NCBI RefSeq assembly: GCF_030503435.1
Contig: NZ_JAUKPO010000003.1
Coordinates: forward strand, 62,001-126,000
Length of the DNA stretch: 64,000 bases
Direction of reading: 5' to 3'
Origin: Rhodocytophaga aerolata
GTDB lineage: Bacteria > Bacteroidota > Bacteroidia > Cytophagales > 172606-1
The translations under genes and the position numbers were made by a program. Positions within the stretch are counted from its first letter, which is position 1; each line of letters opens with the position of its first letter. The notes under the pieces are model-generated. The model did not search any database. It had not been told where the DNA came from and worked only from the letters and a program-made list of their open reading frames with translations. This document shows, piece by piece, positions 1 to 64,000 of this stretch.

Positions 1-2
1 GG

Positions 3-62
3 CAGTTTAGGAATGTTGTACACATGCACCTCCCAATTAACTGTCTACTGACTGATGTATGA
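3..62 (+). CDS. possible C-terminal end of an upstream gene (partial)
   Basis: One frame is open from base 3 to a TGA at 60-62 that overlaps the ATG of the next gene as ATGA, the arrangement of a translationally coupled upstream gene. Only 19 codons are visible (ending ...CLLTDV) and I do not recognise them; an open frame this short can occur by chance. No ribosome-binding site or promoter is visible in this stretch. Confidence 0.25.
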   Translation, partial: QFRNVVHMHLPINCLLTDV

Positions 63-2599
63 AAACGCAACTCTATTTTTTAGATGAGCAAGCGGTGAAT
101 AAACCTCACAACACGCCTGCTTTTTTTAGTGAAAACGAAGTAATTCACGAATTGAAACATTACCTGCCTGCGCAGGCCCCCTTAAAAGATTTTATTCACC
201 ATAACACCCTCCATGCCTTTCAACATTTGCCATTTGAGATGGCTATACGCCAGGCATCGGAGATACTAGGGTACAATGTATCCCTATCCCTGGAAGAATA
301 CCGGTCACTTTTTGCAGCAGGTCGCATTGATCCCACGGTTTTAAATACAGTGCTTGTCCGTAGAAAAGGGGCCGCCTTGGCTAAAGAGTGGAAGCATAAA
401 CTGCTCTCTGGCACCTACAAGCCTTCGCAATCACCCAGAATCGGAAGGCTCCGTTCTAACTGGAAGAGGTTATATAAAACAGATCTGGATTCTTTGGTTC
501 ACCCGGTGCTGTTCCGGATTTTGTGTAGCTACCTGGATCAGGGAATTGCTATGTGGAACTTTCCGGTATGGCACAAAGGATTTTTAGCTTCTATCCGGGA
601 AATGGAACGAACAAGCTTTACTAGTTTCTTCCGGACAAAACGGGCAAAAGAACTGCTACTCAATGGGAAGTGCCAGGTTAGCTACTTGTTGCATCTGTTG
701 GTAGGCGATGAAACCCTGTACAAACATTATATCTTCGATCAGCAGTTTGCACATCAGGGATGGTCTGGTATGGTTTCTACGGTAGAAGACCAGCCGCATA
801 CCTTGCTGGACCAGCGAAAAATTTCACTGCACGACCTGATTGTGTTTGAACTCCTGTTAGAAATAGATGCCCTGGATTACCAGCTGGGCGACAACTGGCA
901 GCCTTTAGCCAGCCGCTTACCCGGCAAAATACCGGATCTTTTCGGGCCAGTAAAGCCAACCGAAAAAGATGAAGTACTGAGCATCTGGCAAGAGGCGTTT
1001 GAGTGGAGTTATTACGATAGTGTACTGGCGGGTATCACCCAACAAAAGCCAGCTGTAAAAAATACGACAAAGAAAACGTTCCAGGCCATGTTCTGTATAG
1101 ACGACCGGGAATGTTCGCTGCGCCGCTATCTGGAGAAATTAGACGCAAGTTGTGAAACCTTTGGTACGCCAGGTTTCTTTGGTGTAGAATTTTTCTATAA
1201 ACCAGAGCATGGCAAAGCGTATACTAAATTGTGTCCTGCCCCGGTTACGCCCAAATATTTAATTAAAGAAGTTGGGAATAATACAAAGCGGCAGCAAGAT
1301 GTGCATTTTACCAAGCATACCCATTCTTTATTCAGAGGATGGCTAATTACACAAACTCTTGGTTTCTGGTCGGCTTTTAAGCTGTTTTTAACTGTTTTCC
1401 GGCCATCTACAAGTCCGGCAGCGGCTTCTTCCTTCAAGCACATGGATAAATTTTCAAAACTGACCATTGAACATACCAATCCAGAGCATCAGGAAAATGA
1501 ATTACAAGTAGGTTTTACGCTGGAGGAAATGGCCACCCGGGTAGAAGGGCTTCTAAAAAGCATAGGACTGGTAAAAGATTTTGCCCCTATTGTATACGTA
1601 GTTGGTCATGGTTCCAGCAGTGTAAATAATCCGCATTACTCAGCGTATGATTGTGGCGCTTGCTCCGGCAGGCCAGGGTCCGTAAATGCCAGGGTAATCT
1701 GCTTTATGGCTAACCATCCAAAGGTACGGGAGTTGCTGCGTTCCAGAGGTCTGGATATTCCGGCTACTACTCAATTTGTGGGCGGCTTGCACGACACTAC
1801 CAGTGATGAAGTGGTTTTTTATGATGAAGATTCACTTACCGCCGGTAACCTGGAAAAGCACAAACAGCATGAGCAGATTTTTTCTCAGGCATTGGATTAT
1901 AATGCCAAAGAAAGATCCCGCCGGTTTGACTCTATTGATACAAAGTTAAGTTTGCAGGCCATCCATCATAAAATCCGGAAAAGATCGGTGTCTTTATTTG
2001 AACCCAGGCCAGAACTTAACCATGCTACGAATGCACTCTGTATTGTCGGTAGAAGGGATATTTCGCAAGGCTTGTTTCTGGACCGCCGTTCTTTCCTCAA
2101 TTCGTATGATTATCAGATAGATCCGGAAGGAAAATACCTGTTTAATATATTAAAAGCCGCCGCACCGGTTTGTGGGGGCATTAACCTGGAATACTTTTTC
2201 TCTAGGGTAGATAATCAGAAATTGGGCGCTGGCACCAAACTCCCACATAACGTAATGGGCCTTTTTGGAGTAGCCAATGGCATAGACGGAGATTTACGCC
2301 CTGGCTTACCCAGCCAGATGATAGAAGTACATGATCCGGTACGGATACTTTTTATCGTAGAGCATTTTCCAGAGATAGTGCTTACTACCATTAAGCAGTC
2401 TGCACAAACATATGAATGGTTTATTAACGAATGGGTACACCTGGTATCCGTTCACCCGGTAACTAAAGAACTATACCGCTTTAAAAACGGCAACTTTCAG
2501 GTATATCAGCCTAATAATCAGCATCTGGAAACTATTTCGGACCTAAACCCGCTGCTGGAATCCCAGGCAGAAAATCTTCCGGTGTACTTACTCTCTTAA
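59..2599 (+). CDS. dabA: DabA, probable inorganic carbon transporter subunit (UPF0753/DUF2309)
   Basis: This is the large, carbonic-anhydrase-like subunit of the DAB (DABs accumulate bicarbonate) system, which captures CO2/bicarbonate at the cytoplasmic face together with the membrane subunit DabB. The 846-residue length fits the family. The zinc site known from Halothiobacillus DabA (Cys, Asp, His, Cys) can be read here: C346 and D348 in FCIDDRE, H517 in VGHGSSS and C532 in YDCGACSG. The His-Cys spacing of 15 residues is the same as in that protein. The next gene, 10 bp downstream, is the DabB partner. In the characterised operons dabB comes first; here dabA does. ATG at 59 is used because it precedes the conserved N-terminus and overlaps an upstream stop codon. 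No signal peptide is present, as expected. Confidence 0.92.
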   Translation: MKTQLYFLDEQAVNKPHNTPAFFSENEVIHELKHYLPAQAPLKDFIHHNTLHAFQHLPFEMAIRQASEILGYNVSLSLEEYRSLFAAGRIDPTVLNTVLVRRKGAALAKEWKHKLLSGTYKPSQSPRIGRLRSNWKRLYKTDLDSLVHPVLFRILCSYLDQGIAMWNFPVWHKGFLASIREMERTSFTSFFRTKRAKELLLNGKCQVSYLLHLLVGDETLYKHYIFDQQFAHQGWSGMVSTVEDQPHTLLDQRKISLHDLIVFELLLEIDALDYQLGDNWQPLASRLPGKIPDLFGPVKPTEKDEVLSIWQEAFEWSYYDSVLAGITQQKPAVKNTTKKTFQAMFCIDDRECSLRRYLEKLDASCETFGTPGFFGVEFFYKPEHGKAYTKLCPAPVTPKYLIKEVGNNTKRQQDVHFTKHTHSLFRGWLITQTLGFWSAFKLFLTVFRPSTSPAAASSFKHMDKFSKLTIEHTNPEHQENELQVGFTLEEMATRVEGLLKSIGLVKDFAPIVYVVGHGSSSVNNPHYSAYDCGACSGRPGSVNARVICFMANHPKVRELLRSRGLDIPATTQFVGGLHDTTSDEVVFYDEDSLTAGNLEKHKQHEQIFSQALDYNAKERSRRFDSIDTKLSLQAIHHKIRKRSVSLFEPRPELNHATNALCIVGRRDISQGLFLDRRSFLNSYDYQIDPEGKYLFNILKAAAPVCGGINLEYFFSRVDNQKLGAGTKLPHNVMGLFGVANGIDGDLRPGLPSQMIEVHDPVRILFIVEHFPEIVLTTIKQSAQTYEWFINEWVHLVSVHPVTKELYRFKNGNFQVYQPNNQHLETISDLNPLLESQAENLPVYLLS

Positions 2600-2609
2600 C
2601 ATTGCTTTC

Positions 2610-4484
2610 ATGACTTCCCTTATTCAATTTTTTATAGCCGTTCCCCTGCTTGGTTTTTTTATCAGTCTGGTTCTTCCACGCAAAAAAGAGAGTTTAATTT
2701 CTTTCATTTCTTTTAGTACGGTAGGCTTACATTTTGCCGGAGCCATTTTATTTCTGGCTGCCTGGCTGGTTAATGGCCATCCGGTGTTGAATCTGAAAGA
2801 GTTTGTGTTGTTTAGCACGCCTGGGTATGAGTTTTTTATTGATTTTGCTTTCGACAAAATTACCGCTGTTTACTTGTTTGTCGGGGCTTTCCTTACGTTT
2901 ATGGTAACCGTATACAGCCGGGCGTATCTTCACCGGGAAAAAGGCTATAAACGGTTTTTTAATACCATCTTGTTTTTTTACCTGGGCTATAATATAGCCA
3001 TCTTCTCAGGTAACCTGGAGACATTATTTGTTGGCTGGGAAATCTTGGGTATTTCTTCATTTCTGCTTATTGCCTTTTACCGCAACAGGTATTTGCCCGT
3101 AAAAAATGCAGTAAAAGTGTTTTCTATTTACCGCATTGGCGATGTGGGCATTATTCTGGCTATGTGGCTGAGCCATCATTTATGGCACGAAAACATCACC
3201 TTTATCAAGCTGAATAATTACGAACTTGTACATCACCAGTTGCAAAACCATACGTTGATCGGGGTAGTTATATCCCTGATGATTCTGGTTTCCGCCGCCG
3301 CTAAGTCTGCTCAGTTACCTTTTTCTTCCTGGCTGCCCAGAGCGATGGAAGGGCCAACACCCTCCAGTGCTATTTTTTATGGCTCTCTTTCTGTGCATTT
3401 AGGCGTATTCATTTTGCTGCGGACCTTTCCATTCTGGGAGCATCAGGTGTCGGTCCGTATATTAATTGGCTTACTGGGCTTGTGTACAAGTATTGTGGCT
3501 ACCGGCATTGCCCGGGTACAGTCTTCGGTAAAAAGCCAGATTGCGTATGCTTCCATTGCCCAGATCGGGTTAATTTTTATAGAGGTAGCTGCCGGGTTTA
3601 AGAATTTAGCGTTATTTCATTTTGCCGGGAATGCTTTCCTGCGTACGTATCAATTGTTGGTATCTCCTTCAGTAGTAAGTTACTTAATCCGTGAACAGGT
3701 ATATACCTATGTACCCCGCCAGCATAGCCTGGAAGATTCCTTACCTAAAAGGCTTGAATATTCCCTATACATGTTATGCCTGAAAGAATGGAATCTAGAT
3801 TCGCTTATGTATCAATACTTGTGGAATCCGCTGAAATGGCTGGGCAAGCAAATGAAAATAGTCAGTGTAAATAAAATATTGATTGTCTTCACGCCAGCAT
3901 ACCTGATCGGGTTATTCTTTTTGTATATCTATACCCGCGGAACGCTAGCTACCAATGTATATCAATATGTTCCGCTTGTACTGGCACTCATTGGTCTGGT
4001 AATGGTACTAAAGTCGTTTACGGAAAGAAAAAACGTACAAATGGCCTGGTTACTGGTTTTAATGAACCATTTGTGGATTGCACTAGCCGTTTCTTTCAAC
4101 GAACATTTTAAATTCAACCAGACATTGTTGTATCTGACTGGCGTATTGGTAGCCTGGGCTGTAGGATATATTTGCTTGTTGCGATTGAAACTGCGCGAAA
4201 AGAGTATTACGCTTAACCACTTTCATGGACATGCTTATAAACATCCGGCATTAGCTGTGGTTTTTCTGCTTGCCTGCCTGGGTTTATCAGGATTTCCTAT
4301 TACACCTACCTTTATCGGAGAAGATTTACTTTTCAGCCATATTCATGAAGACCAGTTCTTGCTGGCATTTTTTGTAGCCTTAAGTTTTATTCTAGATGGC
4401 TTAGCTATTATCCGGATGTATGCCAGGGTTTTTATGGGGCCCCATGTAAAATCTCAGTACGAAATGGCTTACCGTTCTTCATAA
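2610..4484 (+). CDS. dabB: DabB, NuoL/MrpA-like membrane subunit of the DAB carbon uptake system
   Basis: A 624-residue polytopic membrane protein of the proton-conducting antiporter family (Proton_antipo_M; NuoL/NuoM/MrpA), which in DAB systems couples ion flow to DabA activity. Family landmarks are the transmembrane Glu in GWEILG (E144) and the segment with K232 that leads into LPRAMEGPTPSSA. The His-containing HAATMV-type segment that follows this motif in NuoL is replaced by FYGSLSVHLG. The gene begins 10 bp after dabA stops, so the two are almost certainly one transcript. Assignment as DabB rather than a respiratory or Mrp subunit rests on this linkage and on the absence of nuo or mrp genes nearby. 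Confidence 0.85.
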   Translation: MTSLIQFFIAVPLLGFFISLVLPRKKESLISFISFSTVGLHFAGAILFLAAWLVNGHPVLNLKEFVLFSTPGYEFFIDFAFDKITAVYLFVGAFLTFMVTVYSRAYLHREKGYKRFFNTILFFYLGYNIAIFSGNLETLFVGWEILGISSFLLIAFYRNRYLPVKNAVKVFSIYRIGDVGIILAMWLSHHLWHENITFIKLNNYELVHHQLQNHTLIGVVISLMILVSAAAKSAQLPFSSWLPRAMEGPTPSSAIFYGSLSVHLGVFILLRTFPFWEHQVSVRILIGLLGLCTSIVATGIARVQSSVKSQIAYASIAQIGLIFIEVAAGFKNLALFHFAGNAFLRTYQLLVSPSVVSYLIREQVYTYVPRQHSLEDSLPKRLEYSLYMLCLKEWNLDSLMYQYLWNPLKWLGKQMKIVSVNKILIVFTPAYLIGLFFLYIYTRGTLATNVYQYVPLVLALIGLVMVLKSFTERKNVQMAWLLVLMNHLWIALAVSFNEHFKFNQTLLYLTGVLVAWAVGYICLLRLKLREKSITLNHFHGHAYKHPALAVVFLLACLGLSGFPITPTFIGEDLLFSHIHEDQFLLAFFVALSFILDGLAIIRMYARVFMGPHVKSQYEMAYRSS

Positions 4485-4917
4485 TTTACTTTCTACCAGG
4501 AAAACAGAAGACTACTAAAGTGCAGAAAATAGCTAAAGGAATAAACACACGTTCTATAAGAAGCAAAACATAAAGCTATTCCCAGAGTAAGTAACCAGCT
4601 AAGCTCTTATGAATCATCGGCATAAGAACTTAGCTGTCATTTTTTTATACCTCTCGTAAAAAAGAAAATGACAGGTTTTTTACTTGTAAAATACTATAAC
4701 CAAACTTTTAACAGCTTATCAACTATTTAACCGCCTTTGGAGCGACGAGTATTTTCTTACGGCTAGAATCAGTAAATAGTGCTTGATAATACACAAAGGA
4801 AATACTCCACAAGTTTTTTAACTAGCGCCGGAAACACCTTTCTGCAACCGTTTCCTCCCCGTTAAGAACGGAAAAAACGTATGCAAACTATTATCTGCAG
4901 TAAATGCTTCGAAAAAA
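4485..4917. other. intergenic region after dabAB
   Basis: This 433 bp spacer separates the end of dabB from the convergently transcribed MerC-like gene. It contains one clear hairpin (listed separately, 4634-4681). I find no open frame longer than about 16 codons around it and no recognisable RNA gene. Confidence 0.6.
4634..4681 (+). terminator. hairpin terminator downstream of dabB
   Basis: The arms CTGTCATTTT and AAAATGACAG pair perfectly (10 bp), with more A/T pairing inside, and a run of six T follows. It lies 150 bp after the dabB stop and is the first hairpin on that transcript. Confidence 0.65.
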
Positions 4918-5322
4918 TCAGCACTTGCAAGAGGGACGGTGAGTGGCTCTAAGGCGCCAGTTGGCAATGTATGCTAATAAAATAAAGGCGGCTCCGGAAG
5001 TAATAATTACAGGCTCATACTGGTGTCCGAAAACAAAAATGCCACATAGCTTAGCAACAACTCCTAGTAATAACAGAAATAGGGGTGTAAAATTTCTGTG
5101 TACTTGCCTGTAATCTCTTACCAGAATACTTCCGGCAATTACTACGGCCGTTCCGATTAAGGTTAGCTCTAAAACAGGATTGTGTAAAAAATCAATGCCT
5201 ATTAACGGAACAATAGCTATTAATAAAGGCATAGAAGCACAATGAATAGCACAAACCAGGGAAAGAATAAACCCTGCTTTATCCCATCTGCTCTTTCCGT
5301 TGTGTGCCTGTGCTTTTTTCAT
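4918..5322 (-). CDS. MerC-domain membrane protein
   Basis: A small four-helix inner-membrane protein of the MerC family (mercury-resistance type; members outside mer operons have unproven substrates). The family signature of paired cysteines in the first helix is present (CAIHCASMP), and the protein ends in a Cys-Lys-Cys tail after a basic stretch. There is no merA, merR or merP nearby, so a mercury role is not supported by context. The frame can be extended to a GTG at 5343, but I place the start at ATG 5322: a good promoter at 5349-5380 would put the transcription start at about 5342, on top of the GTG. That gives 134 residues. Confidence 0.8.
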   Translation of the reverse strand: MKKAQAHNGKSRWDKAGFILSLVCAIHCASMPLLIAIVPLIGIDFLHNPVLELTLIGTAVVIAGSILVRDYRQVHRNFTPLFLLLLGVVAKLCGIFVFGHQYEPVIITSGAAFILLAYIANWRLRATHRPSCKC

Positions 5323-5343
5323 AGTGGTATGCTTACTAATCAC

Positions 5344-5781
5344 TGATACAAATCTACTATACTTGCAACATTATTGCAAAAACTTTTACGAATTATTTCC
5401 CTTCCAGGTTGGTCTTCCGTAGAGATATTAATAGCAAGACAGATTATATTATCCATATTTTATTTCAATTTATTATTACAATTCCAAAGTATATTTTTAT
5501 TATTATAATATAATTTATAATATAATTTAAACTTTACTGATAATTCAAAATTAAATACTATTTAATAGTTAGTTATTACAATTTGTAATAGGTGAGGTAA
5601 CAAGGCTATCTAAAAGATAAACATAATGAGCAGGTTTTTAAGCTTATGAGGTAAGCAGCCAGGCAATTACAGAGATGTGATCTGGCCAGAACATTTTGTT
5701 GTATGTTATAAGAAAGCAGTGTACTTATTAATTTAAATACAACCTAACTCTTCTATACCAACAATTTAACGTATTTTATTT
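5344..5781. other. AT-rich divergent intergenic region
   Basis: This 438 bp region lies between the divergent MerC-like and FAD-oxidoreductase genes. Besides the MerC promoter it holds a very AT-rich stretch (about 5450-5590) with short direct repeats of the type TATAATTTA. I could not identify a promoter for the rightward gene and see no RNA or small gene. Confidence 0.5.
5349..5380 (-). promoter_or_regulatory. Bacteroidota-type promoter of the MerC-like gene
   Basis: Reading the minus strand, TTTG (5380-5377), a 20 bp spacer and TAGATTTG (5356-5349) match the -33 TTTG and -7 TAnnTTTG consensus of the Bacteroidota housekeeping sigma factor. The element ends 27 bp before the ATG at 5322. Confidence 0.6.
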
Positions 5782-6927
5782 ATGAACAGGCGTACCTTTT
5801 TGCAAACAACTGGTTTAAGTACGGCAGCCATTGCCACAGGCCTTACCTCCTGTATTTCCTCTTCCGGCAACAAAGCCTATATGGACCGGCACTTTCATAT
5901 TTCCAGTGGCATTCATAAAATTCCGAAGCTGCGCATTTCTATGGACCGCATAGTGAAAGAAACGGTAGGTTTGCGCCCTTTCCGCGCTTCCGGCCCTCGG
6001 CTCGATTGTGAAATGCTGGGACGCAAAACGATTGTACACAATTATGGACATGGCGGCAGCGGCTGGTCGTTATCCTGGGGTACAGGCAATATAGCCAGGG
6101 AAAAAGCTGAAGCCACAGGAGAAAAAAGATTTGCTGTGCTGGGCTGTGGAACGGTAGGTATCGCTACAGCCCGCTTACTTCAGGAAAGAGGCCATGAAGT
6201 AACTATTTATGCAAAGGAACTTCCGCCGCATGTTACGTCATTTCTGGCAACTGGTACCTGGTCTCCGGCTTACCGGCTGTGCGATCCGGAAAAAATTACA
6301 CCTCAGCTAAAAGCGGATTGGGAAAAAGCATGTTTGTTTTCTTTCCGTACCTTCCAGAATCTGCTAGGCTTTAATGACATTGTTAGCTGGGTAGATGAGT
6401 ACGTAGTCCGTAATGATATGCCTGCGGCAAATGAAATGCACGGGCAACTGGAGATTAAAGGCTTACTCCCGGAAAGGGTACTGCTCTCACGCAAGGAACA
6501 TCCCTTTAAAGCCAGCTATGTTGCCCGTATGTCCGGGATGATGTTTAACATCCCCTCCTACTTACACAAGCAATTAAATGATTTTATGCTATTTGGCGGA
6601 AAAGTAAAAATACGGGAATTTAAAACGTTAGAAGACATTGATGCCCTGGAAGAAAAATGCGTGGTGAATTGTACCGGGCTTGGAGCTAAGTTTCTTTTTA
6701 ATGATGAAGAGTTGACGCCTGTTTCCGGCCAGTTATCTTGCCTGATTCCGCAGCCGGAAGTTACCTATAAGCTCAATACCCAGGGAGCTTCTGTAATTGC
6801 CCGCAAAGATGGCATTTATCTGGGTGGAAATGGAATTGTAGGCAACTGGGATACTACACCAAGCCGCGAGCAAACCGAGAAAGTAGTAACAGTACTCCAA
6901 GAGTTAATGCAAAATATGCGTGGGTAA
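5782..6927 (+). CDS. FAD-dependent oxidoreductase, D-amino-acid oxidase-like, exported
   Basis: The N-terminus carries a twin-arginine motif (RRTFLQ, residues 3-8), a hydrophobic stretch and a lipobox-like LTSC, so the protein is probably exported folded by Tat and possibly lipid-anchored. A Rossmann motif follows at 121-126 (GCGTVG in AVLGCGTVGIATA), then the DAO-family segment LPPHVTSFLATGTWSP, a late VNCTGLGA motif, and a C-terminal YLGGNG segment near the flavin. These match the D-amino-acid oxidase branch of the DAO family, which oxidises the amine of D-amino acids using FAD. The first 110 residues are longer than in cytosolic D-amino-acid oxidases. The substrate is not proven. It stands alone between a divergent and a convergent neighbour. 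Confidence 0.8.
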   Translation: MNRRTFLQTTGLSTAAIATGLTSCISSSGNKAYMDRHFHISSGIHKIPKLRISMDRIVKETVGLRPFRASGPRLDCEMLGRKTIVHNYGHGGSGWSLSWGTGNIAREKAEATGEKRFAVLGCGTVGIATARLLQERGHEVTIYAKELPPHVTSFLATGTWSPAYRLCDPEKITPQLKADWEKACLFSFRTFQNLLGFNDIVSWVDEYVVRNDMPAANEMHGQLEIKGLLPERVLLSRKEHPFKASYVARMSGMMFNIPSYLHKQLNDFMLFGGKVKIREFKTLEDIDALEEKCVVNCTGLGAKFLFNDEELTPVSGQLSCLIPQPEVTYKLNTQGASVIARKDGIYLGGNGIVGNWDTTPSREQTEKVVTVLQELMQNMRG

Positions 6928-7018
6928 AATTTCTTCATTTCAACTAAAACTCTATAAGGTTATCTTTCACCGGGTGAATTTACATTAGCTCTAAGTTTGT
7001 TTAATGCTATTACCTAAG

Positions 7019-7052
7019 AAAAAAGCTGTACTAATAATAGTACAGCTTTTTT
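7019..7052. terminator. bidirectional hairpin terminator
   Basis: A perfect 14 bp stem (AAAAAAGCTGTACT with AGTACAGCTTTTTT) around a 6-base loop gives a T-run on both strands. It lies between the convergent oxidoreductase and metalloprotease genes and can serve both. Confidence 0.85.
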
Positions 7053-7189
7053 GATAAAAATTACCCAATACACTGAGGTAGAGCTTTTATACAGCTCTTT
7101 TACTTCCGGTGCAAAGCAGGTACAAACCTTTTAACACCAGTATTTTTAACACGTAGCAAATTTATTTCCTCATCCATACTCCTTAATTG

Positions 7190-9694
7190 TCATCTACAGG
7201 TTTCCTCACAGCCCATTTCAAAATAATTGTAAGCAGGCATACCAATAGGCGCACCATCCGGTACCGGTAAAGGCATAGTCTGATTTAAGTCTGTTGGGTT
7301 ATTTTCAAACTCGCGTATCTGAGCTAAGGCGAAAAAGTAATGTGCTTTCTGTGCTGTATCTTTTTCACCAGTTATTCTGGACTCCAGCCAGGCTTTTAAT
7401 TCATTTACCTTTAAAGAGGCAATGGCTCTTACCTGAGAAGCCGCCTGTTTATTACTTGCCAATTTGGTCAGGTGTTGTAGCGTAAGTTTCTCGGTTAACC
7501 GCTTAATTTCACCTTTGTATCCTTTCTCGGGTGCTGCTTTCCAGGTCTCTGCCATCAGGCGGTCTACAACAGTTGTAAATCCGGGCATATCAGCATCTAA
7601 CGCCTGGTTAGTATTCAGGCGGGCAGCCCGTTCGTGCTGCAACATAAAATTTAATGTCATGTTGGCGGCTGCCTCCGGTGGACCCAGCGGATCAAAGGTA
7701 AGGCCAGTACGGTCTTTAAACGTTTCCCTGGGATTTTCGTCATACCCAAATGGCCTGGGCGGAATGAGCCTAATAATACTGGGCGGTAGTGCCAGAGCTT
7801 CCGGTTTCAGTGTGGCTAACAAGGCAGTTAAAGCAGCTAGTTGTTCTTTCGCTGGCAACGGATCGCATATCCGTTGCCCGTCGCCGCGGGCCGCATAGGT
7901 GTAGAATATACCTCCCAACGTTTTGGAAGCTGCCTCTACCTGGTAGCGGTGAAACATATACATAGGAACCAAAACTTCTTCCAAGGTCGCCATAGGAGCT
8001 CCAACAGGAATCTTCTTTTCTGAAAAATTCTTCAGGGCAATACTTCGTACGTCCATTACATGTTTTAGCTCTTCCACGGCATTTTTTCCATTGTCCCATA
8101 AGTGTGTAATGGGGTGTGCACTCCCTTCCGGCCTTCCATCCTGGTCGGTGAGAAAAAGCATATCTTTGGAAATTCCCTCTTTAATAATGGCTTGCAAGCC
8201 TTGCTTTTCGCTGCTAGCATCCGGGAAAGTACGGTAGGCATACGTAATGGCAAGTTTATCCCAATCCCCTATTTCTTTGGTATAAGCATCTGCTAAATCC
8301 AGCTGGCCATTCTTAATGTTTACCACCGGATGCGGATAATCCATAACTGATGCCCGGTTATTGTAATTGGAAGCATAATTATGCGGCAAGCCTAAGGTAT
8401 GGCCTACTTCGTGTGCAGCCAGTTGCCGGATACGGGCCAGAGCCATTTCCATCATTTCTTTAGAAACTTCTTTGCCTTCTTCATAAGAACCTACCAACCC
8501 TTGGGCTATCAGAAAATCTTGCCGGATACGTAAAGAACCCAGAGTGACTTTGCCTTTAATGATTTCCCCGGTTCTGGGGTCGGTTATGCCGCCACCATAC
8601 GACCAGCCACGGGTAGAGCGGTGTACCCATTGAATATAATTGTAGCGGATATCCATAGGATCGGCATCGGATGGAAGCAACTTAACTTGAAACGCATTTT
8701 TGTAACCAGCGGCCTCAAATGCCTGGTTCCACCAGCTGGCACCTTCCATCAGGGCAGAGCGGATAGGCTCCGGTGCTCCTGGGTCCATATAATAAATAAT
8801 GGGCTCTACTGCTTCACTGACAGCTGCCTGAGGATCTTTCTTTTGCAGGCGGTGCCGGCGGATAAACCGTTTTACAATAGGCTCACTGACTGGTGTAGCA
8901 AAATCCATGTATTGAATGTACCCCAAACCCGACCGCGGATCAAACTCCCGGGGAGTATACTTGTTATCCGGAAGCTGTACAAAAGAGTGGTGCTGGCGCA
9001 TCGTTACAGCATTAGCTGAAGGTACTACGTCCCGCAGATAATTTCCCGGTGTGTCGCCGGTTAGTGTAAGCGTAACTTCAAACTCTGTATTCTGTGGAAA
9101 ATTTTTAGTTCGGGGCAGATAAAAGGCTGATCTGGCAGGATCTAATTTATAGTTTCCCTGTTTGGTCTGACTAATGGCAAGCGCCGCTTGTACAGCATCC
9201 TGCAAAAGAAACGGACTGGCATCTACTAATACTTTGCCCCCTTCTTCGGCAGCCACCTCAAATCCCCAGTGTACCGATTGAGCAAATGATTGTTCAACAG
9301 CTTCCCGTTCTGCTGCATCAGTGCTTAGGGCTCTGTAGTCATAATTGGGTTCAACGAGTAAAACTTTAGGGCCGGTCCGCTGAAATTTTACCACATGGCT
9401 TGGCCCCATCCGGCCTCTGTCTAAACCTATATCATTAGACCCAATACCGGCAGGGAGAGAGGCATAATACAAAAATTCTGTATCAAACTTATCTATCTCC
9501 AGCCATATTTTTCCTTTTTTATAGTCCCAGTAAAAAGTAAAATAGCCCGGATATGGCGTCATGCCTGCCGTAAAAGTACGGATGCCAGCCGGTTCGTTGG
9601 CTAACCCGGCTGTAGTACTCTTTTTTTTGTTGGTCTGGGCATTTGCTATCGTTACGAGTGCTGCCAGAAACACATTTATTAGTATTTTTATCAT
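7190..9694 (-). CDS. secreted zinc-dependent metalloprotease (DUF5117/DUF5118/DUF4953 type)
   Basis: An 834-residue protein with a cleavable signal peptide (about residues 1-19, ending in ANAQ), so it acts in the periplasm or outside. The metzincin-type zinc site HEVGHTLGLPH is at residues 428-438 (H428, E429, H432, H438), followed about 20 residues later by the Met-turn-like SVMDYPHP. The N-terminal third (MTPYPGYFTFYWDYK onward) matches the DUF5118/DUF5117 modules that precede this catalytic domain in Bacteroidota. Cleavage specificity is unknown. No protease inhibitor or type IX sorting domain is visible at the C-terminus, which ends in a short segment with two cysteines (MGCEETCR). It is a single-gene unit. 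Confidence 0.88.
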   Translation of the reverse strand: MIKILINVFLAALVTIANAQTNKKKSTTAGLANEPAGIRTFTAGMTPYPGYFTFYWDYKKGKIWLEIDKFDTEFLYYASLPAGIGSNDIGLDRGRMGPSHVVKFQRTGPKVLLVEPNYDYRALSTDAAEREAVEQSFAQSVHWGFEVAAEEGGKVLVDASPFLLQDAVQAALAISQTKQGNYKLDPARSAFYLPRTKNFPQNTEFEVTLTLTGDTPGNYLRDVVPSANAVTMRQHHSFVQLPDNKYTPREFDPRSGLGYIQYMDFATPVSEPIVKRFIRRHRLQKKDPQAAVSEAVEPIIYYMDPGAPEPIRSALMEGASWWNQAFEAAGYKNAFQVKLLPSDADPMDIRYNYIQWVHRSTRGWSYGGGITDPRTGEIIKGKVTLGSLRIRQDFLIAQGLVGSYEEGKEVSKEMMEMALARIRQLAAHEVGHTLGLPHNYASNYNNRASVMDYPHPVVNIKNGQLDLADAYTKEIGDWDKLAITYAYRTFPDASSEKQGLQAIIKEGISKDMLFLTDQDGRPEGSAHPITHLWDNGKNAVEELKHVMDVRSIALKNFSEKKIPVGAPMATLEEVLVPMYMFHRYQVEAASKTLGGIFYTYAARGDGQRICDPLPAKEQLAALTALLATLKPEALALPPSIIRLIPPRPFGYDENPRETFKDRTGLTFDPLGPPEAAANMTLNFMLQHERAARLNTNQALDADMPGFTTVVDRLMAETWKAAPEKGYKGEIKRLTEKLTLQHLTKLASNKQAASQVRAIASLKVNELKAWLESRITGEKDTAQKAHYFFALAQIREFENNPTDLNQTMPLPVPDGAPIGMPAYNYFEMGCEETCR

Positions 9695-10155
9695 AGGTGT
9701 AGGGGATGGTATTGGGTAATCAATTTACTAAAACCTATGTACTATCCTATGTATTCATATATGTATAAGCAGAACCCTCTCACTTCATGGTTTATTACTT
9801 GGTGGGTGAGTAACACCTACCCAACTTTTGTATATGTAAAAAATCCTATATGAGCCTTAATCCGTTGGTAGGGAATGCTACCTGATCTATACTTTTTTCA
9901 ATTTTACGAGTAATAATATAGGTTTATTTTATTATTTCAAAATTATATATTATATAAATAACTAATATTAGAATTAAATTTCAATTAAAATTACTTTTTA
10001 GGAATAATATTTGATTATTTTAAGATTCACCTTGATGATTTTTAGAATAGAGGCATGTGTTGGAAGTTCGCATATGCCAATTCAGTAAAGGCAATTTATC
10101 ATCCTATGCTTACTGACTTATAAAAGCTTACCTGATAGAAAAGTATAGCATCTAC

Positions 10156-10192
10156 CGTCCGTCTATGTACAAACGATGTCCGTTTCCGGACA
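10156..10192 (+). promoter_or_regulatory. tandem palindromic activator sites upstream of ABC permease 1
   Basis: Two sites start 21 bp apart: CGTCCGTCTATGTACA (10156-10171) and TGTCCGTTTCCGGACA (10177-10192). The second is a palindrome, TGTCCG and CGGACA around TTTC, and the first is a weaker copy. The same pair, with nearly the same spacing, stands before the second permease gene. The position 56 bp upstream of a -24/-12 promoter suggests an enhancer for a sigma-54 activator. The binding protein is not known. Confidence 0.65.
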
Positions 10193-10247
10193 AAAGCAAA
10201 CGCTTATTCTCAACCATAAACTACTGAAAAATAATCAATTACAATTG

Positions 10248-10263
10248 TGGCAAGTTTGTTGTT
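10248..10263 (+). promoter_or_regulatory. sigma-54 (-24/-12) promoter of ABC permease 1
   Basis: TGGCAAGTTTGTTGTT matches the consensus TGGCACG-N4-TTGCW in all but two positions; the -12 dinucleotide is GT instead of GC. The spacing of GG to the -12 element (10 bases) is exact. It would give a leader of about 150 bases before the ATG at 10422. Confidence 0.6.
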
Positions 10264-10421
10264 TACCACCTTACAGCTAATGCCTAGGTTATTGATCTAC
10301 TAAAAAGGGAATAATTCCAGATAAATCTACTAGCATAGTGTATTTACAAACAAGAGTATAACAAACAAACAGGGGCTTTTATCCTAAATTAATTGTGTAA
10401 CTACCTACTAACCTAAAACGC

Positions 10422-12860
10422 ATGCTCAGTAACTATTTAAAAATTGTATTGCGCAACATAGCCAAGTACAAAGGTTTCTCTTTCATTAATATTTTTGGCC
10501 TGGCACTCGGACTGGCTTGTTGCCTACTTATTTCGATGTATGTACGCGATGAATTAAGCTATGATAGATACCACGAGAATTCAAGTAGAATATACCGGGT
10601 TACGCGTGACTGGGTATCTAACGAAGGGAAAGTGGATTTACATTTAGGCCATGTAGCCCCTCCTTTCGGCCCCCTGCTGCAAAACGATTTTCCGGATATT
10701 GAGGCTGTTGCCCGTTTGCTGGAATCCGGTACCTTGTTCCGGTATGACGAGAAGGCTTTCAATGAAGATAATGTATTTATTGCAGAACCCTCTATTTTTA
10801 AAATATTTACTATCCCGGTACTCAGTGGCAATCCGGACAATGCCTTGGATGAGCCTTTCTCAGTTATGCTGAGTGACAAAATAGCTGCAAAATATTTCGG
10901 GAATGAAAATCCGGTAGGGAAAGTGTTGCGGATGGATAACCAGTATACGGTAAAAGTTACTGGTGTATTTGCGTCTTTTCCATCCAACTCTCATTTTCAT
11001 CCGGATGTCTTCGTGTCGTTTGCCACACTGAACGATGAAAACATATATGGCCGGGAAGGATTACGCACGAATTTTGGCAATAATTCTTTTGCTACCTACT
11101 TGTTGTTTCCCAAGAACTACCCAACCGAAAGGCTTACTTCGCAATTCCCGGCCTTTATTGATAAGCACATGGGCAGCAACGATCAGAATGCAACAAAACC
11201 TTCTACGTATACTCATCTGTATTTACAAAAGCTTACCGATATTCACCTGCATTCTCACCTGGATTCTGAAATAGAACCGAATGGCAATATTACCACTGTA
11301 TATATTCTCATAGCGATTGCTGTATTCATTCTGATTATTGCTTGTATCAACTTTATGAATTTGTCTACTGCTTTGGCCGTTAAGCGGGCGAAAGAAGTAG
11401 GTATCCGTAAGGTAATGGGCGTAACCAAATCTAGTTTAGTAACTCAGTTTCTGAGCGAATCGGTGGTATTTGCTTTAATATCGTTAGTTCTGGCGATAGG
11501 TATTGTGCATCTGGGCTTGCCTGCGCTGAATACATTTACTGGCCGTACCTTAACTATGGGGTATTTACAGTACTGGTACACCATTCCAGCGTTATTGCTG
11601 CTGACCATTGTTGTTGGTTTGCTGGCTGGGAGCTACCCAGCGGTGTATTTATCTTCTTTTCAGCCAGTTTCCATTCTAAAAGGGAAATTATTATCCGGGG
11701 CGAAAAACCAACGGGGCGGCATTACTCTCCGGCAGGTACTGGTGGTGGGGCAGTTTGCCATTTCTATTATACTTATGATCTGTACCGGCGTTATGTTCAA
11801 TCAGTTGCAGTATATCCAGAATAAGTCCCTGGGCTTTGAGAAAGAACATATGGTAACCCTGCCATTCTACGATGAACTAGGTCCGCAATATGAAGCTTTT
11901 AAAAATGAGTTAACGTCCAGTGCCGCAGTCAACAAGGTGGGCAGATCCAGCAGGATACCATCGGGCCGTTTACTGGATTCGCAGGGAGGCGCTATTCTTT
12001 TGAGCGGCGATTCTACCGTTCCCGCTTCTGCTACGCTGAAAGATGTATCTATTGATCAGGATTTTATTCCTACCTATAAAATAGACATGGTAGCCGGGCG
12101 TAACTTCTCCAAAGACTACAGCACCGATACTACCGCATTTATTGTAAATGTATCAGCAGCTAAGTCTATGGGCTTTACCGACCTGAAAGAGGCTATTGGC
12201 AAACAAATACAATATGGTAACCGGAAGGGGCAACTTGTGGGGGTAGTACAAGATTTTAATTTTGAATCGGTACACCAGAGTATCGTGCCTATGATCTTTG
12301 TTATGCCTAGCCAGGAGACACGCTACAACAATCTGTCTATTAAAGTTAATGGAGCGAATTTAAAAGAGGGTCTGACACATATAGAAAAAGTATGGAACCG
12401 GTTTTTGCCTCAACGCCCCTATGAGTATAGTTTTCTGGATGAACGCTTCGGCTTACTCTATGAACGCGAGCAAAAACAAAGTCAACTTTTTACTACCTTT
12501 TCAGTATTAGCCATTCTTATTGGCTGCCTGGGTTTATTTGGCTTAGCTTCATTTACTGCCCTGCAGCGTACCAAAGAAATAGGAGTGCGCAAAGTACTGG
12601 GTGCTTCAGTTACAGGAATTGTAGGGTTGCTTTCTAAAGAATTTTTGAAACTGGTGCTTGTTGCCAACCTTATCGCCTGGCCGGTGGCCTGGTATGCCAT
12701 GAGCTTATGGCTGGACGATTTTGCATACAAAATCAGCATAAATCCATTAACATTTGTTCTGGCTGCCATACTGGCCTTGCTTATTGCACTCCTGACAGTC
12801 AGCTACCAGTCTATTAAAGCAGCTTTGACTAATCCGGTAACCTCTTTACGAAGTGAATAA
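10422..12860 (+). CDS. ABC transporter permease, duplicated MacB-PCD/FtsX architecture (permease 1)
   Basis: An 812-residue inner-membrane protein with one N-terminal helix (about residues 20-40), a periplasmic MacB_PCD-like domain, an FtsX domain (about 285-420, containing RAKEVGIRKVMG), a second periplasmic domain, and a second FtsX domain (about 690-805, with RTKEIGVRKVLG). This double-FtsX form is typical of Bacteroidota and belongs to the MacB/LolCE group that moves substrates such as lipoproteins, peptides or antibiotics without taking them through the inner membrane. The substrate here is unknown. A second, homologous permease and an ATPase follow on the same strand. The upstream -24/-12 promoter and palindromes point to induction by a sigma-54 activator. 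Confidence 0.9.
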   Translation: MLSNYLKIVLRNIAKYKGFSFINIFGLALGLACCLLISMYVRDELSYDRYHENSSRIYRVTRDWVSNEGKVDLHLGHVAPPFGPLLQNDFPDIEAVARLLESGTLFRYDEKAFNEDNVFIAEPSIFKIFTIPVLSGNPDNALDEPFSVMLSDKIAAKYFGNENPVGKVLRMDNQYTVKVTGVFASFPSNSHFHPDVFVSFATLNDENIYGREGLRTNFGNNSFATYLLFPKNYPTERLTSQFPAFIDKHMGSNDQNATKPSTYTHLYLQKLTDIHLHSHLDSEIEPNGNITTVYILIAIAVFILIIACINFMNLSTALAVKRAKEVGIRKVMGVTKSSLVTQFLSESVVFALISLVLAIGIVHLGLPALNTFTGRTLTMGYLQYWYTIPALLLLTIVVGLLAGSYPAVYLSSFQPVSILKGKLLSGAKNQRGGITLRQVLVVGQFAISIILMICTGVMFNQLQYIQNKSLGFEKEHMVTLPFYDELGPQYEAFKNELTSSAAVNKVGRSSRIPSGRLLDSQGGAILLSGDSTVPASATLKDVSIDQDFIPTYKIDMVAGRNFSKDYSTDTTAFIVNVSAAKSMGFTDLKEAIGKQIQYGNRKGQLVGVVQDFNFESVHQSIVPMIFVMPSQETRYNNLSIKVNGANLKEGLTHIEKVWNRFLPQRPYEYSFLDERFGLLYEREQKQSQLFTTFSVLAILIGCLGLFGLASFTALQRTKEIGVRKVLGASVTGIVGLLSKEFLKLVLVANLIAWPVAWYAMSLWLDDFAYKISINPLTFVLAAILALLIALLTVSYQSIKAALTNPVTSLRSE

Positions 12861-12884
12861 GAATCATAAATAAATATAGTGTCC

Positions 12885-12920
12885 TGTCCGGAAGCGTACG
12901 TGGGTGTCCGTTTCCGGACG
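12885..12920 (+). promoter_or_regulatory. tandem palindromic activator sites upstream of ABC permease 2
   Basis: TGTCCGGAAGCGTACG (12885-12900) and TGTCCGTTTCCGGACG (12905-12920) start 20 bp apart. The downstream copy is identical to the strong site before permease 1 over 15 bases. They lie 65 bp upstream of a -24/-12 promoter, in only 169 bp of spacer between two permease genes. Confidence 0.65.
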
Positions 12921-12984
12921 TTATTTTGCGGCAGTATTATTATACATCTCTTTTAATTTATTGATAATTAACAAATTAGCAAAA

Positions 12985-13000
12985 AGGCTAATTTGTTGCA
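12985..13000 (+). promoter_or_regulatory. sigma-54 (-24/-12) promoter of ABC permease 2
   Basis: AGGCTAATTTGTTGCA has GG, a 10-base spacer and GC with a TTGCA -12 block, as in the sigma-54 consensus; the -24 block is weaker (AGGCTA for TGGCAC). Transcription would start near 13011, about 19 bases before the ATG at 13030. Confidence 0.6.
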
Positions 13001-13029
13001 GAGACCCTTCTATCGTTTAACCTCCTGGT

Positions 13030-15441
13030 ATGTATAAAAATTATCTGAAAGTTGCCCTTCGCAACCTGCTCCGGCATAAGGTATATACCTTTATTAATAT
13101 TACCGGCTTATCGGTTGGCATTGCTTTTTGTCTGCTGATTCTGCTGTTTGTAAAAGACGAATGGAGCTATGATACATTCCATCCACAGGCCGACCGCATT
13201 CACCGGCTGGCGGTAAAAGAAATAACATCAGACAACCAGGAATACTTTGGCACCAGTACGGCTTTTGTACTGGCACCGGTATTAAAGCAAAGTTTGCCCG
13301 AAATAGAAAGCACCGTCCGGGTAGCCACTCACCGGAACCTAATCCGGAGAGGAGAAGCCGTGTTTTCTGAAAACATTCATGTAGTAGATACTACGTTCTT
13401 TCAGGTATTTAATTTCCCGCTGGTAAAAGGAAACACAGCTACGGCGTTAAAAAACCCAGGTACCATTGTGTTAACTGAAGAAACAGCCAAGCGGATTTTT
13501 GGCGAAGAAGATCCTCTGGGAAAACCCATTACTGTTCAACTACGGGAAACACCGTATGCTTTTACAGTAAGTGCCGTAGCCAAAAATACACCCTCTAACT
13601 CCAGTATCCGTTTCGATTACCTGATTTCGTTCGAAAATGCCAAAAACATCTGGGGAGAACGGGCTTTTACTTCTTTCTATCAGGTATATGGTGAAAACTA
13701 TGTAAAGCTTACCGCTTCAGGAAATATTAATCAAATACAACAAAAGCTTCCGGCCATATTGAAACAACACCTGGGCGAAGATCATACCGGACAGTACCTG
13801 GTGCTTTTCCAGCCTATAACGGATATACACCTGAACACGGACTTTCCCGAAGGACTGGAACCCATTAGTGACCCTGCTTATTCATATATTTTAGGTACAG
13901 TGGCTCTTTTTGTTTTACTTATTGCCAGTATCAACTTTATTACCTTATCCCTGGGCAGGTCCATAGACAGGGCACGTGAAGTAGGTGTGCGTAAAGTAGT
14001 GGGAGCGGTGCGTCAGCAACTGATTTTGCAATTCTGGGGCGAAGCGGTGCTGGTAAGCTTATTAGCCTTAGTGTTAGGTCTTGCGCTGACGACGCTGGCT
14101 TTACCTGTATTCAATGAACTGGCCGGCAAAAAATTATCGTATTCACTTTTCAGCACTATTACGTTAACCTCTCTATTGCTGGCGTTTGTAGTGGGTTTGC
14201 TGGCAGGTATTTATCCGGCTCTTTTCCTATCCAACTTTAATCCGGTAGCTGTACTGAAAGGCCGTTTGCAGGTAGGGGATGCCAACTTGTACAGGCGTTT
14301 CCTCATTGGATTTCAGTTTATGCTATCCATTGGCTTAATTATCTGTACCTTAGTTATGTCGCAGCAGTTACGTTTCCTGCAAAACAAAAATCTTGGATTT
14401 GATAAAGAACAGGTCATTATTATTCCTACTGGTGTGGGTGATAATGAGGCTCTCCGCATATTCGACCGGATGAAAAACAATCTGCAAAACCACCCAGCTA
14501 TTGCAGAGATCAGCCATTCGGTATTTGCAATCGGGGAAGGCTGGATGGAAGCCGACTACCGCGACAATACTAAAACGGTGCGGCCATTTATGATGAACAT
14601 AGTAGATGTCGATTTCCTGAAAACCATGAAAGCTCACCTGGTTGCCGGACGGGACTTCTCCCGGGAAATAACTTCGGATATTAGCCAGGGGATTATTGTA
14701 AACGAAGCATTAGTTAAGGAATACGGATGGAAAGACCCATTGGGGCAAAGACTGCCAGGACCCAACTTTCCGGCACACCAGATTATTGGAGTTGTGGCAG
14801 ATTTTAATTATGAATCGTTACACACACCCGTAAAACCGCTGGTGCTGGCGTTAAGCGATTCTTTGCTGAGAGGTGCCGATAATGTAATGATCCAGGCCTC
14901 GTCGCGCCGTAAAATTATGGTACGGGTAAAGCCCGGAAACCTACAAACCACTGTCTCACTACTGGAGCAGACCTGGAAAAAAGATGCGCCAAACCTGCCA
15001 TTTAACTATTCATTTGTAGACGAAACCATTAACAACCAATATCAGCGTGAACTACGCTTAGGGCAAATGATGAACTACGCCACCAGCTTTGCTATATTTA
15101 TATCTTGTATGGGCTTATTCAGTCTGGCTACCTTGGCTGTACAAAAGCGCCGCCGCGAGATAGGTGTACGCAAAATTATGGGGGCTTCGCTACAAAACAT
15201 TGTACTCATGTTCTCAAAAGAATTTGCTCTGCTGGTGTTGTTTGCGTTTCTGGTAGCCACGCCAATAGCGTATTATGTCATGCAAAAATGGCTACAGGAT
15301 TTTGAGTATCAGGTAGCCATCAGCCCCTGGATATTCCTACTGGCTGGCGTACTGTCGCTGGCAATTGCCCTGATTACAGTAAGCTATCAGGTAATAAAGG
15401 CTGCACTAGCCAACCCGGTAGATGCGCTACGAAGCGAGTAG
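13030..15441 (+). CDS. ABC transporter permease, duplicated MacB-PCD/FtsX architecture (permease 2)
   Basis: An 803-residue paralogue of the preceding permease with the same layout: N-terminal helix (about 20-40), periplasmic MacB_PCD-like domain, FtsX domain with RAREVGVRKVVG (about residues 315-330), second periplasmic domain, and C-terminal FtsX domain with RRREIGVRKIMG. Both proteins end in almost the same way (NPVTSLRSE and NPVDALRSE). The two may pair as a heterodimer like LolC/LolE, or work separately with one ATPase. The gene has its own -24/-12 promoter and palindromes although it is only 169 bp from permease 1, so each permease can be switched on from its own promoter. The ATPase gene follows after 124 bp. 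Confidence 0.9.
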   Translation: MYKNYLKVALRNLLRHKVYTFINITGLSVGIAFCLLILLFVKDEWSYDTFHPQADRIHRLAVKEITSDNQEYFGTSTAFVLAPVLKQSLPEIESTVRVATHRNLIRRGEAVFSENIHVVDTTFFQVFNFPLVKGNTATALKNPGTIVLTEETAKRIFGEEDPLGKPITVQLRETPYAFTVSAVAKNTPSNSSIRFDYLISFENAKNIWGERAFTSFYQVYGENYVKLTASGNINQIQQKLPAILKQHLGEDHTGQYLVLFQPITDIHLNTDFPEGLEPISDPAYSYILGTVALFVLLIASINFITLSLGRSIDRAREVGVRKVVGAVRQQLILQFWGEAVLVSLLALVLGLALTTLALPVFNELAGKKLSYSLFSTITLTSLLLAFVVGLLAGIYPALFLSNFNPVAVLKGRLQVGDANLYRRFLIGFQFMLSIGLIICTLVMSQQLRFLQNKNLGFDKEQVIIIPTGVGDNEALRIFDRMKNNLQNHPAIAEISHSVFAIGEGWMEADYRDNTKTVRPFMMNIVDVDFLKTMKAHLVAGRDFSREITSDISQGIIVNEALVKEYGWKDPLGQRLPGPNFPAHQIIGVVADFNYESLHTPVKPLVLALSDSLLRGADNVMIQASSRRKIMVRVKPGNLQTTVSLLEQTWKKDAPNLPFNYSFVDETINNQYQRELRLGQMMNYATSFAIFISCMGLFSLATLAVQKRRREIGVRKIMGASLQNIVLMFSKEFALLVLFAFLVATPIAYYVMQKWLQDFEYQVAISPWIFLLAGVLSLAIALITVSYQVIKAALANPVDALRSE

Positions 15442-15565
15442 CCATGAATAATGAATAGTGACAGATGATTACATTATTCATTATTCATTATTTATTTCTT
15501 TGTTTCCTGCATATTAACCTATATATTCATTATTCACTCGTCATCAATTATTATTTATTATATCC
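15442..15565. repeat. ATTCATTATTC-type AT-rich repeat between permease 2 and the ATPase
   Basis: The 124 bp spacer contains several copies, in both directions, of a unit like GAATAATGAATAGTGA or its complement (about 15445-15460, 15472-15493 and 15522-15537). Similar units form the two expansions inside the RNase P RNA gene, so this looks like a dispersed short repeat of the genome rather than a regulatory site. Confidence 0.5.
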
Positions 15566-16237
15566 ATGATCAAGCTCAAAAATATTTTCAAGTGGTACTC
15601 TTCGGGTTTTGTAAAGACCTTCGTCCTGCGCGACGTAAGCCTGGACATTGCCCAGGGAGAATTTGTATCCATTATGGGTCCTTCCGGCTCCGGCAAATCC
15701 AGTTTACTTAATATAATTGGCATGCTCGACGATCCTTCTGAAGGCGAATACTATTTTCTGGATCAGCCGGTGCATAAGATGAAGGAGAAACACCGTTCAG
15801 AGTTACATAAAAATCACATCGGTTTTGTATTTCAGAGCTACCACCTGATAGATGAACTCACGGTATATGAAAACCTGGAAACCCCCTTGCTGTATAAAAA
15901 TATCAAGTCTGCCGAGCGGAAAGCTATTGTAGCCGATACCCTGGATAAATTTAATATAGTGGGTAAAAAAGATTTGTTTCCCAACCAACTGTCTGGCGGA
16001 CAGCAGCAATTAGTAGGCATTGCCAGAGCTGTTATTACTACTCCTAAACTAATTCTAGCGGATGAACCCACCGGAAATCTGAATTCTGCCCAAGGAATAG
16101 AAATTATGGAGCTGTTCAAGAAACTGAATGAAGAAGGCGTAACGATTGTGCAGGTAACCCACTCAGAAAAAAATGCAGAATATGGCAGCCGCATTGTAAG
16201 CCTGCTGGACGGACGTGTAGAACAAGCCTATGCGTAA
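15566..16237 (+). CDS. ABC transporter ATP-binding protein, LolD/MacB type
   Basis: A 223-residue cytoplasmic ATPase that should energise the two FtsX-like permeases encoded just upstream. All nucleotide-binding motifs are intact: Walker A GPSGSGKSS at 38-46, signature LSGGQQQ from 142, Walker B LILADEP at 162-168, and a switch His in QVTHS. The signature has the LSGGQQQLVGIARA form, where LolD has LSGGERQRVAIARA. The size and a single ATPase domain fit the LolD/MacB group. A terminator follows after 28 bp, so this is the last gene of the ABC unit. Confidence 0.92.
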   Translation: MIKLKNIFKWYSSGFVKTFVLRDVSLDIAQGEFVSIMGPSGSGKSSLLNIIGMLDDPSEGEYYFLDQPVHKMKEKHRSELHKNHIGFVFQSYHLIDELTVYENLETPLLYKNIKSAERKAIVADTLDKFNIVGKKDLFPNQLSGGQQQLVGIARAVITTPKLILADEPTGNLNSAQGIEIMELFKKLNEEGVTIVQVTHSEKNAEYGSRIVSLLDGRVEQAYA

Positions 16238-16264
16238 TGGTACAAGGCCCATAAAAAACAGGTA

Positions 16265-16287
16265 AGCACAGGAAAACTGTGCTTTTT
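16265..16287 (+). terminator. hairpin terminator of the ABC unit
   Basis: AGCACAG and CTGTGCT form a 7 bp stem around GAAAA and are followed by TTTTT. It ends the ATPase transcript. Any start codon for the next gene inside the T-run (TTG at 16286) is thereby made unlikely. Confidence 0.8.
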
Positions 16288-16321
16288 GTATTACATTGTG
16301 TTTTTACTAAACTTTCTATGT

Positions 16322-17302
16322 ATGCGGCCTACCTATGTCTTGCGCTTACTGTTAGTTGTTGCTTGCCTTTATAGCCTTCAGTTACCCCTGCAGGCACAAC
16401 AGGAAGCAAAAAAATTTGTAACAGAAACAGGGTATTTGCTCTTTTTGCCGGAAGGGTATAAAAAAGACGATGGAAAGAAGTGGCCTCTTATGTTGTTTCT
16501 GCACGGATCTGGCGAAAGAGGTACCGTACTTGATTCTGTAAAAAAACATGGGCCTCCTAAAATTGTGGAGACTCAGAAAGATTTTCCTTTTATTTTAATA
16601 TCCCCTCAATGCCCACCTAATCAAGGGTGGCATCCCCCTTTATTAGATGCTTTGCTGGAAGAAGTAATTCAGGAGCATAATGTGGATACGGAACGTATGT
16701 ATTTAACCGGATTGAGTATGGGCGGCTACGGGACCTGGGAATATGCCACTATGTACCCCAACCGTTTTGCAGCCATTGTGCCTATTTGCGGAGGCGGCGA
16801 TCCGGCCAAGGTTTGGTCTATACGGAACTTGCCTATATGGGTATTTCATGGAGCCAAAGACCAAGCGGTACCTATCAAGCAATCGGAAGATATGGTAAAT
16901 GCCCTGAAAAACGTAGGCAATAATGCCAAGTTTACGGTATATCCGGAGGCAGGCCACGACTCCTGGACAGTAACTTATAATAATCCCGAGCTCTACCAAT
17001 GGCTGCTATCTCATAAGAAGAAGGAACGTTTAGCGGTTGAAGTAGACCCTAAAATATTCGACAAATACGTGGGCAAGTATGAATTTTCGCCTCAGTTTAT
17101 ATTTACAGTAACCAAAGAAAGGGACCATTTATATGGACAGGCTAGCGGGCAACCTAAAGTAGAACTGCTGCCGGAAACCGAAAAAGACTATTTTATTAAA
17201 GAAGCCGACATTCAATTCACCTTTGTTACCGACAATAAAGGCAAAGCCACCGAACTGATTCTATACCAGAATGGTGAGCGGCGGGCAAAAAGGCTAAAAT
17301 AA
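16322..17302 (+). CDS. secreted alpha/beta-hydrolase (carboxylesterase / prolyl-oligopeptidase-like) with C-terminal DUF3471-like domain
   Basis: A signal peptide (about residues 1-25, ending in LQAQQ) is followed by an alpha/beta-hydrolase fold. The catalytic triad can be read: Ser132 in GLSMGGYG, Asp180 in GAKDQAVP and His212 in EAGHDSW; FLHGSGERG near the start is the oxyanion-hole loop. This resembles the phospholipase/carboxylesterase group often found with glycan-use genes in Bacteroidota. The last 80 residues form a small beta-rich domain starting at DKYVGKYEF, similar to DUF3471. The start is set at ATG 16322, since the longer frame begins at a TTG inside the preceding terminator. The substrate is unknown; the SusC/SusD cluster downstream may be related. 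Confidence 0.82.
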   Translation: MRPTYVLRLLLVVACLYSLQLPLQAQQEAKKFVTETGYLLFLPEGYKKDDGKKWPLMLFLHGSGERGTVLDSVKKHGPPKIVETQKDFPFILISPQCPPNQGWHPPLLDALLEEVIQEHNVDTERMYLTGLSMGGYGTWEYATMYPNRFAAIVPICGGGDPAKVWSIRNLPIWVFHGAKDQAVPIKQSEDMVNALKNVGNNAKFTVYPEAGHDSWTVTYNNPELYQWLLSHKKKERLAVEVDPKIFDKYVGKYEFSPQFIFTVTKERDHLYGQASGQPKVELLPETEKDYFIKEADIQFTFVTDNKGKATELILYQNGERRAKRLK

Positions 17303-18041
17303 TACAGTACGTCACCAGAAACTTGTTTAAGCGCCTAGCCAGAATTATCCATGCCATATTGGCTGTATTGAACAAATCATGAAGCAAATACTACCTTTGT
17401 TTCATTCAGGTGCCTATACCCTATTCAATTTCCTAGAAGTTGGCAAGCCAGGAACAGCCTACTTCCTTTTCATCAAAGACTCTTTAAATTAAATTTACTC
17501 TAGCTAAAATCCAATTTATTACTTTTGATAGCTGCTTACTCCGACGAACATAGCTTTTCAGGATAAAAATTGCACTTTTATAATTATTTTTTTAGTTTTT
17601 GAAGCAATTGAATGTTTATTTTTAGTATATTTTACTCATAAATAATATTTTGTTAAGCCTTCTTGAATTGTTTAAAGTTTCTGAAAAGTTATTACCCAAT
17701 ATACTAATCATACTAAAACTACCTAAACAACCTTAATTTGTATGTTAAGCAGAGATACCCAGGCATATTCAAGAATGTCTTCCTTTCCTGATTTTTTTCT
17801 GATGTATGCTGGTGATAGCAGTATAAACGGGCAGGCAAGCAAATACAATCAATTTACAGCTCACTGTCCAAGTAATATAGTGTATGAATGAACTTCCCTC
17901 TTTCGGCTATAGGGTGAAGTTTGGAGTACCGTTTTCTTTTTACTAAGGTACTATAACCGGCATTTCATATATACCTTCAGTTTTACACGCATCCGCTAAT
18001 CAACCCTCTTTGTTCTTACTCAATCTATTTTCTCATTCATT
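17303..18041. other. 739 bp intergenic region upstream of the first SusC gene
   Basis: The stretch is AT-rich in its middle (about 17500-17720). It contains one promoter-like element (17367-17399) and one 49-codon open frame (17742-17891, beginning MLSRDTQAYS) without recognisable features, which I do not call as a gene. The 640 bases between the promoter and the SusC start codon could be a long leader or hold a small RNA. Confidence 0.45.
17367..17399 (+). promoter_or_regulatory. Bacteroidota-type promoter, far upstream of SusC 1
   Basis: ATTG (17367-17370), a 21 bp spacer and TACCTTTG (17392-17399) fit the TTTG / TAnnTTTG consensus with one mismatch in the -33 box. The transcript would start near 17406, more than 600 bases before the SusC start codon. 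Confidence 0.4.
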
Positions 18042-21000
18042 ATGAAACCTAAAATTTACCATTTTAGCAAATTCTTTTTGCTGGGCATGCTTCTCCTATG
18101 GAGCCTGCAGACAATTGCCCAAAACAGAACCATCACGGGAAAAGTAACCGCCCAGGACGATGGCTCCGTCTTACCTGGGGTAAACGTATTGGTGAAAGGC
18201 TCCTCTTCCGGAACCATTACCGATGCCAATGGCGCCTTTAGTATTGGTGTTACAGAAGCTAATCCTACCTTGGTTTTTAGTTACATTGGCTACACCACCC
18301 AGGAAGTAGCCGTAGGCAGCCGTAGCTCTGTAGATGTACAATTAGCCGGCGATGTAAAAGCCCTGCAAGAAGTAGTCGTTACCGGGTACGGCTCACAGTC
18401 AAAGCGGGAAATTACCGGGGCGGTAGCAACCATTGATGCCAAGCAACTCTTAACTACTCCTTCCACCAACTTAGGCCAGGCACTGCAAGGAAAAGTAGCC
18501 GGCGTAACCATTGGCAATGAGAACAGTCCTGGAGGTGGGGTGATGGTACGTATCCGGGGTTTTGGTACAATTAACGATAACTCCCCACTTTATGTAATTG
18601 ATGGGGTACCCACCAAAGGCAACTTAAATACATTGAACCTGAATGACATAGAATCTATGCAGATTTTAAAAGATGCATCTGCCGCGTCTATCTATGGTTC
18701 CAGGGCAGGTAATGGGGTAGTTATTATTACTACCAAAAAGGGGAAAGTTGGCAAACCCATGTTTACCTACGATATGTATTACGGTACCCAGCGGCCTGGC
18801 AAATTTCTGGATCTGTTAAATACGCAGGAATATGCCAATCTGGTATGGGAATCACGCAGGAATTCAGGTGCAGTCGGTGCAAATGGCAATCCGGTTCATG
18901 CCCAGTTTGGAAACGGAGAACAACCCAGAATACCAGATTATATTTTCCCTGCCGGAGCTATGGCAGACGATCCACGGGTGGCACAGGATGCTAATGGAAA
19001 TTATATCAATTATGGCAACAACATAGATGCACCTGAATTTAACCGGACTAAATGGCTGATCACGAAAGCCAACAAAGAAGGTACCGACTGGTTCGACGAA
19101 ATATTTGATCCGGCTCCGATTCAGAATCACCAGTTAGGGGTTTCCGGCGGAAATGAAAGCGGACGGTATGCCATGTCGTTGAATTATTTCGATCAGCAGG
19201 GGATTATGATCTACACCAACTTTAAGCGGTATTCCTTGCGTGCAAATACAGAGTTTAACATAAATAAACGTATACGGGTAGGGGAAAACTTTCAGGCTGC
19301 CCACAGCATACGGGTTGGCCAACCAAGTGGTAACAACAGTGAAAGTAACCCTGTTTCATTTGCTTACCGCATTCAGCCCATTGTGCCAGTATATGATGTA
19401 TCGGGTGTAACGTTTGCCGGAACACGCGGCACTGACTTGGATAACTCACGCCAGCCGGTGGGAGACTTGTGGCGCAATAAAGAAAACCAGCAGAAAGAAT
19501 TGCGTTTGTTTGGGAATGCCTATGCAGAGGTAGATATATTAGATAATTTAACAGCTAAAACCAGTTTTGGTATTGATTATAATATATTTAACTACCGCAA
19601 CTATACTATCCGGGATATAGAATCGGCAGAGGCCAGGGGTTCGAATAGTCTGCAAACCACCAATAATTATGAGTGGAACTGGACCTGGTATAATACGTTG
19701 ACCTATAAGTTGACTATTGCCGAAATTCACCGCCTGAATATGCTGATTGGTACAGAATCTATTAAAGATTACTATGAATTCTTTGATGCTTCCCGTACTA
19801 ACTTTGCTGTAGATGACCTGGATAACCGCTACCTAAGTGGGGGAACTGGCGTACAAACCAATAATGGCGGCGGTTATAACTGGTCCTTAGCTTCAGAATT
19901 TGCCAAAGTAAATTATGTAATGGCAGATAAATATCTGTTGGAAGCTACTCTACGCCGCGACCGTTCTTCCCGTTTTTCACCTCAATATCAGGTAGCTTAT
20001 TTCCCGGCTGTGAGTGCAGGCTGGGTTCTGTCTGAAGAGGGCTTTGCCAAAGGATGGAGTTCCTGGCTTAGCTCGGTAAAACTAAGAGCCGGCTGGGGAC
20101 AGACAGGAAACCAGGAAATTGGTAACTACAACCCATTCACCATTTTTGCTACCAATCCCGCTACCTCCTTCTACGACTGGAATGGCACCCGTACCTCTGC
20201 TATTCCCGGGTATGAACTTATCCAGTTTGGCAATGCCAAAGCTAAGTGGGAGACTACTACGTCAACTAACCTTGGCTTAGATGCCAGTTTATTTAATAAC
20301 CGCATAGATGTGGCTTTTGACTGGTATACCCGCCTAACTACCGATATGCTTTTTCCGGTGCAAGCTCCCGGAACCGCAGGTGTAGCCACAGCACCTTTTC
20401 AGAACATTGGTTCTATGCGGAACAGAGGAATAGATGCAGCAGTAAACTACAATGGACAAGCACTTAATAACCAATTGACTTTTAATGTTGGCCTGAACTT
20501 TAGTACCTACCGGAATGAAGTAATAAAAACAACCGGCGACCCCAGAACACAATATTTTGGCATTAACGACGAACGTATTCAAAATTTTGTAGTTACCCAG
20601 CAAGGTTATCCTATTTCCTCTTTCTTTGGCTACACCATTGAAGGCATTTTCCAGTCGGATGATGAGGCAGCGGCGGCTCCCAAAAATAACCTAGGTACTA
20701 ACCAAAACAGAGCCGGCCGCTTCATTTTCAAAGATATGAATGGCGATAATGTAATTGATACCAAAGATTTGTCTATTATCGGCAATCCGCATCCAGATTT
20801 TACCTATGGTATAAATATCAATGTTAATTATAAAAATATTGGATTAACCATTTTCGGACAGGGTGTACAAGGCAATGAGATTTTTAATTATGTAAAATAC
20901 TGGACAGACTTCCCCACCTTTGCCGGAAACAGAAGCAAACGGATGCTCTACGATTCCTGGCGGCCAGGCAAAACAGATGCTATTCTGCCACAGCTTACCT

Positions 21001-21302
21001 CCAGCGACCAGGTTAGCATTCTGCCTTCCACCTATTATTTGGAAAATGGATCGTATTTCCGGATGCGCAATATTCAGCTAACCTATACACTGCCTACTAA
21101 TCTGTTATCCAGATTTGGTTTGGGAACTACCAGGGTGTATATACAAGGCCAGAACCTACTTACTTTCACTAAGTATTCCGGCATGGACCCTGAAATTAAC
21201 CTGCGGAATTATACCTCTGGTAACGACCGTCAGATCGGCGTAGATGGCGGTTCTTATCCGGTATCCAGGCAGTACATTGCTGGAATTAACCTAAGTTTCT
21301 AA
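18042..21302 (+). CDS. SusC/RagA-type TonB-linked outer-membrane transporter (pair 1)
   Basis: A 1086-residue beta-barrel transporter that imports oligosaccharides, peptides or similar ligands with its SusD partner, driven by TonB. After a signal peptide (1-27, ending in IAQ) comes a CarboxypepD_reg-like domain (about 30-105), a TonB-box-like segment EVVVTGYG at 110-117, the plug (about 120-240, with YVIDGVPTKGN and NGVVIITTKKG), and the barrel, ending in a C-terminal Phe. The SusD gene follows after 42 bp. The N-terminal domain is almost the same at DNA level as that of the SusC at 23680, whereas the rest has diverged. The ligand cannot be told. Confidence 0.95.
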   Translation: MKPKIYHFSKFFLLGMLLLWSLQTIAQNRTITGKVTAQDDGSVLPGVNVLVKGSSSGTITDANGAFSIGVTEANPTLVFSYIGYTTQEVAVGSRSSVDVQLAGDVKALQEVVVTGYGSQSKREITGAVATIDAKQLLTTPSTNLGQALQGKVAGVTIGNENSPGGGVMVRIRGFGTINDNSPLYVIDGVPTKGNLNTLNLNDIESMQILKDASAASIYGSRAGNGVVIITTKKGKVGKPMFTYDMYYGTQRPGKFLDLLNTQEYANLVWESRRNSGAVGANGNPVHAQFGNGEQPRIPDYIFPAGAMADDPRVAQDANGNYINYGNNIDAPEFNRTKWLITKANKEGTDWFDEIFDPAPIQNHQLGVSGGNESGRYAMSLNYFDQQGIMIYTNFKRYSLRANTEFNINKRIRVGENFQAAHSIRVGQPSGNNSESNPVSFAYRIQPIVPVYDVSGVTFAGTRGTDLDNSRQPVGDLWRNKENQQKELRLFGNAYAEVDILDNLTAKTSFGIDYNIFNYRNYTIRDIESAEARGSNSLQTTNNYEWNWTWYNTLTYKLTIAEIHRLNMLIGTESIKDYYEFFDASRTNFAVDDLDNRYLSGGTGVQTNNGGGYNWSLASEFAKVNYVMADKYLLEATLRRDRSSRFSPQYQVAYFPAVSAGWVLSEEGFAKGWSSWLSSVKLRAGWGQTGNQEIGNYNPFTIFATNPATSFYDWNGTRTSAIPGYELIQFGNAKAKWETTTSTNLGLDASLFNNRIDVAFDWYTRLTTDMLFPVQAPGTAGVATAPFQNIGSMRNRGIDAAVNYNGQALNNQLTFNVGLNFSTYRNEVIKTTGDPRTQYFGINDERIQNFVVTQQGYPISSFFGYTIEGIFQSDDEAAAAPKNNLGTNQNRAGRFIFKDMNGDNVIDTKDLSIIGNPHPDFTYGININVNYKNIGLTIFGQGVQGNEIFNYVKYWTDFPTFAGNRSKRMLYDSWRPGKTDAILPQLTSSDQVSILPSTYYLENGSYFRMRNIQLTYTLPTNLLSRFGLGTTRVYIQGQNLLTFTKYSGMDPEINLRNYTSGNDRQIGVDGGSYPVSRQYIAGINLSF

Positions 21303-21344
21303 CTACCATCTGTTTATACATAAGTCAACGTAAAATTTAACACG

Positions 21345-23075
21345 ATGAAAAAGATTTTAATTATAACAAATGCTTTTTTACTGAGCGTATTCAGCTCCTG
21401 CTCAGATAAGTTTCTGGAAGTAACCCCAAAAGCGGCCTTGAGTAGCACTACTCTACAAAACAGCAAAGGTGTAACTGCTTTGTTAGTAGGTGCTTACTCG
21501 CTGTTAGATGGCTGGGCAACAGCCGAAGGAGCTTACCGTTCGTACCAGTCGTCAGCCGATAACTGGGTATATGGTAGTGTAGCTTCAGACGATGCCTATA
21601 AAGGGACAATTGCCGGTGATCAGCCACCTATTTCCCTGATAGAGCAAGGGAATATAGCATCGGATAACATCTATTTCCGGGGAAAGTGGCGTGCCATGTA
21701 TGATGGCATTGCCCGTACGAATGATGTGTTACAGGTATTAGCCAAAACAACCGATATTACCGATACCGAACGCCAGCAGATTACGGCAGAGGCAAGATTT
21801 TTACGTGGACATTACCACTTTGAACTCAAAAAGATGTTCAATAATGTGCCTTACATTGATGAAACGATCTACGATCCCAATAATCTGGAAAGCACCAAAA
21901 TACCCAATACTGCTGATATCTGGCCCCAAATTGAAGCAGATTTACAGGCAGCTTATGAGGTGCTTCCTACTAAGCAAGCCTCTCCCGGCCGGGCAACCAA
22001 ATGGGCTGCAGGCGCTACTTTAGCAAAAGCCTATTTATTCCAGAAAAAATATACGGAGGCAAAAACCATTCTGGAAGCAATAGTGGCTAGCGGCCAGTAC
22101 AGATTAGTAGACAGATTTCACGATAACTTCCGGGCAGTTACCAATAACAATGCCGAGTCTGTTTTTGAAATTGAATACTCTGTAAACGATGGTGCACCTG
22201 GTGGAGAAAACGGCAATATTGGCGCTACCTTAAACTATCCGTATGGGGGAGGTGGCGTTACTACCTGCTGCGGATTTTTTCAGCCCTCTCAAAATTTAGT
22301 GAATGCTTTTAAGACGAGTGACGAAGGTTTGCCTTTGCTAGATACATTTAATGCTACGGATGTTACCAGTGATCAGGGTCTGGAATCAACCAATCCTAAT
22401 TTTACACCTTACCAAGGTAACCTGGACCCCCGCCTCGACTGGACGGTAGGCAGACGGGGAATACCTTTCCTGGATTGGGGAGTTCATCCGGGCAAAACCT
22501 ATGTCCGCGACCAGGCCTATGGTGGGCCTTATTCGCCTAAAAAGCATGTAATGTACCGCTCCGATGTAGGTACAAACACATTTGCCGGCAACCCTCGCCT
22601 TAATGCCAATAATTACCGGATGATCCGCTATTCGCATGTGCTGCTGTGGCTAGCCGAAATAGAAGTTGAATTAGGTAATCTGGAAAATGCCAGAGGGTAT
22701 GTAAACCAGATCCGCAGAAGAGCCGCCAACCCAGACGGCTTTGTAAAAAAAGCGGATGGCACGCCTGCTGCCACCTATGTAATTAATGAATATACGCAAC
22801 CCTGGACAGATGCAGCCGTTGCCCGTAAAGCCGTTCAATTCGAGCAACGTCTGGAATTTGGTATGGAAGGGCACCGCAGATTTGACTTGATACGTTGGGG
22901 AATTGCCGCTGAAATATTAAATGCGTATTATGCTACGGAAGCAACCAAAAGATCCTATTTAAGCGGTGTACAATTTATCTCTGGGAAGCATGAGTATTTC
23001 CCTATTCCCCTGCAAGAAATACTAAATAGCACAGTAAACGGACAACCTACACTACAACAAAATCCCAATTATTAA
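21345..23075 (+). CDS. SusD/RagB-type outer-membrane lipoprotein (pair 1)
   Basis: A 576-residue surface lipoprotein that caps the SusC barrel and binds the ligand. The lipobox VFSSC places the lipidated Cys at residue 19, followed by the family-typical SDKFLEVTP. Helical TPR-like segments of the SusD fold follow, including RFLRGHYHFELKKMF, and the conserved late motif VQFEQRLEFGMEGHRRFDLIRWG. A Cys-Cys-Gly-Phe segment (TTCCGFFQPSQNLVNAF), shared with the SusD at 27025 but absent from the third one, probably lies near the ligand site. It is co-transcribed with the preceding SusC and ends in a strong terminator. Confidence 0.94.
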   Translation: MKKILIITNAFLLSVFSSCSDKFLEVTPKAALSSTTLQNSKGVTALLVGAYSLLDGWATAEGAYRSYQSSADNWVYGSVASDDAYKGTIAGDQPPISLIEQGNIASDNIYFRGKWRAMYDGIARTNDVLQVLAKTTDITDTERQQITAEARFLRGHYHFELKKMFNNVPYIDETIYDPNNLESTKIPNTADIWPQIEADLQAAYEVLPTKQASPGRATKWAAGATLAKAYLFQKKYTEAKTILEAIVASGQYRLVDRFHDNFRAVTNNNAESVFEIEYSVNDGAPGGENGNIGATLNYPYGGGGVTTCCGFFQPSQNLVNAFKTSDEGLPLLDTFNATDVTSDQGLESTNPNFTPYQGNLDPRLDWTVGRRGIPFLDWGVHPGKTYVRDQAYGGPYSPKKHVMYRSDVGTNTFAGNPRLNANNYRMIRYSHVLLWLAEIEVELGNLENARGYVNQIRRRAANPDGFVKKADGTPAATYVINEYTQPWTDAAVARKAVQFEQRLEFGMEGHRRFDLIRWGIAAEILNAYYATEATKRSYLSGVQFISGKHEYFPIPLQEILNSTVNGQPTLQQNPNY

Positions 23076-23679
23076 TTATAACAGCTTAAGCAACCAAATA
23101 CAAACCAGAAGTGTAAAGCAAAAGCGGCGCAAGATACTTGTGCCGCTTTTGCTTCATTAAAATCCTCCATCATAAAATTATCTGTGCACCAGGAGTAAGT
23201 TGATTTTGCAGTAGCCTTTCTAATGCTTGTTTACGGAGCTTCCATCAATGACTTTTCATAGCAGATTACACTTTGCGGCAATAAAAATAAGTTGGTTTTT
23301 CAAGGAATAAGCCATGTAAACGTTTGCATAAATATAACTTAACAAATATTTATTATAATTTCGTTGGTATATTATGATAAAAGTATAATTTTATAGCCAT
23401 AATAGTCTATTTTTTTACCTATAATCTTTCGCACTTATTTTTAAGCCTAAGTATCCTTTAAATAATTTAATCTTAAACCCATAAACCAAAGTATATTATC
23501 TATGAGTGCATAGTTTACACCCCTCCCATATCCCTTTAAGGGTTCATAAATAACTGATTACACTGCTCCCGGTGAGCTGCTATACTAGATTGCCAAACTT
23601 CTAAAGAAGAAGCCTGTCCCTCTATGTAGTAGCTAATTTTCTTGCTTACGCATTTGAATTTTACCTCAAACCAATATTT
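23076..23679. other. 604 bp intergenic region between SusCD pairs 1 and 2
   Basis: It holds the terminator of pair 1 (23116-23154) and an AT-rich stretch (about 23330-23480) that should include the promoter of pair 2. A perfect TAnnTTTG element was not found; TACACTTTG near 23265 has one base too many in the spacer. No small gene or RNA gene was recognised. Confidence 0.45.
23116..23154 (+). terminator. hairpin terminator of SusCD pair 1
   Basis: The arms AAGCAAAAGCGGC and GCCGCTTTTGCTT pair over 13 bp and extend inward with CAAG/CTTG around a mismatch. It starts 40 bases after the SusD stop. No long T-run follows, though the 3' arm itself is T-rich. Confidence 0.7.
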
Positions 23680-26600
23680 ATGAAATTGAAAATTTATTCC
23701 TCTGGCAGCATCCTGCTAATAGGGCTTATATTCCTATGGAGCCTGCCAACTTTTGCCCAAAACAGAACTATTACGGGAAAAGTAACCGCTCAAGACGATG
23801 GCTCGTCTCTACCTGGGGTGAACGTATTGGTGAAAGGCTCCTCTTCCGGAACCATTACCGATGCCAACGGTGCCTATAGTATTGGCGTTACAGAAGATAA
23901 TCCTACCTTGGTTTTTAGTTACATTGGCTACACCACCCAGGAAGTAGCCGTAGGCAGCCGTAGCTCTGTAGATGTACAATTAGCCGGCGATGTAAAAGCC
24001 CTGCAAGAAGTAGTCGTTACCGGCTATACTACCCAGCAGAAAAAAGACTTGACCAGTGCTATTGCCGTAGTATCACCAAAAGAGCTTCTGTCGGTTGCTG
24101 CTACCAGTGTACAACAGCAATTGCAAGGTAGAGCAGCAGGTGTATTTGTAACTAACAGCAACGTTCCAGGCCAAGGAGCAAACGTCCGTATCCGCGGATT
24201 TGGAACCTTAGGTAATAACGATCCTTTGTATATTATTGATGGGGTTCCTACCAAAGACAACCTGGCAAACTTTAACCAAAACGATATAGAATCTATTCAA
24301 ATTCTGAAAGATGCTACGTCCGCTTCTATTTATGGTGCCAGAGCTGGTAACGGGGTAGTTATCATCACAACTAAAAAGGGGAAAACAGGCGAGCCTAGAG
24401 TAACTTTTGAGAGTTACTATGGGGTGCAAGGCCAAGGGAAGCTTCTTAATTTATTGAATACAGCAGAATATGGCCAGTACCTTTGGCAAAGTAAGCTGAA
24501 TGCAGGTGTTGTAAATCGCACTACCGGCAATCCGGAACATGGCCAGTATGGCAATGGGCCAGAACCCATAATTCCAGATTATCTGGTGCCTAGTGGTGCG
24601 TTTGAAGGCGACCCCAGAACAAATCCTTCTTTATATAGCCGGGAACGTTTTCTGCCGGATGGTACTAATAACCCAGCTTTTGGCCGGGATGTATTCCAGA
24701 TTACCCGGGCCAATAAACAAGGCACCAACTGGATGGATGAAGTATTGAATCCTGCCCCTATGCAGAATTATCAGCTAGGTGTTTCTGGCGGTAATGAAAG
24801 TGCCCATTATTCTTTTTCAGCAGGCTACTTTAACCAGAAAGGCTTAATTATTCATAATGGATTTGAGCGCTATTCTGTACGGGCTAATACCGATTTTACC
24901 ATTAAAAAACGCCTCCGGATAGGTGAAAACCTACAGGTAGTATATGCCAAACGTAATGGTACTTTTGGCAACCAGGCAGAAGGCAATGAAATCTCTTTTG
25001 CTCTGCGCATGCAGCCTATTGTGCCTGTATATGATATTATGGGAAATTTTGCCGGCACACTAGGAAACAACCTGGGTAATGCACACAACCCGGTGGCTTT
25101 ATTATACAGAAACAAAGACAATGGGTATCAGGATGTACGCGTATTTGGGAATGTGTTTGCAGAAGTAGATATATTGAAAGGACTAACCGCCCGTACAAGC
25201 TTTGGTATGGATGGAACCGTTGGCCGTGGAAAATACGCTACTACCCCTACCTGGGAAGCATCCGAAGCAAGCCGCTACTATAACTACCGCTCGGATTTCA
25301 ACTACCGTACGGCCTGGACCTGGACTAATACCTTGAACTATAAACTTTTCCTGAACGAAACGCATAACATTAATGCTACCCTAGGCACAGAAGCTATTAA
25401 CGCCTGGGGTGAGTTTCAGGAAGGCTTCCGTGACAGGTATTCCACCACCGATGTGCTGTTCCCAGATAACTTACGTTTCCTGGATGCTGGGAACCCCCAG
25501 TTTCAGACTAACCGGGGCGAAATCCGGAACGACTACTCCCTTTTCTCTTATTTTGGCCAGATTAACTACTCCTTGATGGATAAGTATCTGTTCCAGGCTA
25601 CATTGCGCCGCGATGCTTCCTCCCGCTTCCTGGCTGCTTCCCGTTGGGCTACTTTCCCAGCCTTTAGTGTAGGCTGGCGTTTGTCTGAAGAGAACTTTAT
25701 GCAGGATATACCATTAATAAGTGATTTAAAACTGCGTGCAGGCTGGGGCCAAACCGGAAACCAGGACGGTATCAGCGATTATAACTCCTATGAGTTTTAC
25801 GATACTGATGTTACCAGAGGTGGCTACAGCGTACGTGGTAACCCCAATGGCTATGATGTAGCGTATTCTTTGCGGAAATTTGGTAACCCCTCCGGTAAAT
25901 GGGAAGCCACTACCTCTACCAATATTGGGTTTGACTTAGGCTTACTGGATAACAGAATTGAGGTAAACTTTGACTGGTTTAACCGCCAGACTGACGACGT
26001 ATTACTAACACTGGAATTGCCACGTGCCCTGGGTAATGCCGATTTGCCTTCGTTTAATGCGGCAGGTGTACGGAACAGAGGTGTTGATCTGGGGATTAAC
26101 TTCAACGATCAGATATTGAACGACCAGATAGACGTAAGTCTGGGCCTGATATTCTCTACCTACCGCAACGAAGTTACCGTAATTGACCCTAACAACGATG
26201 CTGCCTTCATTCCTGGCTTTGCCTTACGTACACCAGCTGTAACACGTTCTCAGAAGGGCTATCCGATTTCGTCCTATTATGGATACGTAATTGATGGTAT
26301 TTTCCAGACCCCTGAAGAAGCCGCTGCTGCACCCACCTTCGCCGGATATAACGATGCTACCGTTTATGTAGATATGAATGGCGATGGTGTGCGGGAAGCG
26401 GTGCAAGGAGTAGGTAAATTTAAATACCGCGATATAAATGGAGATGGTGCTATTACGTCTGCTGACCAGACTTATATTGGCAGTCCACACCCTGATTTCA
26501 ATTATGGGGTGAATCTTTCTCTCGGATATAAAGGCATAGAACTAACGGCTTTCCTGCAAGGTGTATCTGGTAACGATGTGTTTAACTATGTGCGATACTG

Positions 26601-26985
26601 GACAGATTTCAATACATTCCAGGGAAACCGTAGCACACGGGTATTATACGATTCCTGGACACCAGGCAACCCAAATGCAAAATTGCCAATTCTGGATGAG
26701 AAAGATGCCGTAAGTAGCCGGCCTTCTACCTATTTTATTGAGAAAGGTTCGTATGCCCGTCTCAAAAATCTGCAACTGGCCTACAGTTTACCTGCTGGCT
26801 TTGTATCAAAAATCGGATTGAGCCAGATTAGATTCTATGCACAAGCACAAAACGTGTTTACCATAACTAAATACACAGGTCTTGATCCTGAAATGGCTTT
26901 ACGCGGCGACAACCAGATTGGGGTAGATGAGGCAGTTACACCCACTCCTAAACTGTATATGTTCGGATTGAACCTTGGCTTCTAA
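23680..26985 (+). CDS. SusC/RagA-type TonB-linked outer-membrane transporter (pair 2)
   Basis: A 1101-residue paralogue of the SusC at 18042: signal peptide (1-27), CarboxypepD_reg-like domain (about 30-105), EVVVTGYT at 110-117 as TonB-box-like segment, plug with YIIDGVPTKDN and NGVVIITTKKG, and a beta-barrel ending in a C-terminal Phe. Residues about 30-115 are encoded by nearly the same DNA as in pair 1, with the final 126 bases unchanged, while the plug and barrel differ widely. This suggests either a recent exchange of the N-terminal module or selection on it. It contains two Asp-rich loops (YVDMNGDGVREA and YRDINGDGAITSADQ) that look like calcium-binding sites. The SusD partner follows after 39 bp. 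Confidence 0.95.
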   Translation: MKLKIYSSGSILLIGLIFLWSLPTFAQNRTITGKVTAQDDGSSLPGVNVLVKGSSSGTITDANGAYSIGVTEDNPTLVFSYIGYTTQEVAVGSRSSVDVQLAGDVKALQEVVVTGYTTQQKKDLTSAIAVVSPKELLSVAATSVQQQLQGRAAGVFVTNSNVPGQGANVRIRGFGTLGNNDPLYIIDGVPTKDNLANFNQNDIESIQILKDATSASIYGARAGNGVVIITTKKGKTGEPRVTFESYYGVQGQGKLLNLLNTAEYGQYLWQSKLNAGVVNRTTGNPEHGQYGNGPEPIIPDYLVPSGAFEGDPRTNPSLYSRERFLPDGTNNPAFGRDVFQITRANKQGTNWMDEVLNPAPMQNYQLGVSGGNESAHYSFSAGYFNQKGLIIHNGFERYSVRANTDFTIKKRLRIGENLQVVYAKRNGTFGNQAEGNEISFALRMQPIVPVYDIMGNFAGTLGNNLGNAHNPVALLYRNKDNGYQDVRVFGNVFAEVDILKGLTARTSFGMDGTVGRGKYATTPTWEASEASRYYNYRSDFNYRTAWTWTNTLNYKLFLNETHNINATLGTEAINAWGEFQEGFRDRYSTTDVLFPDNLRFLDAGNPQFQTNRGEIRNDYSLFSYFGQINYSLMDKYLFQATLRRDASSRFLAASRWATFPAFSVGWRLSEENFMQDIPLISDLKLRAGWGQTGNQDGISDYNSYEFYDTDVTRGGYSVRGNPNGYDVAYSLRKFGNPSGKWEATTSTNIGFDLGLLDNRIEVNFDWFNRQTDDVLLTLELPRALGNADLPSFNAAGVRNRGVDLGINFNDQILNDQIDVSLGLIFSTYRNEVTVIDPNNDAAFIPGFALRTPAVTRSQKGYPISSYYGYVIDGIFQTPEEAAAAPTFAGYNDATVYVDMNGDGVREAVQGVGKFKYRDINGDGAITSADQTYIGSPHPDFNYGVNLSLGYKGIELTAFLQGVSGNDVFNYVRYWTDFNTFQGNRSTRVLYDSWTPGNPNAKLPILDEKDAVSSRPSTYFIEKGSYARLKNLQLAYSLPAGFVSKIGLSQIRFYAQAQNVFTITKYTGLDPEMALRGDNQIGVDEAVTPTPKLYMFGLNLGF

Positions 26986-27024
26986 ACTAGTTTATCAGAC
27001 CTTAATTACCTTTAATTATATATT

Positions 27025-28776
27025 ATGAAAAGAAATTGGATTATTGCTTTGTCTATGGCAGGAGTATTATCCGTAAGCTCATGCGGCGACAAGTTTCTTG
27101 AAAAACAACCGAAAGGCAGGTATAGCCCCGAGAGCCTTCAAAACGCTACCGGCGTAGAAGGACTTTTAGTAGGGGCGTATGGTGCGCTGGATGGTATTCC
27201 TGTAGGTGCCGGGCAAAGTGACTGGCATGGCTCTATTCATGCCTGGATATTTGGCGATGTCGTGTCAGATGATGCATATAAGGGTACAGATGCCGGAGAC
27301 CAGCCAGAGCAGACATTTCTGGAAACCTATCAATGGCTGGAAACCAATAACCACGTGCGTGGAAAATGGAGCGCTATGTATAATGGTGTTGCCCGGACAA
27401 ATCAGGTTTTACAGGCTGTAGCCAAGGCTACTGATCTATCGGCAGACCGTGCCGCACAAATCACAGCAGAAGCCAAATTTTTGCGGGCGCTTTTCCATTT
27501 TGAAGCTAAACGGATGTGGAACAATATTCCCTATTACGATGAACAGGTATACAACTCTACCAATCCTAATAGTGTGAAAATTTCTAATACGGAAGATGCC
27601 TGGCCTAAAATTCAGGCAGATTTTGAGGCTGCTATAGCTGTACTTCCTGAAACACAACCTGGTTTCCCCGGCAGGCCTACCAAATATTCAGCTATGGCTA
27701 TGCTAGCCAAAGCATTAATGTATCAGGGATTTGATGTAAATACGGGTGCTGCCAGAGTAGATAAGCTTACGCAGGCCAAAGGGTTGCTAGATCAGATTAT
27801 TGCCAGTGGCAAGTATACACTGGTAGAAAAATACCACGATAACTGGTCTGCCGATAATGCTAACCGGAACAACAAAGAGTCTATTTTTGAGGTACAGTAC
27901 TCTGTAACGGCCGCAGCCGATGGCGGTGGTAATGCAGGTATGGACCTGGCATGGCCTTACAACAATGGTCCTGGCGGATGCTGTGGATTTTATCAGCCTT
28001 CTCAAAACCTGGTGAACGCACACAAAACTGAAAACGGCCTTCCCTTACTCGACACCTTTAATGAGGTAGATGTAAAAAGTGACCAGGGTATTGCATCGAA
28101 CCAGCCTTTTGAACCCTATACCGGCACCCTAGACCCCAGGGTAGACTGGAGTGTGGGCCGCAGAGGAATTCCCTATATGGACTGGGCCATTCACCCAGGC
28201 AGAGACTGGATACGTGACCAGGCCTATGGTGGACCTTATTCGCCAAAAAAACATATTCCTGAGAGAAGAAATTCAGGGATAGCCGGTAACCAGAGACGGA
28301 ATGCCAATAACTACCGCATGGTCCGGTATGCACACGTGTTGTTGTGGGCAGCAGAATGTGAGGTAGAATTAGGCAATCTGGAAAAAGCCCGTGAACATGT
28401 GAATATGGTTCGCCGCCGGGCTGCCAACCCTGCCGGTTTTGTGCTGAAAGCCGACGGAACACCTGCTGCCAACTATGTAATTAGTGAATACCTGCTACCC
28501 TGGACAGACCAGGAAACAGCCCGTAAAGCCGTACGTTTTGAAGAAAGGCTTGAGTTTGCTATGGAGGGAGAACGTTACTTTAATCTGGTACGCTGGGGTA
28601 TAGCTGCCCCTACACTCAACGCCTATCTGGAAAAGGAAAAAAACTTGCGTACCTATCTAAACAATGCACAGTTTATAAAAGGCAGGCATGAATACTATCC
28701 GATTCCTTGGTCAGAAATAATTAATACAAAAGTGGATGGAAAAGATGTACTGGTACAAAACCCAGGCTATAATTAG
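27025..28776 (+). CDS. SusD/RagB-type outer-membrane lipoprotein (pair 2)
   Basis: A 583-residue surface lipoprotein with lipobox SVSSC (lipidated Cys20) followed by GDKFLEKQPKG. It is clearly homologous to the SusD at 21345 along its whole length, sharing SDDAYKGT, the GGCCGFYQPSQNLVNAHKT segment, the DPRVDWSVGRRGIPYMDW segment, PYSPKKH and the late VRFEERLEFAMEGERYFNLVRWG motif. This means that pairs 1 and 2 arose by duplication and probably bind related ligands. It is co-transcribed with the SusC just upstream and followed by a terminator. Confidence 0.94.
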   Translation: MKRNWIIALSMAGVLSVSSCGDKFLEKQPKGRYSPESLQNATGVEGLLVGAYGALDGIPVGAGQSDWHGSIHAWIFGDVVSDDAYKGTDAGDQPEQTFLETYQWLETNNHVRGKWSAMYNGVARTNQVLQAVAKATDLSADRAAQITAEAKFLRALFHFEAKRMWNNIPYYDEQVYNSTNPNSVKISNTEDAWPKIQADFEAAIAVLPETQPGFPGRPTKYSAMAMLAKALMYQGFDVNTGAARVDKLTQAKGLLDQIIASGKYTLVEKYHDNWSADNANRNNKESIFEVQYSVTAAADGGGNAGMDLAWPYNNGPGGCCGFYQPSQNLVNAHKTENGLPLLDTFNEVDVKSDQGIASNQPFEPYTGTLDPRVDWSVGRRGIPYMDWAIHPGRDWIRDQAYGGPYSPKKHIPERRNSGIAGNQRRNANNYRMVRYAHVLLWAAECEVELGNLEKAREHVNMVRRRAANPAGFVLKADGTPAANYVISEYLLPWTDQETARKAVRFEERLEFAMEGERYFNLVRWGIAAPTLNAYLEKEKNLRTYLNNAQFIKGRHEYYPIPWSEIINTKVDGKDVLVQNPGYN

Positions 28777-28801
28777 AATTTCATCTTACTCATACATTCA
28801 C

Positions 28802-28833
28802 AAAAAAGCTGCTTCAGATGAAGCAGCTTTTTT
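28802..28833 (+). terminator. hairpin terminator of SusCD pair 2
   Basis: AAAAAAGCTGCTTC and GAAGCAGCTTTTTT form a perfect 14 bp stem around AGAT, ending in a T-run. It starts 26 bases after the SusD stop. Confidence 0.88.
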
Positions 28834-28882
28834 GTTGTTAATCGCAATACGTATCGTGTATAATATTCCTAATCAGTATCAT

Positions 28883-28919
28883 AAAAAAATCCCCACCAGC
28901 ATTTGTAGGTGGGGATTTT
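28883..28919 (-). terminator. hairpin terminator of SusCD pair 3
   Basis: On the minus strand AAAATCCCCACC and GGTGGGGATTTT form a 12 bp stem with a 10-base loop, followed by a run of T. It lies just after the stop codon of the leftward SusD gene at 28941, so it serves that operon. Confidence 0.88.
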
Positions 28920-28940
28920 GTCAAGTATAGATTTCTATAT

Positions 28941-30503
28941 TTACTGTTGTGGATACCCTGGGTTTTGAGGTCTGAGATTCTCATTATTCTGCATCTCTGG
29001 TCTTGGAATAGGGAACAGGAGGTGTTTTTCCTGTAAAGCTTGATTTGAACCAAGATTAACATGGCCTACAAAGTTATCAAATCCTTGAGTAGTCTCATTG
29101 TATACTTTCCGGAGGCGTACCATATCAAACCAGGTAATAAATTCATAACAGAACTCATGCCAGCGCTCTCTCCATACTGCTTCTCTAAAGGTATTCTGAT
29201 CATAGGTACCTAGTTCCGGAGTTGTTAGCTGAGCTCTATCTCTGATTCTTTTAAATGCATTGTAGGCTTCTTGTGTAGGGCCACCCAATTCATTTTGTGC
29301 TTCCGCATAAATTAACAATACTTCAGCATACCGGATCATTGGTACATTCAGGTTGTTATTGCGAGTGCCAGCTACGCCTGCAGTCCCATTTGCTATTACA
29401 TTAAAGTGTTTAAAAATATAGGGTGCGCCTAACTCAAAAGGAGCGCCATTTCCGCTCTGGAAATAACTAGTGTAAAAGTAACCTTCTCTGTCTTTAGTAC
29501 GCAGGTCTCCATCCTCATAAGATTCATAAAATGATCTGGTTGGCACAGTACTTCCGGTACCAGCATTCCCGGCAAAGGTAACAGGCTTAAAATTAGGATG
29601 CATATCCTGCATTGGATTACCAGCCACCAATATATTGTATTGAATCATAAAAAGATGCTCTACTATATTTTTCTTAGTCTCCAGATGCACATCCCCGTAG
29701 GTTGGGAAAAGATTGATGGTTGCCGGATTTGCATTCGCATAGGTTATTACTTCATTGGCTTTATCAGCAGCTAACTTGTAATGCGAAGCACCTTTGTTGA
29801 GCGGTTGCCCTGCCATTGTCAGGTATACTTTTGCTAACAGCGATTTTACAGCCGCTTGTGATACACGTCCATTTGCATTCATCCAGGCAAGCCCAGCATT
29901 TTCAGCAGCAGTCAGGTCATCTACAATTAGTTGGTATACCTCTTCTTGTGAAGTACGGGAAGGTAGAAAATCCGGTGAATTAATAGTCTGAGGCTTAGTA
30001 ATTAAAGGTACATCACCCCATAACCTGACGGCATAAAAATAGGCCCAGGCACGCAGAAATTGTGCTTCACCTAATATCCGGGCTTTCTGGGCAGCATCCA
30101 TTGGAGTAATACTTGGTACTTTCTCAAGAACTAGGTTTGCATTGGCAATCACCCTATATAGGCCATTCCACCAGTTGATGATATGCTGTGTATTTCCATC
30201 ATAAGAAAGGGAATACAAGTTGTTTAGATCTGAATTCTGAGCCGTTTCTGTAGTAGAAGTTCCGGTAGGTGCTTCCAGCATTTGCCAGGTCACCGAGAAT
30301 ATACCGGCACCATTTCCTATAAACCTGGTATCAGCATAGACAGCTGCAATCGCAGCTTCAGCATGATCTGGAATGGTATAGAAATTATCCGGTGTTAGGT
30401 TGGAAGGAGGAGTTTCCTCCAGAAAATCTTTACAACCTGTACCAAGCAGCATGGCTCCGCACAGAAATATGTTGCCAGCAATTTTTACTATATTAAACTT
30501 CAT
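28941..30503 (-). CDS. SusD/RagB-type outer-membrane lipoprotein (pair 3)
   Basis: A 520-residue surface lipoprotein with lipobox GTGC (lipidated Cys24) followed by KDFLEETPPSNL. Family motifs include RILGEAQFLRAWAYFYAVRLWGDVPL, the MIRYAEVLLIYAEAQNELGG helix, and the late VWRERWHEFCYEFITWFDMVRLRKV segment. It belongs to a different SusD branch from the two others in this cluster, lacking their Cys-Cys-Gly-Phe segment and being 60 residues shorter. It is the second gene of a leftward operon behind its SusC, separated by 152 bp, a longer gap than in the other two pairs. Confidence 0.93.
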   Translation of the reverse strand: MKFNIVKIAGNIFLCGAMLLGTGCKDFLEETPPSNLTPDNFYTIPDHAEAAIAAVYADTRFIGNGAGIFSVTWQMLEAPTGTSTTETAQNSDLNNLYSLSYDGNTQHIINWWNGLYRVIANANLVLEKVPSITPMDAAQKARILGEAQFLRAWAYFYAVRLWGDVPLITKPQTINSPDFLPSRTSQEEVYQLIVDDLTAAENAGLAWMNANGRVSQAAVKSLLAKVYLTMAGQPLNKGASHYKLAADKANEVITYANANPATINLFPTYGDVHLETKKNIVEHLFMIQYNILVAGNPMQDMHPNFKPVTFAGNAGTGSTVPTRSFYESYEDGDLRTKDREGYFYTSYFQSGNGAPFELGAPYIFKHFNVIANGTAGVAGTRNNNLNVPMIRYAEVLLIYAEAQNELGGPTQEAYNAFKRIRDRAQLTTPELGTYDQNTFREAVWRERWHEFCYEFITWFDMVRLRKVYNETTQGFDNFVGHVNLGSNQALQEKHLLFPIPRPEMQNNENLRPQNPGYPQQ

Positions 30504-30655
30504 AAGGAATGTCTGTTATAATGAAATAAATTTGAATAAGCAGATACTAAGACTGTAGACAAAAGATATAGGCATTTATTCTACAAAATTTTCATTTTCA
30601 CTACACGTATATCTCTTGTCTTGTACCTTATATCTTTAGATAATTATCCAGTTAC

Positions 30656-33600
30656 TTAAATACCAATGTTAATACCTACCGTAAAAATTCTTGGTCTGGG
30701 ATATTCATGCCATTTTATACCTTGTGAGAATGCGCTATTTTCATTATTCTGATTGGTCGGTGTTACTTCAGGATCTCCGATGAGGTCTTTGTCAACAATC
30801 AGGAATGCGTTTTGGGCTGAAGCATAAATTCTAAGTCTACTTAATTTTAATTTAGAATAGATTGCTTCAGGGAAAGTATACCCTAATAATATATTCCTGC
30901 CCCGTATAAAAGAGCCATCTTTCACCCACCAGCTATCTACGTTGGTTACATAACCAGCCCGTGTATCACGTATTTCGGCAATCATGGTATTCTGGTTTTC
31001 CGGTGTCCAGGCGTTCAATACAGTTTTGTAACTGTTGGCAAGTGCCTGACGGTCTTCACTGGCATGTCTGGTTAAATCTAACACATCATTGCCATAAGAG
31101 AACTGAAGTTCTACAGTCAGATCCAGGCTTTTATAACGGAATGAGTTAGTCATGGCTCCCCAGGCTTTAGGCGTACCATTGCCAATAATCTTCCTGTCAG
31201 CATCAGAGATGATGTAATCGCCATTTACATCCAGATATTTAACATCACCTGGCAAAATGGTCAGGTTATTACGGTAACTGGTATATTTAGCAGCTTCATC
31301 CGCCTCAGCAGTTCCCCAGATGCCTAAACGTGTAAGCCCCCAGAAAGAACCCACTGGCTCTCCAACACGAATAACACTGGTTTGATTGGTAAAATTAGGA
31401 CCACCAACCCCAAAAATATCGGCAGGTGTGGCTAATGTAAGTACTTTGTTCTTATTTAGTGAAATATTGAAATTAGTATTCCATGAAAAATCTCCGGATT
31501 GAATATTTACAGTATTCAGTGCGAATTCTATCCCTTTATTTTCCATTGAGCCCACATTCTTCCGGATAGTAGCATAGCCACTGGTACGGGGAACAGGAGC
31601 ATCCAGCAGCATATCCGTGGTTTTTCTGTGATAGAGATCCACTTCTAAGTTTATTCTGCCTTTAAATAAGCCCAGTTCCAAACCAACATCTGTTTGAGCA
31701 GTTTTTTCCCATCTCAAATCAGGGTTAGCTAATCTGTTCAAGCCAGTACCTCCTACACGTGTATCACCATAGATTGCCGCATAGGTTGAACTTAATAAAG
31801 CTAAAGAATTATAAGCAGGTATTTCAGAGTTACCTGTTAACCCATAGCTGGCCCGCAGCTTTAAGTTGGAGATTACATTGTTACCTTTTAAGAATTCTTC
31901 TTCAGAAACTCTCCAGGCCAGGGCGGCAGATGGGAAGAAAGCAAATTTGTTATTTTCACCAAACTTAGATGAACCATCGGCACGGCCAGTAAAGGTTACT
32001 AAATATTTATCCATCAAGCCATAGTTGATCCTTCCAAAATAAGAATTAAATGAATTTTGGGAAGCCTCAGAAAAAACCTGAGGGTTAGTGCTACCAGCAT
32101 CTATATTATTAAAACCAAAATAATCTGTTGCAAAGCCACGTATGCTGGTACTCATATCAAAATAGTTTGTCCTCTGCCAGGAAATACCTAACAAAGCAGT
32201 AAGTGAATGAATGTCAGCAAAGCGTTTGGTATAGGTCAGATAGTTTTCTAAAGACCAGAACATTTCACGTTTATTGAACGTAGAGGCCGTGCCTTGTTCA
32301 TTTATAGCTAAGGTCCGGGTTTGGGATTGGTTATTTTCCTGTGTCAGGATATTAGCACCCAAAACGGTTCGCATTTCTAAACCTGGAAAGAAAGTAATAT
32401 TGGAATAAAGACTTCCTATACTGGTTTGCGTATTCAAGATGTATTTGCGGCCGTATAACCTGTGTACAGAACTCATAGTGCCTTCTGCATTGGGATAATC
32501 CCTGTTATTAGCAAAGGTGCCATCTGCATATCGTACTGGCATAAAAGGAAAATCTTCCACAATCTGACGAGAAACTGCATCATTCACATCCACCAAGTTT
32601 TCGTTCTGGTAGGTATAACTCAGGGTTCCACCTATCTTCAACCATTTTTTAACTTGGTCATCTATAGAGAATCTGCCTGAATAGCGTTTCAGATAAGAAG
32701 TTTTTACAAACCCTTGGTCATCCCGGTAACCCAGCGAAAGGGCATAGGTAGTTCGCTCATTACCACCGCTAAAGCCCAGCTGGTGATTTTGAGAGAGTTT
32801 ATTTTGTGTGGCTTCCCTCATCCAGTTGGTATCATATAAGGGATTGCCATTGGCATCAAAAAGTTTATTATTACCATTGGCATCTAAAAGCCGTGGATCT
32901 TTCCGGGCAAGTGCAGGATCTCTAAATGCCCATTTGCCTTCTGCCCATCCCTTAGGATCATATTTTGCCATGTTCTGGTAAGCCAGGTCTTCTACGGCTA
33001 AGTATTCTCGCGCATTTAGTACTTCAGGTGCATTAGGGCCAAGGGTTGGCACACTAAAATCTGCATCATAGGTTATTCTTCCTTCGCCAGATCTGCCTTT
33101 TCTGGTTGTAACTAGAATAACGCCGTTTGCACCTCTTGCTCCATAAATAGCTGTCGAAGAGGCATCTTTTAATACTTCTACAGAAACAATATCGTTAGGA
33201 TTAATATAATCTATGGCATTGCTGAACTGATTCTGATTGCCTTGAGGTAACATTACTCCATCTACTACATACAAAGGATTATTGGAGGAGTTGATAGAAC
33301 TGAATCCACGCACCCGTACAGTGGTTCTACCTCCTGGACGGCCAGAGTTCGTATTTACCTGAACACCGGCCATTCTACCTGCTAAGGCCTGATTAAGGGA
33401 TGGAGCTGGCCTTTCCTGTAGTACTTCGGCTTTTATTGACGAAACTGAGCCTGTTAAGTCAGATTTTTGCGCTGTACCATAGCCGATTACTACTACTTCG
33501 CTTAGTGATTTAATATCTGACACCAGACTAATATCTATACTGGTACGCCCGTTAATGGGCACTTCCTCTGTAGTATAGCCGATATACGAAAATACCAACG

Positions 33601-33955
33601 TGCCATTAGCTGCATTATCAGGTATATTAATCGTATACCCGCCATTTACATCTGTTGTGGTTCCTGTGGAGGTACCTTTCAGCAAGACATTCACACCTGG
33701 AATAGCCTCTCCATTTTCGTCTTTCACGGTACCTCTAACCGAGATATCAGCTGCTTGCTTGCCATTAGTTAACAATGCAGATGTGTGTACGCCTGCAACC
33801 AATGTACCATGGTCTGTTGAGATGTACGCTTTTGCTTCAGCTGGGAAGAAGCCAGAACTGACGAAGAGCACAGATGAAAACAGGCTAATGCCAGTTAACC
33901 TCTGCACTTTTACGAGCAGCTGCTTCTGTGAGGGAATAGTAATTCGTTGACTCAT
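30656..33955 (-). CDS. SusC/RagA-type TonB-linked outer-membrane transporter (pair 3)
   Basis: A 1099-residue outer-membrane transporter. The N-terminal leader is longer than usual: about 25 polar and basic residues (MSQRITIPSQKQLLVKVQRL) precede the hydrophobic segment, which ends around AEAKA at residue 43. A linker follows and the CarboxypepD_reg-like domain starts near residue 73 (VRGTVKDENGEAIPGVNVLLKG). Next come SEVVVIGYGTAQK as the TonB-box region, a plug with YVVDGVMLPQGN and NGVILVTTRKG, and the barrel. The SusD partner lies downstream on the same strand. No degrading enzyme, sigma/anti-sigma pair or hybrid two-component sensor accompanies it in this window. Confidence 0.94.
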   Translation of the reverse strand: MSQRITIPSQKQLLVKVQRLTGISLFSSVLFVSSGFFPAEAKAYISTDHGTLVAGVHTSALLTNGKQAADISVRGTVKDENGEAIPGVNVLLKGTSTGTTTDVNGGYTINIPDNAANGTLVFSYIGYTTEEVPINGRTSIDISLVSDIKSLSEVVVIGYGTAQKSDLTGSVSSIKAEVLQERPAPSLNQALAGRMAGVQVNTNSGRPGGRTTVRVRGFSSINSSNNPLYVVDGVMLPQGNQNQFSNAIDYINPNDIVSVEVLKDASSTAIYGARGANGVILVTTRKGRSGEGRITYDADFSVPTLGPNAPEVLNAREYLAVEDLAYQNMAKYDPKGWAEGKWAFRDPALARKDPRLLDANGNNKLFDANGNPLYDTNWMREATQNKLSQNHQLGFSGGNERTTYALSLGYRDDQGFVKTSYLKRYSGRFSIDDQVKKWLKIGGTLSYTYQNENLVDVNDAVSRQIVEDFPFMPVRYADGTFANNRDYPNAEGTMSSVHRLYGRKYILNTQTSIGSLYSNITFFPGLEMRTVLGANILTQENNQSQTRTLAINEQGTASTFNKREMFWSLENYLTYTKRFADIHSLTALLGISWQRTNYFDMSTSIRGFATDYFGFNNIDAGSTNPQVFSEASQNSFNSYFGRINYGLMDKYLVTFTGRADGSSKFGENNKFAFFPSAALAWRVSEEEFLKGNNVISNLKLRASYGLTGNSEIPAYNSLALLSSTYAAIYGDTRVGGTGLNRLANPDLRWEKTAQTDVGLELGLFKGRINLEVDLYHRKTTDMLLDAPVPRTSGYATIRKNVGSMENKGIEFALNTVNIQSGDFSWNTNFNISLNKNKVLTLATPADIFGVGGPNFTNQTSVIRVGEPVGSFWGLTRLGIWGTAEADEAAKYTSYRNNLTILPGDVKYLDVNGDYIISDADRKIIGNGTPKAWGAMTNSFRYKSLDLTVELQFSYGNDVLDLTRHASEDRQALANSYKTVLNAWTPENQNTMIAEIRDTRAGYVTNVDSWWVKDGSFIRGRNILLGYTFPEAIYSKLKLSRLRIYASAQNAFLIVDKDLIGDPEVTPTNQNNENSAFSQGIKWHEYPRPRIFTVGINIGI

Positions 33956-34385
33956 AGATTTAAGGTTAATTAATAAACTGTTTACTTAATAAAAAAAGAT
34001 TATAGCATTAATTGAGCGTTGAATAGGATAGCTACAAGCAGGGTCACAGGTTCAGAAAGAAGGCTACTGCAAAAAGCTAAACTGTTTAGAAATAGCTAGA
34101 AATAGAAATTTTATATGGTTTAATATAAAATTTGGTCGTCAAGATACTATGCAAGCACTATCAGAATAGTATAGAATCATGAAATAATCGTAAAATTCAT
34201 TTTTTTCACAACTACATTATTAAGTATCTGATAGATCTTCATGATTTGTGCTGCTTGTGATGAGGCTAATATTAATTATTGGGGCCAAAGGTATAAGTTT
34301 ATTCTAAAAATCCTCCGATATTAACAAAATAATTTCTGGATATAGTCCTATATAGTTGGGAAGGCAGGTTACGTACCCGTTCATT
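33956..34385. other. 430 bp intergenic region upstream of SusC 3
   Basis: It separates the leftward SusC from the end of the leftward glycosyltransferase-like gene. On the minus strand TACCTTTG (34293-34286) matches the -7 consensus and equals the element upstream of SusC 1, but I find no -33 box at a proper distance. Nothing else was recognised. Confidence 0.4.
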
Positions 34386-36197
34386 TTAAAGCAGCATTTT
34401 TTTATAGATTGCTATTTGACTATCGGTATAAACCTGAGTATACTGATTAAGAAGCAATTGTGCAGGATAAGGAGAATTTTTATGTATAACAACATAGGTG
34501 TATTCTTTTCCTGGTTGCGGCTGATTAGTATCTAAATGAATTTCATGTCCCCGTGTTTCGTAAAGAAAGCGGATACATAAGCTATAGTCATACTCATTTA
34601 CAAATATGTTGTTGGCTCTATGGTTGTAAAGCCATTGTGCGGTTGCATCAAAACTTTTATAGGCTGGGAATTGACCGGGCTTGGTAAGTGAATAAAAAGT
34701 ATAAACATTTAATAAAATATACACTAAGCCTAGCAATAGGGGCATAGGCAACCGGTTTACCGGGTAGGTAGTTTTATCTTTTTCTGTATTTTGTAAATGT
34801 TCCGCAGGCAGATAAATTGGGAGATAGGCAGATACAAATTGAACTACCTTTAAGGCTGCATACACCAGAAGTATGTACTGATAAATGCTTAAATAAAACA
34901 ATACTCGCAGAGGTACCAGGAGCCGCTGCAAAAAGGAAATACCTATTACTACAATCAAATTCAGTAGATATATCTGCTGCCAAGGTCTGACGACAGAAAC
35001 CCAATTATTATTAATCATTCCTCCTACGCAGAAGAGTATGCATACACTAGTAAGCCATATTCCTCCTGGCAACCCACCCCAAATCTCAGAAGCCAGTTTC
35101 AGCAGATGTTGCGGAAAAAAGGGTATGAATTCTTGCCAAGGGATAGGGGCTACCCAACTATTGGCTATTAAAGCTCTCCATCCATTAAACACAATCACCG
35201 GCAGGTATAAAATAAATACACTACCCGCTATGGCCATACAAGTGATAAATAATGGTTGAAAGAAGGTATAATTCCGCTGGATAATCAGTTGCCATGTGAT
35301 GAACAAGAGCAGGCTGACAAAGGGATACAAAAAGATAGGTAGTGTGTAAAAACCCAACGTAGCGCTTACCCCTAGCCAGAAAAAATACGAAAAAGAAAGC
35401 CTGTTGCTTTGGGTTATTTTTATGGCATTCTGGGTTGCTATTAAGGTTAGGAACATAAGTAAGATGTATCCTCTGCCTTGTATGCTATAATAAAAAACCG
35501 GTTCTGCAAAAGAGAACAAAGCTGCTATAAGCAAAGCAATAGAATAAGTAAAATACTGGCTTATAATTAGCCAGAATACAACAGACAGGGCTATACTTAT
35601 TAGCAAAGCAGGTAGCTTCATAACCACTACAGGATCAGCTATAAAAAGATCAAAAAAATTGCAGATAAGCGTATAGAAAATGTGGTTGCTTGGGCCAGGG
35701 TAATAGGTCATAGAAACAAGAAAGCCTTTATCTACAAAATACAAGTAGGTGAAACGTTCGTCTACGTGAAAGGGGAAACGGAAAAGAAAGTAAAATCTGG
35801 AAAGAATGATTAGCAATAACAGGATACCAGCCATATACTTTATTGTTATAGGCATAGCCTGCCAAAAGGATACATATTTTTTTATCTGCTTGTTACTGTA
35901 GGCAGCTATCCGGCTTGTAACAGCAGGAACACTCACTGCTTGTTTCCATAAAAATGGCAGAATAGCCACCCATATACTACTGCTAAAAAAGGAAATAATT
36001 CTTAGGAGGGAGAAGCGCTCTTGAGTAAGCAACAACTCGCGGAATTTTGCCAGCTTCTCCGGTTGGCCAATACTTGAAGCAATACTGGCCGTAAACTCTT
36101 CATAAGAATAGACAATGGTAACTAAAGTGCTCCCCATGCAGCTTGCCACCATTAGTAACAAAGTTAGTCTAAATAAAAGCACCTGAAGCCTTTTCAT
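34386..36197 (-). CDS. GT-C fold membrane glycosyltransferase-like protein (GT39/ArnT-type)
   Basis: A 603-residue integral membrane protein with about 11-12 predicted helices. After two N-terminal helices, the motif FHVDERFTYLYFVDKG (around residues 145-160) supplies the Asp-Glu pair expected in the first periplasmic loop of GT-C enzymes, and YPGPSNHIFYTL follows, like the ArnT/PMT_2 family. These enzymes transfer sugars from polyprenyl-phosphate donors to lipids or proteins on the outer side of the inner membrane. The last 90 residues form a soluble domain (SFDATAQWLYNH onward). No other glycan-building genes surround it, so the acceptor is unknown. A TAGCTTTG element at 36210-36203 may be its -7 box. 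Confidence 0.7.
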   Translation of the reverse strand: MKRLQVLLFRLTLLLMVASCMGSTLVTIVYSYEEFTASIASSIGQPEKLAKFRELLLTQERFSLLRIISFFSSSIWVAILPFLWKQAVSVPAVTSRIAAYSNKQIKKYVSFWQAMPITIKYMAGILLLLIILSRFYFLFRFPFHVDERFTYLYFVDKGFLVSMTYYPGPSNHIFYTLICNFFDLFIADPVVVMKLPALLISIALSVVFWLIISQYFTYSIALLIAALFSFAEPVFYYSIQGRGYILLMFLTLIATQNAIKITQSNRLSFSYFFWLGVSATLGFYTLPIFLYPFVSLLLFITWQLIIQRNYTFFQPLFITCMAIAGSVFILYLPVIVFNGWRALIANSWVAPIPWQEFIPFFPQHLLKLASEIWGGLPGGIWLTSVCILFCVGGMINNNWVSVVRPWQQIYLLNLIVVIGISFLQRLLVPLRVLFYLSIYQYILLVYAALKVVQFVSAYLPIYLPAEHLQNTEKDKTTYPVNRLPMPLLLGLVYILLNVYTFYSLTKPGQFPAYKSFDATAQWLYNHRANNIFVNEYDYSLCIRFLYETRGHEIHLDTNQPQPGKEYTYVVIHKNSPYPAQLLLNQYTQVYTDSQIAIYKKMLL

Positions 36198-36322
36198 ACA
36201 TACAAAGCTATACAGTAGCTGAAAATTATACTAATTTTGATGCCTATGTACCATCTTTACTCTAAGTTGTAAAAGCCTTATGCGTATACTAAGGGTATTA
36301 GAGCCGTTTAATTTTTTAATGT

Positions 36323-36721
36323 ATGTCTGTAAAGAGAATAAGTATTATAGCAATGATTAGTCTGCTATGGATTCCTTTTGTTTTATTGACAGACTTATAT
36401 CCTTTTTTCCGTTTTGGCATGTTTGCCGAACCTGTAAGGGAAGCCATTCAAATGGAGCAATTTGCTATCCGCTATACGTCTTTCAATCAGCGGCAACAGG
36501 TGCTTACGCCTAAGCAACTTGGAATTAGCAGCCTGGATTATCTGCTGCGCAATTACTATTACCGGAATCAGGCCATAGCTTTTTTGGAGAATATTCACAC
36601 CATATACCCAGGTAAACATATAGTAAGGGAATGGCAGTTTCTGCGGATCACAAGCCCTGCGCAAATGTTTAAGCCAGATACAGCCATTGTTGCCAGATAT
36701 ACCATTCCAGCTAAGCCATGA
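36323..36721 (+). CDS. hypothetical membrane-anchored protein coupled to an HTTM-like gene
   Basis: A 132-residue protein of unknown function. One hydrophobic helix (about residues 7-24) anchors it, and the rest (from FGMFAEPVREA) should lie outside the cytoplasm; it contains an aromatic stretch LLRNYYYRNQAIAF and ends in RYTIPAKP. Its stop codon overlaps the ATG of the next gene (ATGA), so the two are translationally coupled and probably work together. I do not recognise the family. Confidence 0.7.
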   Translation: MSVKRISIIAMISLLWIPFVLLTDLYPFFRFGMFAEPVREAIQMEQFAIRYTSFNQRQQVLTPKQLGISSLDYLLRNYYYRNQAIAFLENIHTIYPGKHIVREWQFLRITSPAQMFKPDTAIVARYTIPAKP

Positions 36722-37857
36722 TGAAAAAAGTACTTTTAGGCTGGCTGCTATGTATTGTTGGAGTACCTATGCTGTACCTGTTTGCAGGCCGTGAATTAAT
36801 GCTGGAAGCTATAGAAGGTAAGGCTCCTGCCTGGTTTAACCAGATACTAGAGACATTTTATCCGAGATTTGCTATAGAAAAACATCGTTTCGATACACAC
36901 TTTTTTTTGTCTAAGGCTGACCAGGTAGTTATCAGGTTCAGTCTGGTGCAGATGTTTTTGCTGGTTTTTACGTCTGCCTATATTTTTAAACTTCCTTTCC
37001 GTAACCAAGTTAATGCTTTTTGGGATACTCCGGTTTCAGTCCGTCAGGTACACTGGCTACGCGTATTGTTTTATCTGGGCATGCTCTTTTTTACCTACGA
37101 CTGGTTTTACTACCTTGATTTAGTGAGGCCTGCCGAGATTTTTTACAAACCTTTGCTGCTATTGCGGATTCTGAACATTGATTTTCCGTCGGTTCCAGTG
37201 AGTGGGATAGTATTCGGCTTGCTTATGCTATCTTATGCAGGAGTAATTTTCTGGGTTAAACCAGTTAGCTGTTCCATAATATCCACCCTGCTATTTGTGC
37301 TGATGCAGGGCTGGCTATATAGTTTCGAAAAAATAGATCATACCTTCTCTACCCTAACCTATGCTGCTCTGATTATGCCTTTCCTCGTGTATGAGCAACA
37401 AAAAGCTTTCCGGGCAGCAAGTCCTCAACAAGCTGCCTGGCCTCTGCAGTTGATCCGGGTATGCATTGCCATGGTTTATGTAATGGCTGGCTTAGAAAAG
37501 TTATTAATTGCAGGAACAGAATGGTTCAACCCGGAGAGTTTTCGCAGTTATTTGTTTTTACACCAGGCTCCCGCAGGATTATGGGTGGCCCAAAGTGATG
37601 TATTATGTACCATCCTACCCTTTGGAGCTATGCTTTTTCAGCTAGGATTTTGCAGCATTTTATTTTTTCGCAGGCTTACTCCCTTCGTCTTGCTAGCAGG
37701 CATCGGCTTTCATGCTGGCACCTATATTTTGCTGGAGGTAGGATGGTATTTCAATGCCTGGATCTTTGTTTATATTTTCTTTATTGACTGGACCTGGCTA
37801 GACCCCTATTTGCCCAATAGACAAACAAGAGCTACCTTAACGGATGGTTTTCAATAA
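36718..37857 (+). CDS. HTTM-like (vitamin K gamma-carboxylase-type) membrane protein
   Basis: A 379-residue polytopic membrane protein with about eight helices. The arrangement of helices and segments such as HWLRVLFYLGMLFFTYDW, AMVYVMAGLEKLLIAGTEWFNPESF and FHAGTYILLEVGWYFNAWIFVYIFFIDW resemble the HTTM domain found in vitamin K-dependent gamma-carboxylase relatives and in many bacterial membrane proteins of unknown activity. The catalytic Lys of the eukaryotic enzyme cannot be placed with confidence, so no carboxylase activity is claimed. Its start overlaps the preceding small gene by four bases. The last 21 bases overlap the end of the convergent MORN-repeat gene. Confidence 0.65.
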   Translation: MMKKVLLGWLLCIVGVPMLYLFAGRELMLEAIEGKAPAWFNQILETFYPRFAIEKHRFDTHFFLSKADQVVIRFSLVQMFLLVFTSAYIFKLPFRNQVNAFWDTPVSVRQVHWLRVLFYLGMLFFTYDWFYYLDLVRPAEIFYKPLLLLRILNIDFPSVPVSGIVFGLLMLSYAGVIFWVKPVSCSIISTLLFVLMQGWLYSFEKIDHTFSTLTYAALIMPFLVYEQQKAFRAASPQQAAWPLQLIRVCIAMVYVMAGLEKLLIAGTEWFNPESFRSYLFLHQAPAGLWVAQSDVLCTILPFGAMLFQLGFCSILFFRRLTPFVLLAGIGFHAGTYILLEVGWYFNAWIFVYIFFIDWTWLDPYLPNRQTRATLTDGFQ

Positions 37858-38502
37858 CCTGCCCCGGTGATTGTAGTACTCTTTTTTCTTCAGATTTCCA
37901 TAATAGTCATAATACACCCATTCATTTACCTTTTTATCCCGGTACATGGTCCCCTTAGATTCCAGTTGCCCATTTACGAAAAAATGCTCTTCCGCTGATA
38001 AATCTTCAACCGTGCTTCTGGTAATTATTTTAGACAGCTTTCCATTTGCATAATATTGTACATATTGCCCGGTTTGCCGGTTATTATGCATATATCCTTC
38101 ATTGTACACTTGACCAGATATATAAAAACCTCGAAAAGGTCCTTCAATGGTATTATTTGTATAGGTGTGAATGGTTACAATATTTCCATCGGGCTCAGAA
38201 ATAAAAGTGCCTTGTTTTTTTCCTTTGCTAATGGTCCCATAAAAGGAAGCTAAGGTATCTTTCTGAATATACGTTGAATACAGAGATAAATTATCAACCT
38301 GGGCTACCTCCAGCACACGGCTGACTACTATACATCCACTAATTACCTTGGAAGTATAATGCGTATAGTGTATTTCTACGTGGTTTCTTACCAAGACTCC
38401 GTTTTTGTACCCATTATGCAGTATAATAGGTTTATAAAGAAGCTGTGCAAAGGAAAAAGTGTATAAAAGCAATACCAGCAAAAGGGATAGTATACCTTTC
38501 AT
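37837..38502 (-). CDS. secreted MORN-repeat-variant protein (YwqK-like)
   Basis: A 221-residue protein with a signal peptide (about 1-19, ending in FSFAQ). The mature part contains repeated short beta units of the MORN_2/YwqK type: YGTISKGKKQGTF, IEGPFRGFYISGQVYNEGYM, RQTGQYVQYYANGKLSK, FFVNGQLESKGTMYRDKKV and NEWVYYDYYGNLKKKEYY. Such proteins are often labelled YwqK antitoxin in databases, but a toxin gene is not visible here and a structural or envelope role is as likely. Its 3' end overlaps the 3' end of the convergent HTTM-like gene by 21 bases. Confidence 0.7.
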   Translation of the reverse strand: MKGILSLLLVLLLYTFSFAQLLYKPIILHNGYKNGVLVRNHVEIHYTHYTSKVISGCIVVSRVLEVAQVDNLSLYSTYIQKDTLASFYGTISKGKKQGTFISEPDGNIVTIHTYTNNTIEGPFRGFYISGQVYNEGYMHNNRQTGQYVQYYANGKLSKIITRSTVEDLSAEEHFFVNGQLESKGTMYRDKKVNEWVYYDYYGNLKKKEYYNHRGRLLKTIR

Positions 38503-38644
38503 AGCTTTGTCAATTAGGTGGTCAATAAGTTATAGTTGCTTCTCCTAAGATGTGCTGTATACGTTGTTACTATCAATTTTTAGCTCACCAATAGAGAGAA
38601 TATAGGCTGTTATACTGGATGCCACCTTACTTCCATTCTACTAT

Positions 38645-39070
38645 TTATAATTGTCCTTTACTTTCTGCAAAGGTGGCTATCAGGAATTGCTTTTTAAGTT
38701 TGTCTGTTCCTTCCATTACCCGGTAATACACGATCTGGTCGGTATTTACAACTTCCAACCGTAAAAAATACACATCACTTTGTTCTTTCAACACTCCAAT
38801 CACTTTGAAGATCTGTCCCTGCTTTGCTTTGTAAATATTCTCTGGCGAGGAATGCTTAATAGCATTGTAGGTAAATCCGGTGTGTTTGAGATTTCCTTTT
38901 CCATCAACTACGTCCATCGGATGCTTCAACAGCAACACCATATCTATATAAGAATAAATGACTGGAAGCGCAGATGTAGGGTTATGAACTGTTTTAACAG
39001 CTTTCGGTTTGTTTTCTGCATTTACAGAAAATATAACCATGCATAACAGGTAGGTCAGAAGATGTTTCAT
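38645..39070 (-). CDS. hypothetical secreted protein
   Basis: A 141-residue protein with a signal peptide (about residues 1-18, ending near SVNAE). The rest is a small mixed alpha/beta domain without motifs I recognise; it contains NIYKAKQGQIFKVIGVLKEQSDVYFLRLEV, which reads like a small beta-barrel or SH3-like segment. It follows the MORN-repeat gene at 142 bp on the same strand, so the two may share a transcript with this gene first. Function unknown. Confidence 0.6.
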   Translation of the reverse strand: MKHLLTYLLCMVIFSVNAENKPKAVKTVHNPTSALPVIYSYIDMVLLLKHPMDVVDGKGNLKHTGFTYNAIKHSSPENIYKAKQGQIFKVIGVLKEQSDVYFLRLEVVNTDQIVYYRVMEGTDKLKKQFLIATFAESKGQL

Positions 39071-39446
39071 ATCTATGGATACACCTGATTTTCATTGGGT
39101 AACCTACCATTGGCTTACCTGCATTCTATAACTTATTGATTAATATCTTACATAGGCCTAAATTCCCTTTAACTGTAATGCCGTTACTACTGAGTTTGTA
39201 TTTTTAATTAAGCAAAAAAATATCCCAAATCAAAATATTATTCCGAAAATTTTTAATTATCGAAATTTAATTTTATTAAGTAAATAATATTTGGCTTTTT
39301 AAGGCTAATGGCTTGAAAAAGTTTTGTGTATTCAATAAAACATATATAGATTTTTCGGTTACCAATTTTTTTAGGAAAAACACTCTTCACAAAAACGAAA
39401 AGAGGCCCCATAGAGGCCTCTTTTACTATCCGTTATTATCTGGTGC
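39071..39446. other. AT-rich intergenic region
   Basis: This 376 bp spacer is strongly AT-rich between 39180 and 39360 and contains the terminator of the DUF4142 gene at its right end. A promoter for the leftward gene at 39070 is expected here but no clear TAnnTTTG was found. Confidence 0.45.
39398..39424 (-). terminator. hairpin terminator of the DUF4142 gene
   Basis: AAAAGAGGCC and GGCCTCTTTT form a 10 bp stem with a 7-base loop; on the minus strand the T-rich 3' side is followed by CGTTTTTG. It is 23 bases after the stop codon at 39447. Confidence 0.8.
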
Positions 39447-40142
39447 TTAGTTGTTTCTTTTAGATTTAGGAATACCAATGGTATCCATATCCATTTTCTG
39501 AGCGGCTTCTTTTTTAGTTTCCGCCATATCGTTATGTGAACGCAGGGTAGGCAATGTTTTAGAAGCAAAGGCTTTCACTTCAGCATCTACATCATCTTCC
39601 TCAGAAATATCTTCGAATAATTCCACATCCTTCTCATGTGCTTTGTGCATGGCCTCCATGTATTCAGCGTCGAAATCGGTGCCGGTTTCTTCCCGCAAAT
39701 CTTCTATTTTATCCAGATGTTCTTTATCCAAAGAAGTGGGCAAGGTAATATTCTTTTTAGCAGCCAGTGCTTTCAGCTCGCTGTTAGCTTTGGTATGGTC
39801 GTCTTTCATCTTCTTAGCAAACTCTTTCACCGATTGGCTAGAGGCTTTTTGTAAAGCCAGTTCAGAAGCTTGCAATTCAAACATACCACTGGCAGCCGCT
39901 TTCATCATAAATTCTGCATCATCTTCTTTATCGTCAGAAGTGCTGTTTGCCATTGCATCATTATTTTCTATTTTATCTTCATTGGCGTCCTCAGCAGCTT
40001 CCATCGGATCACGTTCCATAGTATTAGCATCTGAAGCAGCAGCAGTTTCTGCATCATTAGTGGCTCGTTGGCCTGAATCACATGCAGCAAAGCCAAAACA
40101 TAGGGCGGCTGCAAGCATACCATTCATTACTATCTTTTTCAT
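39447..40142 (-). CDS. DUF4142 domain lipoprotein
   Basis: A 231-residue protein with a lipobox (FAAC, lipidated Cys21). An acidic linker (about residues 22-75, rich in Asp, Glu, Ala, Asn) precedes a DUF4142 four-helix ferritin-like domain (about 78-215), recognisable from ELALQKASSQSVKEFAKKMKDDHTKANSELKALAAKK. In other members this domain is found in the envelope and is linked to stress conditions, but its biochemical role is unknown. The C-terminus (KMDMDTIGIPKSKRNN) is a short basic tail. Single-gene unit with its own terminator. Confidence 0.85.
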   Translation of the reverse strand: MKKIVMNGMLAAALCFGFAACDSGQRATNDAETAAASDANTMERDPMEAAEDANEDKIENNDAMANSTSDDKEDDAEFMMKAAASGMFELQASELALQKASSQSVKEFAKKMKDDHTKANSELKALAAKKNITLPTSLDKEHLDKIEDLREETGTDFDAEYMEAMHKAHEKDVELFEDISEEDDVDAEVKAFASKTLPTLRSHNDMAETKKEAAQKMDMDTIGIPKSKRNN

Positions 40143-40282
40143 ATTGTTAACTTATTAAGTTTAAGGTTAAGTTTGTTTAGCACTTTATGTGCATTTCGGA
40201 GTGTATATACGGATAAAAACAAGTAGGGTTATAGGGGCTTTAATACGTTGCATGTATCCTCTATCGATAGTAAATCCGTTAA

Positions 40283-40319
40283 AACAATAAACCCGTAAGG
40301 ATATATCAGCCTTACGGGT
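40283..40319 (-). terminator. hairpin terminator of the response regulator gene
   Basis: ACCCGTAAGG and CCTTACGGGT form a perfect 10 bp stem; on the minus strand the 3' side is followed by TTATTGTTTT. It starts 41 bases after the stop at 40360. Confidence 0.8.
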
Positions 40320-40359
40320 GTGTCTGGTAACCTATTAGTTACAATAGTTGCCTCATAAA

Positions 40360-41523
40360 TTACCGGTTTAAACCGGCATACAATGAAGCATCTTCTTCGG
40401 TTATTTCTGTGCCGCTCATAATGACCAGCCGCTCTACTACATTTCTTAATTCCCGGATGTTGCCAGACCAATGCAAGCTTTGCAGATAAGCCAAAGCTTC
40501 TGGAGTGATTTTCTTGGGACTATTTCCATAATCTTCGGCAATATCTTTCAGAAACTTCTCTACCAATAATGGAATATCGTCCTTGCGTTCATCCAGAGAC
40601 GGCACATGAATGAGTATAACACTCAGGCGGTGGTACAAATCTTCGCGGAAACGGTTCTCGGCTATTTCTTTCTTCAGGTCTTTGTTAGTGGCTGCCAGTA
40701 CCCGTACGTTTACTTTTATTTCTTTGTCGCCACCGACGCGGGTAATTTTGTGCTCCTGCAATGCCCGTAGTACTTTGGCCTGAGCAGATAAACTCATATC
40801 GCCAATCTCATCCAGAAACAGGGTGCCATTGTTGGCTAGTTCAAATTTCCCAATCCGTTGTTTAACAGCAGAAGTAAAAGAACCTTTTTCATGCCCAAAT
40901 AATTCACTCTCAATTAGTTCGCTAGGAATGGCAGCACAGTTAACTTCTACTAAAGGGGCTTGTGCCCGGTTGCTTTTTTCGTGCAGCCATCTGGCTACTA
41001 GCTCTTTTCCAGCGCCATTGGCCCCAGTAATTAACACACGGGCATCGGTCGGGGCAACTTTGTCTATCGCTTCTTTTACTTTCCGGATGGGGGCAGACTC
41101 TCCTACAATATCAAACGTTTTGCTTACTTTCTTGCGCAGCACTTTGGTTTCTGTAACCAGCGAAGATTTATCCATTGCATTTCTTACTGTCAGTAGCAGA
41201 CGGTTAAGATCTGGCGGTTTTTGAATAAAATCATAGGCTCCTTTTTTGGTGGCATCCACTGCTGTTTCAATGGTACCATGTGCCGATATCATAATAAATT
41301 GTGCTTCTTTACCTAGTTCGGTAGCTTTGGCTAATACTTCCATGCCATCCATTTTAGGCATTTTTATATCGCACAGCACTACATCATAGTCATTTTTGGT
41401 AAACATTTCCAGGCCTTCTTCTCCGTCTTTTGCCTCATCTACCTGGTATTTTTCATATTCCAGTATTTCGCGTAAAGTGTAGCGAATACTTTTTTCGTCG
41501 TCAATAATGAGAATTTTTGCCAT
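40360..41523 (-). CDS. sigma-54-dependent response regulator (NtrC family) without DNA-binding domain
   Basis: A 387-residue two-component regulator. The receiver domain (1-115) has the acidic pair D8/D9, the phospho-acceptor D52 and K102. The AAA+ sigma-54 activation domain (about 138-370) has Walker A GANGAGKE at 167-174, and Walker B GTLFLDEIGD near 233-242. The sigma-54 contact loop reads GSFTSA (214-219) instead of GAFTGA. The protein stops about 20 residues after the AAA+ lid (NIRELRNVVERL) and has no Fis-type helix-turn-helix, and none is encoded downstream in another frame. It may therefore activate from solution or through another DNA-binding protein. The cognate histidine kinase is not in the window. 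Its targets are unknown; the -24/-12 promoters elsewhere in the window are candidates. Confidence 0.92.
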   Translation of the reverse strand: MAKILIIDDEKSIRYTLREILEYEKYQVDEAKDGEEGLEMFTKNDYDVVLCDIKMPKMDGMEVLAKATELGKEAQFIMISAHGTIETAVDATKKGAYDFIQKPPDLNRLLLTVRNAMDKSSLVTETKVLRKKVSKTFDIVGESAPIRKVKEAIDKVAPTDARVLITGANGAGKELVARWLHEKSNRAQAPLVEVNCAAIPSELIESELFGHEKGSFTSAVKQRIGKFELANNGTLFLDEIGDMSLSAQAKVLRALQEHKITRVGGDKEIKVNVRVLAATNKDLKKEIAENRFREDLYHRLSVILIHVPSLDERKDDIPLLVEKFLKDIAEDYGNSPKKITPEALAYLQSLHWSGNIRELRNVVERLVIMSGTEITEEDASLYAGLNR

Positions 41524-41547
41524 ACACTGTATAAAATTAGTAGGTTC

Positions 41548-41600
41548 TAAAAAATTAAAAGATTAGAGAATGGATGATCTTCCAACTTCTAATCTTTTAA
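41548..41600 (-). terminator. hairpin terminator of rnpB
   Basis: On the minus strand TTAAAAGATTAGA and TCTAATCTTTTAA form a 13 bp stem with a 20-base loop, followed by TTTTTT. It lies 18 bases beyond the 3' end of the RNase P RNA and 25 bases before the response regulator start codon. Confidence 0.7.
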
Positions 41601-41735
41601 CGGCATTGAATAATAAAAAGCAAGCCTGTAAGCCGGGTTCTGTCCTTTTTTGCAAAAGGTCTTATCATTTATCTAGGCACAGCTTCACAGCTGCACTCCA
41701 TCAACCTACCCGCTGGCCAAGAGCGAGCAGCCCTT

Positions 41736-41799
41736 TAGCAATGACTAATGAAGAAACATTAATGACTACTCATTATTTATTAATCACTAACCATTGCTA
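41736..41799 (-). repeat. AT-rich repeat hairpin in the P16/P17 region of rnpB
   Basis: The outer arms TAGCAATG and CATTGCTA pair, and the inner arms are imperfect complements made of AATGAnTA-type units. It adds roughly 60 bases between the AATAGGCTGGC and GGCCAGC segments of the RNA. Confidence 0.6.
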
Positions 41800-41896
41800 T
41801 GCCAGCCTATTTGGTCTTTCAACTCGTAAGGTTTACCTATGCCCTGCCTGTCGCCAGCCAGGCGGTGCGCTCTTACCGCACCTTTTCACCCTTACT

Positions 41897-41970
41897 TTTA
41901 TAATGAATAATAAAGAATGATAAATGAATATTTTTAGGTAGTCATTATGCATTAATCAGTACTCATTACA
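41897..41970 (-). repeat. AT-rich repeat hairpin in the P12 position of rnpB
   Basis: Two 26-base arms beginning AATGAATAATAAAG and, on the other strand, AATGAGTACTGATT match at most positions and fold back on each other. It replaces the short P12 hairpin between ACCGCC and AAGGGTGAAA. Confidence 0.6.
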
Positions 41971-42154
41971 AAGGCGGTAATTTTCTGTGGCACTATCTGT
42001 CATTCCGTTGCCAGAATGCCTTCCCGTTAGGAAGTACGATGCTCTGTGTTGCCCGGACTTTCCTCTCCTCTGCCGGAGCAGAGCAGCGATAAGACGGCTT
42101 GCTTTCTGCAAATATGCTCTCTATTAACTGTAATATCAACAGCTTAGTTTCAAA

Positions 42155-42991
42155 TTATATTTTCTGCTTGTCATGGAACGCCAGCAAAGGTATGTTAGTA
42201 TGGAAGGCAGCTGTTTTGGTAAGACTTTTGTTGATAAACGAGCCAAAAAAACCTCTTTTTCGGGTACCCATGGCCAGTAAATCTATTTTCTCAGCAGTTA
42301 CATATTGCTGCAGGCCTTCTACAACATCTTCGTGCTCTATTTCATGGAAAGCAAAGTTACCCTGGGGTATTTCTGTTTTTAACTTTTGCTTAAACTCTTC
42401 CACAATGGCTTCTTTCGTGCTGTCTTTGGGAGTACGCACGTGTAAAATCTGGATAGTTGCTCCAAGAATATCTGCCATAGCTGATAACTCTTTTAATACT
42501 TCGATATTATTAAATGAGTAGGTAGTAGCAAATACAATTTTATTGAGTTCATGCAAAGGAGCTTTGTAAGGCACAGCCAGCACTGGGCAATCGGTTACTT
42601 CTTCAATAACAGTGGCGGTATTACTACCGAAGATTAATTCCTTCAATCCTGTAGCTCCATGTGTGCCCATCACAATTAAATCTATGTCCAAATCTTGTAC
42701 TACGGCCTGTATCTGCACATTGAGTGTGCCATATTTGGAAACAGTTTTTACTTTTACACCTTCGTTGGCCGGATCAATTTTTATTTTACTTTCCAGCTCA
42801 ATTAGGGCTTTTTTAGAATCATTTTTTAATATGTCGCGGATGTTGCGGTGCATCGTACTATTGCCCGGCGACGGATAGGTAACATTCAGCAGGGTGAGGG
42901 TAGCGCCTGTTTTTTTGGCTAAATAAAGCGCATATTTCAGTGCATTTTCTGCACTATCAGAAAAATCGGTAGGTAATAATATGCTTTTCAT
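42155..42991 (-). CDS. universal stress protein (two UspA domains)
   Basis: A 278-residue cytoplasmic protein with two UspA domains in tandem: residues 1-145 and about 150-275. The first domain begins MKSILLPTDFSDSAENALKYAL and has the nucleotide-binding motif GTHGATGLKELIFGSNTATVIEE (a G-2X-G-9X-G-S/N type motif). The second keeps GTRKRGFFGSFINKSLTKTAA, a degenerate form of the same loop. Such proteins bind ATP or AMP and support survival under stress. It is the gene directly upstream of rnpB, 50 bases away on the same strand. Confidence 0.9.
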   Translation of the reverse strand: MKSILLPTDFSDSAENALKYALYLAKKTGATLTLLNVTYPSPGNSTMHRNIRDILKNDSKKALIELESKIKIDPANEGVKVKTVSKYGTLNVQIQAVVQDLDIDLIVMGTHGATGLKELIFGSNTATVIEEVTDCPVLAVPYKAPLHELNKIVFATTYSFNNIEVLKELSAMADILGATIQILHVRTPKDSTKEAIVEEFKQKLKTEIPQGNFAFHEIEHEDVVEGLQQYVTAEKIDLLAMGTRKRGFFGSFINKSLTKTAAFHTNIPLLAFHDKQKI

Positions 42992-43082
42992 AGACGATTA
43001 CTTTCTAAACTTCTATACTAGGTTGAAAAAGAAGAATGTAGTTTACAAACTTTGAAGTAAAATTGAAAATATTCCTTCTACT

Positions 43083-44459
43083 TTACATCTTTTTCACAGC
43101 TTTTTTATGCATTTGCAGATAGGTGTTATATTCTTTGCGGGCATTCTCCAACTCTCTTAGTATAATAAGCCTTTTACGGATAATAGCCGCTACTTGGCTT
43201 TTTCTGCTACGAACTATCGAAGCAAAGGTCCAGTTTTGATAAAAACTAACAAGGTAATTCCAATAATGTAATACAAAAAATCCACTAATTGGCAAACTAC
43301 CTGCATAGGCGGCTGTATACCATCCAGAAGGGCTGATCAGCTGATGAAACAGGTGTACCTGCAAACTATAGCATAGGCTAAAGCTGAATATGCCAATAGT
43401 CATCATAAGGGGCGCTCTGTATACTTTATCCCGTATAATAAGGCTAGCCACTTTAGATGGAATGATATAAGGTATATAATTGTTAATCAAGCCATACAGA
43501 TAAAGAGGAAAACCTAGTAGGATGTATAGGATTGATATAAAAATAGTGTAAAACCCCTTGCGGTTATCTTTTTTATGAAAGACTTCTTCCTCTAATCGAA
43601 GTTGCCTTAAGCTATTCTGGTAGTCTGCTAAGTTTGCCTGGATCTGCTGTACTCTGGCAGGTGCTTTCTCTTCGAAAAACCGGATAGCTTCCAGTATGTT
43701 TTTAGTTAACAGAAACTCCTGTTCTGGCTCTTCCTCATTTATATTCAGTTCCTTCACCAGGCGGCTTTTGTACACAGCCTCAATATTCGCAGCCAAGGCA
43801 TCTTCTTCCTGGGTCCTGGTAATAATCACGTGTTTTTCCAGCCGGAGGCGCATCTGCTCTGTTAACTGGTTCACGGCTTCTACCGGATCTTTCAGATACG
43901 CGGAAGCGTACTCTGCTACAGCAATAGGAGCATCTATATTGACAAATAATTCGCTGCGGAACCGAATAGGGTCAGAGTAATTTAAGCCAATGGTAAGAAT
44001 TTGTACACCCAGCGTAAACTCATGTTCTGCTTCGGCGCCCAGAGCGATGCGGGCTGTACCAGTTTTTAGTTTTCGAAGCCTTCTTTCATGCACACTGCTC
44101 CCTTCCGGAAAAATAAGCAGGGTGCCTTTATTTGCCAGAAAATCAAAACATTTGGCAAAAGAAGCCCGGTTATCTGGCGCCTGACCGTTTACGTCTTCTT
44201 TGCGGTAAATTGGAATCATATGCATTTTTCCCAGCAACCAGCCAATAAAGGGATTTTTAAATACAGAGCCATTCGTGAGGAAATATACTTGCTGCGGCAG
44301 AATAGAGGCAATTACAATGGGGTCCATAAAGGTATTCGGATGATTGGACACTACTAGTAAAGGTCCGTTTTTAGGAATGGCTCCTTTTATCTGCACATGA
44401 ATATCTTTGTAAAAGACCCGTAAAGCTAGTTGCACAATCAGTTTCAACAAAGCGTACAT
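43083..44459 (-). CDS. 1-acyl-sn-glycerol-3-phosphate acyltransferase-like protein (PlsC family)
   Basis: A membrane-bound acyltransferase that should transfer an acyl chain onto a lysophospholipid or a related lipid. The PlsC motifs are present: NHPNTFMD (HX4D catalytic motif), FPEGSSVHERRLRKLKTG (substrate-binding motif III) and a following hydrophobic GVQILTIGLNYSDP. The protein is about 458 residues, longer than PlsC (about 240). The extra C-terminal half has a helical soluble part (about 230-295) and four or five membrane helices, a form seen in Bacteroidota. I start at ATG 44459 (MYALLKLIVQ); the frame is open further to a GTG at 44510, but the added residues have no family support. Confidence 0.85.
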   Translation of the reverse strand: MYALLKLIVQLALRVFYKDIHVQIKGAIPKNGPLLVVSNHPNTFMDPIVIASILPQQVYFLTNGSVFKNPFIGWLLGKMHMIPIYRKEDVNGQAPDNRASFAKCFDFLANKGTLLIFPEGSSVHERRLRKLKTGTARIALGAEAEHEFTLGVQILTIGLNYSDPIRFRSELFVNIDAPIAVAEYASAYLKDPVEAVNQLTEQMRLRLEKHVIITRTQEEDALAANIEAVYKSRLVKELNINEEEPEQEFLLTKNILEAIRFFEEKAPARVQQIQANLADYQNSLRQLRLEEEVFHKKDNRKGFYTIFISILYILLGFPLYLYGLINNYIPYIIPSKVASLIIRDKVYRAPLMMTIGIFSFSLCYSLQVHLFHQLISPSGWYTAAYAGSLPISGFFVLHYWNYLVSFYQNWTFASIVRSRKSQVAAIIRKRLIILRELENARKEYNTYLQMHKKAVKKM

Positions 44460-44714
44460 AGGAATGAATATTGACGTGTGATGAATGAACAATAGGTAGA
44501 AATGGTACACTAATCATTGAGTGCACTCCTTGTATAAATCTTTTGCCCTCAAGGCCGGGCAGGCCTCGCCTTTGCAAAACCGCTCTATAGAATCCGCACA
44601 TACCTGCTCCCTATGCCGAAGATTCAATAAGGCGGCTTATGTAAAGGCTGTTATCAGTTGCTATTAATTTGAATTTTAGCTGGAAAATAACATTTAATTA
44701 TTCGTCCATACTCA

Positions 44715-46061
44715 TTAATCAATCCTCATCGGTTTCGGTAATCTGGCTTGCATGAGGAAAAAGAAGCCTATGGCGAAAAACACAATCATGAAGGCGGCAC
44801 TGTTGCGCATGCTGCCGGTCAGTTGCAGGATAAGGCCATACGAGAAAGTACCCAATACAATCGCCAGTTTTTCGCTTACATCATATAAACTAAAATAAGA
44901 GGCCGTATCCTGTGTATTAACTGGAATAAGTTTGGCATAGGTAGAACGGGATACCGACTGAATACCTCCCATAACCAGGCCTAGGAAAGCTGCCAGTATG
45001 TAAAACTGGGTTTCGGTTTGCAGGAAATAGGCACCGATACATACCCCAGCCCATATCACGATAGCAATGGCTATGGATAATTTATTTCCCTTTACTGTGG
45101 CAATTCTGGCAAATACCTGGGCACCCAAAATAGCCACGATCTGCAGAATAAGTACAGTTAGTATTAGTTTGTCTCCAGCCAGGTGTATTTCCGCCTCTCC
45201 ATACAAAGGGGCCAGTAGCATTACTGTTTGTACGCCCATGCTATAGAAAAAGAAGGCACTTAAAAACCGCAAGGTAGGCACCTGATTAACTAAGTTCTTC
45301 ACTACTTTTGATAACTCATGAAAGCCTTTGGTTAATACCCCGGAACTGACTTTATGATGCGTAGGTATATCTTTCAGGTAGTAAAATGCAATCTGCGAGA
45401 AAGAAAGCCACCAGATACCCACCATCAGAAATGCCAGCCGCGTTGCCTGCAATTTCCCTGCATCTGTATTGGCCATGCCTACCAGTTCCGGATTAGAAAT
45501 AATAACCACATTCACTAACAAGAGCACCACACTGCCAATGTAGCCCATAGAAAAGCCTCGGGCACTGATTTTATCCATCCGGTCGGGCGTGACTATCTCT
45601 GGCAGAAAGGCATTGTAGAATACCAAGGCTCCCGCATACCCAATACTTGCCAGTACCGAACAAATAATACCATACGCTACATTTTCTCCGGTAAATAAGT
45701 ACAGACTCAGGCAAGCCAGGGAACCCAGATAGGTAAAGAACTGCATAAACCGTTTTTTCTTTCCACTATAATCCGCAATACCCGACAAAACAGGTGATAA
45801 CACAACTATTACCAGAAAAGAAAAGGAGATGGCATAACTATACAGCACCGTATTTTGTACTTCTACGCCAAAGAAATTCACTACTTCCCCATTATAGGCC
45901 GCACGGGTAACTGCACTGTAGTACACCGGAAATATAGTAGCGGTAATAGTCAGATTGTATACCGAATTAGCCCAATCGTAGGAACACCAGGCATTCACTA
46001 CTTTTTTATTGTTTTTATATACGTCCGGCTGTGCCGCCACCGGCTGAATGGGATGAGTCAT
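44715..46061 (-). CDS. MFS transporter, UMF1 family
   Basis: A 448-residue inner-membrane transporter with about 12 helices. The N-terminal motif NAWCSYDWANSVYNLTITATIFPVYY is characteristic of the UMF1 (vacuole effluxer Atg22-like/BtlA) family, and a central loop between helices 6 and 7 (KDIPTHHKVSSGVLTKGFHEL) divides the two halves. The substrate of bacterial members is unknown; the fungal relative exports amino acids from the vacuole. The YiaA/B gene lies 30 bases upstream on the same strand and has a good promoter, so the two probably form an operon. Confidence 0.87.
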   Translation of the reverse strand: MTHPIQPVAAQPDVYKNNKKVVNAWCSYDWANSVYNLTITATIFPVYYSAVTRAAYNGEVVNFFGVEVQNTVLYSYAISFSFLVIVVLSPVLSGIADYSGKKKRFMQFFTYLGSLACLSLYLFTGENVAYGIICSVLASIGYAGALVFYNAFLPEIVTPDRMDKISARGFSMGYIGSVVLLLVNVVIISNPELVGMANTDAGKLQATRLAFLMVGIWWLSFSQIAFYYLKDIPTHHKVSSGVLTKGFHELSKVVKNLVNQVPTLRFLSAFFFYSMGVQTVMLLAPLYGEAEIHLAGDKLILTVLILQIVAILGAQVFARIATVKGNKLSIAIAIVIWAGVCIGAYFLQTETQFYILAAFLGLVMGGIQSVSRSTYAKLIPVNTQDTASYFSLYDVSEKLAIVLGTFSYGLILQLTGSMRNSAAFMIVFFAIGFFFLMQARLPKPMRID

Positions 46062-46091
46062 GAGGGTAATATACTGAAATTGGGAGGTTTA

Positions 46092-46367
46092 TTAAACAGA
46101 TTCGTACTCTTTTAAAATCTTTTCTGTCTTTGCCCCGGTAATGCGGTTAATTAACTTTTGGGTTTCATGATCGTCGCGGATGGTTTTGGCTAAGGTGAAG
46201 CAGGAGGCTACCAGAAAAATGGTCCCCATCATTAAATAGCCTTTTATCCACAGGTCTACTGGCACATGATAAATACCTATCAACATCAATCCAAACGATA
46301 AGATAAACGAAGCCCACACTTGCATCCGGAAGGCGCCGGTATTTTTGGTAATTACATTGTTCTCCAT
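46092..46367 (-). CDS. YiaA/YiaB family inner membrane protein
   Basis: A 91-residue protein with two membrane helices (about residues 15-33 and 41-60) of the YiaAB two-helix domain: FRMQVWASFILSFGLMLIGIYHVPVDLWIKGYLMMGTIFLVASCF is the defining stretch. A cytoplasmic charged tail (DDHETQKLINRI...) follows. Members have no proven function. It is the first gene of a probable operon with the UMF1 transporter. Confidence 0.85.
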   Translation of the reverse strand: MENNVITKNTGAFRMQVWASFILSFGLMLIGIYHVPVDLWIKGYLMMGTIFLVASCFTLAKTIRDDHETQKLINRITGAKTEKILKEYESV

Positions 46368-46393
46368 ATGAGTTATTTGTTTTAGTGATGCAT

Positions 46394-46423
46394 CAAAAGT
46401 AGACGGAAAACAGGTACAGCAAA
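46394..46423 (-). promoter_or_regulatory. Bacteroidota-type promoter of the YiaA/B-UMF1 operon
   Basis: On the minus strand TTTG (46423-46420), an 18 bp spacer and TACTTTTG (46401-46394) match the -33/-7 consensus. The element ends 27 bases before the start codon at 46367. Confidence 0.55.
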
Positions 46424-46563
46424 AACAAAGATATATTCTAGCAAGACTTTTAAAATCAATTATAAATTGATATAAATAATTGATTTATATTAATTTATAT
46501 GTTTATAGTACGGACTTTTAGAAATCTCAAAAATCTGTTAAATTTATAGCTCAATTAAACACT

Positions 46564-48087
46564 ATGGCAGACGATTTACGACTGATTATCCATACCCTAT
46601 CTACCGATGAGTTAAAGGAACTTAGCCAGTTTATCAGCAGGCAAAAACAGAAACGATCCAGGAAAGATGTGGAGTTGCTAAAATTACTGCAACAAAAAAA
46701 CAGGTATACTCCCAAGGAAATTATTCAAAAGTTATATCCGGAAGAGAGCGACAATACCATGGCGTATCATGCGCTGCGTAAACGGCTAATGCGCCATCTG
46801 TCAGACTTTATTTTGCTGAAGCAGACCACACATGATTCTTCTTCTACGGCTGCTATTATGAGCCTTATCTCGCTTGCCAGATATCTATTGGAAAGGCAAT
46901 TGTATAAAATGGGCTGGCAGTACATAACTAAAGCGGAGAAACTAGCTGCTGATGCCGAGCAATACGATTTGCTGAATAGCATTTACAACCTGCAAATTAC
47001 CTACATCGCCAGTGAGCATGCGCCAGACCTGGATATGGTACTTGACAAACGGAACCGCAATAAATTACTCGCCGACGAAGATGAACGGGCTACCATTGCC
47101 AGCAGCCTGGTGAGTAAGAAATTAAACCAGGTGAGGCTGCAAGGCAAGGAACTGAATTTTGATGAAATACTTGAACAAACGTTGCAAAGCTATCAGCTCA
47201 CGCAGGCAGTAAGCCGCAGACCTGCGCTGTTGTATAAACTGATCACGATAGCCCGGAGCGCCATTCTGGTAAAGAAAGACTTTTATTCCTTTGAACCCTA
47301 CCTTATTAGCCAGTATCAGAAAATAGAGAGTTCGCAGGGTTTTGCTCAATCACAACTACCCTACAAGCTAAATTTATTATACATGATTGCCCATGTGCTG
47401 TACCGCAACCGGAAGTTTACGGACTCTATACAATACCTGGCGATGCTCCGGCAACAGATGACTTCTGATAAGAAAATATACGAACAGCAGCTATATCCCA
47501 AATATGTTTTACTGCTGGCAGCAAATTATGTATTTACGCATCAGAATGCGAAGGCAGTGGCTTTGCTGGAGCAGTTTCTAAGTACAAGTAATACTTCTTA
47601 TGCTACCAGAGATATATTAAATGCACAGCTGAATTTAGCTTTTTATTATTTTCAGCAGGAAGAGTATAGCAAAGCCAATAAACAACTCCGAACGATTACA
47701 CATTCCGACCAGTGGTGTGAGAAGAAGATGGGAAAAGAATGGGTATTGAAGAAAAACTTAAGCGAATTGATTATTCAATATGAAGTAGGAAATGACGACC
47801 TAGCGATGAATAAAGTCCGTGCTATTGAGAGAAGTTTTGTTACTTTATTTAAAAATCCGGCCTACAAAAATGTACAGGTATATGTGCAGTTTATTAAGCA
47901 ATTGCTCCAAAATCCTTCTTCTGCCACCAAAGAGGATTTCTTCCAACAGGTAGATAGTTCTTTTGTCTTTCTGCCCTCCAAGCAAGAAGACCTGCAATCG
48001 ATGGGTTTTTATGCCTGGCTGAAGTCTAAAATGACGAAAAGAAACTATTATGAGGTGTTATTGGAACTGGCAAACACAACTGACTAA
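46564..48087 (+). CDS. hypothetical helical-repeat (TPR-like) protein
   Basis: A 507-residue soluble, almost fully helical protein without signal peptide. From about residue 100 the sequence reads as paired amphipathic helices of TPR-like type, for instance GWQYITKAEKLAADAEQYDLLNSIYN, IQYLAMLRQQM and LNLAFYYFQQEEYSKANKQLR. The first 90 residues (TDELKELSQFISRQKQKRSRKDVELLKLLQQ) look like a small helical, possibly winged-helix-like, domain with many basic residues. It probably acts as a cytoplasmic scaffold; I do not recognise the family. It is not preceded by a clear promoter and ends five bases before the convergent GNAT gene. Confidence 0.75.
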   Translation: MADDLRLIIHTLSTDELKELSQFISRQKQKRSRKDVELLKLLQQKNRYTPKEIIQKLYPEESDNTMAYHALRKRLMRHLSDFILLKQTTHDSSSTAAIMSLISLARYLLERQLYKMGWQYITKAEKLAADAEQYDLLNSIYNLQITYIASEHAPDLDMVLDKRNRNKLLADEDERATIASSLVSKKLNQVRLQGKELNFDEILEQTLQSYQLTQAVSRRPALLYKLITIARSAILVKKDFYSFEPYLISQYQKIESSQGFAQSQLPYKLNLLYMIAHVLYRNRKFTDSIQYLAMLRQQMTSDKKIYEQQLYPKYVLLLAANYVFTHQNAKAVALLEQFLSTSNTSYATRDILNAQLNLAFYYFQQEEYSKANKQLRTITHSDQWCEKKMGKEWVLKKNLSELIIQYEVGNDDLAMNKVRAIERSFVTLFKNPAYKNVQVYVQFIKQLLQNPSSATKEDFFQQVDSSFVFLPSKQEDLQSMGFYAWLKSKMTKRNYYEVLLELANTTD

Positions 48088-48092
48088 TAAGC

Positions 48093-48968
48093 TCAGGTTT
48101 GTGCCAGCAGTGGAAATTTGAATGGCTGCCCTTTTAACGGAAACTCTCCCCGTACAAACAAGGGTGATTCTGTATAGAGATGACTAGGCAGGGTAGGCAA
48201 ATCTATTTTGTCTGGTGTGAAATAGAAATACACAGTAGCTATAGGCTTTTCTACTACGAAAGGCAAAATTTGCCGGAAAGAAAAAGGTTGCCTGCTGATA
48301 ATATCATATACATGCAAAATATTTCCCTCTACAGTGGCTATCACCAAAATGTGTTCATGCTCCAGATACCAGACGGAATAATGTGGCAGATAGAATAGCA
48401 GAATATGCCAGTAATCGGTTGCGCCAAACACTTCTGTAACAGGTATTCTCTCTTTCACCAGACTTTCTATCAACTTACGGTCGGCAATGGTAGCTACCTC
48501 TAACTTCCGGGCTTTGAACTGAGGCGTAATGCCAGAAGCAGCCGCCCAAAAGATGGTTTCTTCTACTCTGGTAAAGCCGAATTTCGGATAAAAATCCAGA
48601 ACTGTATCATTGGCAAACAGGAAAAAAAGATCGGTTGAAGCCTCATATGCTGCCAGCACCTGCTCCATTAACTCTCTGGCTAAACCCTGGTTGCGGTATT
48701 CGGGTAAAGTACCTACGGTAGCAAACTGGATTCCTCTTTTTTTCTTCCCATTTATCAGCAGTTCCATTGTAGAAATGGAAACATTGGCAAGCATTGTGGT
48801 TTGGTCCACAAAAGAATAAGGAATATACTGATTGGTCCAGCCACCCATATCATACCATGGCCGGAAATCGGCTCCGTATAAGGCTTTTGGCGTAAACTCA
48901 AAAAAGGCTTCCCGTACCCACTGGGTATCTCTGTAGTTATGATGCAGTTCTTTACTAGAGGCAGGCAT
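48093..48968 (-). CDS. GNAT family N-acetyltransferase
   Basis: A 291-residue cytoplasmic acetyltransferase. The acetyl-CoA-binding motif A is clear: GIQFATVGTLPEYRNQGLARELMEQVL (Q/R-x-x-G-x-A, about residues 95-122), followed by motif B with FLFANDTVLDFYPKFGF. The C-terminal 130 residues form a second domain, in the arrangement seen in Eis-like or two-domain GNAT proteins; an intact second acetyl-CoA site is not visible. The substrate is unknown. It is followed by the DinB-like gene upstream on the same strand, 44 bases apart. Confidence 0.85.
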   Translation of the reverse strand: MPASSKELHHNYRDTQWVREAFFEFTPKALYGADFRPWYDMGGWTNQYIPYSFVDQTTMLANVSISTMELLINGKKKRGIQFATVGTLPEYRNQGLARELMEQVLAAYEASTDLFFLFANDTVLDFYPKFGFTRVEETIFWAAASGITPQFKARKLEVATIADRKLIESLVKERIPVTEVFGATDYWHILLFYLPHYSVWYLEHEHILVIATVEGNILHVYDIISRQPFSFRQILPFVVEKPIATVYFYFTPDKIDLPTLPSHLYTESPLFVRGEFPLKGQPFKFPLLAQT

Positions 48969-49012
48969 ATATATATATCTTCCTAACGTGCCTAAATGGA
49001 TTCCCTTACAAT

Positions 49013-49585
49013 TTACTGCTTATTAGTCACTTGTGTATACTCTGTTGCTACTTTTTGCATTTGTTCGAGATGCCTTCTAGCATGCCGGGCTAGAAAGTAT
49101 ATATACTGGTACACATCAATCTTGCCCAGATTGTTTACACTCATAGTGGTTTTATAAAGTACGCCTTCTCCATTTGGTAAAGCTTCCAACACAGCCAGGC
49201 ATTGGGCAAGTTGTTCTTTAAGTAGTTGCCTTATTTCTTCCATTGGTTTTTCACCTCGGGGCTCCATGTGCTCCGGCCGTATCCAGATAAACGACTGATG
49301 CATACCAATCTGGGTTAATTGATCAGACTCGAAAGCATAGGTAGCTAAAGCTTCTTGCAGTTTTGCTTCATCTACCATTTGCAAGGCTTTACGCTTACCT
49401 TTCTCAATCAGGATGAGCAGAAAATGATTCGTAAGCGAAACATGTTCCAGAATTTGGTGAATTGTCCAGCCACTATTGCTAGGCGTAAAATTTCCTAACG
49501 TATCGGGCACATCAAACCACCTATCTATGGCTGCAAAGGTTTCTATAAGATCGGTTTCGATTTTTGAAATTATTTGATCAATCAT
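49013..49585 (-). CDS. DinB family protein
   Basis: A 190-residue four-helix-bundle protein of the DinB/YfiT-like group, which typically binds a divalent metal with three His. Candidate ligands are the His in QILEHVSLTNHF (about residue 48) and the two in LARHARRHLEQM (about 167-171). Many relatives act as metal-dependent thiol transferases with bacillithiol or similar thiols, but this member's reaction is unknown. It lies upstream of the GNAT gene on the same strand and may be co-transcribed with it. Confidence 0.85.
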   Translation of the reverse strand: MIDQIISKIETDLIETFAAIDRWFDVPDTLGNFTPSNSGWTIHQILEHVSLTNHFLLILIEKGKRKALQMVDEAKLQEALATYAFESDQLTQIGMHQSFIWIRPEHMEPRGEKPMEEIRQLLKEQLAQCLAVLEALPNGEGVLYKTTMSVNNLGKIDVYQYIYFLARHARRHLEQMQKVATEYTQVTNKQ

Positions 49586-49599
49586 ATTCGTAAAGCTAA

Positions 49600-49630
49600 A
49601 AACTAAAAAGCATGAACTGTTGATCCATGC
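49600..49630 (-). terminator. hairpin terminator of the HtrA-type protease gene
   Basis: On the minus strand GCATGGA and TTCATGC form a 7 bp stem with one G-T pair, followed by TTTTTAGTTTTT. It lies 33 bases after the stop at 49663. Confidence 0.6.
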
Positions 49631-49662
49631 CTTCTAAAATAGTATAGTATTCTGTGGGTGAA

Positions 49663-51210
49663 TTAGAAATAAGCCTGGTAGTAACTTGGCCTGCCCCGTT
49701 TGTCTACACCTTCAATAATTACTCGTCCTTTCAGCCGCGACAAGATATCTACTACTTCTTTGGCAGCCGTAATTGGGCGTTTGTTGATAGCTGTAATCAC
49801 AAATCCTTCTTCAATACCAAGCCGGCCAACCAGTCCGCTCCGTACGTTCAGCACCCGTGCTCCACTCTGAATACCTAGTTTATCGCGTTCTACTTTGGAA
49901 ATAGTTTCCAGGTCAGCCCCCAGGCCTTCCACAGTAACCGTTTCACGCTTTAATATTTCCGTGGTTCCCTCCCGGTTGGTTAAAGTAATCTGTCCATCTT
50001 TCACTTTAGTACCCTGCCGGTATGTAACAGTTATTTTATCACCCGGACGGTAATAACTCAGCTGCTCATCAAAAGCACTCTTACTATTAATTGCTTCGTT
50101 GTTGATTTTCAGAATTACGTCACCTTTGCGTACGCCCAGCTTTTCAGCTACCCCTTCTTTTTCTACATAAGTTACTACGGCTCCATTATAATCCTGCAAC
50201 TCATATTGTTTGGCAGTTTCAGTTGTAATTTCGGCTACCTCTGCTCCCATAAATGCTTTTTGTACTTCCCCATACTGAATAATATCATTTACTGTTTTTA
50301 CGACAATATCAATAGGAACGGCAAAGCCGTAGCCAGTATACGAACCTGTCCGGGACAATATGGCAGTGTTTATGCCAATGAGTTCGCCCCGGCTATTAAC
50401 CAAAGCTCCTCCACTATTGCCAGGATTAATGGCAGCATCTGTCTGAATAAATGACTCAATGGGAAATTGGCTGCTAAGAATATTAATATTTCGGCCTTTT
50501 GCACTTACAATGCCGGCTGTAACCGTAGATTCCAGGTTGAACGGATTGCCTACAGCCAGTACCCACTCCCCTACCTGCACATCCTTGGTGCGGCCTAGTT
50601 TGGCATTGGGCAAATTTTTGGCCTCAATTTTTAAAATTGCTAAATCCGTAGAAGGGTCGGTACCTATCAGTTTGGCTACATACGAACGTTTATTATGAAT
50701 AACTTCAATAGAGGTAGCATTCTCTATTACGTGGTTGTTGGTAACAATATAGCCATCGTTGCTGAAGATAACCCCAGAGCCGGAGCTGACTACTTTTTGC
50801 TCCCGAAGACCTCCGCCACCAAACAGTAGATCAAAAATATCTTGTTGGGCATATCCGGTGGCTGCTGTTTTAATATATACCACACTCGGCGTACTTGCAG
50901 CAGAAGCAGCTACCAGATCGGGGTTAGCGGCTACTGTCAGATTTCTTTTGTCACTGGCTTGCTGTATAGGAGCAGCAGTCTGGGTAGCTGGTGGATTTTC
51001 TTTAGGTAACAGCAGTTGAAAGGCGTAGGCACCCGCCAGGCCGGCTATAAAACTAATAAGCACAATCTTAAATATGAATTTCATAGGTGACTGTATAATT
51101 GATTCAAACGGTACTATTTCTGGCGAATAGTTGCCTGTGCTGCCCATTGGAGGCCGCATAGGAGACGTATTCTTGTGTCCCGGGTTATCAGTTGATGGAT
51201 CAGTATACAT
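49663..51210 (-). CDS. HtrA/Do-family serine protease, membrane-anchored
   Basis: A 515-residue periplasmic quality-control protease. A cytoplasmic leader of about 42 residues precedes one membrane helix (IFKIVLISFIAGLAGAYAF, about 45-63), which anchors the protein instead of a cleaved signal. The trypsin-like domain (about 95-300) has His in TNNHVIEN, Asp in STDLAILKI and Ser in GNSGGALVN. Two PDZ domains follow (about 305-395 and 420-510), the first with YNGAVVTYVEKEGVAEKLGVRKGD. Translation could also begin at the internal ATG (51084, MKFIFKIVLI), which would give a short normal anchor. It could help clear misfolded envelope proteins together with RseP and Lon, whose genes are nearby. Confidence 0.9.
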   Translation of the reverse strand: MYTDPSTDNPGHKNTSPMRPPMGSTGNYSPEIVPFESIIQSPMKFIFKIVLISFIAGLAGAYAFQLLLPKENPPATQTAAPIQQASDKRNLTVAANPDLVAASAASTPSVVYIKTAATGYAQQDIFDLLFGGGGLREQKVVSSGSGVIFSNDGYIVTNNHVIENATSIEVIHNKRSYVAKLIGTDPSTDLAILKIEAKNLPNAKLGRTKDVQVGEWVLAVGNPFNLESTVTAGIVSAKGRNINILSSQFPIESFIQTDAAINPGNSGGALVNSRGELIGINTAILSRTGSYTGYGFAVPIDIVVKTVNDIIQYGEVQKAFMGAEVAEITTETAKQYELQDYNGAVVTYVEKEGVAEKLGVRKGDVILKINNEAINSKSAFDEQLSYYRPGDKITVTYRQGTKVKDGQITLTNREGTTEILKRETVTVEGLGADLETISKVERDKLGIQSGARVLNVRSGLVGRLGIEEGFVITAINKRPITAAKEVVDILSRLKGRVIIEGVDKRGRPSYYQAYF

Positions 51211-51358
51211 AGGTGCGCAGTATAAATTTGTATGAATAAAGAACTAAGCAAAAAATGTACATCTTTAAAAAGTATGCCGATATATAGTAATTATGACACA
51301 TTTCAAAAACATACGTAGGCTATATCTTACAAAACAAACGTGTATCAGACAATAATGC

Positions 51359-51392
51359 TTGCTTTTAGTCCTTATTATTTTAGTTACTTTTG
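51359..51392 (+). promoter_or_regulatory. Bacteroidota-type promoter of the GH3 gene
   Basis: TTG (51359-51361), a 23 bp spacer and TACTTTTG (51385-51392) match the -33/-7 consensus. Transcription would start near 51398, ten bases before the ATG at 51408. Confidence 0.45.
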
Positions 51393-51407
51393 TTTATTCA
51401 AATAACT

Positions 51408-52907
51408 ATGGGAATAAGAGCATTATTAAGTAAACCGTTGGCCGCTTATATAGTACAAGCCCAGAATAAATGGGCGGCTTCCCCGGTAGAAACCCAGCAA
51501 AAAACTTTTCAACACTTACTTGCAGAGGGAAAGAATACGCTTTTTGGCAAAGATCATCATTTTGAGAATATACGTTCGCATCAGGATTTTGTAAACCAGG
51601 TTCCGGTACGAGATTATGAACAGATTTCGCCCTACATTAAAAAGATCATTGATGGACAGGAAAACGTTTTATGGAAAGGAAAGCCTATTTATTTTGCCAA
51701 AACTTCAGGCACTACCTCAGGGGTGAAATATATTCCGATTACTAAAGATTCTATTCCTAACCATATTAACTCTGCCCGCAATGCCCTGCTCAATTATGTG
51801 CAAGAAACCGGGCAGTCTGCTTTTCTGGATAAAAGCCTTATATTTTTATCGGGCAGTCCGGTTCTGGATACGAAAGGTACTATACCTACCGGCCGCTTAT
51901 CAGGTATTGCTAACCATCATGTACCAGCGTATTTGCGGTCGAATCAGAAACCGAGTTACGAAACCAATTGTATTGAAGATTGGGAAGAGAAACTGGACAA
52001 AATTATTGATGAAACCATTACTGCCGATATGTCGCTGATCTCTGGTATTCCACCCTGGGTGCAGATGTACTTCGACAGGTTGCAGGCCCGTACCGGAAAA
52101 CTCGTGAAAGATATTTTTCCAAACTTTAATTTGTTCGTATATGGTGGCGTAAATTTTGAACCCTACCGGGCAAAAATTTATGAGTCTATCGGCAAAAAGA
52201 TAGATTCCATTGAATTGTTTCCGGCATCTGAAGGCTTTTTTGCTTACCAGAACAAACAGCACGACGAAGGGTTATTATTATTACTGAACGATGGTATTTT
52301 TTATGAGTTTATTCCTGTAGAAGAATATTTTAACGAGAAGCCTACCCGGCTAACGATTGGCGAAGTAGAACTAGGAAAAAATTATGCCCTGGTAATTAGC
52401 AGCAATGCTGGCTTCTGGAGTTACTCTATTGGCGATACAGTAAAATTTGTTTCCAAAAATCCTTATAAACTCCTGGTTACCGGGCGAATTAAGCATTTTA
52501 TTTCTGCGTTTGGCGAACACGTAATAGGCGAGGAAGTAGAAAAAGCTATGCAGCAAGCCATGAAACGGCATCCGGGAGTGGAACTAGTAGAGTTTACAGT
52601 AGCTCCACAAGTTACGCCAGCCGAAGGTCTACCTCATCACGAGTGGCTGATAGAATTTGCCCGGATGCCCGAGAATATGCAGGTATTTGAAAAAGATTTA
52701 AATGCGCATCTCCAGCAACTAAATGTATACTATGATGACCTGATTGTTGGAAATATTTTAAAAAATCTGGTAATTACACCATTGCAAAAAGATGCCTTCC
52801 GTAGTTATATGAAATCTAAAGGAAAATTAGGTGGCCAGAACAAAGTTCCCCGCCTATCCAATGACCGAATAATTGCGGATGAGTTGCAGCAGTATAAACT
52901 AAATTAA
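51408..52907 (+). CDS. GH3 family acyl-adenylate/amide-forming enzyme
   Basis: A 499-residue cytoplasmic enzyme of the GH3 branch of the ANL superfamily, named after plant enzymes that join carboxylic acids to amino acids through an acyl-adenylate. The phosphate-binding loop YFAKTSGTTSGVKYIPIT and the later GGVNFEPYR and SNAGFWSYSIGDTVKF segments match the family, and the C-terminal swinging domain is present from KHFISAFGEHV on. Bacteroidota members have unknown substrates. A TTG codon at 51390 would extend the frame by six residues, but it is part of the likely -7 promoter element, so the ATG at 51408 is preferred. The dxr gene follows after 43 bases. Confidence 0.85.
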   Translation: MGIRALLSKPLAAYIVQAQNKWAASPVETQQKTFQHLLAEGKNTLFGKDHHFENIRSHQDFVNQVPVRDYEQISPYIKKIIDGQENVLWKGKPIYFAKTSGTTSGVKYIPITKDSIPNHINSARNALLNYVQETGQSAFLDKSLIFLSGSPVLDTKGTIPTGRLSGIANHHVPAYLRSNQKPSYETNCIEDWEEKLDKIIDETITADMSLISGIPPWVQMYFDRLQARTGKLVKDIFPNFNLFVYGGVNFEPYRAKIYESIGKKIDSIELFPASEGFFAYQNKQHDEGLLLLLNDGIFYEFIPVEEYFNEKPTRLTIGEVELGKNYALVISSNAGFWSYSIGDTVKFVSKNPYKLLVTGRIKHFISAFGEHVIGEEVEKAMQQAMKRHPGVELVEFTVAPQVTPAEGLPHHEWLIEFARMPENMQVFEKDLNAHLQQLNVYYDDLIVGNILKNLVITPLQKDAFRSYMKSKGKLGGQNKVPRLSNDRIIADELQQYKLN

Positions 52908-52950
52908 TACGATAGATGGAGTATATTTTATCTATCAACCATATAATTGA

Positions 52951-54120
52951 ATGACATCACAAAAAAGGCATATAGCTATATTAGGTTCTACTGGCTCTAT
53001 TGGCAGGCAGGCACTGGAAGTAATTGCGGCTAACCGGGATACGTTTGAAGTGGAAGTACTTACTGCCCAGAATAATGCAGATCTGTTAATAGAACAAAGC
53101 ATACACTTTAACCCTAATACGGTTGTAATCTGCAATGAGAAGCTGTACGATAAAGTATTTGCTGCCCTAGATCCGCATGGCATAAAGGTGTATGCAGGGT
53201 TACAGGCACTTGCTTCTGTCGTGCAAATGGAGCAAATTGATATAGTACTAACGGCCTTAGTCGGCTACGCAGGTTTGCAGCCTACACTCAAAGCTATTCA
53301 AGCCGGAAAACACATTGCTTTAGCTAATAAAGAAACCCTGGTAGTAGCCGGCGAACTGGTAACCAATCTGGCAAAGAAGAATGGAGTAAACATTTATCCG
53401 GTAGACTCCGAACATTCGGCTATATTTCAGTGCCTGGTAGGTGAGTTTCACAATCCGGTAGAAAAAATTATACTGACAGCTTCTGGCGGGCCATTCCGTG
53501 GAAAAGACAGAGAATTCCTGAAAACAGTTACGAAAGCACAGGCATTAAAACACCCCAACTGGGATATGGGCGCCAAAATTACTATAGATTCAGCCACCCT
53601 AATGAATAAGGGTCTGGAAGTAATTGAGGCAAGGTGGCTGTTTGGTGTAAAAGCTTCGCAGATTGAAGTGGTAGTACATCCGCAATCCATTATCCATTCA
53701 ATGGTGCAATTTGAAGATGGCTCTATTAAAGCCCAGATGGGCCTGCCGGATATGCGGCTTCCTATCCAGTATGCACTTAGTTATCCGCACCGTTTAAAAG
53801 CAGACTTCCCCAGGTTCGACTTTCTGAAGTACCCAAGTTTAACCTTCGAAAAACCGGATACCGATACCTTTACTAATCTTTCCCTCGCCTATACAGCTCT
53901 ACAGAAAGGAGGCAACATGCCTTGTATCATCAATGCTGCTAATGAAGTAGCCGTGGCTGCATTTTTGCAGGATCAAATCGGATTCCTGGAAATTTCAGAG
54001 GTGATTGCCAATTGTATGGCAAAAATCCCGTATATTGCTAATCCGCTGTACGAAGATTATGTACACACAGATTCGGAGACTAGAATACTGGCCGGTGAGA
54101 TGACAGAACTAAAAGTTTGA
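52951..54120 (+). CDS. dxr: 1-deoxy-D-xylulose 5-phosphate reductoisomerase
   Basis: A 389-residue enzyme that catalyses the second step of the MEP pathway: NADPH-dependent rearrangement of DXP to 2-C-methyl-D-erythritol 4-phosphate. The NADPH-binding motif GSTGSIGRQALEV is at residues 10-22. The active-site segments are present: ALANKETLVVAGELV, the metal-binding SEHSAIFQCL, ASGGPFR, and the flexible-loop/catalytic region DSATLMNKGLEVIEARWLF. Length fits the family (about 390-400). rseP follows after 66 bp on the same strand and could be on the same transcript. Confidence 0.96.
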   Translation: MTSQKRHIAILGSTGSIGRQALEVIAANRDTFEVEVLTAQNNADLLIEQSIHFNPNTVVICNEKLYDKVFAALDPHGIKVYAGLQALASVVQMEQIDIVLTALVGYAGLQPTLKAIQAGKHIALANKETLVVAGELVTNLAKKNGVNIYPVDSEHSAIFQCLVGEFHNPVEKIILTASGGPFRGKDREFLKTVTKAQALKHPNWDMGAKITIDSATLMNKGLEVIEARWLFGVKASQIEVVVHPQSIIHSMVQFEDGSIKAQMGLPDMRLPIQYALSYPHRLKADFPRFDFLKYPSLTFEKPDTDTFTNLSLAYTALQKGGNMPCIINAANEVAVAAFLQDQIGFLEISEVIANCMAKIPYIANPLYEDYVHTDSETRILAGEMTELKV

Positions 54121-54186
54121 AAAAACGATTATTCCCATAGTATTCTGCTGCAAGGTTTATTTATTCATTTTTATCAGAAATAATCA

Positions 54187-55500
54187 ATGGAAGGTTTAAT
54201 AATGGCAGGCCAGTTGATCCTGGGCTTGTCCATCTTAGTCGGATTACATGAGTTAGGACACTTGGTAGCCGCTAAAGTATTTGGAATGCGTGTTGAGCAA
54301 TATTCTATAGGTTTTCCACCAAAAATTTTTGGATTTAAATATGGCGAAACAGAGTATTCCTTAGGGGCTGTTCCGCTAGGTGGCTTTGTGAAAATCTCCG
54401 GCATGGTAGACGAATCACTAGATACCGATAAGTTATCCGAAGAACCAAAACCCTGGGAATTCCGCTCCAAACCAGCCTGGCAACGCCTGATTGTAATGAT
54501 GGGCGGCATTATTGTGAATGTAATAACAGGGGTAATTATTTTTATTGCCATTGTCTATACCAATGGCGACCGGTATTTGCCTGCCAGTGAAGCCAAATAC
54601 GGAATTATTGCTTATGATCTTGCGAAAGAAATTGGTTTACAGACCGGCGATAAGATCGTAAAGATCAATGGTAAGACTTTTACAGACTTTGATGAAGTAA
54701 CAAGTTCCAAAGTATTTCTAGGGTCAAATAGTTATTATACGGTAGAGAGAAACGGACAATTAATTGATATTCGTATTCCTAATGATTTTATCGAAAAATT
54801 ATCCGATAAGAACAATGCTGGGCAGTTTCTAACAGCTAATGGCCCATTTGAGGTAGCCAGAATTAAGGAAGAGTCGCCTGCTGATAAAGCTGGCTTAAAA
54901 GAGGGCGACAAAATCGTGGCAGTAAATCAAGCGCCTATCCAGTATTTTTCTGACTTACAGCGCGAGCTAACTAACAACAAAGGAAAGCAAGTTAACTTAA
55001 CTGTATTAAGAGATGGTAAGGAAATAAATATGGCTACCACCATTTCTGATGATGGTACCCTGGGTTTCTATACAAAATTTTTATTGAACGATGCAGTTAT
55101 TAAATATTCTCTGGGTGAATCCATTACCATTGGTACAGACAGAGCTTTTGGCGTAGTTTTCGACAATATTAAAGCTTTTGGCAAAATCTTCCGGGGAGAA
55201 GTATCCGCTACTAAATCCCTTAGCGGTCCTATTGGTATTGCGCAGATATTTGGAGGTACCTGGGTTTGGGAACGGTTCTGGTATATTACTGGCTTGCTTT
55301 CTATGATTCTGGCATTTATGAATTTTTTACCCATTCCAGCGTTAGATGGAGGCCATGTGATGTTTCTGATGTATGAGATTGTATCTGGCCGCAGCCCTTC
55401 TGACAAGTTCCTGGAAGTGGCTCAGAAAGTAGGTATGGTTATTTTGCTAAGTTTAATGGTCTTTGCCATAGCCAATGATACCTTTAAGTTGTTTCAATAA
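54187..55500 (+). CDS. rseP: RIP metalloprotease RseP (site-2 protease family)
   Basis: A 437-residue inner-membrane protease that cuts substrates such as anti-sigma factors within the membrane. The zinc motif HELGH is at about residues 21-25 in LVGLHELGHLVAAKVFG, and the third ligand Asp is in NFLPIPALDGGH near residue 385. Two PDZ-like domains lie between (about 130-205 and 215-290, with EESPADKAGLKEGDKIVAVN in the second). The gene comes directly after dxr, a common arrangement across bacteria. A strong terminator follows 15 bases after the stop. Confidence 0.95.
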   Translation: MEGLIMAGQLILGLSILVGLHELGHLVAAKVFGMRVEQYSIGFPPKIFGFKYGETEYSLGAVPLGGFVKISGMVDESLDTDKLSEEPKPWEFRSKPAWQRLIVMMGGIIVNVITGVIIFIAIVYTNGDRYLPASEAKYGIIAYDLAKEIGLQTGDKIVKINGKTFTDFDEVTSSKVFLGSNSYYTVERNGQLIDIRIPNDFIEKLSDKNNAGQFLTANGPFEVARIKEESPADKAGLKEGDKIVAVNQAPIQYFSDLQRELTNNKGKQVNLTVLRDGKEINMATTISDDGTLGFYTKFLLNDAVIKYSLGESITIGTDRAFGVVFDNIKAFGKIFRGEVSATKSLSGPIGIAQIFGGTWVWERFWYITGLLSMILAFMNFLPIPALDGGHVMFLMYEIVSGRSPSDKFLEVAQKVGMVILLSLMVFAIANDTFKLFQ

Positions 55501-55514
55501 TACTTCACATATAC

Positions 55515-55546
55515 AGAAAAAGGCAGGAATATTCCTGCCTTTTTCT
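55515..55546. terminator. hairpin terminator of rseP
   Basis: AGAAAAAGGCAGGAAT and ATTCCTGCCTTTTTCT form a perfect 16 bp palindrome with T-runs on both strands. It lies 15 bases after the rseP stop. Confidence 0.9.
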
Positions 55547-55579
55547 ATTTAAAGCCCTGAAAGGCTCCACCCCTCAACT

Positions 55580-56071
55580 ATGTTAGCTTTATTTCTAAGT
55601 TTTATTTCTTCATTTTTCTTTACCACTCCTTCTACCTTGCATGAGTTCCATACAAGCCTGGCACAAGTGCACTACAATCAATCAAGCCAGTCGTTTGAAG
55701 TTACACTACGGGTATTTACAGATGACCTAGAAGCGGCTCTTACTCTACTGAACAGCAATGCTAAAGTAACAATAGATGCTCCTCAGGCAGATAAATTAAT
55801 TGAGCAATATCTTACTAAGAACCTAGTTTTTTTAGACAAGCAGAATCAACAGAAAGCTCTATCTTTTATTGGCAAGGAAGTAGAAGTAGATGTAACCTGG
55901 ATTTATGCAGAGGTACCTGTTCCCGATTTAGCTTCAGGTATGCGGCTACAAAACTCCGTGCTAACTGAATTATTTAATGATCAGGTAAATATTGTGAATT
56001 TCAAATACCTTACTACTATCCGTACGTTTATGTTCAAATCCAATGAGAAGGTGCAAAGCCTGGGTATTTGA
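55580..56071 (+). CDS. DUF6702-like exported protein
   Basis: A 163-residue protein with a short hydrophobic leader (about residues 1-15; LALFLSFISSFFF). The sequence HEFHTSLAQVHYNQSSQSFEVTLRVFTDDLEAAL is typical of DUF6702 proteins of Bacteroidota, which are predicted envelope proteins of unknown function. The second half includes EVDVTWIYAEVPVPD and a C-terminal YLTTIRTFMFKSNEKVQSLGI segment, close to the family. It starts 80 bases after rseP, beyond the terminator, so it probably has its own promoter in that short gap. It is convergent with the OmpA-like gene. Confidence 0.78.
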   Translation: MLALFLSFISSFFFTTPSTLHEFHTSLAQVHYNQSSQSFEVTLRVFTDDLEAALTLLNSNAKVTIDAPQADKLIEQYLTKNLVFLDKQNQQKALSFIGKEVEVDVTWIYAEVPVPDLASGMRLQNSVLTELFNDQVNIVNFKYLTTIRTFMFKSNEKVQSLGI

Positions 56072-56111
56072 GCCTATAGAAAAACTGTTACTGCTATTCT
56101 ATAAACTGAAC

Positions 56112-58085
56112 TTACTTAGGCCTGAATATTTCAAACTCTACCCGCCTATTTATTTTACGGTCTGCATCTGTTTTTTCGTCTACAATAGGCATAGTGCTGC
56201 CATACCCATACGCTTCTACACGGCTTTCGTCCAGACTACCTTTTGTGATAATATACTTTTTGATGGATTCAGCCCGGCGTTGTGAAAGCTTTAAATTTGA
56301 AGAGGCATCGCCATGCGAATCGGTGTGACCTGAAATTTTCAGTTTAAAATCCGGGTGATCTAATAAGAAATCTACCACTTTGTTTAAGTCAGGCATCATA
56401 GCTTGCTTAATTTCAGCGCTGTTCTCAGCAAACTCTACGGAAGCAAAACCCCATTTTTTCAGGTCAATATGCGGGGTCTCAATATGAATGGCTGTATCAC
56501 TGACTAAACGGAAAGTTCTTTCAATCCTAAAAAAGTCATCGCCGGTGATAATTACCAAATAGTCGTTATCCCGGATCAGATCAAAATCATACGTTCCATC
56601 TGGCCGCAGGTATTTAGGGGCCACTTCAATTCCATTTGTCAAGTCTATGATAGAAACAATGCCCGTAAAAGGATTTCCTGTTAAAGAATCAATTACTGAC
56701 CCTTCAAATTTTGTAATAGCGCCAGGCTGAGCTTCCATTGGCAGCGGAAAAGAAAACAAATCCAGGTTTTTTATATCATTCTCTTCTGAACGTGCGTAAT
56801 ACAAATCTTTTGAGTTAGAATCTATGGTAAAATAATATTCGCTTCCTTTACCATTCACTAATGGGCCAATACTCCTGGGCTCCTGCCATTTACTGCCAAT
56901 TTTATAACATTTATAAATGTCGAAGTTGCCGAAGTTTAACAAATGGCCATTAGAACTGAAGTACAAGACATCATATATGGGATGATAGAAAGGACTTACT
57001 TCGCTTTGGCGGGTATTTACTACAGGCCCCATATTTTGTGCCTGAGCCCAGCTTCCGTCCGCCCTTTTATAACTAAAATATAAATCCGACAGGCCAAAAC
57101 CACCTATCCGGTCGGAGGCAAAGTATAAGGTATCTTCATTATGAGACAAAGCCGGATGAGAATCCCAGGCTGTACTATTTACCTGCGGACCCAGATTACG
57201 GATATTGCCCCATGAACTATCTGCCTGTAGTTCTGCAATAAAAATATCGCAATTGCCATAACTTTCCGGGCTCTCACATCTGGAGAAAAACATTGTTCTA
57301 CCGTTTTTAGTTATTCTAGCAGATCCTTCATTATACCGGGTATTGATAGTTTGCAAAGACTGGGCTTCTTCCCAGTAATCTTCTACCTTACGGGTGTAAT
57401 AAATATCTTCATTTACAATAGTATTGGTTCCTACCCTCTTTACATTTCTTTTGGAAGTAAAAAATAATTGATTATTGTCTCCTGTTAAAGTCGGGCCATA
57501 ATCGGCTTGTGGTGAGTTTACATCATAACCCATGTTCAACAGCACACCTACAGGCGGACGTAGGGTATCAATAGATTTTCGGTACTCTACCAGTTCGTAA
57601 TAATATTCAATAGGCACAAAGTAATCTGTATCGTACTTAGAGAGAGAATCATAATACAGTTCCACCTTTTTTACGTCACCCCGGTGATGTTTCAAGACGA
57701 GTCTGTAGAGATACTTCGCTTTTTCGATATCATCTAACAATTCTACTAGTTTTGCCAAACGCCATAGGAGGTGCGTATCCCGGTAAAAATTCTGGACTCC
57801 AAAGTTTTTTACATAACTTGTTAGCAGGGCATAAGCTTTTTCCCATTCCTTCTTCTTCTCAAGCCGGTCAATCTGCTCTAATATTTTCGCATCCTGGTAG
57901 TAAGGAATTTTGTTTATATTCGTAAATTCAAATTGATACTGAGCTATCTGCGACAAACTATCTCTCTGAGCACTTTTAATAACTTTGGTTCTATATTTAG
58001 CCTTTGTATATTGACAGAATCCATCCTGAGATTTACATAGAAGAAGGATGGTAACAAGCAATATAGCATACCTGCTGATTTTCAT
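56112..58085 (-). CDS. OmpA-family protein with PD40 beta-propeller repeats
   Basis: A 657-residue envelope protein. A signal peptide (about 1-25, ending at DGFCQ) is followed by a helical TPR-like region (about 45-160), a WD40-like PD40 propeller (about 190-440; repeated units such as LFFTSKRNVKRVG, MFFSRCESPESYG, LYFASDRIGGFGLSDLYF and LYFSSNGHLLNFGNFDIY), a carboxypeptidase-regulatory-like domain (about 450-535) and a C-terminal OmpA domain. The OmpA domain has FAENSAEIKQ and the peptidoglycan-binding motif ISGHTDSHGDASSNLKLSQRRAESI. It therefore tethers to peptidoglycan. This architecture includes the PorE-like type IX secretion proteins, and porQ lies 3 kb away, but this assignment is not proven. 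Confidence 0.85.
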   Translation of the reverse strand: MKISRYAILLVTILLLCKSQDGFCQYTKAKYRTKVIKSAQRDSLSQIAQYQFEFTNINKIPYYQDAKILEQIDRLEKKKEWEKAYALLTSYVKNFGVQNFYRDTHLLWRLAKLVELLDDIEKAKYLYRLVLKHHRGDVKKVELYYDSLSKYDTDYFVPIEYYYELVEYRKSIDTLRPPVGVLLNMGYDVNSPQADYGPTLTGDNNQLFFTSKRNVKRVGTNTIVNEDIYYTRKVEDYWEEAQSLQTINTRYNEGSARITKNGRTMFFSRCESPESYGNCDIFIAELQADSSWGNIRNLGPQVNSTAWDSHPALSHNEDTLYFASDRIGGFGLSDLYFSYKRADGSWAQAQNMGPVVNTRQSEVSPFYHPIYDVLYFSSNGHLLNFGNFDIYKCYKIGSKWQEPRSIGPLVNGKGSEYYFTIDSNSKDLYYARSEENDIKNLDLFSFPLPMEAQPGAITKFEGSVIDSLTGNPFTGIVSIIDLTNGIEVAPKYLRPDGTYDFDLIRDNDYLVIITGDDFFRIERTFRLVSDTAIHIETPHIDLKKWGFASVEFAENSAEIKQAMMPDLNKVVDFLLDHPDFKLKISGHTDSHGDASSNLKLSQRRAESIKKYIITKGSLDESRVEAYGYGSTMPIVDEKTDADRKINRRVEFEIFRPK

Positions 58086-58213
58086 ATATTTATTACTTTA
58101 TCAGTAATGGAGTTAATCATAGCAAAAGTTAAATAAAAACTTAGTCAATACTCACAAAGCTAAAGGAATGTACGTTAAAGGTATGAAAGTACTACACCAT
58201 TAAGATAGAGTTT

Positions 58214-58229
58214 TGGCATAGGACTTGCA
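58214..58229 (+). promoter_or_regulatory. sigma-54 (-24/-12) promoter of lon
   Basis: TGGCATAGGACTTGCA matches TGGCACG-N4-TTGCA with all of the conserved TGGCA and TTGCA blocks and exact spacing (GG, 10 bases, GC). It is oriented toward lon, whose ATG is 82 bases downstream. No palindromic enhancer of the kind found near the ABC permeases is visible upstream. Confidence 0.7.
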
Positions 58230-58311
58230 AAATTTATATTATATATTACTACACACACTTTTATAGAAGAGTAGTGCCACAATGGCATATATTCTTACGC
58301 GATAAGATAAG

Positions 58312-60834
58312 ATGAGCTATAAAAAAACGAATAAAACATATAGAACTATATTACTTCCCGATGTGATGGATGATGATGCTGTCGAGATGATTCCGCTGTT
58401 ATCGCCCGAAGAAGAAGAAGAGATGGGTAAGTATAAAATTCCTGATGAGTTACCCATATTGCCAGTTAAAAATACCGTTTTATTTCCGGGTGTGGTTATT
58501 CCCATTACTGTTAGCCGCCAGAAATCTATACGGCTGGTGAAAAAGGCGTATAAAGGAAGCCGTATCATTGGTGTAACGGCACAAGCCAATGCTTCTAAAG
58601 AAGAGCCTAACTCCGAGGACTTATACAAAGTAGGTACAGTGGCACATATTCTGAAGATGCTGGTGCTTCCAGATGGTAATACAACTATTATTATTCAGGG
58701 AAAAAGAAGATTTGAGGTAGTAAATTTTCTTCATGAAGACCCGTTTATTACAGCCAAAGTAAACCTGCTGACAGAAAACTTTCCTGACATTAGTAAGCGT
58801 GAAACTAAGGCCCTGATCCGGTCTTTGAAAGATGCGGCATCCAAAATCCTAAAACTTAATCCGGAAATTCCGCAGGAAGCGCAGATTGCTTTAGACAATA
58901 TTGAAAGTCCTAGCTTCCTTACGCATTTTCTAGCTTCAAATATTAACGCCGATGTACTAGACAAGCAGAAGATTCTGGAAACCAATGATGGCATTCAGCG
59001 GGCTACTACTCTGCTACAGTATATGCTGAAAGATATTCAGTTGCTGGAGTTGAAAAATGAGATTCAGAGTAAAGTACATTCGGATATTGATCAGCAACAA
59101 CGGGACTATTACCTGCGCCAGCAAATAAAAGTATTACAGGACGAACTAGGTTATGAAAGCCAGGATCAGGAGATAGATAATTTGCGGGTGAAAGGCGCTA
59201 AAAAGAAATGGCCAGAGGTGGTAGCTAAGCATTTCAATAAAGAACTGGATAAAATTGCCCGGATGAACCCGGCTGCCGCAGAATACCCAGTATCTATGAA
59301 TTATATAGAAATGCTGATAGATTTACCCTGGGGCGAATACACGAAAGATAACTTTGACTTAAAAAAAGCCAGAAAGATTCTTGATGCAGATCACTTCGGG
59401 CTGGAAAAGGTAAAGGAACGTATTATTGAATACCTGGCGGTATTGAAGCTAAAAAACAACATGAAAGGGCCTATTCTGTGTTTATATGGCCCTCCAGGCG
59501 TGGGTAAAACATCCTTAGGCCGGTCTATTGCTAAAGCATTGAACCGCAAGTATGTCAGAATGTCATTGGGCGGCGTGCATGATGAGGCAGAAATCCGTGG
59601 GCACAGGAAAACATATGTAGGTGCATTGCCCGGAAAAATTGTTCAGAATATTAAAAAGGTAAAATCCTCTAATCCGGTGTTTATTCTCGATGAGATAGAT
59701 AAGGTTTCTTCTGATTTTAGAGGCGATCCTTCATCGGCTTTGCTAGAAGTTTTAGACCCGGAGCAGAATTTTGCTTTTATGGATAATTACCTGGAAGTAG
59801 AATATGATCTTTCTAAAGTCTTGTTTATTGCAACCGCCAACTCTTTGGAAACCATTCAACCGGCTTTGCGCGATAGAATGGAAATTATAGAAATTAACGG
59901 TTATACGCTGGAGGAAAAAGTTCAGATTGCTAAACAGCACTTAGTGCCCAAACAGAAAAAAGAACATGGGTTGGGCACCAAAGATGTAACCCTGGATACA
60001 AAAGCGATTGTTAAAATTATAGATGACTATACACGCGAATCAGGCGTGCGTACGTTGGAGCGGAAAATAGGCACTGTTATCCGGAAAGTAGCCAAAGCCA
60101 TTGCCATGGAAGAGCCGTATAGCAAGGTTATTAGGGAGCAGGATGTAGCTAAAATGCTGGGGGCCGAAATATTCGATAAAGAACTCTACCAGAACAATGA
60201 AGTACCCGGCGTGGTAACTGGCCTAGCCTGGACGCAAGTAGGTGGCGAGATATTGTTTATTGAATCCAGCTTAAGCCGTGGACGTGGGAAACTTACCCTT
60301 TCCGGCCAGTTAGGCGATGTTATGAAGGAATCCGCCATAGCGGCATTGTCTTATTTGAGAGCCAATGCTGAAAATTTGCAGATAGATTACCGGGTATTCG
60401 ACCAGTTTGATTTACACATACACGTACCTGCCGGTGCAGTACCAAAAGACGGACCTTCTGCTGGTATTACCATGTTTACCTCTCTGGCTTCTTTGTATAC
60501 ACAGCGCAAAGTCAAAGACCGCCTGGCTATGACCGGTGAAATTACGTTGCGTGGAAGGGTACTGCCTGTAGGTGGAATTAAGGAAAAGATATTAGCAGCC
60601 AAAAGAGCAGGCATTAAAGAAATAATTTTATGCGCTAAAAACAGAAAAGATATAGAGGAGATAAATGCCACCTATATTCAAGACTTAAAAATCCATTATG
60701 TAGATCATGTAGATGATGTGCTAGATATTGCTTTGTTGAAAGAGAAGGTAAAGAATCCTTTTAATTTATCTATTATTGAGAATATGAATGGCACGTCTTC
60801 CTATACAAATCAGGTAAATACGCCGGTTTCCTGA
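58312..60834 (+). CDS. lon: Lon protease (endopeptidase La)
   Basis: An 840-residue ATP-dependent cytoplasmic protease that degrades misfolded and regulatory proteins. The order of domains is Lon N-terminal substrate domain (about 40-250), AAA+ module with Walker A GPPGVGKTS (about 395-403) and the Walker B FILDEIDK, and the C-terminal S16 protease domain. The catalytic dyad is Ser716 in PKDGPSAGI and Lys759 in GGIKEKIL, 43 residues apart as in E. coli. The N-terminus carries about 30 extra acidic residues. The gene is preceded by a -24/-12 promoter-like element and followed by a strong terminator. Confidence 0.97.
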   Translation: MSYKKTNKTYRTILLPDVMDDDAVEMIPLLSPEEEEEMGKYKIPDELPILPVKNTVLFPGVVIPITVSRQKSIRLVKKAYKGSRIIGVTAQANASKEEPNSEDLYKVGTVAHILKMLVLPDGNTTIIIQGKRRFEVVNFLHEDPFITAKVNLLTENFPDISKRETKALIRSLKDAASKILKLNPEIPQEAQIALDNIESPSFLTHFLASNINADVLDKQKILETNDGIQRATTLLQYMLKDIQLLELKNEIQSKVHSDIDQQQRDYYLRQQIKVLQDELGYESQDQEIDNLRVKGAKKKWPEVVAKHFNKELDKIARMNPAAAEYPVSMNYIEMLIDLPWGEYTKDNFDLKKARKILDADHFGLEKVKERIIEYLAVLKLKNNMKGPILCLYGPPGVGKTSLGRSIAKALNRKYVRMSLGGVHDEAEIRGHRKTYVGALPGKIVQNIKKVKSSNPVFILDEIDKVSSDFRGDPSSALLEVLDPEQNFAFMDNYLEVEYDLSKVLFIATANSLETIQPALRDRMEIIEINGYTLEEKVQIAKQHLVPKQKKEHGLGTKDVTLDTKAIVKIIDDYTRESGVRTLERKIGTVIRKVAKAIAMEEPYSKVIREQDVAKMLGAEIFDKELYQNNEVPGVVTGLAWTQVGGEILFIESSLSRGRGKLTLSGQLGDVMKESAIAALSYLRANAENLQIDYRVFDQFDLHIHVPAGAVPKDGPSAGITMFTSLASLYTQRKVKDRLAMTGEITLRGRVLPVGGIKEKILAAKRAGIKEIILCAKNRKDIEEINATYIQDLKIHYVDHVDDVLDIALLKEKVKNPFNLSIIENMNGTSSYTNQVNTPVS

Positions 60835-60864
60835 TACAATATAAGTTTTTTAAGCAAATACATT

Positions 60865-60909
60865 AAAACAGAAGTCATCTCTTGCTAAATTGGAGATGAC
60901 TTCTGTTTT
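60865..60909 (+). terminator. hairpin terminator of lon
   Basis: AAAACAGAAGTCATCTC and GAGATGACTTCTGTTTT form a 17 bp perfect stem with an 11-base loop, followed by more T. It ends only ten bases before the first possible codon of porQ. Confidence 0.9.
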
Positions 60910-60919
60910 TTATTAAACT

Positions 60920-61993
60920 ATTAATTATATCCGGTTTTCCATTGTATTTTATGTCTTCCTAGCAAGTGTAGGTATTTTAATAACACTTGAGCCTGCTTAT
61001 TCACAACACCTGGGTGGGCGTAATGGATTTGCTTTTCTACGATTACCTACAAATGCCCCACAGGCTGCTTTAGGAGGCAGTAACCTATCATTAATTAACT
61101 CGAATGTAAATCTGTTTACAGCTAATCCGGCTCTGTTGAATACGGCAATGCATAAACATGCTTCTTTCAATTTTGTGCCTTATTATACAGGTGTAAATTA
61201 TTCCACCCTAACTTATGCACATAAATTTAACAAAGCCGGTAGGTGGGGAGTAGCCTTGCAGTATTTGGATTATGGAAGTTTTGAAGAAACGGATGCTACA
61301 GGAGCAGTAGTAGGTAGTTTTCAGGCAAATGATTTTGTAGTAACCACCGCCCACGCCCGTTCTATTGGTCCATATACAGTAGGAATGAATGTGAAATTAG
61401 CTGGGTCTACTATTGCGGAATATAATGCGTACGGTTTGTTGCTTGATATGGGTGGTGTATTCAAACATCCGGAACATGACCTCACGATTGGATTGCTGAT
61501 AAAAAATGCAGGATTTGCCTTTAAGTCGTATACACCAGGGAATAATTTAGGTATGCCATTTGATGTACAAGTGGGTACATCTTTCAAACCAGAGTTTATG
61601 CCTCTGCGGTTTTCATTTACAGCCCATCATCTGCATACCTTTGATATTGCCTATGATGACCCAGCTTATAACACCATTATTGACCAAAATGGCAACCAGG
61701 TAATAGAGAAAATAAGCTTTACTGATAAACTATTCAGGCATTTTGTTTTTGGGACAGAAATATTATTGAGTAAAGCATTTCAGCTGCAAGCCGGATATAA
61801 TCATTTAGTTAGGCAGGAGATGAAGCTGGAAAACCGGATGGCCGGGGCAGGTTTATCTTTTGGAGCTTCTTTACAGATCAAAGCCTTTCAAATGGCCTAT
61901 AGCCGGGCGTATCATCATGCCGCCGGAGGAGTCAGTTATTTGACACTCATAAGTAACTTTGGAGCCTTAATTAAAAAGAAAGAAAGCAAGTAA
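60920..61993 (+). CDS. porQ: type IX secretion system protein PorQ (unusual start)
   Basis: An outer-membrane beta-barrel-like protein needed for the type IX secretion system. The mature part begins QHLGGRNGFAFLRLPTNAP and contains the PorQ segments AALGGSNLSLINSNVNLFTANPALLN and FVPYYTGVNYSTLTYAHKF. A signal peptide can be read upstream in the same frame (RFSIVFYVFLASVGILITLEPAYSQ). However, no ATG, GTG or TTG is present between the in-frame stop at 60914-60916 and the mature region. Candidate starts are ATT at 60920, ATC at 60929 and ATT at 60941. The first in-frame TTG, at 61136, would cut off the signal peptide. I give the longest version, 357 residues. The lon terminator is directly upstream. 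Confidence 0.78.
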   Translation: MNYIRFSIVFYVFLASVGILITLEPAYSQHLGGRNGFAFLRLPTNAPQAALGGSNLSLINSNVNLFTANPALLNTAMHKHASFNFVPYYTGVNYSTLTYAHKFNKAGRWGVALQYLDYGSFEETDATGAVVGSFQANDFVVTTAHARSIGPYTVGMNVKLAGSTIAEYNAYGLLLDMGGVFKHPEHDLTIGLLIKNAGFAFKSYTPGNNLGMPFDVQVGTSFKPEFMPLRFSFTAHHLHTFDIAYDDPAYNTIIDQNGNQVIEKISFTDKLFRHFVFGTEILLSKAFQLQAGYNHLVRQEMKLENRMAGAGLSFGASLQIKAFQMAYSRAYHHAAGGVSYLTLISNFGALIKKKESK

Positions 61994-62013
61994 TTCAACT
62001 ACTTGCTTTCTTT
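61979..62013. terminator. bidirectional hairpin terminator between porQ and the M2 peptidase gene
   Basis: AAAGAAAGCAAGTA and TACTTGCTTTCTTT form a 14 bp stem with a 7-base loop. It overlaps the porQ stop codon and serves both convergent genes. Confidence 0.85.
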
Positions 62014-62021
62014 TATACAAC

Positions 62022-63839
62022 TTATATCTTTTCGGGAAGCGTATATTTTCTTCCTTTGTTAGCTTCTTTCAGATATGGCATAAGCGGCTGAAAGTAATTA
62101 AGCATAGCTTCCGCATTTAGCTCTTTCCCAGTAGATTCTTTCAGTAATTCACGCCAATTACGGCTGGCACCTGGTGTCAAAATCTTTTTTAGAAAATTGC
62201 CTACCTCTTTGTTGCCATAATAATTGGTAGCTTTTGGATTTTGCTTTAAAATAGTTGTAGCCACATGATCGTGCAGTTGAAAAAGTAATGCAAAAGAAAG
62301 GGCATAGTCATAATACTGGGCGGCATCGTCGTTAATATGGGTTTTAGAGGCGGCATCTGTGTATTCTTCTCCGCGTTCGGCAGGTGGCACCATACCCTGA
62401 TATTTCTGGCTTAATTCCCACCAACGTTTGTTAAACTGGTCTGGCGGCAGATTATTAACATATAAGTCATGCTCAAACTCAGTCATAACACCGGCTGAAA
62501 AAGGAATAAATACAATATAATTTAAAGCTTCTTTCAATAATTCTTTTGTTTCATCGGTTTTAGTATTCGGCTCAATCAGGCCAAGGTTTGCCAGAAAGGG
62601 TTTCTGCATAGCAGCCAGGCCCATCATACTACCCACTGCTTCATGAAAAGCCCGGTTGGCTCCTCCTCTTAACAGAGGCGGAACTTCAGAATTAGTATAA
62701 CTCATGTAGTAATATACATGACCTAGTTCATGATGTGTAGTTTCATACCAATCTGCATTCGGAATTACACTCATCAGGCTGCGCACATCTTGTTGCAAAT
62801 CCATGTGCCAGGCAGACGCATGGTTATTTTTCTTATAATTGGCTTCTACAGGTGCCGGATACAAACTTGATTTTTCATAGAAACTGGCGGGCAATGAGTC
62901 GAACCCTAAACTGATATAGAATCTTTCTGCTTGCTTCACCAGCCATTCAGCCTCCTTTTTGGCTAACGCCTCATCCAGATTAATTCCTTCTACGTCTATC
63001 ATAGCAGACCAATCCTGGCCCCAGCGGTTAGGCAGCCAATGGGCAGGCAGCATCTCCGGAACCTCTTTGATTCCATATTTATTCGCTAACTCGTACCGGG
63101 CATAGGTATGCAATTCGCGGTACAATGGCCATATATCACTAATCAGCTTTTTATTCATCTCCATCATTTCCGGCACCGTCATGTTATATTCGGAAACCTG
63201 GTAAGTAAAATAATCCTTGTATCCTAACGCCTGCACTGTTTGGTTCCGCAAACCGCGTAAATCTACCAAACCTGCTTTTAGGTTTTTGCCTACTTCTTTA
63301 CTGGCCTGCCATGCAGCAAGCCGTTTGGTGATGTTTTTCTCTTCTCTTAAAATTTCATCAATTCCATTAGGTGTAATGGGTTTGCCATCTAGCGTATAAT
63401 TAAATCCAAAAAGCTTTTCTGTCTGCTGGGTTTCTGCTTTTATCCGTTTGCTTACCACCTCAGCTACTGTCTGAGGATTATTGGCTGCCTGGTATAGAAT
63501 AGTTTCCAGTTGTTTTACCTGGATAGGCGTTAGCTTTTCTTTTTGCTCCAGATATTTTCTTGTCTTTTCAATATTCTCTTTACTTCCTGTAAAATTGGCA
63601 AACGCTTCACTAGCTACTTGTGTACGGTAAGCATTGGTGGTATCTCCTTCAACTATATGCGTATTGGTTTCCCATTGTGCCAGTGAAAGATCGTAGTATA
63701 ATTTTACATATTGATTGGTGTAGGTGTCCAGGTATTGCTGCACCTCTAAAGCCAGGGTATTATCTTCTGTTTTTGTAGTAGTTGTGCTACAGGATAGCAT
63801 AAGGAGAGAAAAAACAAACAATAGGTAATATGGTTTCAT
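62022..63839 (-). CDS. M2-family metallopeptidase (peptidyl-dipeptidase, ACE-like) lipoprotein
   Basis: A 605-residue periplasmic peptidase that should remove dipeptides from peptide C-termini. A lipobox (LMLSC) gives a lipidated Cys17. The gluzincin site is HHELGH, with H370 and H374 as zinc ligands, and the third ligand Glu is in GANRAFHEAVG (E400), equivalent to GANPGFHEAIGD in angiotensin-converting enzyme. The spacing from the first His to the Glu is 30 residues, two more than in ACE. Other ACE-like segments include SAWHMDLQQDVRSLM and PNADWYETTHHE. It is the last gene visible, reading leftward. Confidence 0.88.
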   Translation of the reverse strand: MKPYYLLFVFSLLMLSCSTTTTKTEDNTLALEVQQYLDTYTNQYVKLYYDLSLAQWETNTHIVEGDTTNAYRTQVASEAFANFTGSKENIEKTRKYLEQKEKLTPIQVKQLETILYQAANNPQTVAEVVSKRIKAETQQTEKLFGFNYTLDGKPITPNGIDEILREEKNITKRLAAWQASKEVGKNLKAGLVDLRGLRNQTVQALGYKDYFTYQVSEYNMTVPEMMEMNKKLISDIWPLYRELHTYARYELANKYGIKEVPEMLPAHWLPNRWGQDWSAMIDVEGINLDEALAKKEAEWLVKQAERFYISLGFDSLPASFYEKSSLYPAPVEANYKKNNHASAWHMDLQQDVRSLMSVIPNADWYETTHHELGHVYYYMSYTNSEVPPLLRGGANRAFHEAVGSMMGLAAMQKPFLANLGLIEPNTKTDETKELLKEALNYIVFIPFSAGVMTEFEHDLYVNNLPPDQFNKRWWELSQKYQGMVPPAERGEEYTDAASKTHINDDAAQYYDYALSFALLFQLHDHVATTILKQNPKATNYYGNKEVGNFLKKILTPGASRNWRELLKESTGKELNAEAMLNYFQPLMPYLKEANKGRKYTLPEKI

Positions 63840-64000
63840 ATAGCAAAGGAGTTAATTAGGAACTGTACAAGGGCATGCATCTTAAAAATAAGCAGATAAT
63901 CTGGAGAAAAGACTGCTATAAGTCAGAATTTGTTTTTGCTTCGACTTTTAAGCCTTCTATATACTTTGCACAACTTTGTATGAACTAAGACGTTGTATTT
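63840..64000. other. intergenic region at the right edge
   Basis: The region upstream of the M2 peptidase holds no recognisable open frame. A rightward TATACTTTG near 63970 resembles a -7 element for a gene beyond the window but has one extra spacer base. Confidence 0.35.

Follow-up and report, generated by a model that had tools for sequence, protein, structure and literature searches.

A sharply bounded patch shared by two neighboring susC genes of Rhodocytophaga aerolata, a likely product of gene conversion

Introduction

Interlocus gene conversion between paralogs is marked by a short homogenized tract with saturated flanks, discordant trees, and nearby direct copies. A search of an open library yielded no paper linking SusC/TonB-dependent receptors with gene conversion. 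The pattern in which the N-terminal extension (NTE) is constant and the rest of the receptor variable is already described for ragA of Porphyromonas gingivalis; according to PMC11817032, the first ~450 bases of this gene, coding for the signal peptide and the NTE, are near-identical in all four types, and ragB is heterogeneous throughout. Exchange of whole PULs between strains is covered in PMC8845570. In Bt1763, the NTE consists of the same PF13715 domain, located before the Ton box, and has an Ig-like fold, as determined by NMR; with the NTE deleted, growth on levan was lost, and its suspected role, according to the authors, lies in biogenesis or cell function, perhaps not in transport itself (PMC7782687).

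The two susC genes described here, C1 and C2, resemble ragA in that the breakpoint lies close to the junction of NTE and plug and the susD partners (D1 and D2) have diverged like the barrels. They differ from it in that ragA shows between-strain variation at one locus, whereas C1 and C2 are side-by-side paralogs in one genome, for which no allelic membership is claimed, and in that their similarity has its edge at the TonB box, in codon 115.

The susCD locus

The window, i.e., the whole analyzed stretch of 64,000 nucleotides, includes the following features:

18042..21302, plus strand: susC gene C1, 1086 aa, with signal peptide, NTE (PF13715), plug, and barrel (TIGR04056, TIGR04057, PF13715, PF07715, PF00593)
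18117..18385, plus strand: patch copy 1, the NTE module of C1, with similarity extending over 18094-18388
18260..18385, plus strand: identical 126-bp core, copy 1; 3' end within the final codon of the EVVVTG TonB box (codons 110-115)
21345..23075, plus strand: susD partner D1, without the patch; saturated at silent sites and identical to D2 at 337 of 566 aa
23116..23154, no strand: hairpin between D1 and C2 with 18-nt arms, probable terminator
23680..26985, plus strand: susC gene C2, 1101 aa, same profile families as C1
23755..24023, plus strand: patch copy 2, the NTE module of C2, with similarity extending over 23732-24026
23898..24023, plus strand: identical 126-bp core, copy 2, a maximal exact run
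27025..28776, plus strand: susD partner D2, by profile match
30656..33955, minus strand: third susC, C3, of a different barrel family

C1 and C2 are SusC/RagA TonB-linked outer membrane proteins, an assignment based on scores above the cut-off for both TIGR04056 (879 and 868 bits, respectively; cut-off of 368) and TIGR04057 (64 bits each; cut-off of 46), along with the presence of the NTE, plug, and barrel. The adjoining susD partners were confirmed by PF07980 and PF14322 matches in both D1 and D2. The two susC genes share one orientation at a distance of 5.6 kb, belong to different families, have a susD gene each, and are not alike in their upstream regions; the hairpin probably serves as a terminator that parts the two susCD units. 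The module covered by the patch is the NTE (PF13715). Six PDB sequences match the NTE of C1; they are listed as SusC homologs, RagA, and TonB-dependent or TonB-linked receptors. The third gene, C3, is probably an older mosaic within the window, as the silent sites of its NTE are far more diverged from the ortholog than those of its plug and barrel. The longest of the inverted sequence pairs listed for this region joins C2 to C3 on the opposite strand and represents coding homology.

Extent and edges of the patch

The earlier note had described a gapless alignment of 18117-18385 with 23755-24023 with about 15 differences in 269 bases, a final 126 bases without change, and an abrupt stop inside the TonB box, and all of these observations were reproduced. 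Ungapped comparison gives 15/269 differences, at patch positions 15, 18, 36, 39, 51-55, 66, 114, 117, 122, 132, and 143; the longest exact run is 126 bp (18260-18385 = 23898-24023), with a spacing of 5638 between the two copies; and a third-base difference is already present in codon 115, which encodes the G of EVVVTG. From 18387 onward, only 39 of 90 bases match. At the other end, a repeat alignment (18094-18388 with 23732-24026, 93%) starts within the signal peptide, a little upstream of 18117. Exact matches between 17303-23075 and 23076-28776 include runs of 126 and 47 bp in the patch and none of >17 bp outside it. The differences are unevenly spread, with 15 in the first 143 bp and none in the last 126 (Fisher test, 6e-5). 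By eye, the block at positions 51-55 suggests a compensated -1/+1 shift rather than five substitutions; counted in this way, about 11 mutational events separate the two copies, and the unevenness has a Fisher value of 1e-3.

The SusC/SusD shufflons of Bacteroides (PMC5729914 and PMC11852207) raise the question of site-specific inversion, as they also comprise neighboring susCD units with common sequence near the 5' end. However, the B. fragilis system described there uses an invertase and inverted repeats, whereas the copies in C1 and C2 are direct, which contradicts inversion. No inverted pair of ≥30 nt (seed 14) was found in 15000-33000, and of the 42 weaker inverted pairs in 17300-34500, none among the 25 listed connects the beginning of C1 with that of C2. 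Inversion was rejected on the orientation of the copies and has next to no likelihood. The genome is a draft assembly of 202 contigs, which makes an artefact around the repeat conceivable, but the copies differ at 15 positions and both genes are open, each with ortholog-like sequence past the patch; this explanation was rejected as well and is very unlikely.

Following a suggestion in the earlier note, the genome was searched at the DNA level for further copies of the 126-base block, and none was found beyond C1 and C2. The next own-genome match to the patch by score is 71% over ~255 bases; closer matches are only short (78% over 69 bases and 90% over 29 bases). This bears on the possibility that C1 and C2 acquired one and the same NTE separately, from a lost third copy or an outside source. 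Such a source would agree with the GC content of the NTE, which among the 51 SusC genes of this genome (mean, 0.450) is the highest in C1 (0.498) and the sixth in C2 (0.487), and with the resemblance, judged by eye, of the C1 and C2 signal peptides to those of another family (L131 in this genome, L134 in the congener G001). Nevertheless, the genome has no third copy, and the best foreign match by score in 58 other genomes, with at most 12 candidates scored in each, is 71%. An independent double acquisition therefore appears improbable.

Silent-site divergence

Outside the patch, the C1 and C2 proteins are ~50% identical and their silent sites are mostly saturated, in line with the much greater divergence of the plug and barrel that had been claimed. 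A sliding-window synonymous comparison, which had also been suggested, gave NG86 dS values per 25 codons of 0.60, 0.17, and 0 for codons 26-100. Outside the NTE, the values were mostly >1 or saturated, with three windows at 0.80-0.98. The plug, the barrel, and the two susD genes are mostly saturated in dS, and the drop to 0 is confined to the NTE; equal synonymous divergence inside and outside the patch, named in the earlier note as evidence against its reading, was not observed. Identical synonymous codons make up 74 of 86 in codons 28-116 versus 236 of 491 outside (Fisher test, 1.2e-11), and their longest run, 44, was reached in 0 of 20,000 permutations (permutation maximum, 26).

These runs disfavor selection at the protein level. 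A case for purifying or concerted selection, whether it acts on the protein or on an RNA or DNA element inside the NTE, could draw on the conservation of the NTE protein across the paralogs of genome G000 (median of 52% aa, versus 29% for the rest). However, silent sites are homogenized between the paralogs and not with the orthologs, from which the NTEs of C1 and C2 differ at 18/34 and 21/35 fourfold sites, and no other pair among the 4962 compared (see below) shows such likeness. Selection is thus a highly improbable cause, and an RNA element inside the NTE was rejected as contradicted by the silent-site comparisons.

Trees and orthologs

In a 13-row DNA tree of the NTE, C1 and C2 are sisters (98/99), and the grouping of C1 with its ortholog L120 is rejected (p=0.0048). 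In the 110 codons after the NTE, it is the C1+C2 grouping that is rejected (p=1e-70), as it is for the whole remainder outside the NTE (p=1e-5), although the C1+L120 grouping there is weak (55/93 in the plug, 71/80 in the rest). Just past the TonB box, C1 reads like L120 and C2 like L121 and L123. The genealogies before and after the TonB box are in conflict, as recombination predicts. Together, the silent-site runs, the dS values, and these trees support the reading in the earlier note that the pattern fits gene conversion rather than protein-level selection.

In the NTE protein tree, which left out the partial gene L090, the C1/C2 pair adjoins the C1 ortholog (84/86), in disagreement with the 13-row DNA tree. 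In a 99-row, 86-column NTE tree, AU tests were applied to pairs drawn from the seven ortholog pairs not recovered on the NTE; five tests were begun, and all four that finished were non-significant (p from 0.31 to 0.65), including C1+L120 (0.62) and C2+L121 (0.31). As the constrained tree outperformed the free one in 2 of these 4 tests, the 99-row tree is too noisy for any genome-wide claim and hence does not contradict the 13-row test.

The orthologs of C1 and C2 in the congener G001 lie ~4 Mb apart, and their NTEs are 73% alike at the nucleotide level, with 21/39 fourfold differences. The patch is absent from the orthologs examined (one congener, 85% barrel identity). A donor was sought through the differing patch codons, and each copy was found to carry its own changes. 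The C1 and C2 signal peptides share 12 of their first 25 residues, compared with 27-29% aa identity to those of the orthologs, which suggests a history longer than one event.

Origin of the patch

Recombination as the origin of the patch is well supported by the silent-site homogenization, the sharp 3' edge, the discordant trees, and the lack of the patch in the orthologs examined, and gene conversion is quite probably the form that it took. Homologous recombination would have copied the NTE-coding segment from one susC gene to its neighbor, with earlier copying probably taking in part of the signal peptide, and would have halted at the TonB box because C1 and C2 are too different beyond it to pair. 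Similarity changes in steps, from ~60% nt in the signal peptide to ~90% in the first half of the NTE, 100% in its second half, and 43% in the next 90 bases, which fits at least two rounds sharing one 3' edge; conversion thus probably took place in two or more rounds. We infer the RecA type of recombination, the number of rounds, and conversion rather than crossover.

Another form of this recombination still in contention is replacement of the cassette downstream, whereby both copies would go back to a common signal peptide and NTE, and a foreign plug-barrel-susD segment would have been swapped in behind one of them near the TonB box. The near-identity of the first 450 bases in the four ragA types (PMC11817032) offers a parallel, as does a similar ortholog pair from close species, L280/L297, with 96% nt identity before the NTE, 89% in the NTE, and 71% in the middle, although its identity falls gradually through the plug; C1 and C2 also resemble each other in their signal peptides. 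However, the unlike upstream regions and the signal peptides, which are much more diverged than the NTEs, argue against a recent duplication of the 5' end, and both barrels have well-placed relatives elsewhere, C1 in Adhaeribacter rhizoryzae and G001, and C2 in G003, G005, and G006. Such a replacement is therefore rather unlikely.

Gene conversion as proposed here is the same in kind as that known between other paralogous loci, its peculiarity being that the tract coincides with one protein module. Both receptors combine practically identical periplasmic NTEs and Ton boxes with different plugs, barrels, and SusD lids; their substrate specificity should thus be unaffected by the patch.

NTE exchange among other receptors

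C1/C2 is the sole pair with an NTE identity of >75% nt among the 4962 within-genome SusC pairs from four genomes, so fresh NTE conversion is rare. These pairs included 48 of 49 genes from G003 and 54 of 56 from G005 (3 of 105 dropped). In the three-genome family search, 49 candidates were scored per genome, so that repertoires of at least 49 may be incomplete. NTEs were nearer within genomes than between orthologs in 19 of 60 cases, a count that was 0-1 of 60 for each one of 19 control windows, and orthologs were recovered between genomes in 23 of 30 cases with the NTE, versus 29-30 with the other windows. Between more distant genomes, the NTE tracks orthology less well than the other tested windows, and its wider exchange among receptors is plausible, albeit not proven.

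Between G000 and G001, silent-site divergence is higher in the NTE (0.617 versus 0.546; 21/30 pairs, p=0.004), but this excess was not taken to indicate turnover, as the segment that precedes the NTE is higher still (0.69). Among 31 Dyadobacter ortholog pairs, which are not independent, none showed a significant NTE excess and 3 showed a significant deficit. The close species G003 and G005 showed no general excess (mean of 0.184 versus 0.187, 17/37 pairs higher, p=0.92) in a set of 42 reciprocal pairs minus 4 without a recognized TonB box, with 1 of the remaining 38 (<70% aa) left out of the mean.

In 10 of 12 other cases, same-strand neighbors no more than 15 kb apart have NTEs whose likeness exceeds the prediction of a regression (mean z of 0.73, p values of 0.02 and 0.04), a post hoc result that is only a hint.

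In itself, the C1/C2 patch is a clean case of an ordinary process; it hints that the NTE may pass between receptors more widely. Tentatively, the SusC NTE might be an interchangeable cassette of ~85 residues before the Ton box, subject to long-term exchange among the ~50 paralogs per genome, with barrels exchanged beneath it. If so, NTEs would partly follow the genome, plug, barrel, and SusD would follow the receptor family, and the C1/C2 patch would be one fresh copy event caught in four genomes. An NTE that moves between receptors with unrelated barrels would be expected to serve a partner common to many SusCs, such as TonB, the assembly machinery, or another periplasmic factor, rather than a substrate-specific one.

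The C1/C2 Locus and Extent of the Patch

Two susC-susD pairs are arranged head to tail in the window, C1-D1 and then C2-D2. The strong hairpins that follow D1 and D2 are probably terminators separating the two units.

18042-21302, susC C1, SusC/RagA family with PF13715 N-terminal extension (NTE), plug, and barrel (Pfam, NCBIfam)
21345-23075, D1, SusD, partner of C1 (Pfam)
23116-23154, strong hairpin directly 3' of D1
23680-26985, susC C2, SusC/RagA family with PF13715 NTE, plug, and barrel (Pfam, NCBIfam)
27025-28776, D2, SusD, partner of C2 (Pfam)
28800-28835, strong hairpin directly 3' of D2
30656-33955 (-), C3, third susC

Elsewhere in the window, ORFs 34386-36197 (-), 36323-36721 (+), 36718-37857 (+), and 7190-9694 (-) had no NCBIfam match at 1e-5; the 603-aa ORF among them, the only one scanned against Pfam, had no match there at 0.001 either.

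The near-identity between C1 and C2 described in the earlier note was reproduced as an ungapped alignment of 18117-18385 with 23755-24023 (spacing, 5638) with 15 differences in 269 positions, as were its identical 126-bp run and abrupt stop; the run closes within the final codon of the EVVVTG TonB box. This patch is the NTE of the two proteins. Similarity extends upstream as far as 18094, 5' of which DNA comparison revealed no likeness, and no exact matches longer than 17 bp join the two susC-susD units outside the patch. The differences are confined to its first 143 bp (Fisher's test, 6e-5, or 1e-3 if counted as 11 events), and five adjacent ones resemble, by eye, a compensated -1/+1 shift. 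The signal peptides of C1 and C2 are about 60% alike in nucleotides and less like those of their orthologs.

Silent Sites

The patch exceeds what chance or protein conservation would produce. Synonymous divergence along C1 and C2, which the earlier note had singled out as the telling measure, drops as that note anticipated: in 25-codon windows, dS is 0.60, 0.17, and 0 at codons 26-100 and mostly >1 or saturated outside them, with three windows at 0.80-0.98. Between D1 and D2, dS is >1 or saturated over the full length (50-codon windows). Synonymous codons are identical at 74 of 86 positions inside the patch versus 236 of 491 outside, and the longest identical codon run is 44, compared with a maximum of 26 in 20,000 permutations.

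Genealogy and Synteny

In the plug-barrel tree, C1 groups with the congener G001 and Adhaeribacter rhizoryzae within a wide Cytophagales family, and C2 groups with G001, G003 and G005 (two species close to each other), and G006. The protein tree of the NTE makes C1 and C2 sister to each other (100/99), nested in an eight-row group that mixes barrel families (97/96) and consists entirely of genomes from the window's family; two Dyadobacter barrel groups are likewise united (97/96, with Pseudarcicella). Tested on the NTE, the C1-ortholog clade is rejected (p=7e-6, or 2e-4 with the window pair removed). Tested on the barrel, so are the NTE groupings (p=3e-50 and 1e-6), which were picked after the tree was seen. 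A 13-row DNA test is cleaner: in the NTE, C1+C2 received 98/99 and C1 with its G001 ortholog, L120, was rejected (p=0.0048); in the next 110 codons, C1+C2 was rejected (p=1e-70), with support for C1+L120 of only 55/93. Past the TonB box, C1 and C2 each read like their own ortholog.

All five mapped C1-ortholog loci (L120, L089, L088, L112, and L096; ~20 kb each) contain the C1-D1 pair and lack a C2-type pair, and no C1-type neighbor was found in the ~20 kb around the C2 orthologs in G001 and G003; the C1-C2 tandem is therefore seen in this genome alone. Among the loci examined, so is the patch. In G001, the orthologs of C1 and C2 lie ~4 Mb apart, and their NTEs are 73% identical in nucleotides, with 21 of 39 fourfold sites different. 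In G006, the C2 pair has the C3-D3 ortholog as its neighbor; C3-D3 is the third pair and also adjoins C2-D2 in the window.

Silent sites and discordant trees support the interpretation proposed earlier: the patch is a recombination tract that stays within the NTE region and stops at the TonB box, and gene conversion is its likeliest form. The mechanism is an ordinary one. Because the differences occur only in the first 143 bp and the signal peptides retain their likeness, the best account of both would be repeated tracts sharing a 3' edge, which heterology past the TonB box may have set. The protein tree weakly favors C1 as donor (84/86); the DNA tree favors neither side.

Possible NTE Exchange in Other SusC Genes

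Within-genome SusC pairs with NTEs >75% alike in nucleotides number 1 of 1275 in the window's genome, 0 of 1128 in both G001 and G003, and 0 of 1431 in G005. In the G003/G005 comparison (38 of 42 reciprocal pairs used), mean silent divergence of the NTE equals that of the rest. The NTE is less diverged in L280/L297, L288/L308, and L265/L242 and more diverged in L291/L310 and L273/L293 (uncorrected p, 2e-5 to 0.003); in the four of these mosaics that were profiled, the shift is gradual or in the plug or beyond, never sharp at the TonB box.

Between the window's genome and G001, which are farther apart than G003 and G005, the NTE is the least alike segment of orthologs (0.73) and shares with one plug window the highest likeness among paralogs (0.66). 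The own paralog is at least as close as the ortholog in 19 of 60 gene views for the NTE (four from the C1/C2 families) and in 0-1 of 60 per window for the rest of the gene (19 overlapping windows). Ortholog pairs were recovered as sisters in 23 of 30 cases for the NTE versus 29-30 of 30 in six control windows. A fixed domain core with fast remaining sites could be the source of part of this mismatch, and on the noisy NTE tree all four finished AU tests, C1+L120 and C2+L121 among them, were not significant. C3 supports NTE exchange: fourfold sites differ from its G001 ortholog at 26 of 36 positions in the NTE versus 130 of 403 outside it (p=4.6e-6, the lowest of 30 pairs tested), with the change located near the NTE/TonB-box junction. 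This pattern probably reflects an older event in which one lineage had its NTE replaced.

Ten of 12 other same-strand susC neighbors (≤15 kb) in these two genomes have NTEs more similar than the remainder of the gene would predict (mean z, 0.73; p, 0.02 and 0.04, noticed post hoc). One SusC gene of the window's genome (L141, C143:13066-16152) has an in-frame TAA. In G001, L122 (7603-11265) combines a C2-like barrel (60% in amino acids) with a long added segment before the NTE whose motif suggests a putative STN signaling domain; related barrels therefore carry different N-terminal architectures.

Comparison with Known Systems

The NTE is described as having an Ig-like fold, and its removal from Bt1763 is reported to have abolished growth on levan (PMC7782687). 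In ragA, the first 450 bases are reported to be nearly identical across all four types, with ragB heterogeneous (PMC11817032). The ortholog pair L280 (G003, 731-3961) and L297 (G005, 620-3859) has a similar anatomy, a conserved 5' end (96%) and NTE (89%) over a diverged mid/barrel (71% in nucleotides); its identity falls gradually along the plug. Bacteroides fragilis susCD genes are reported to be shuffled by inversion (PMC5729914, PMC11852207), whereas the C1/C2 copies are direct, and none of the inverted pairs listed joins the starts of C1 and C2. A search by title and abstract start, mainly of non-subscription literature, found no paper on gene conversion of the SusC NTE. The C1/C2 patch draws its interest from being the clearest case in this analysis of what may be a wider modular behavior of the NTE.
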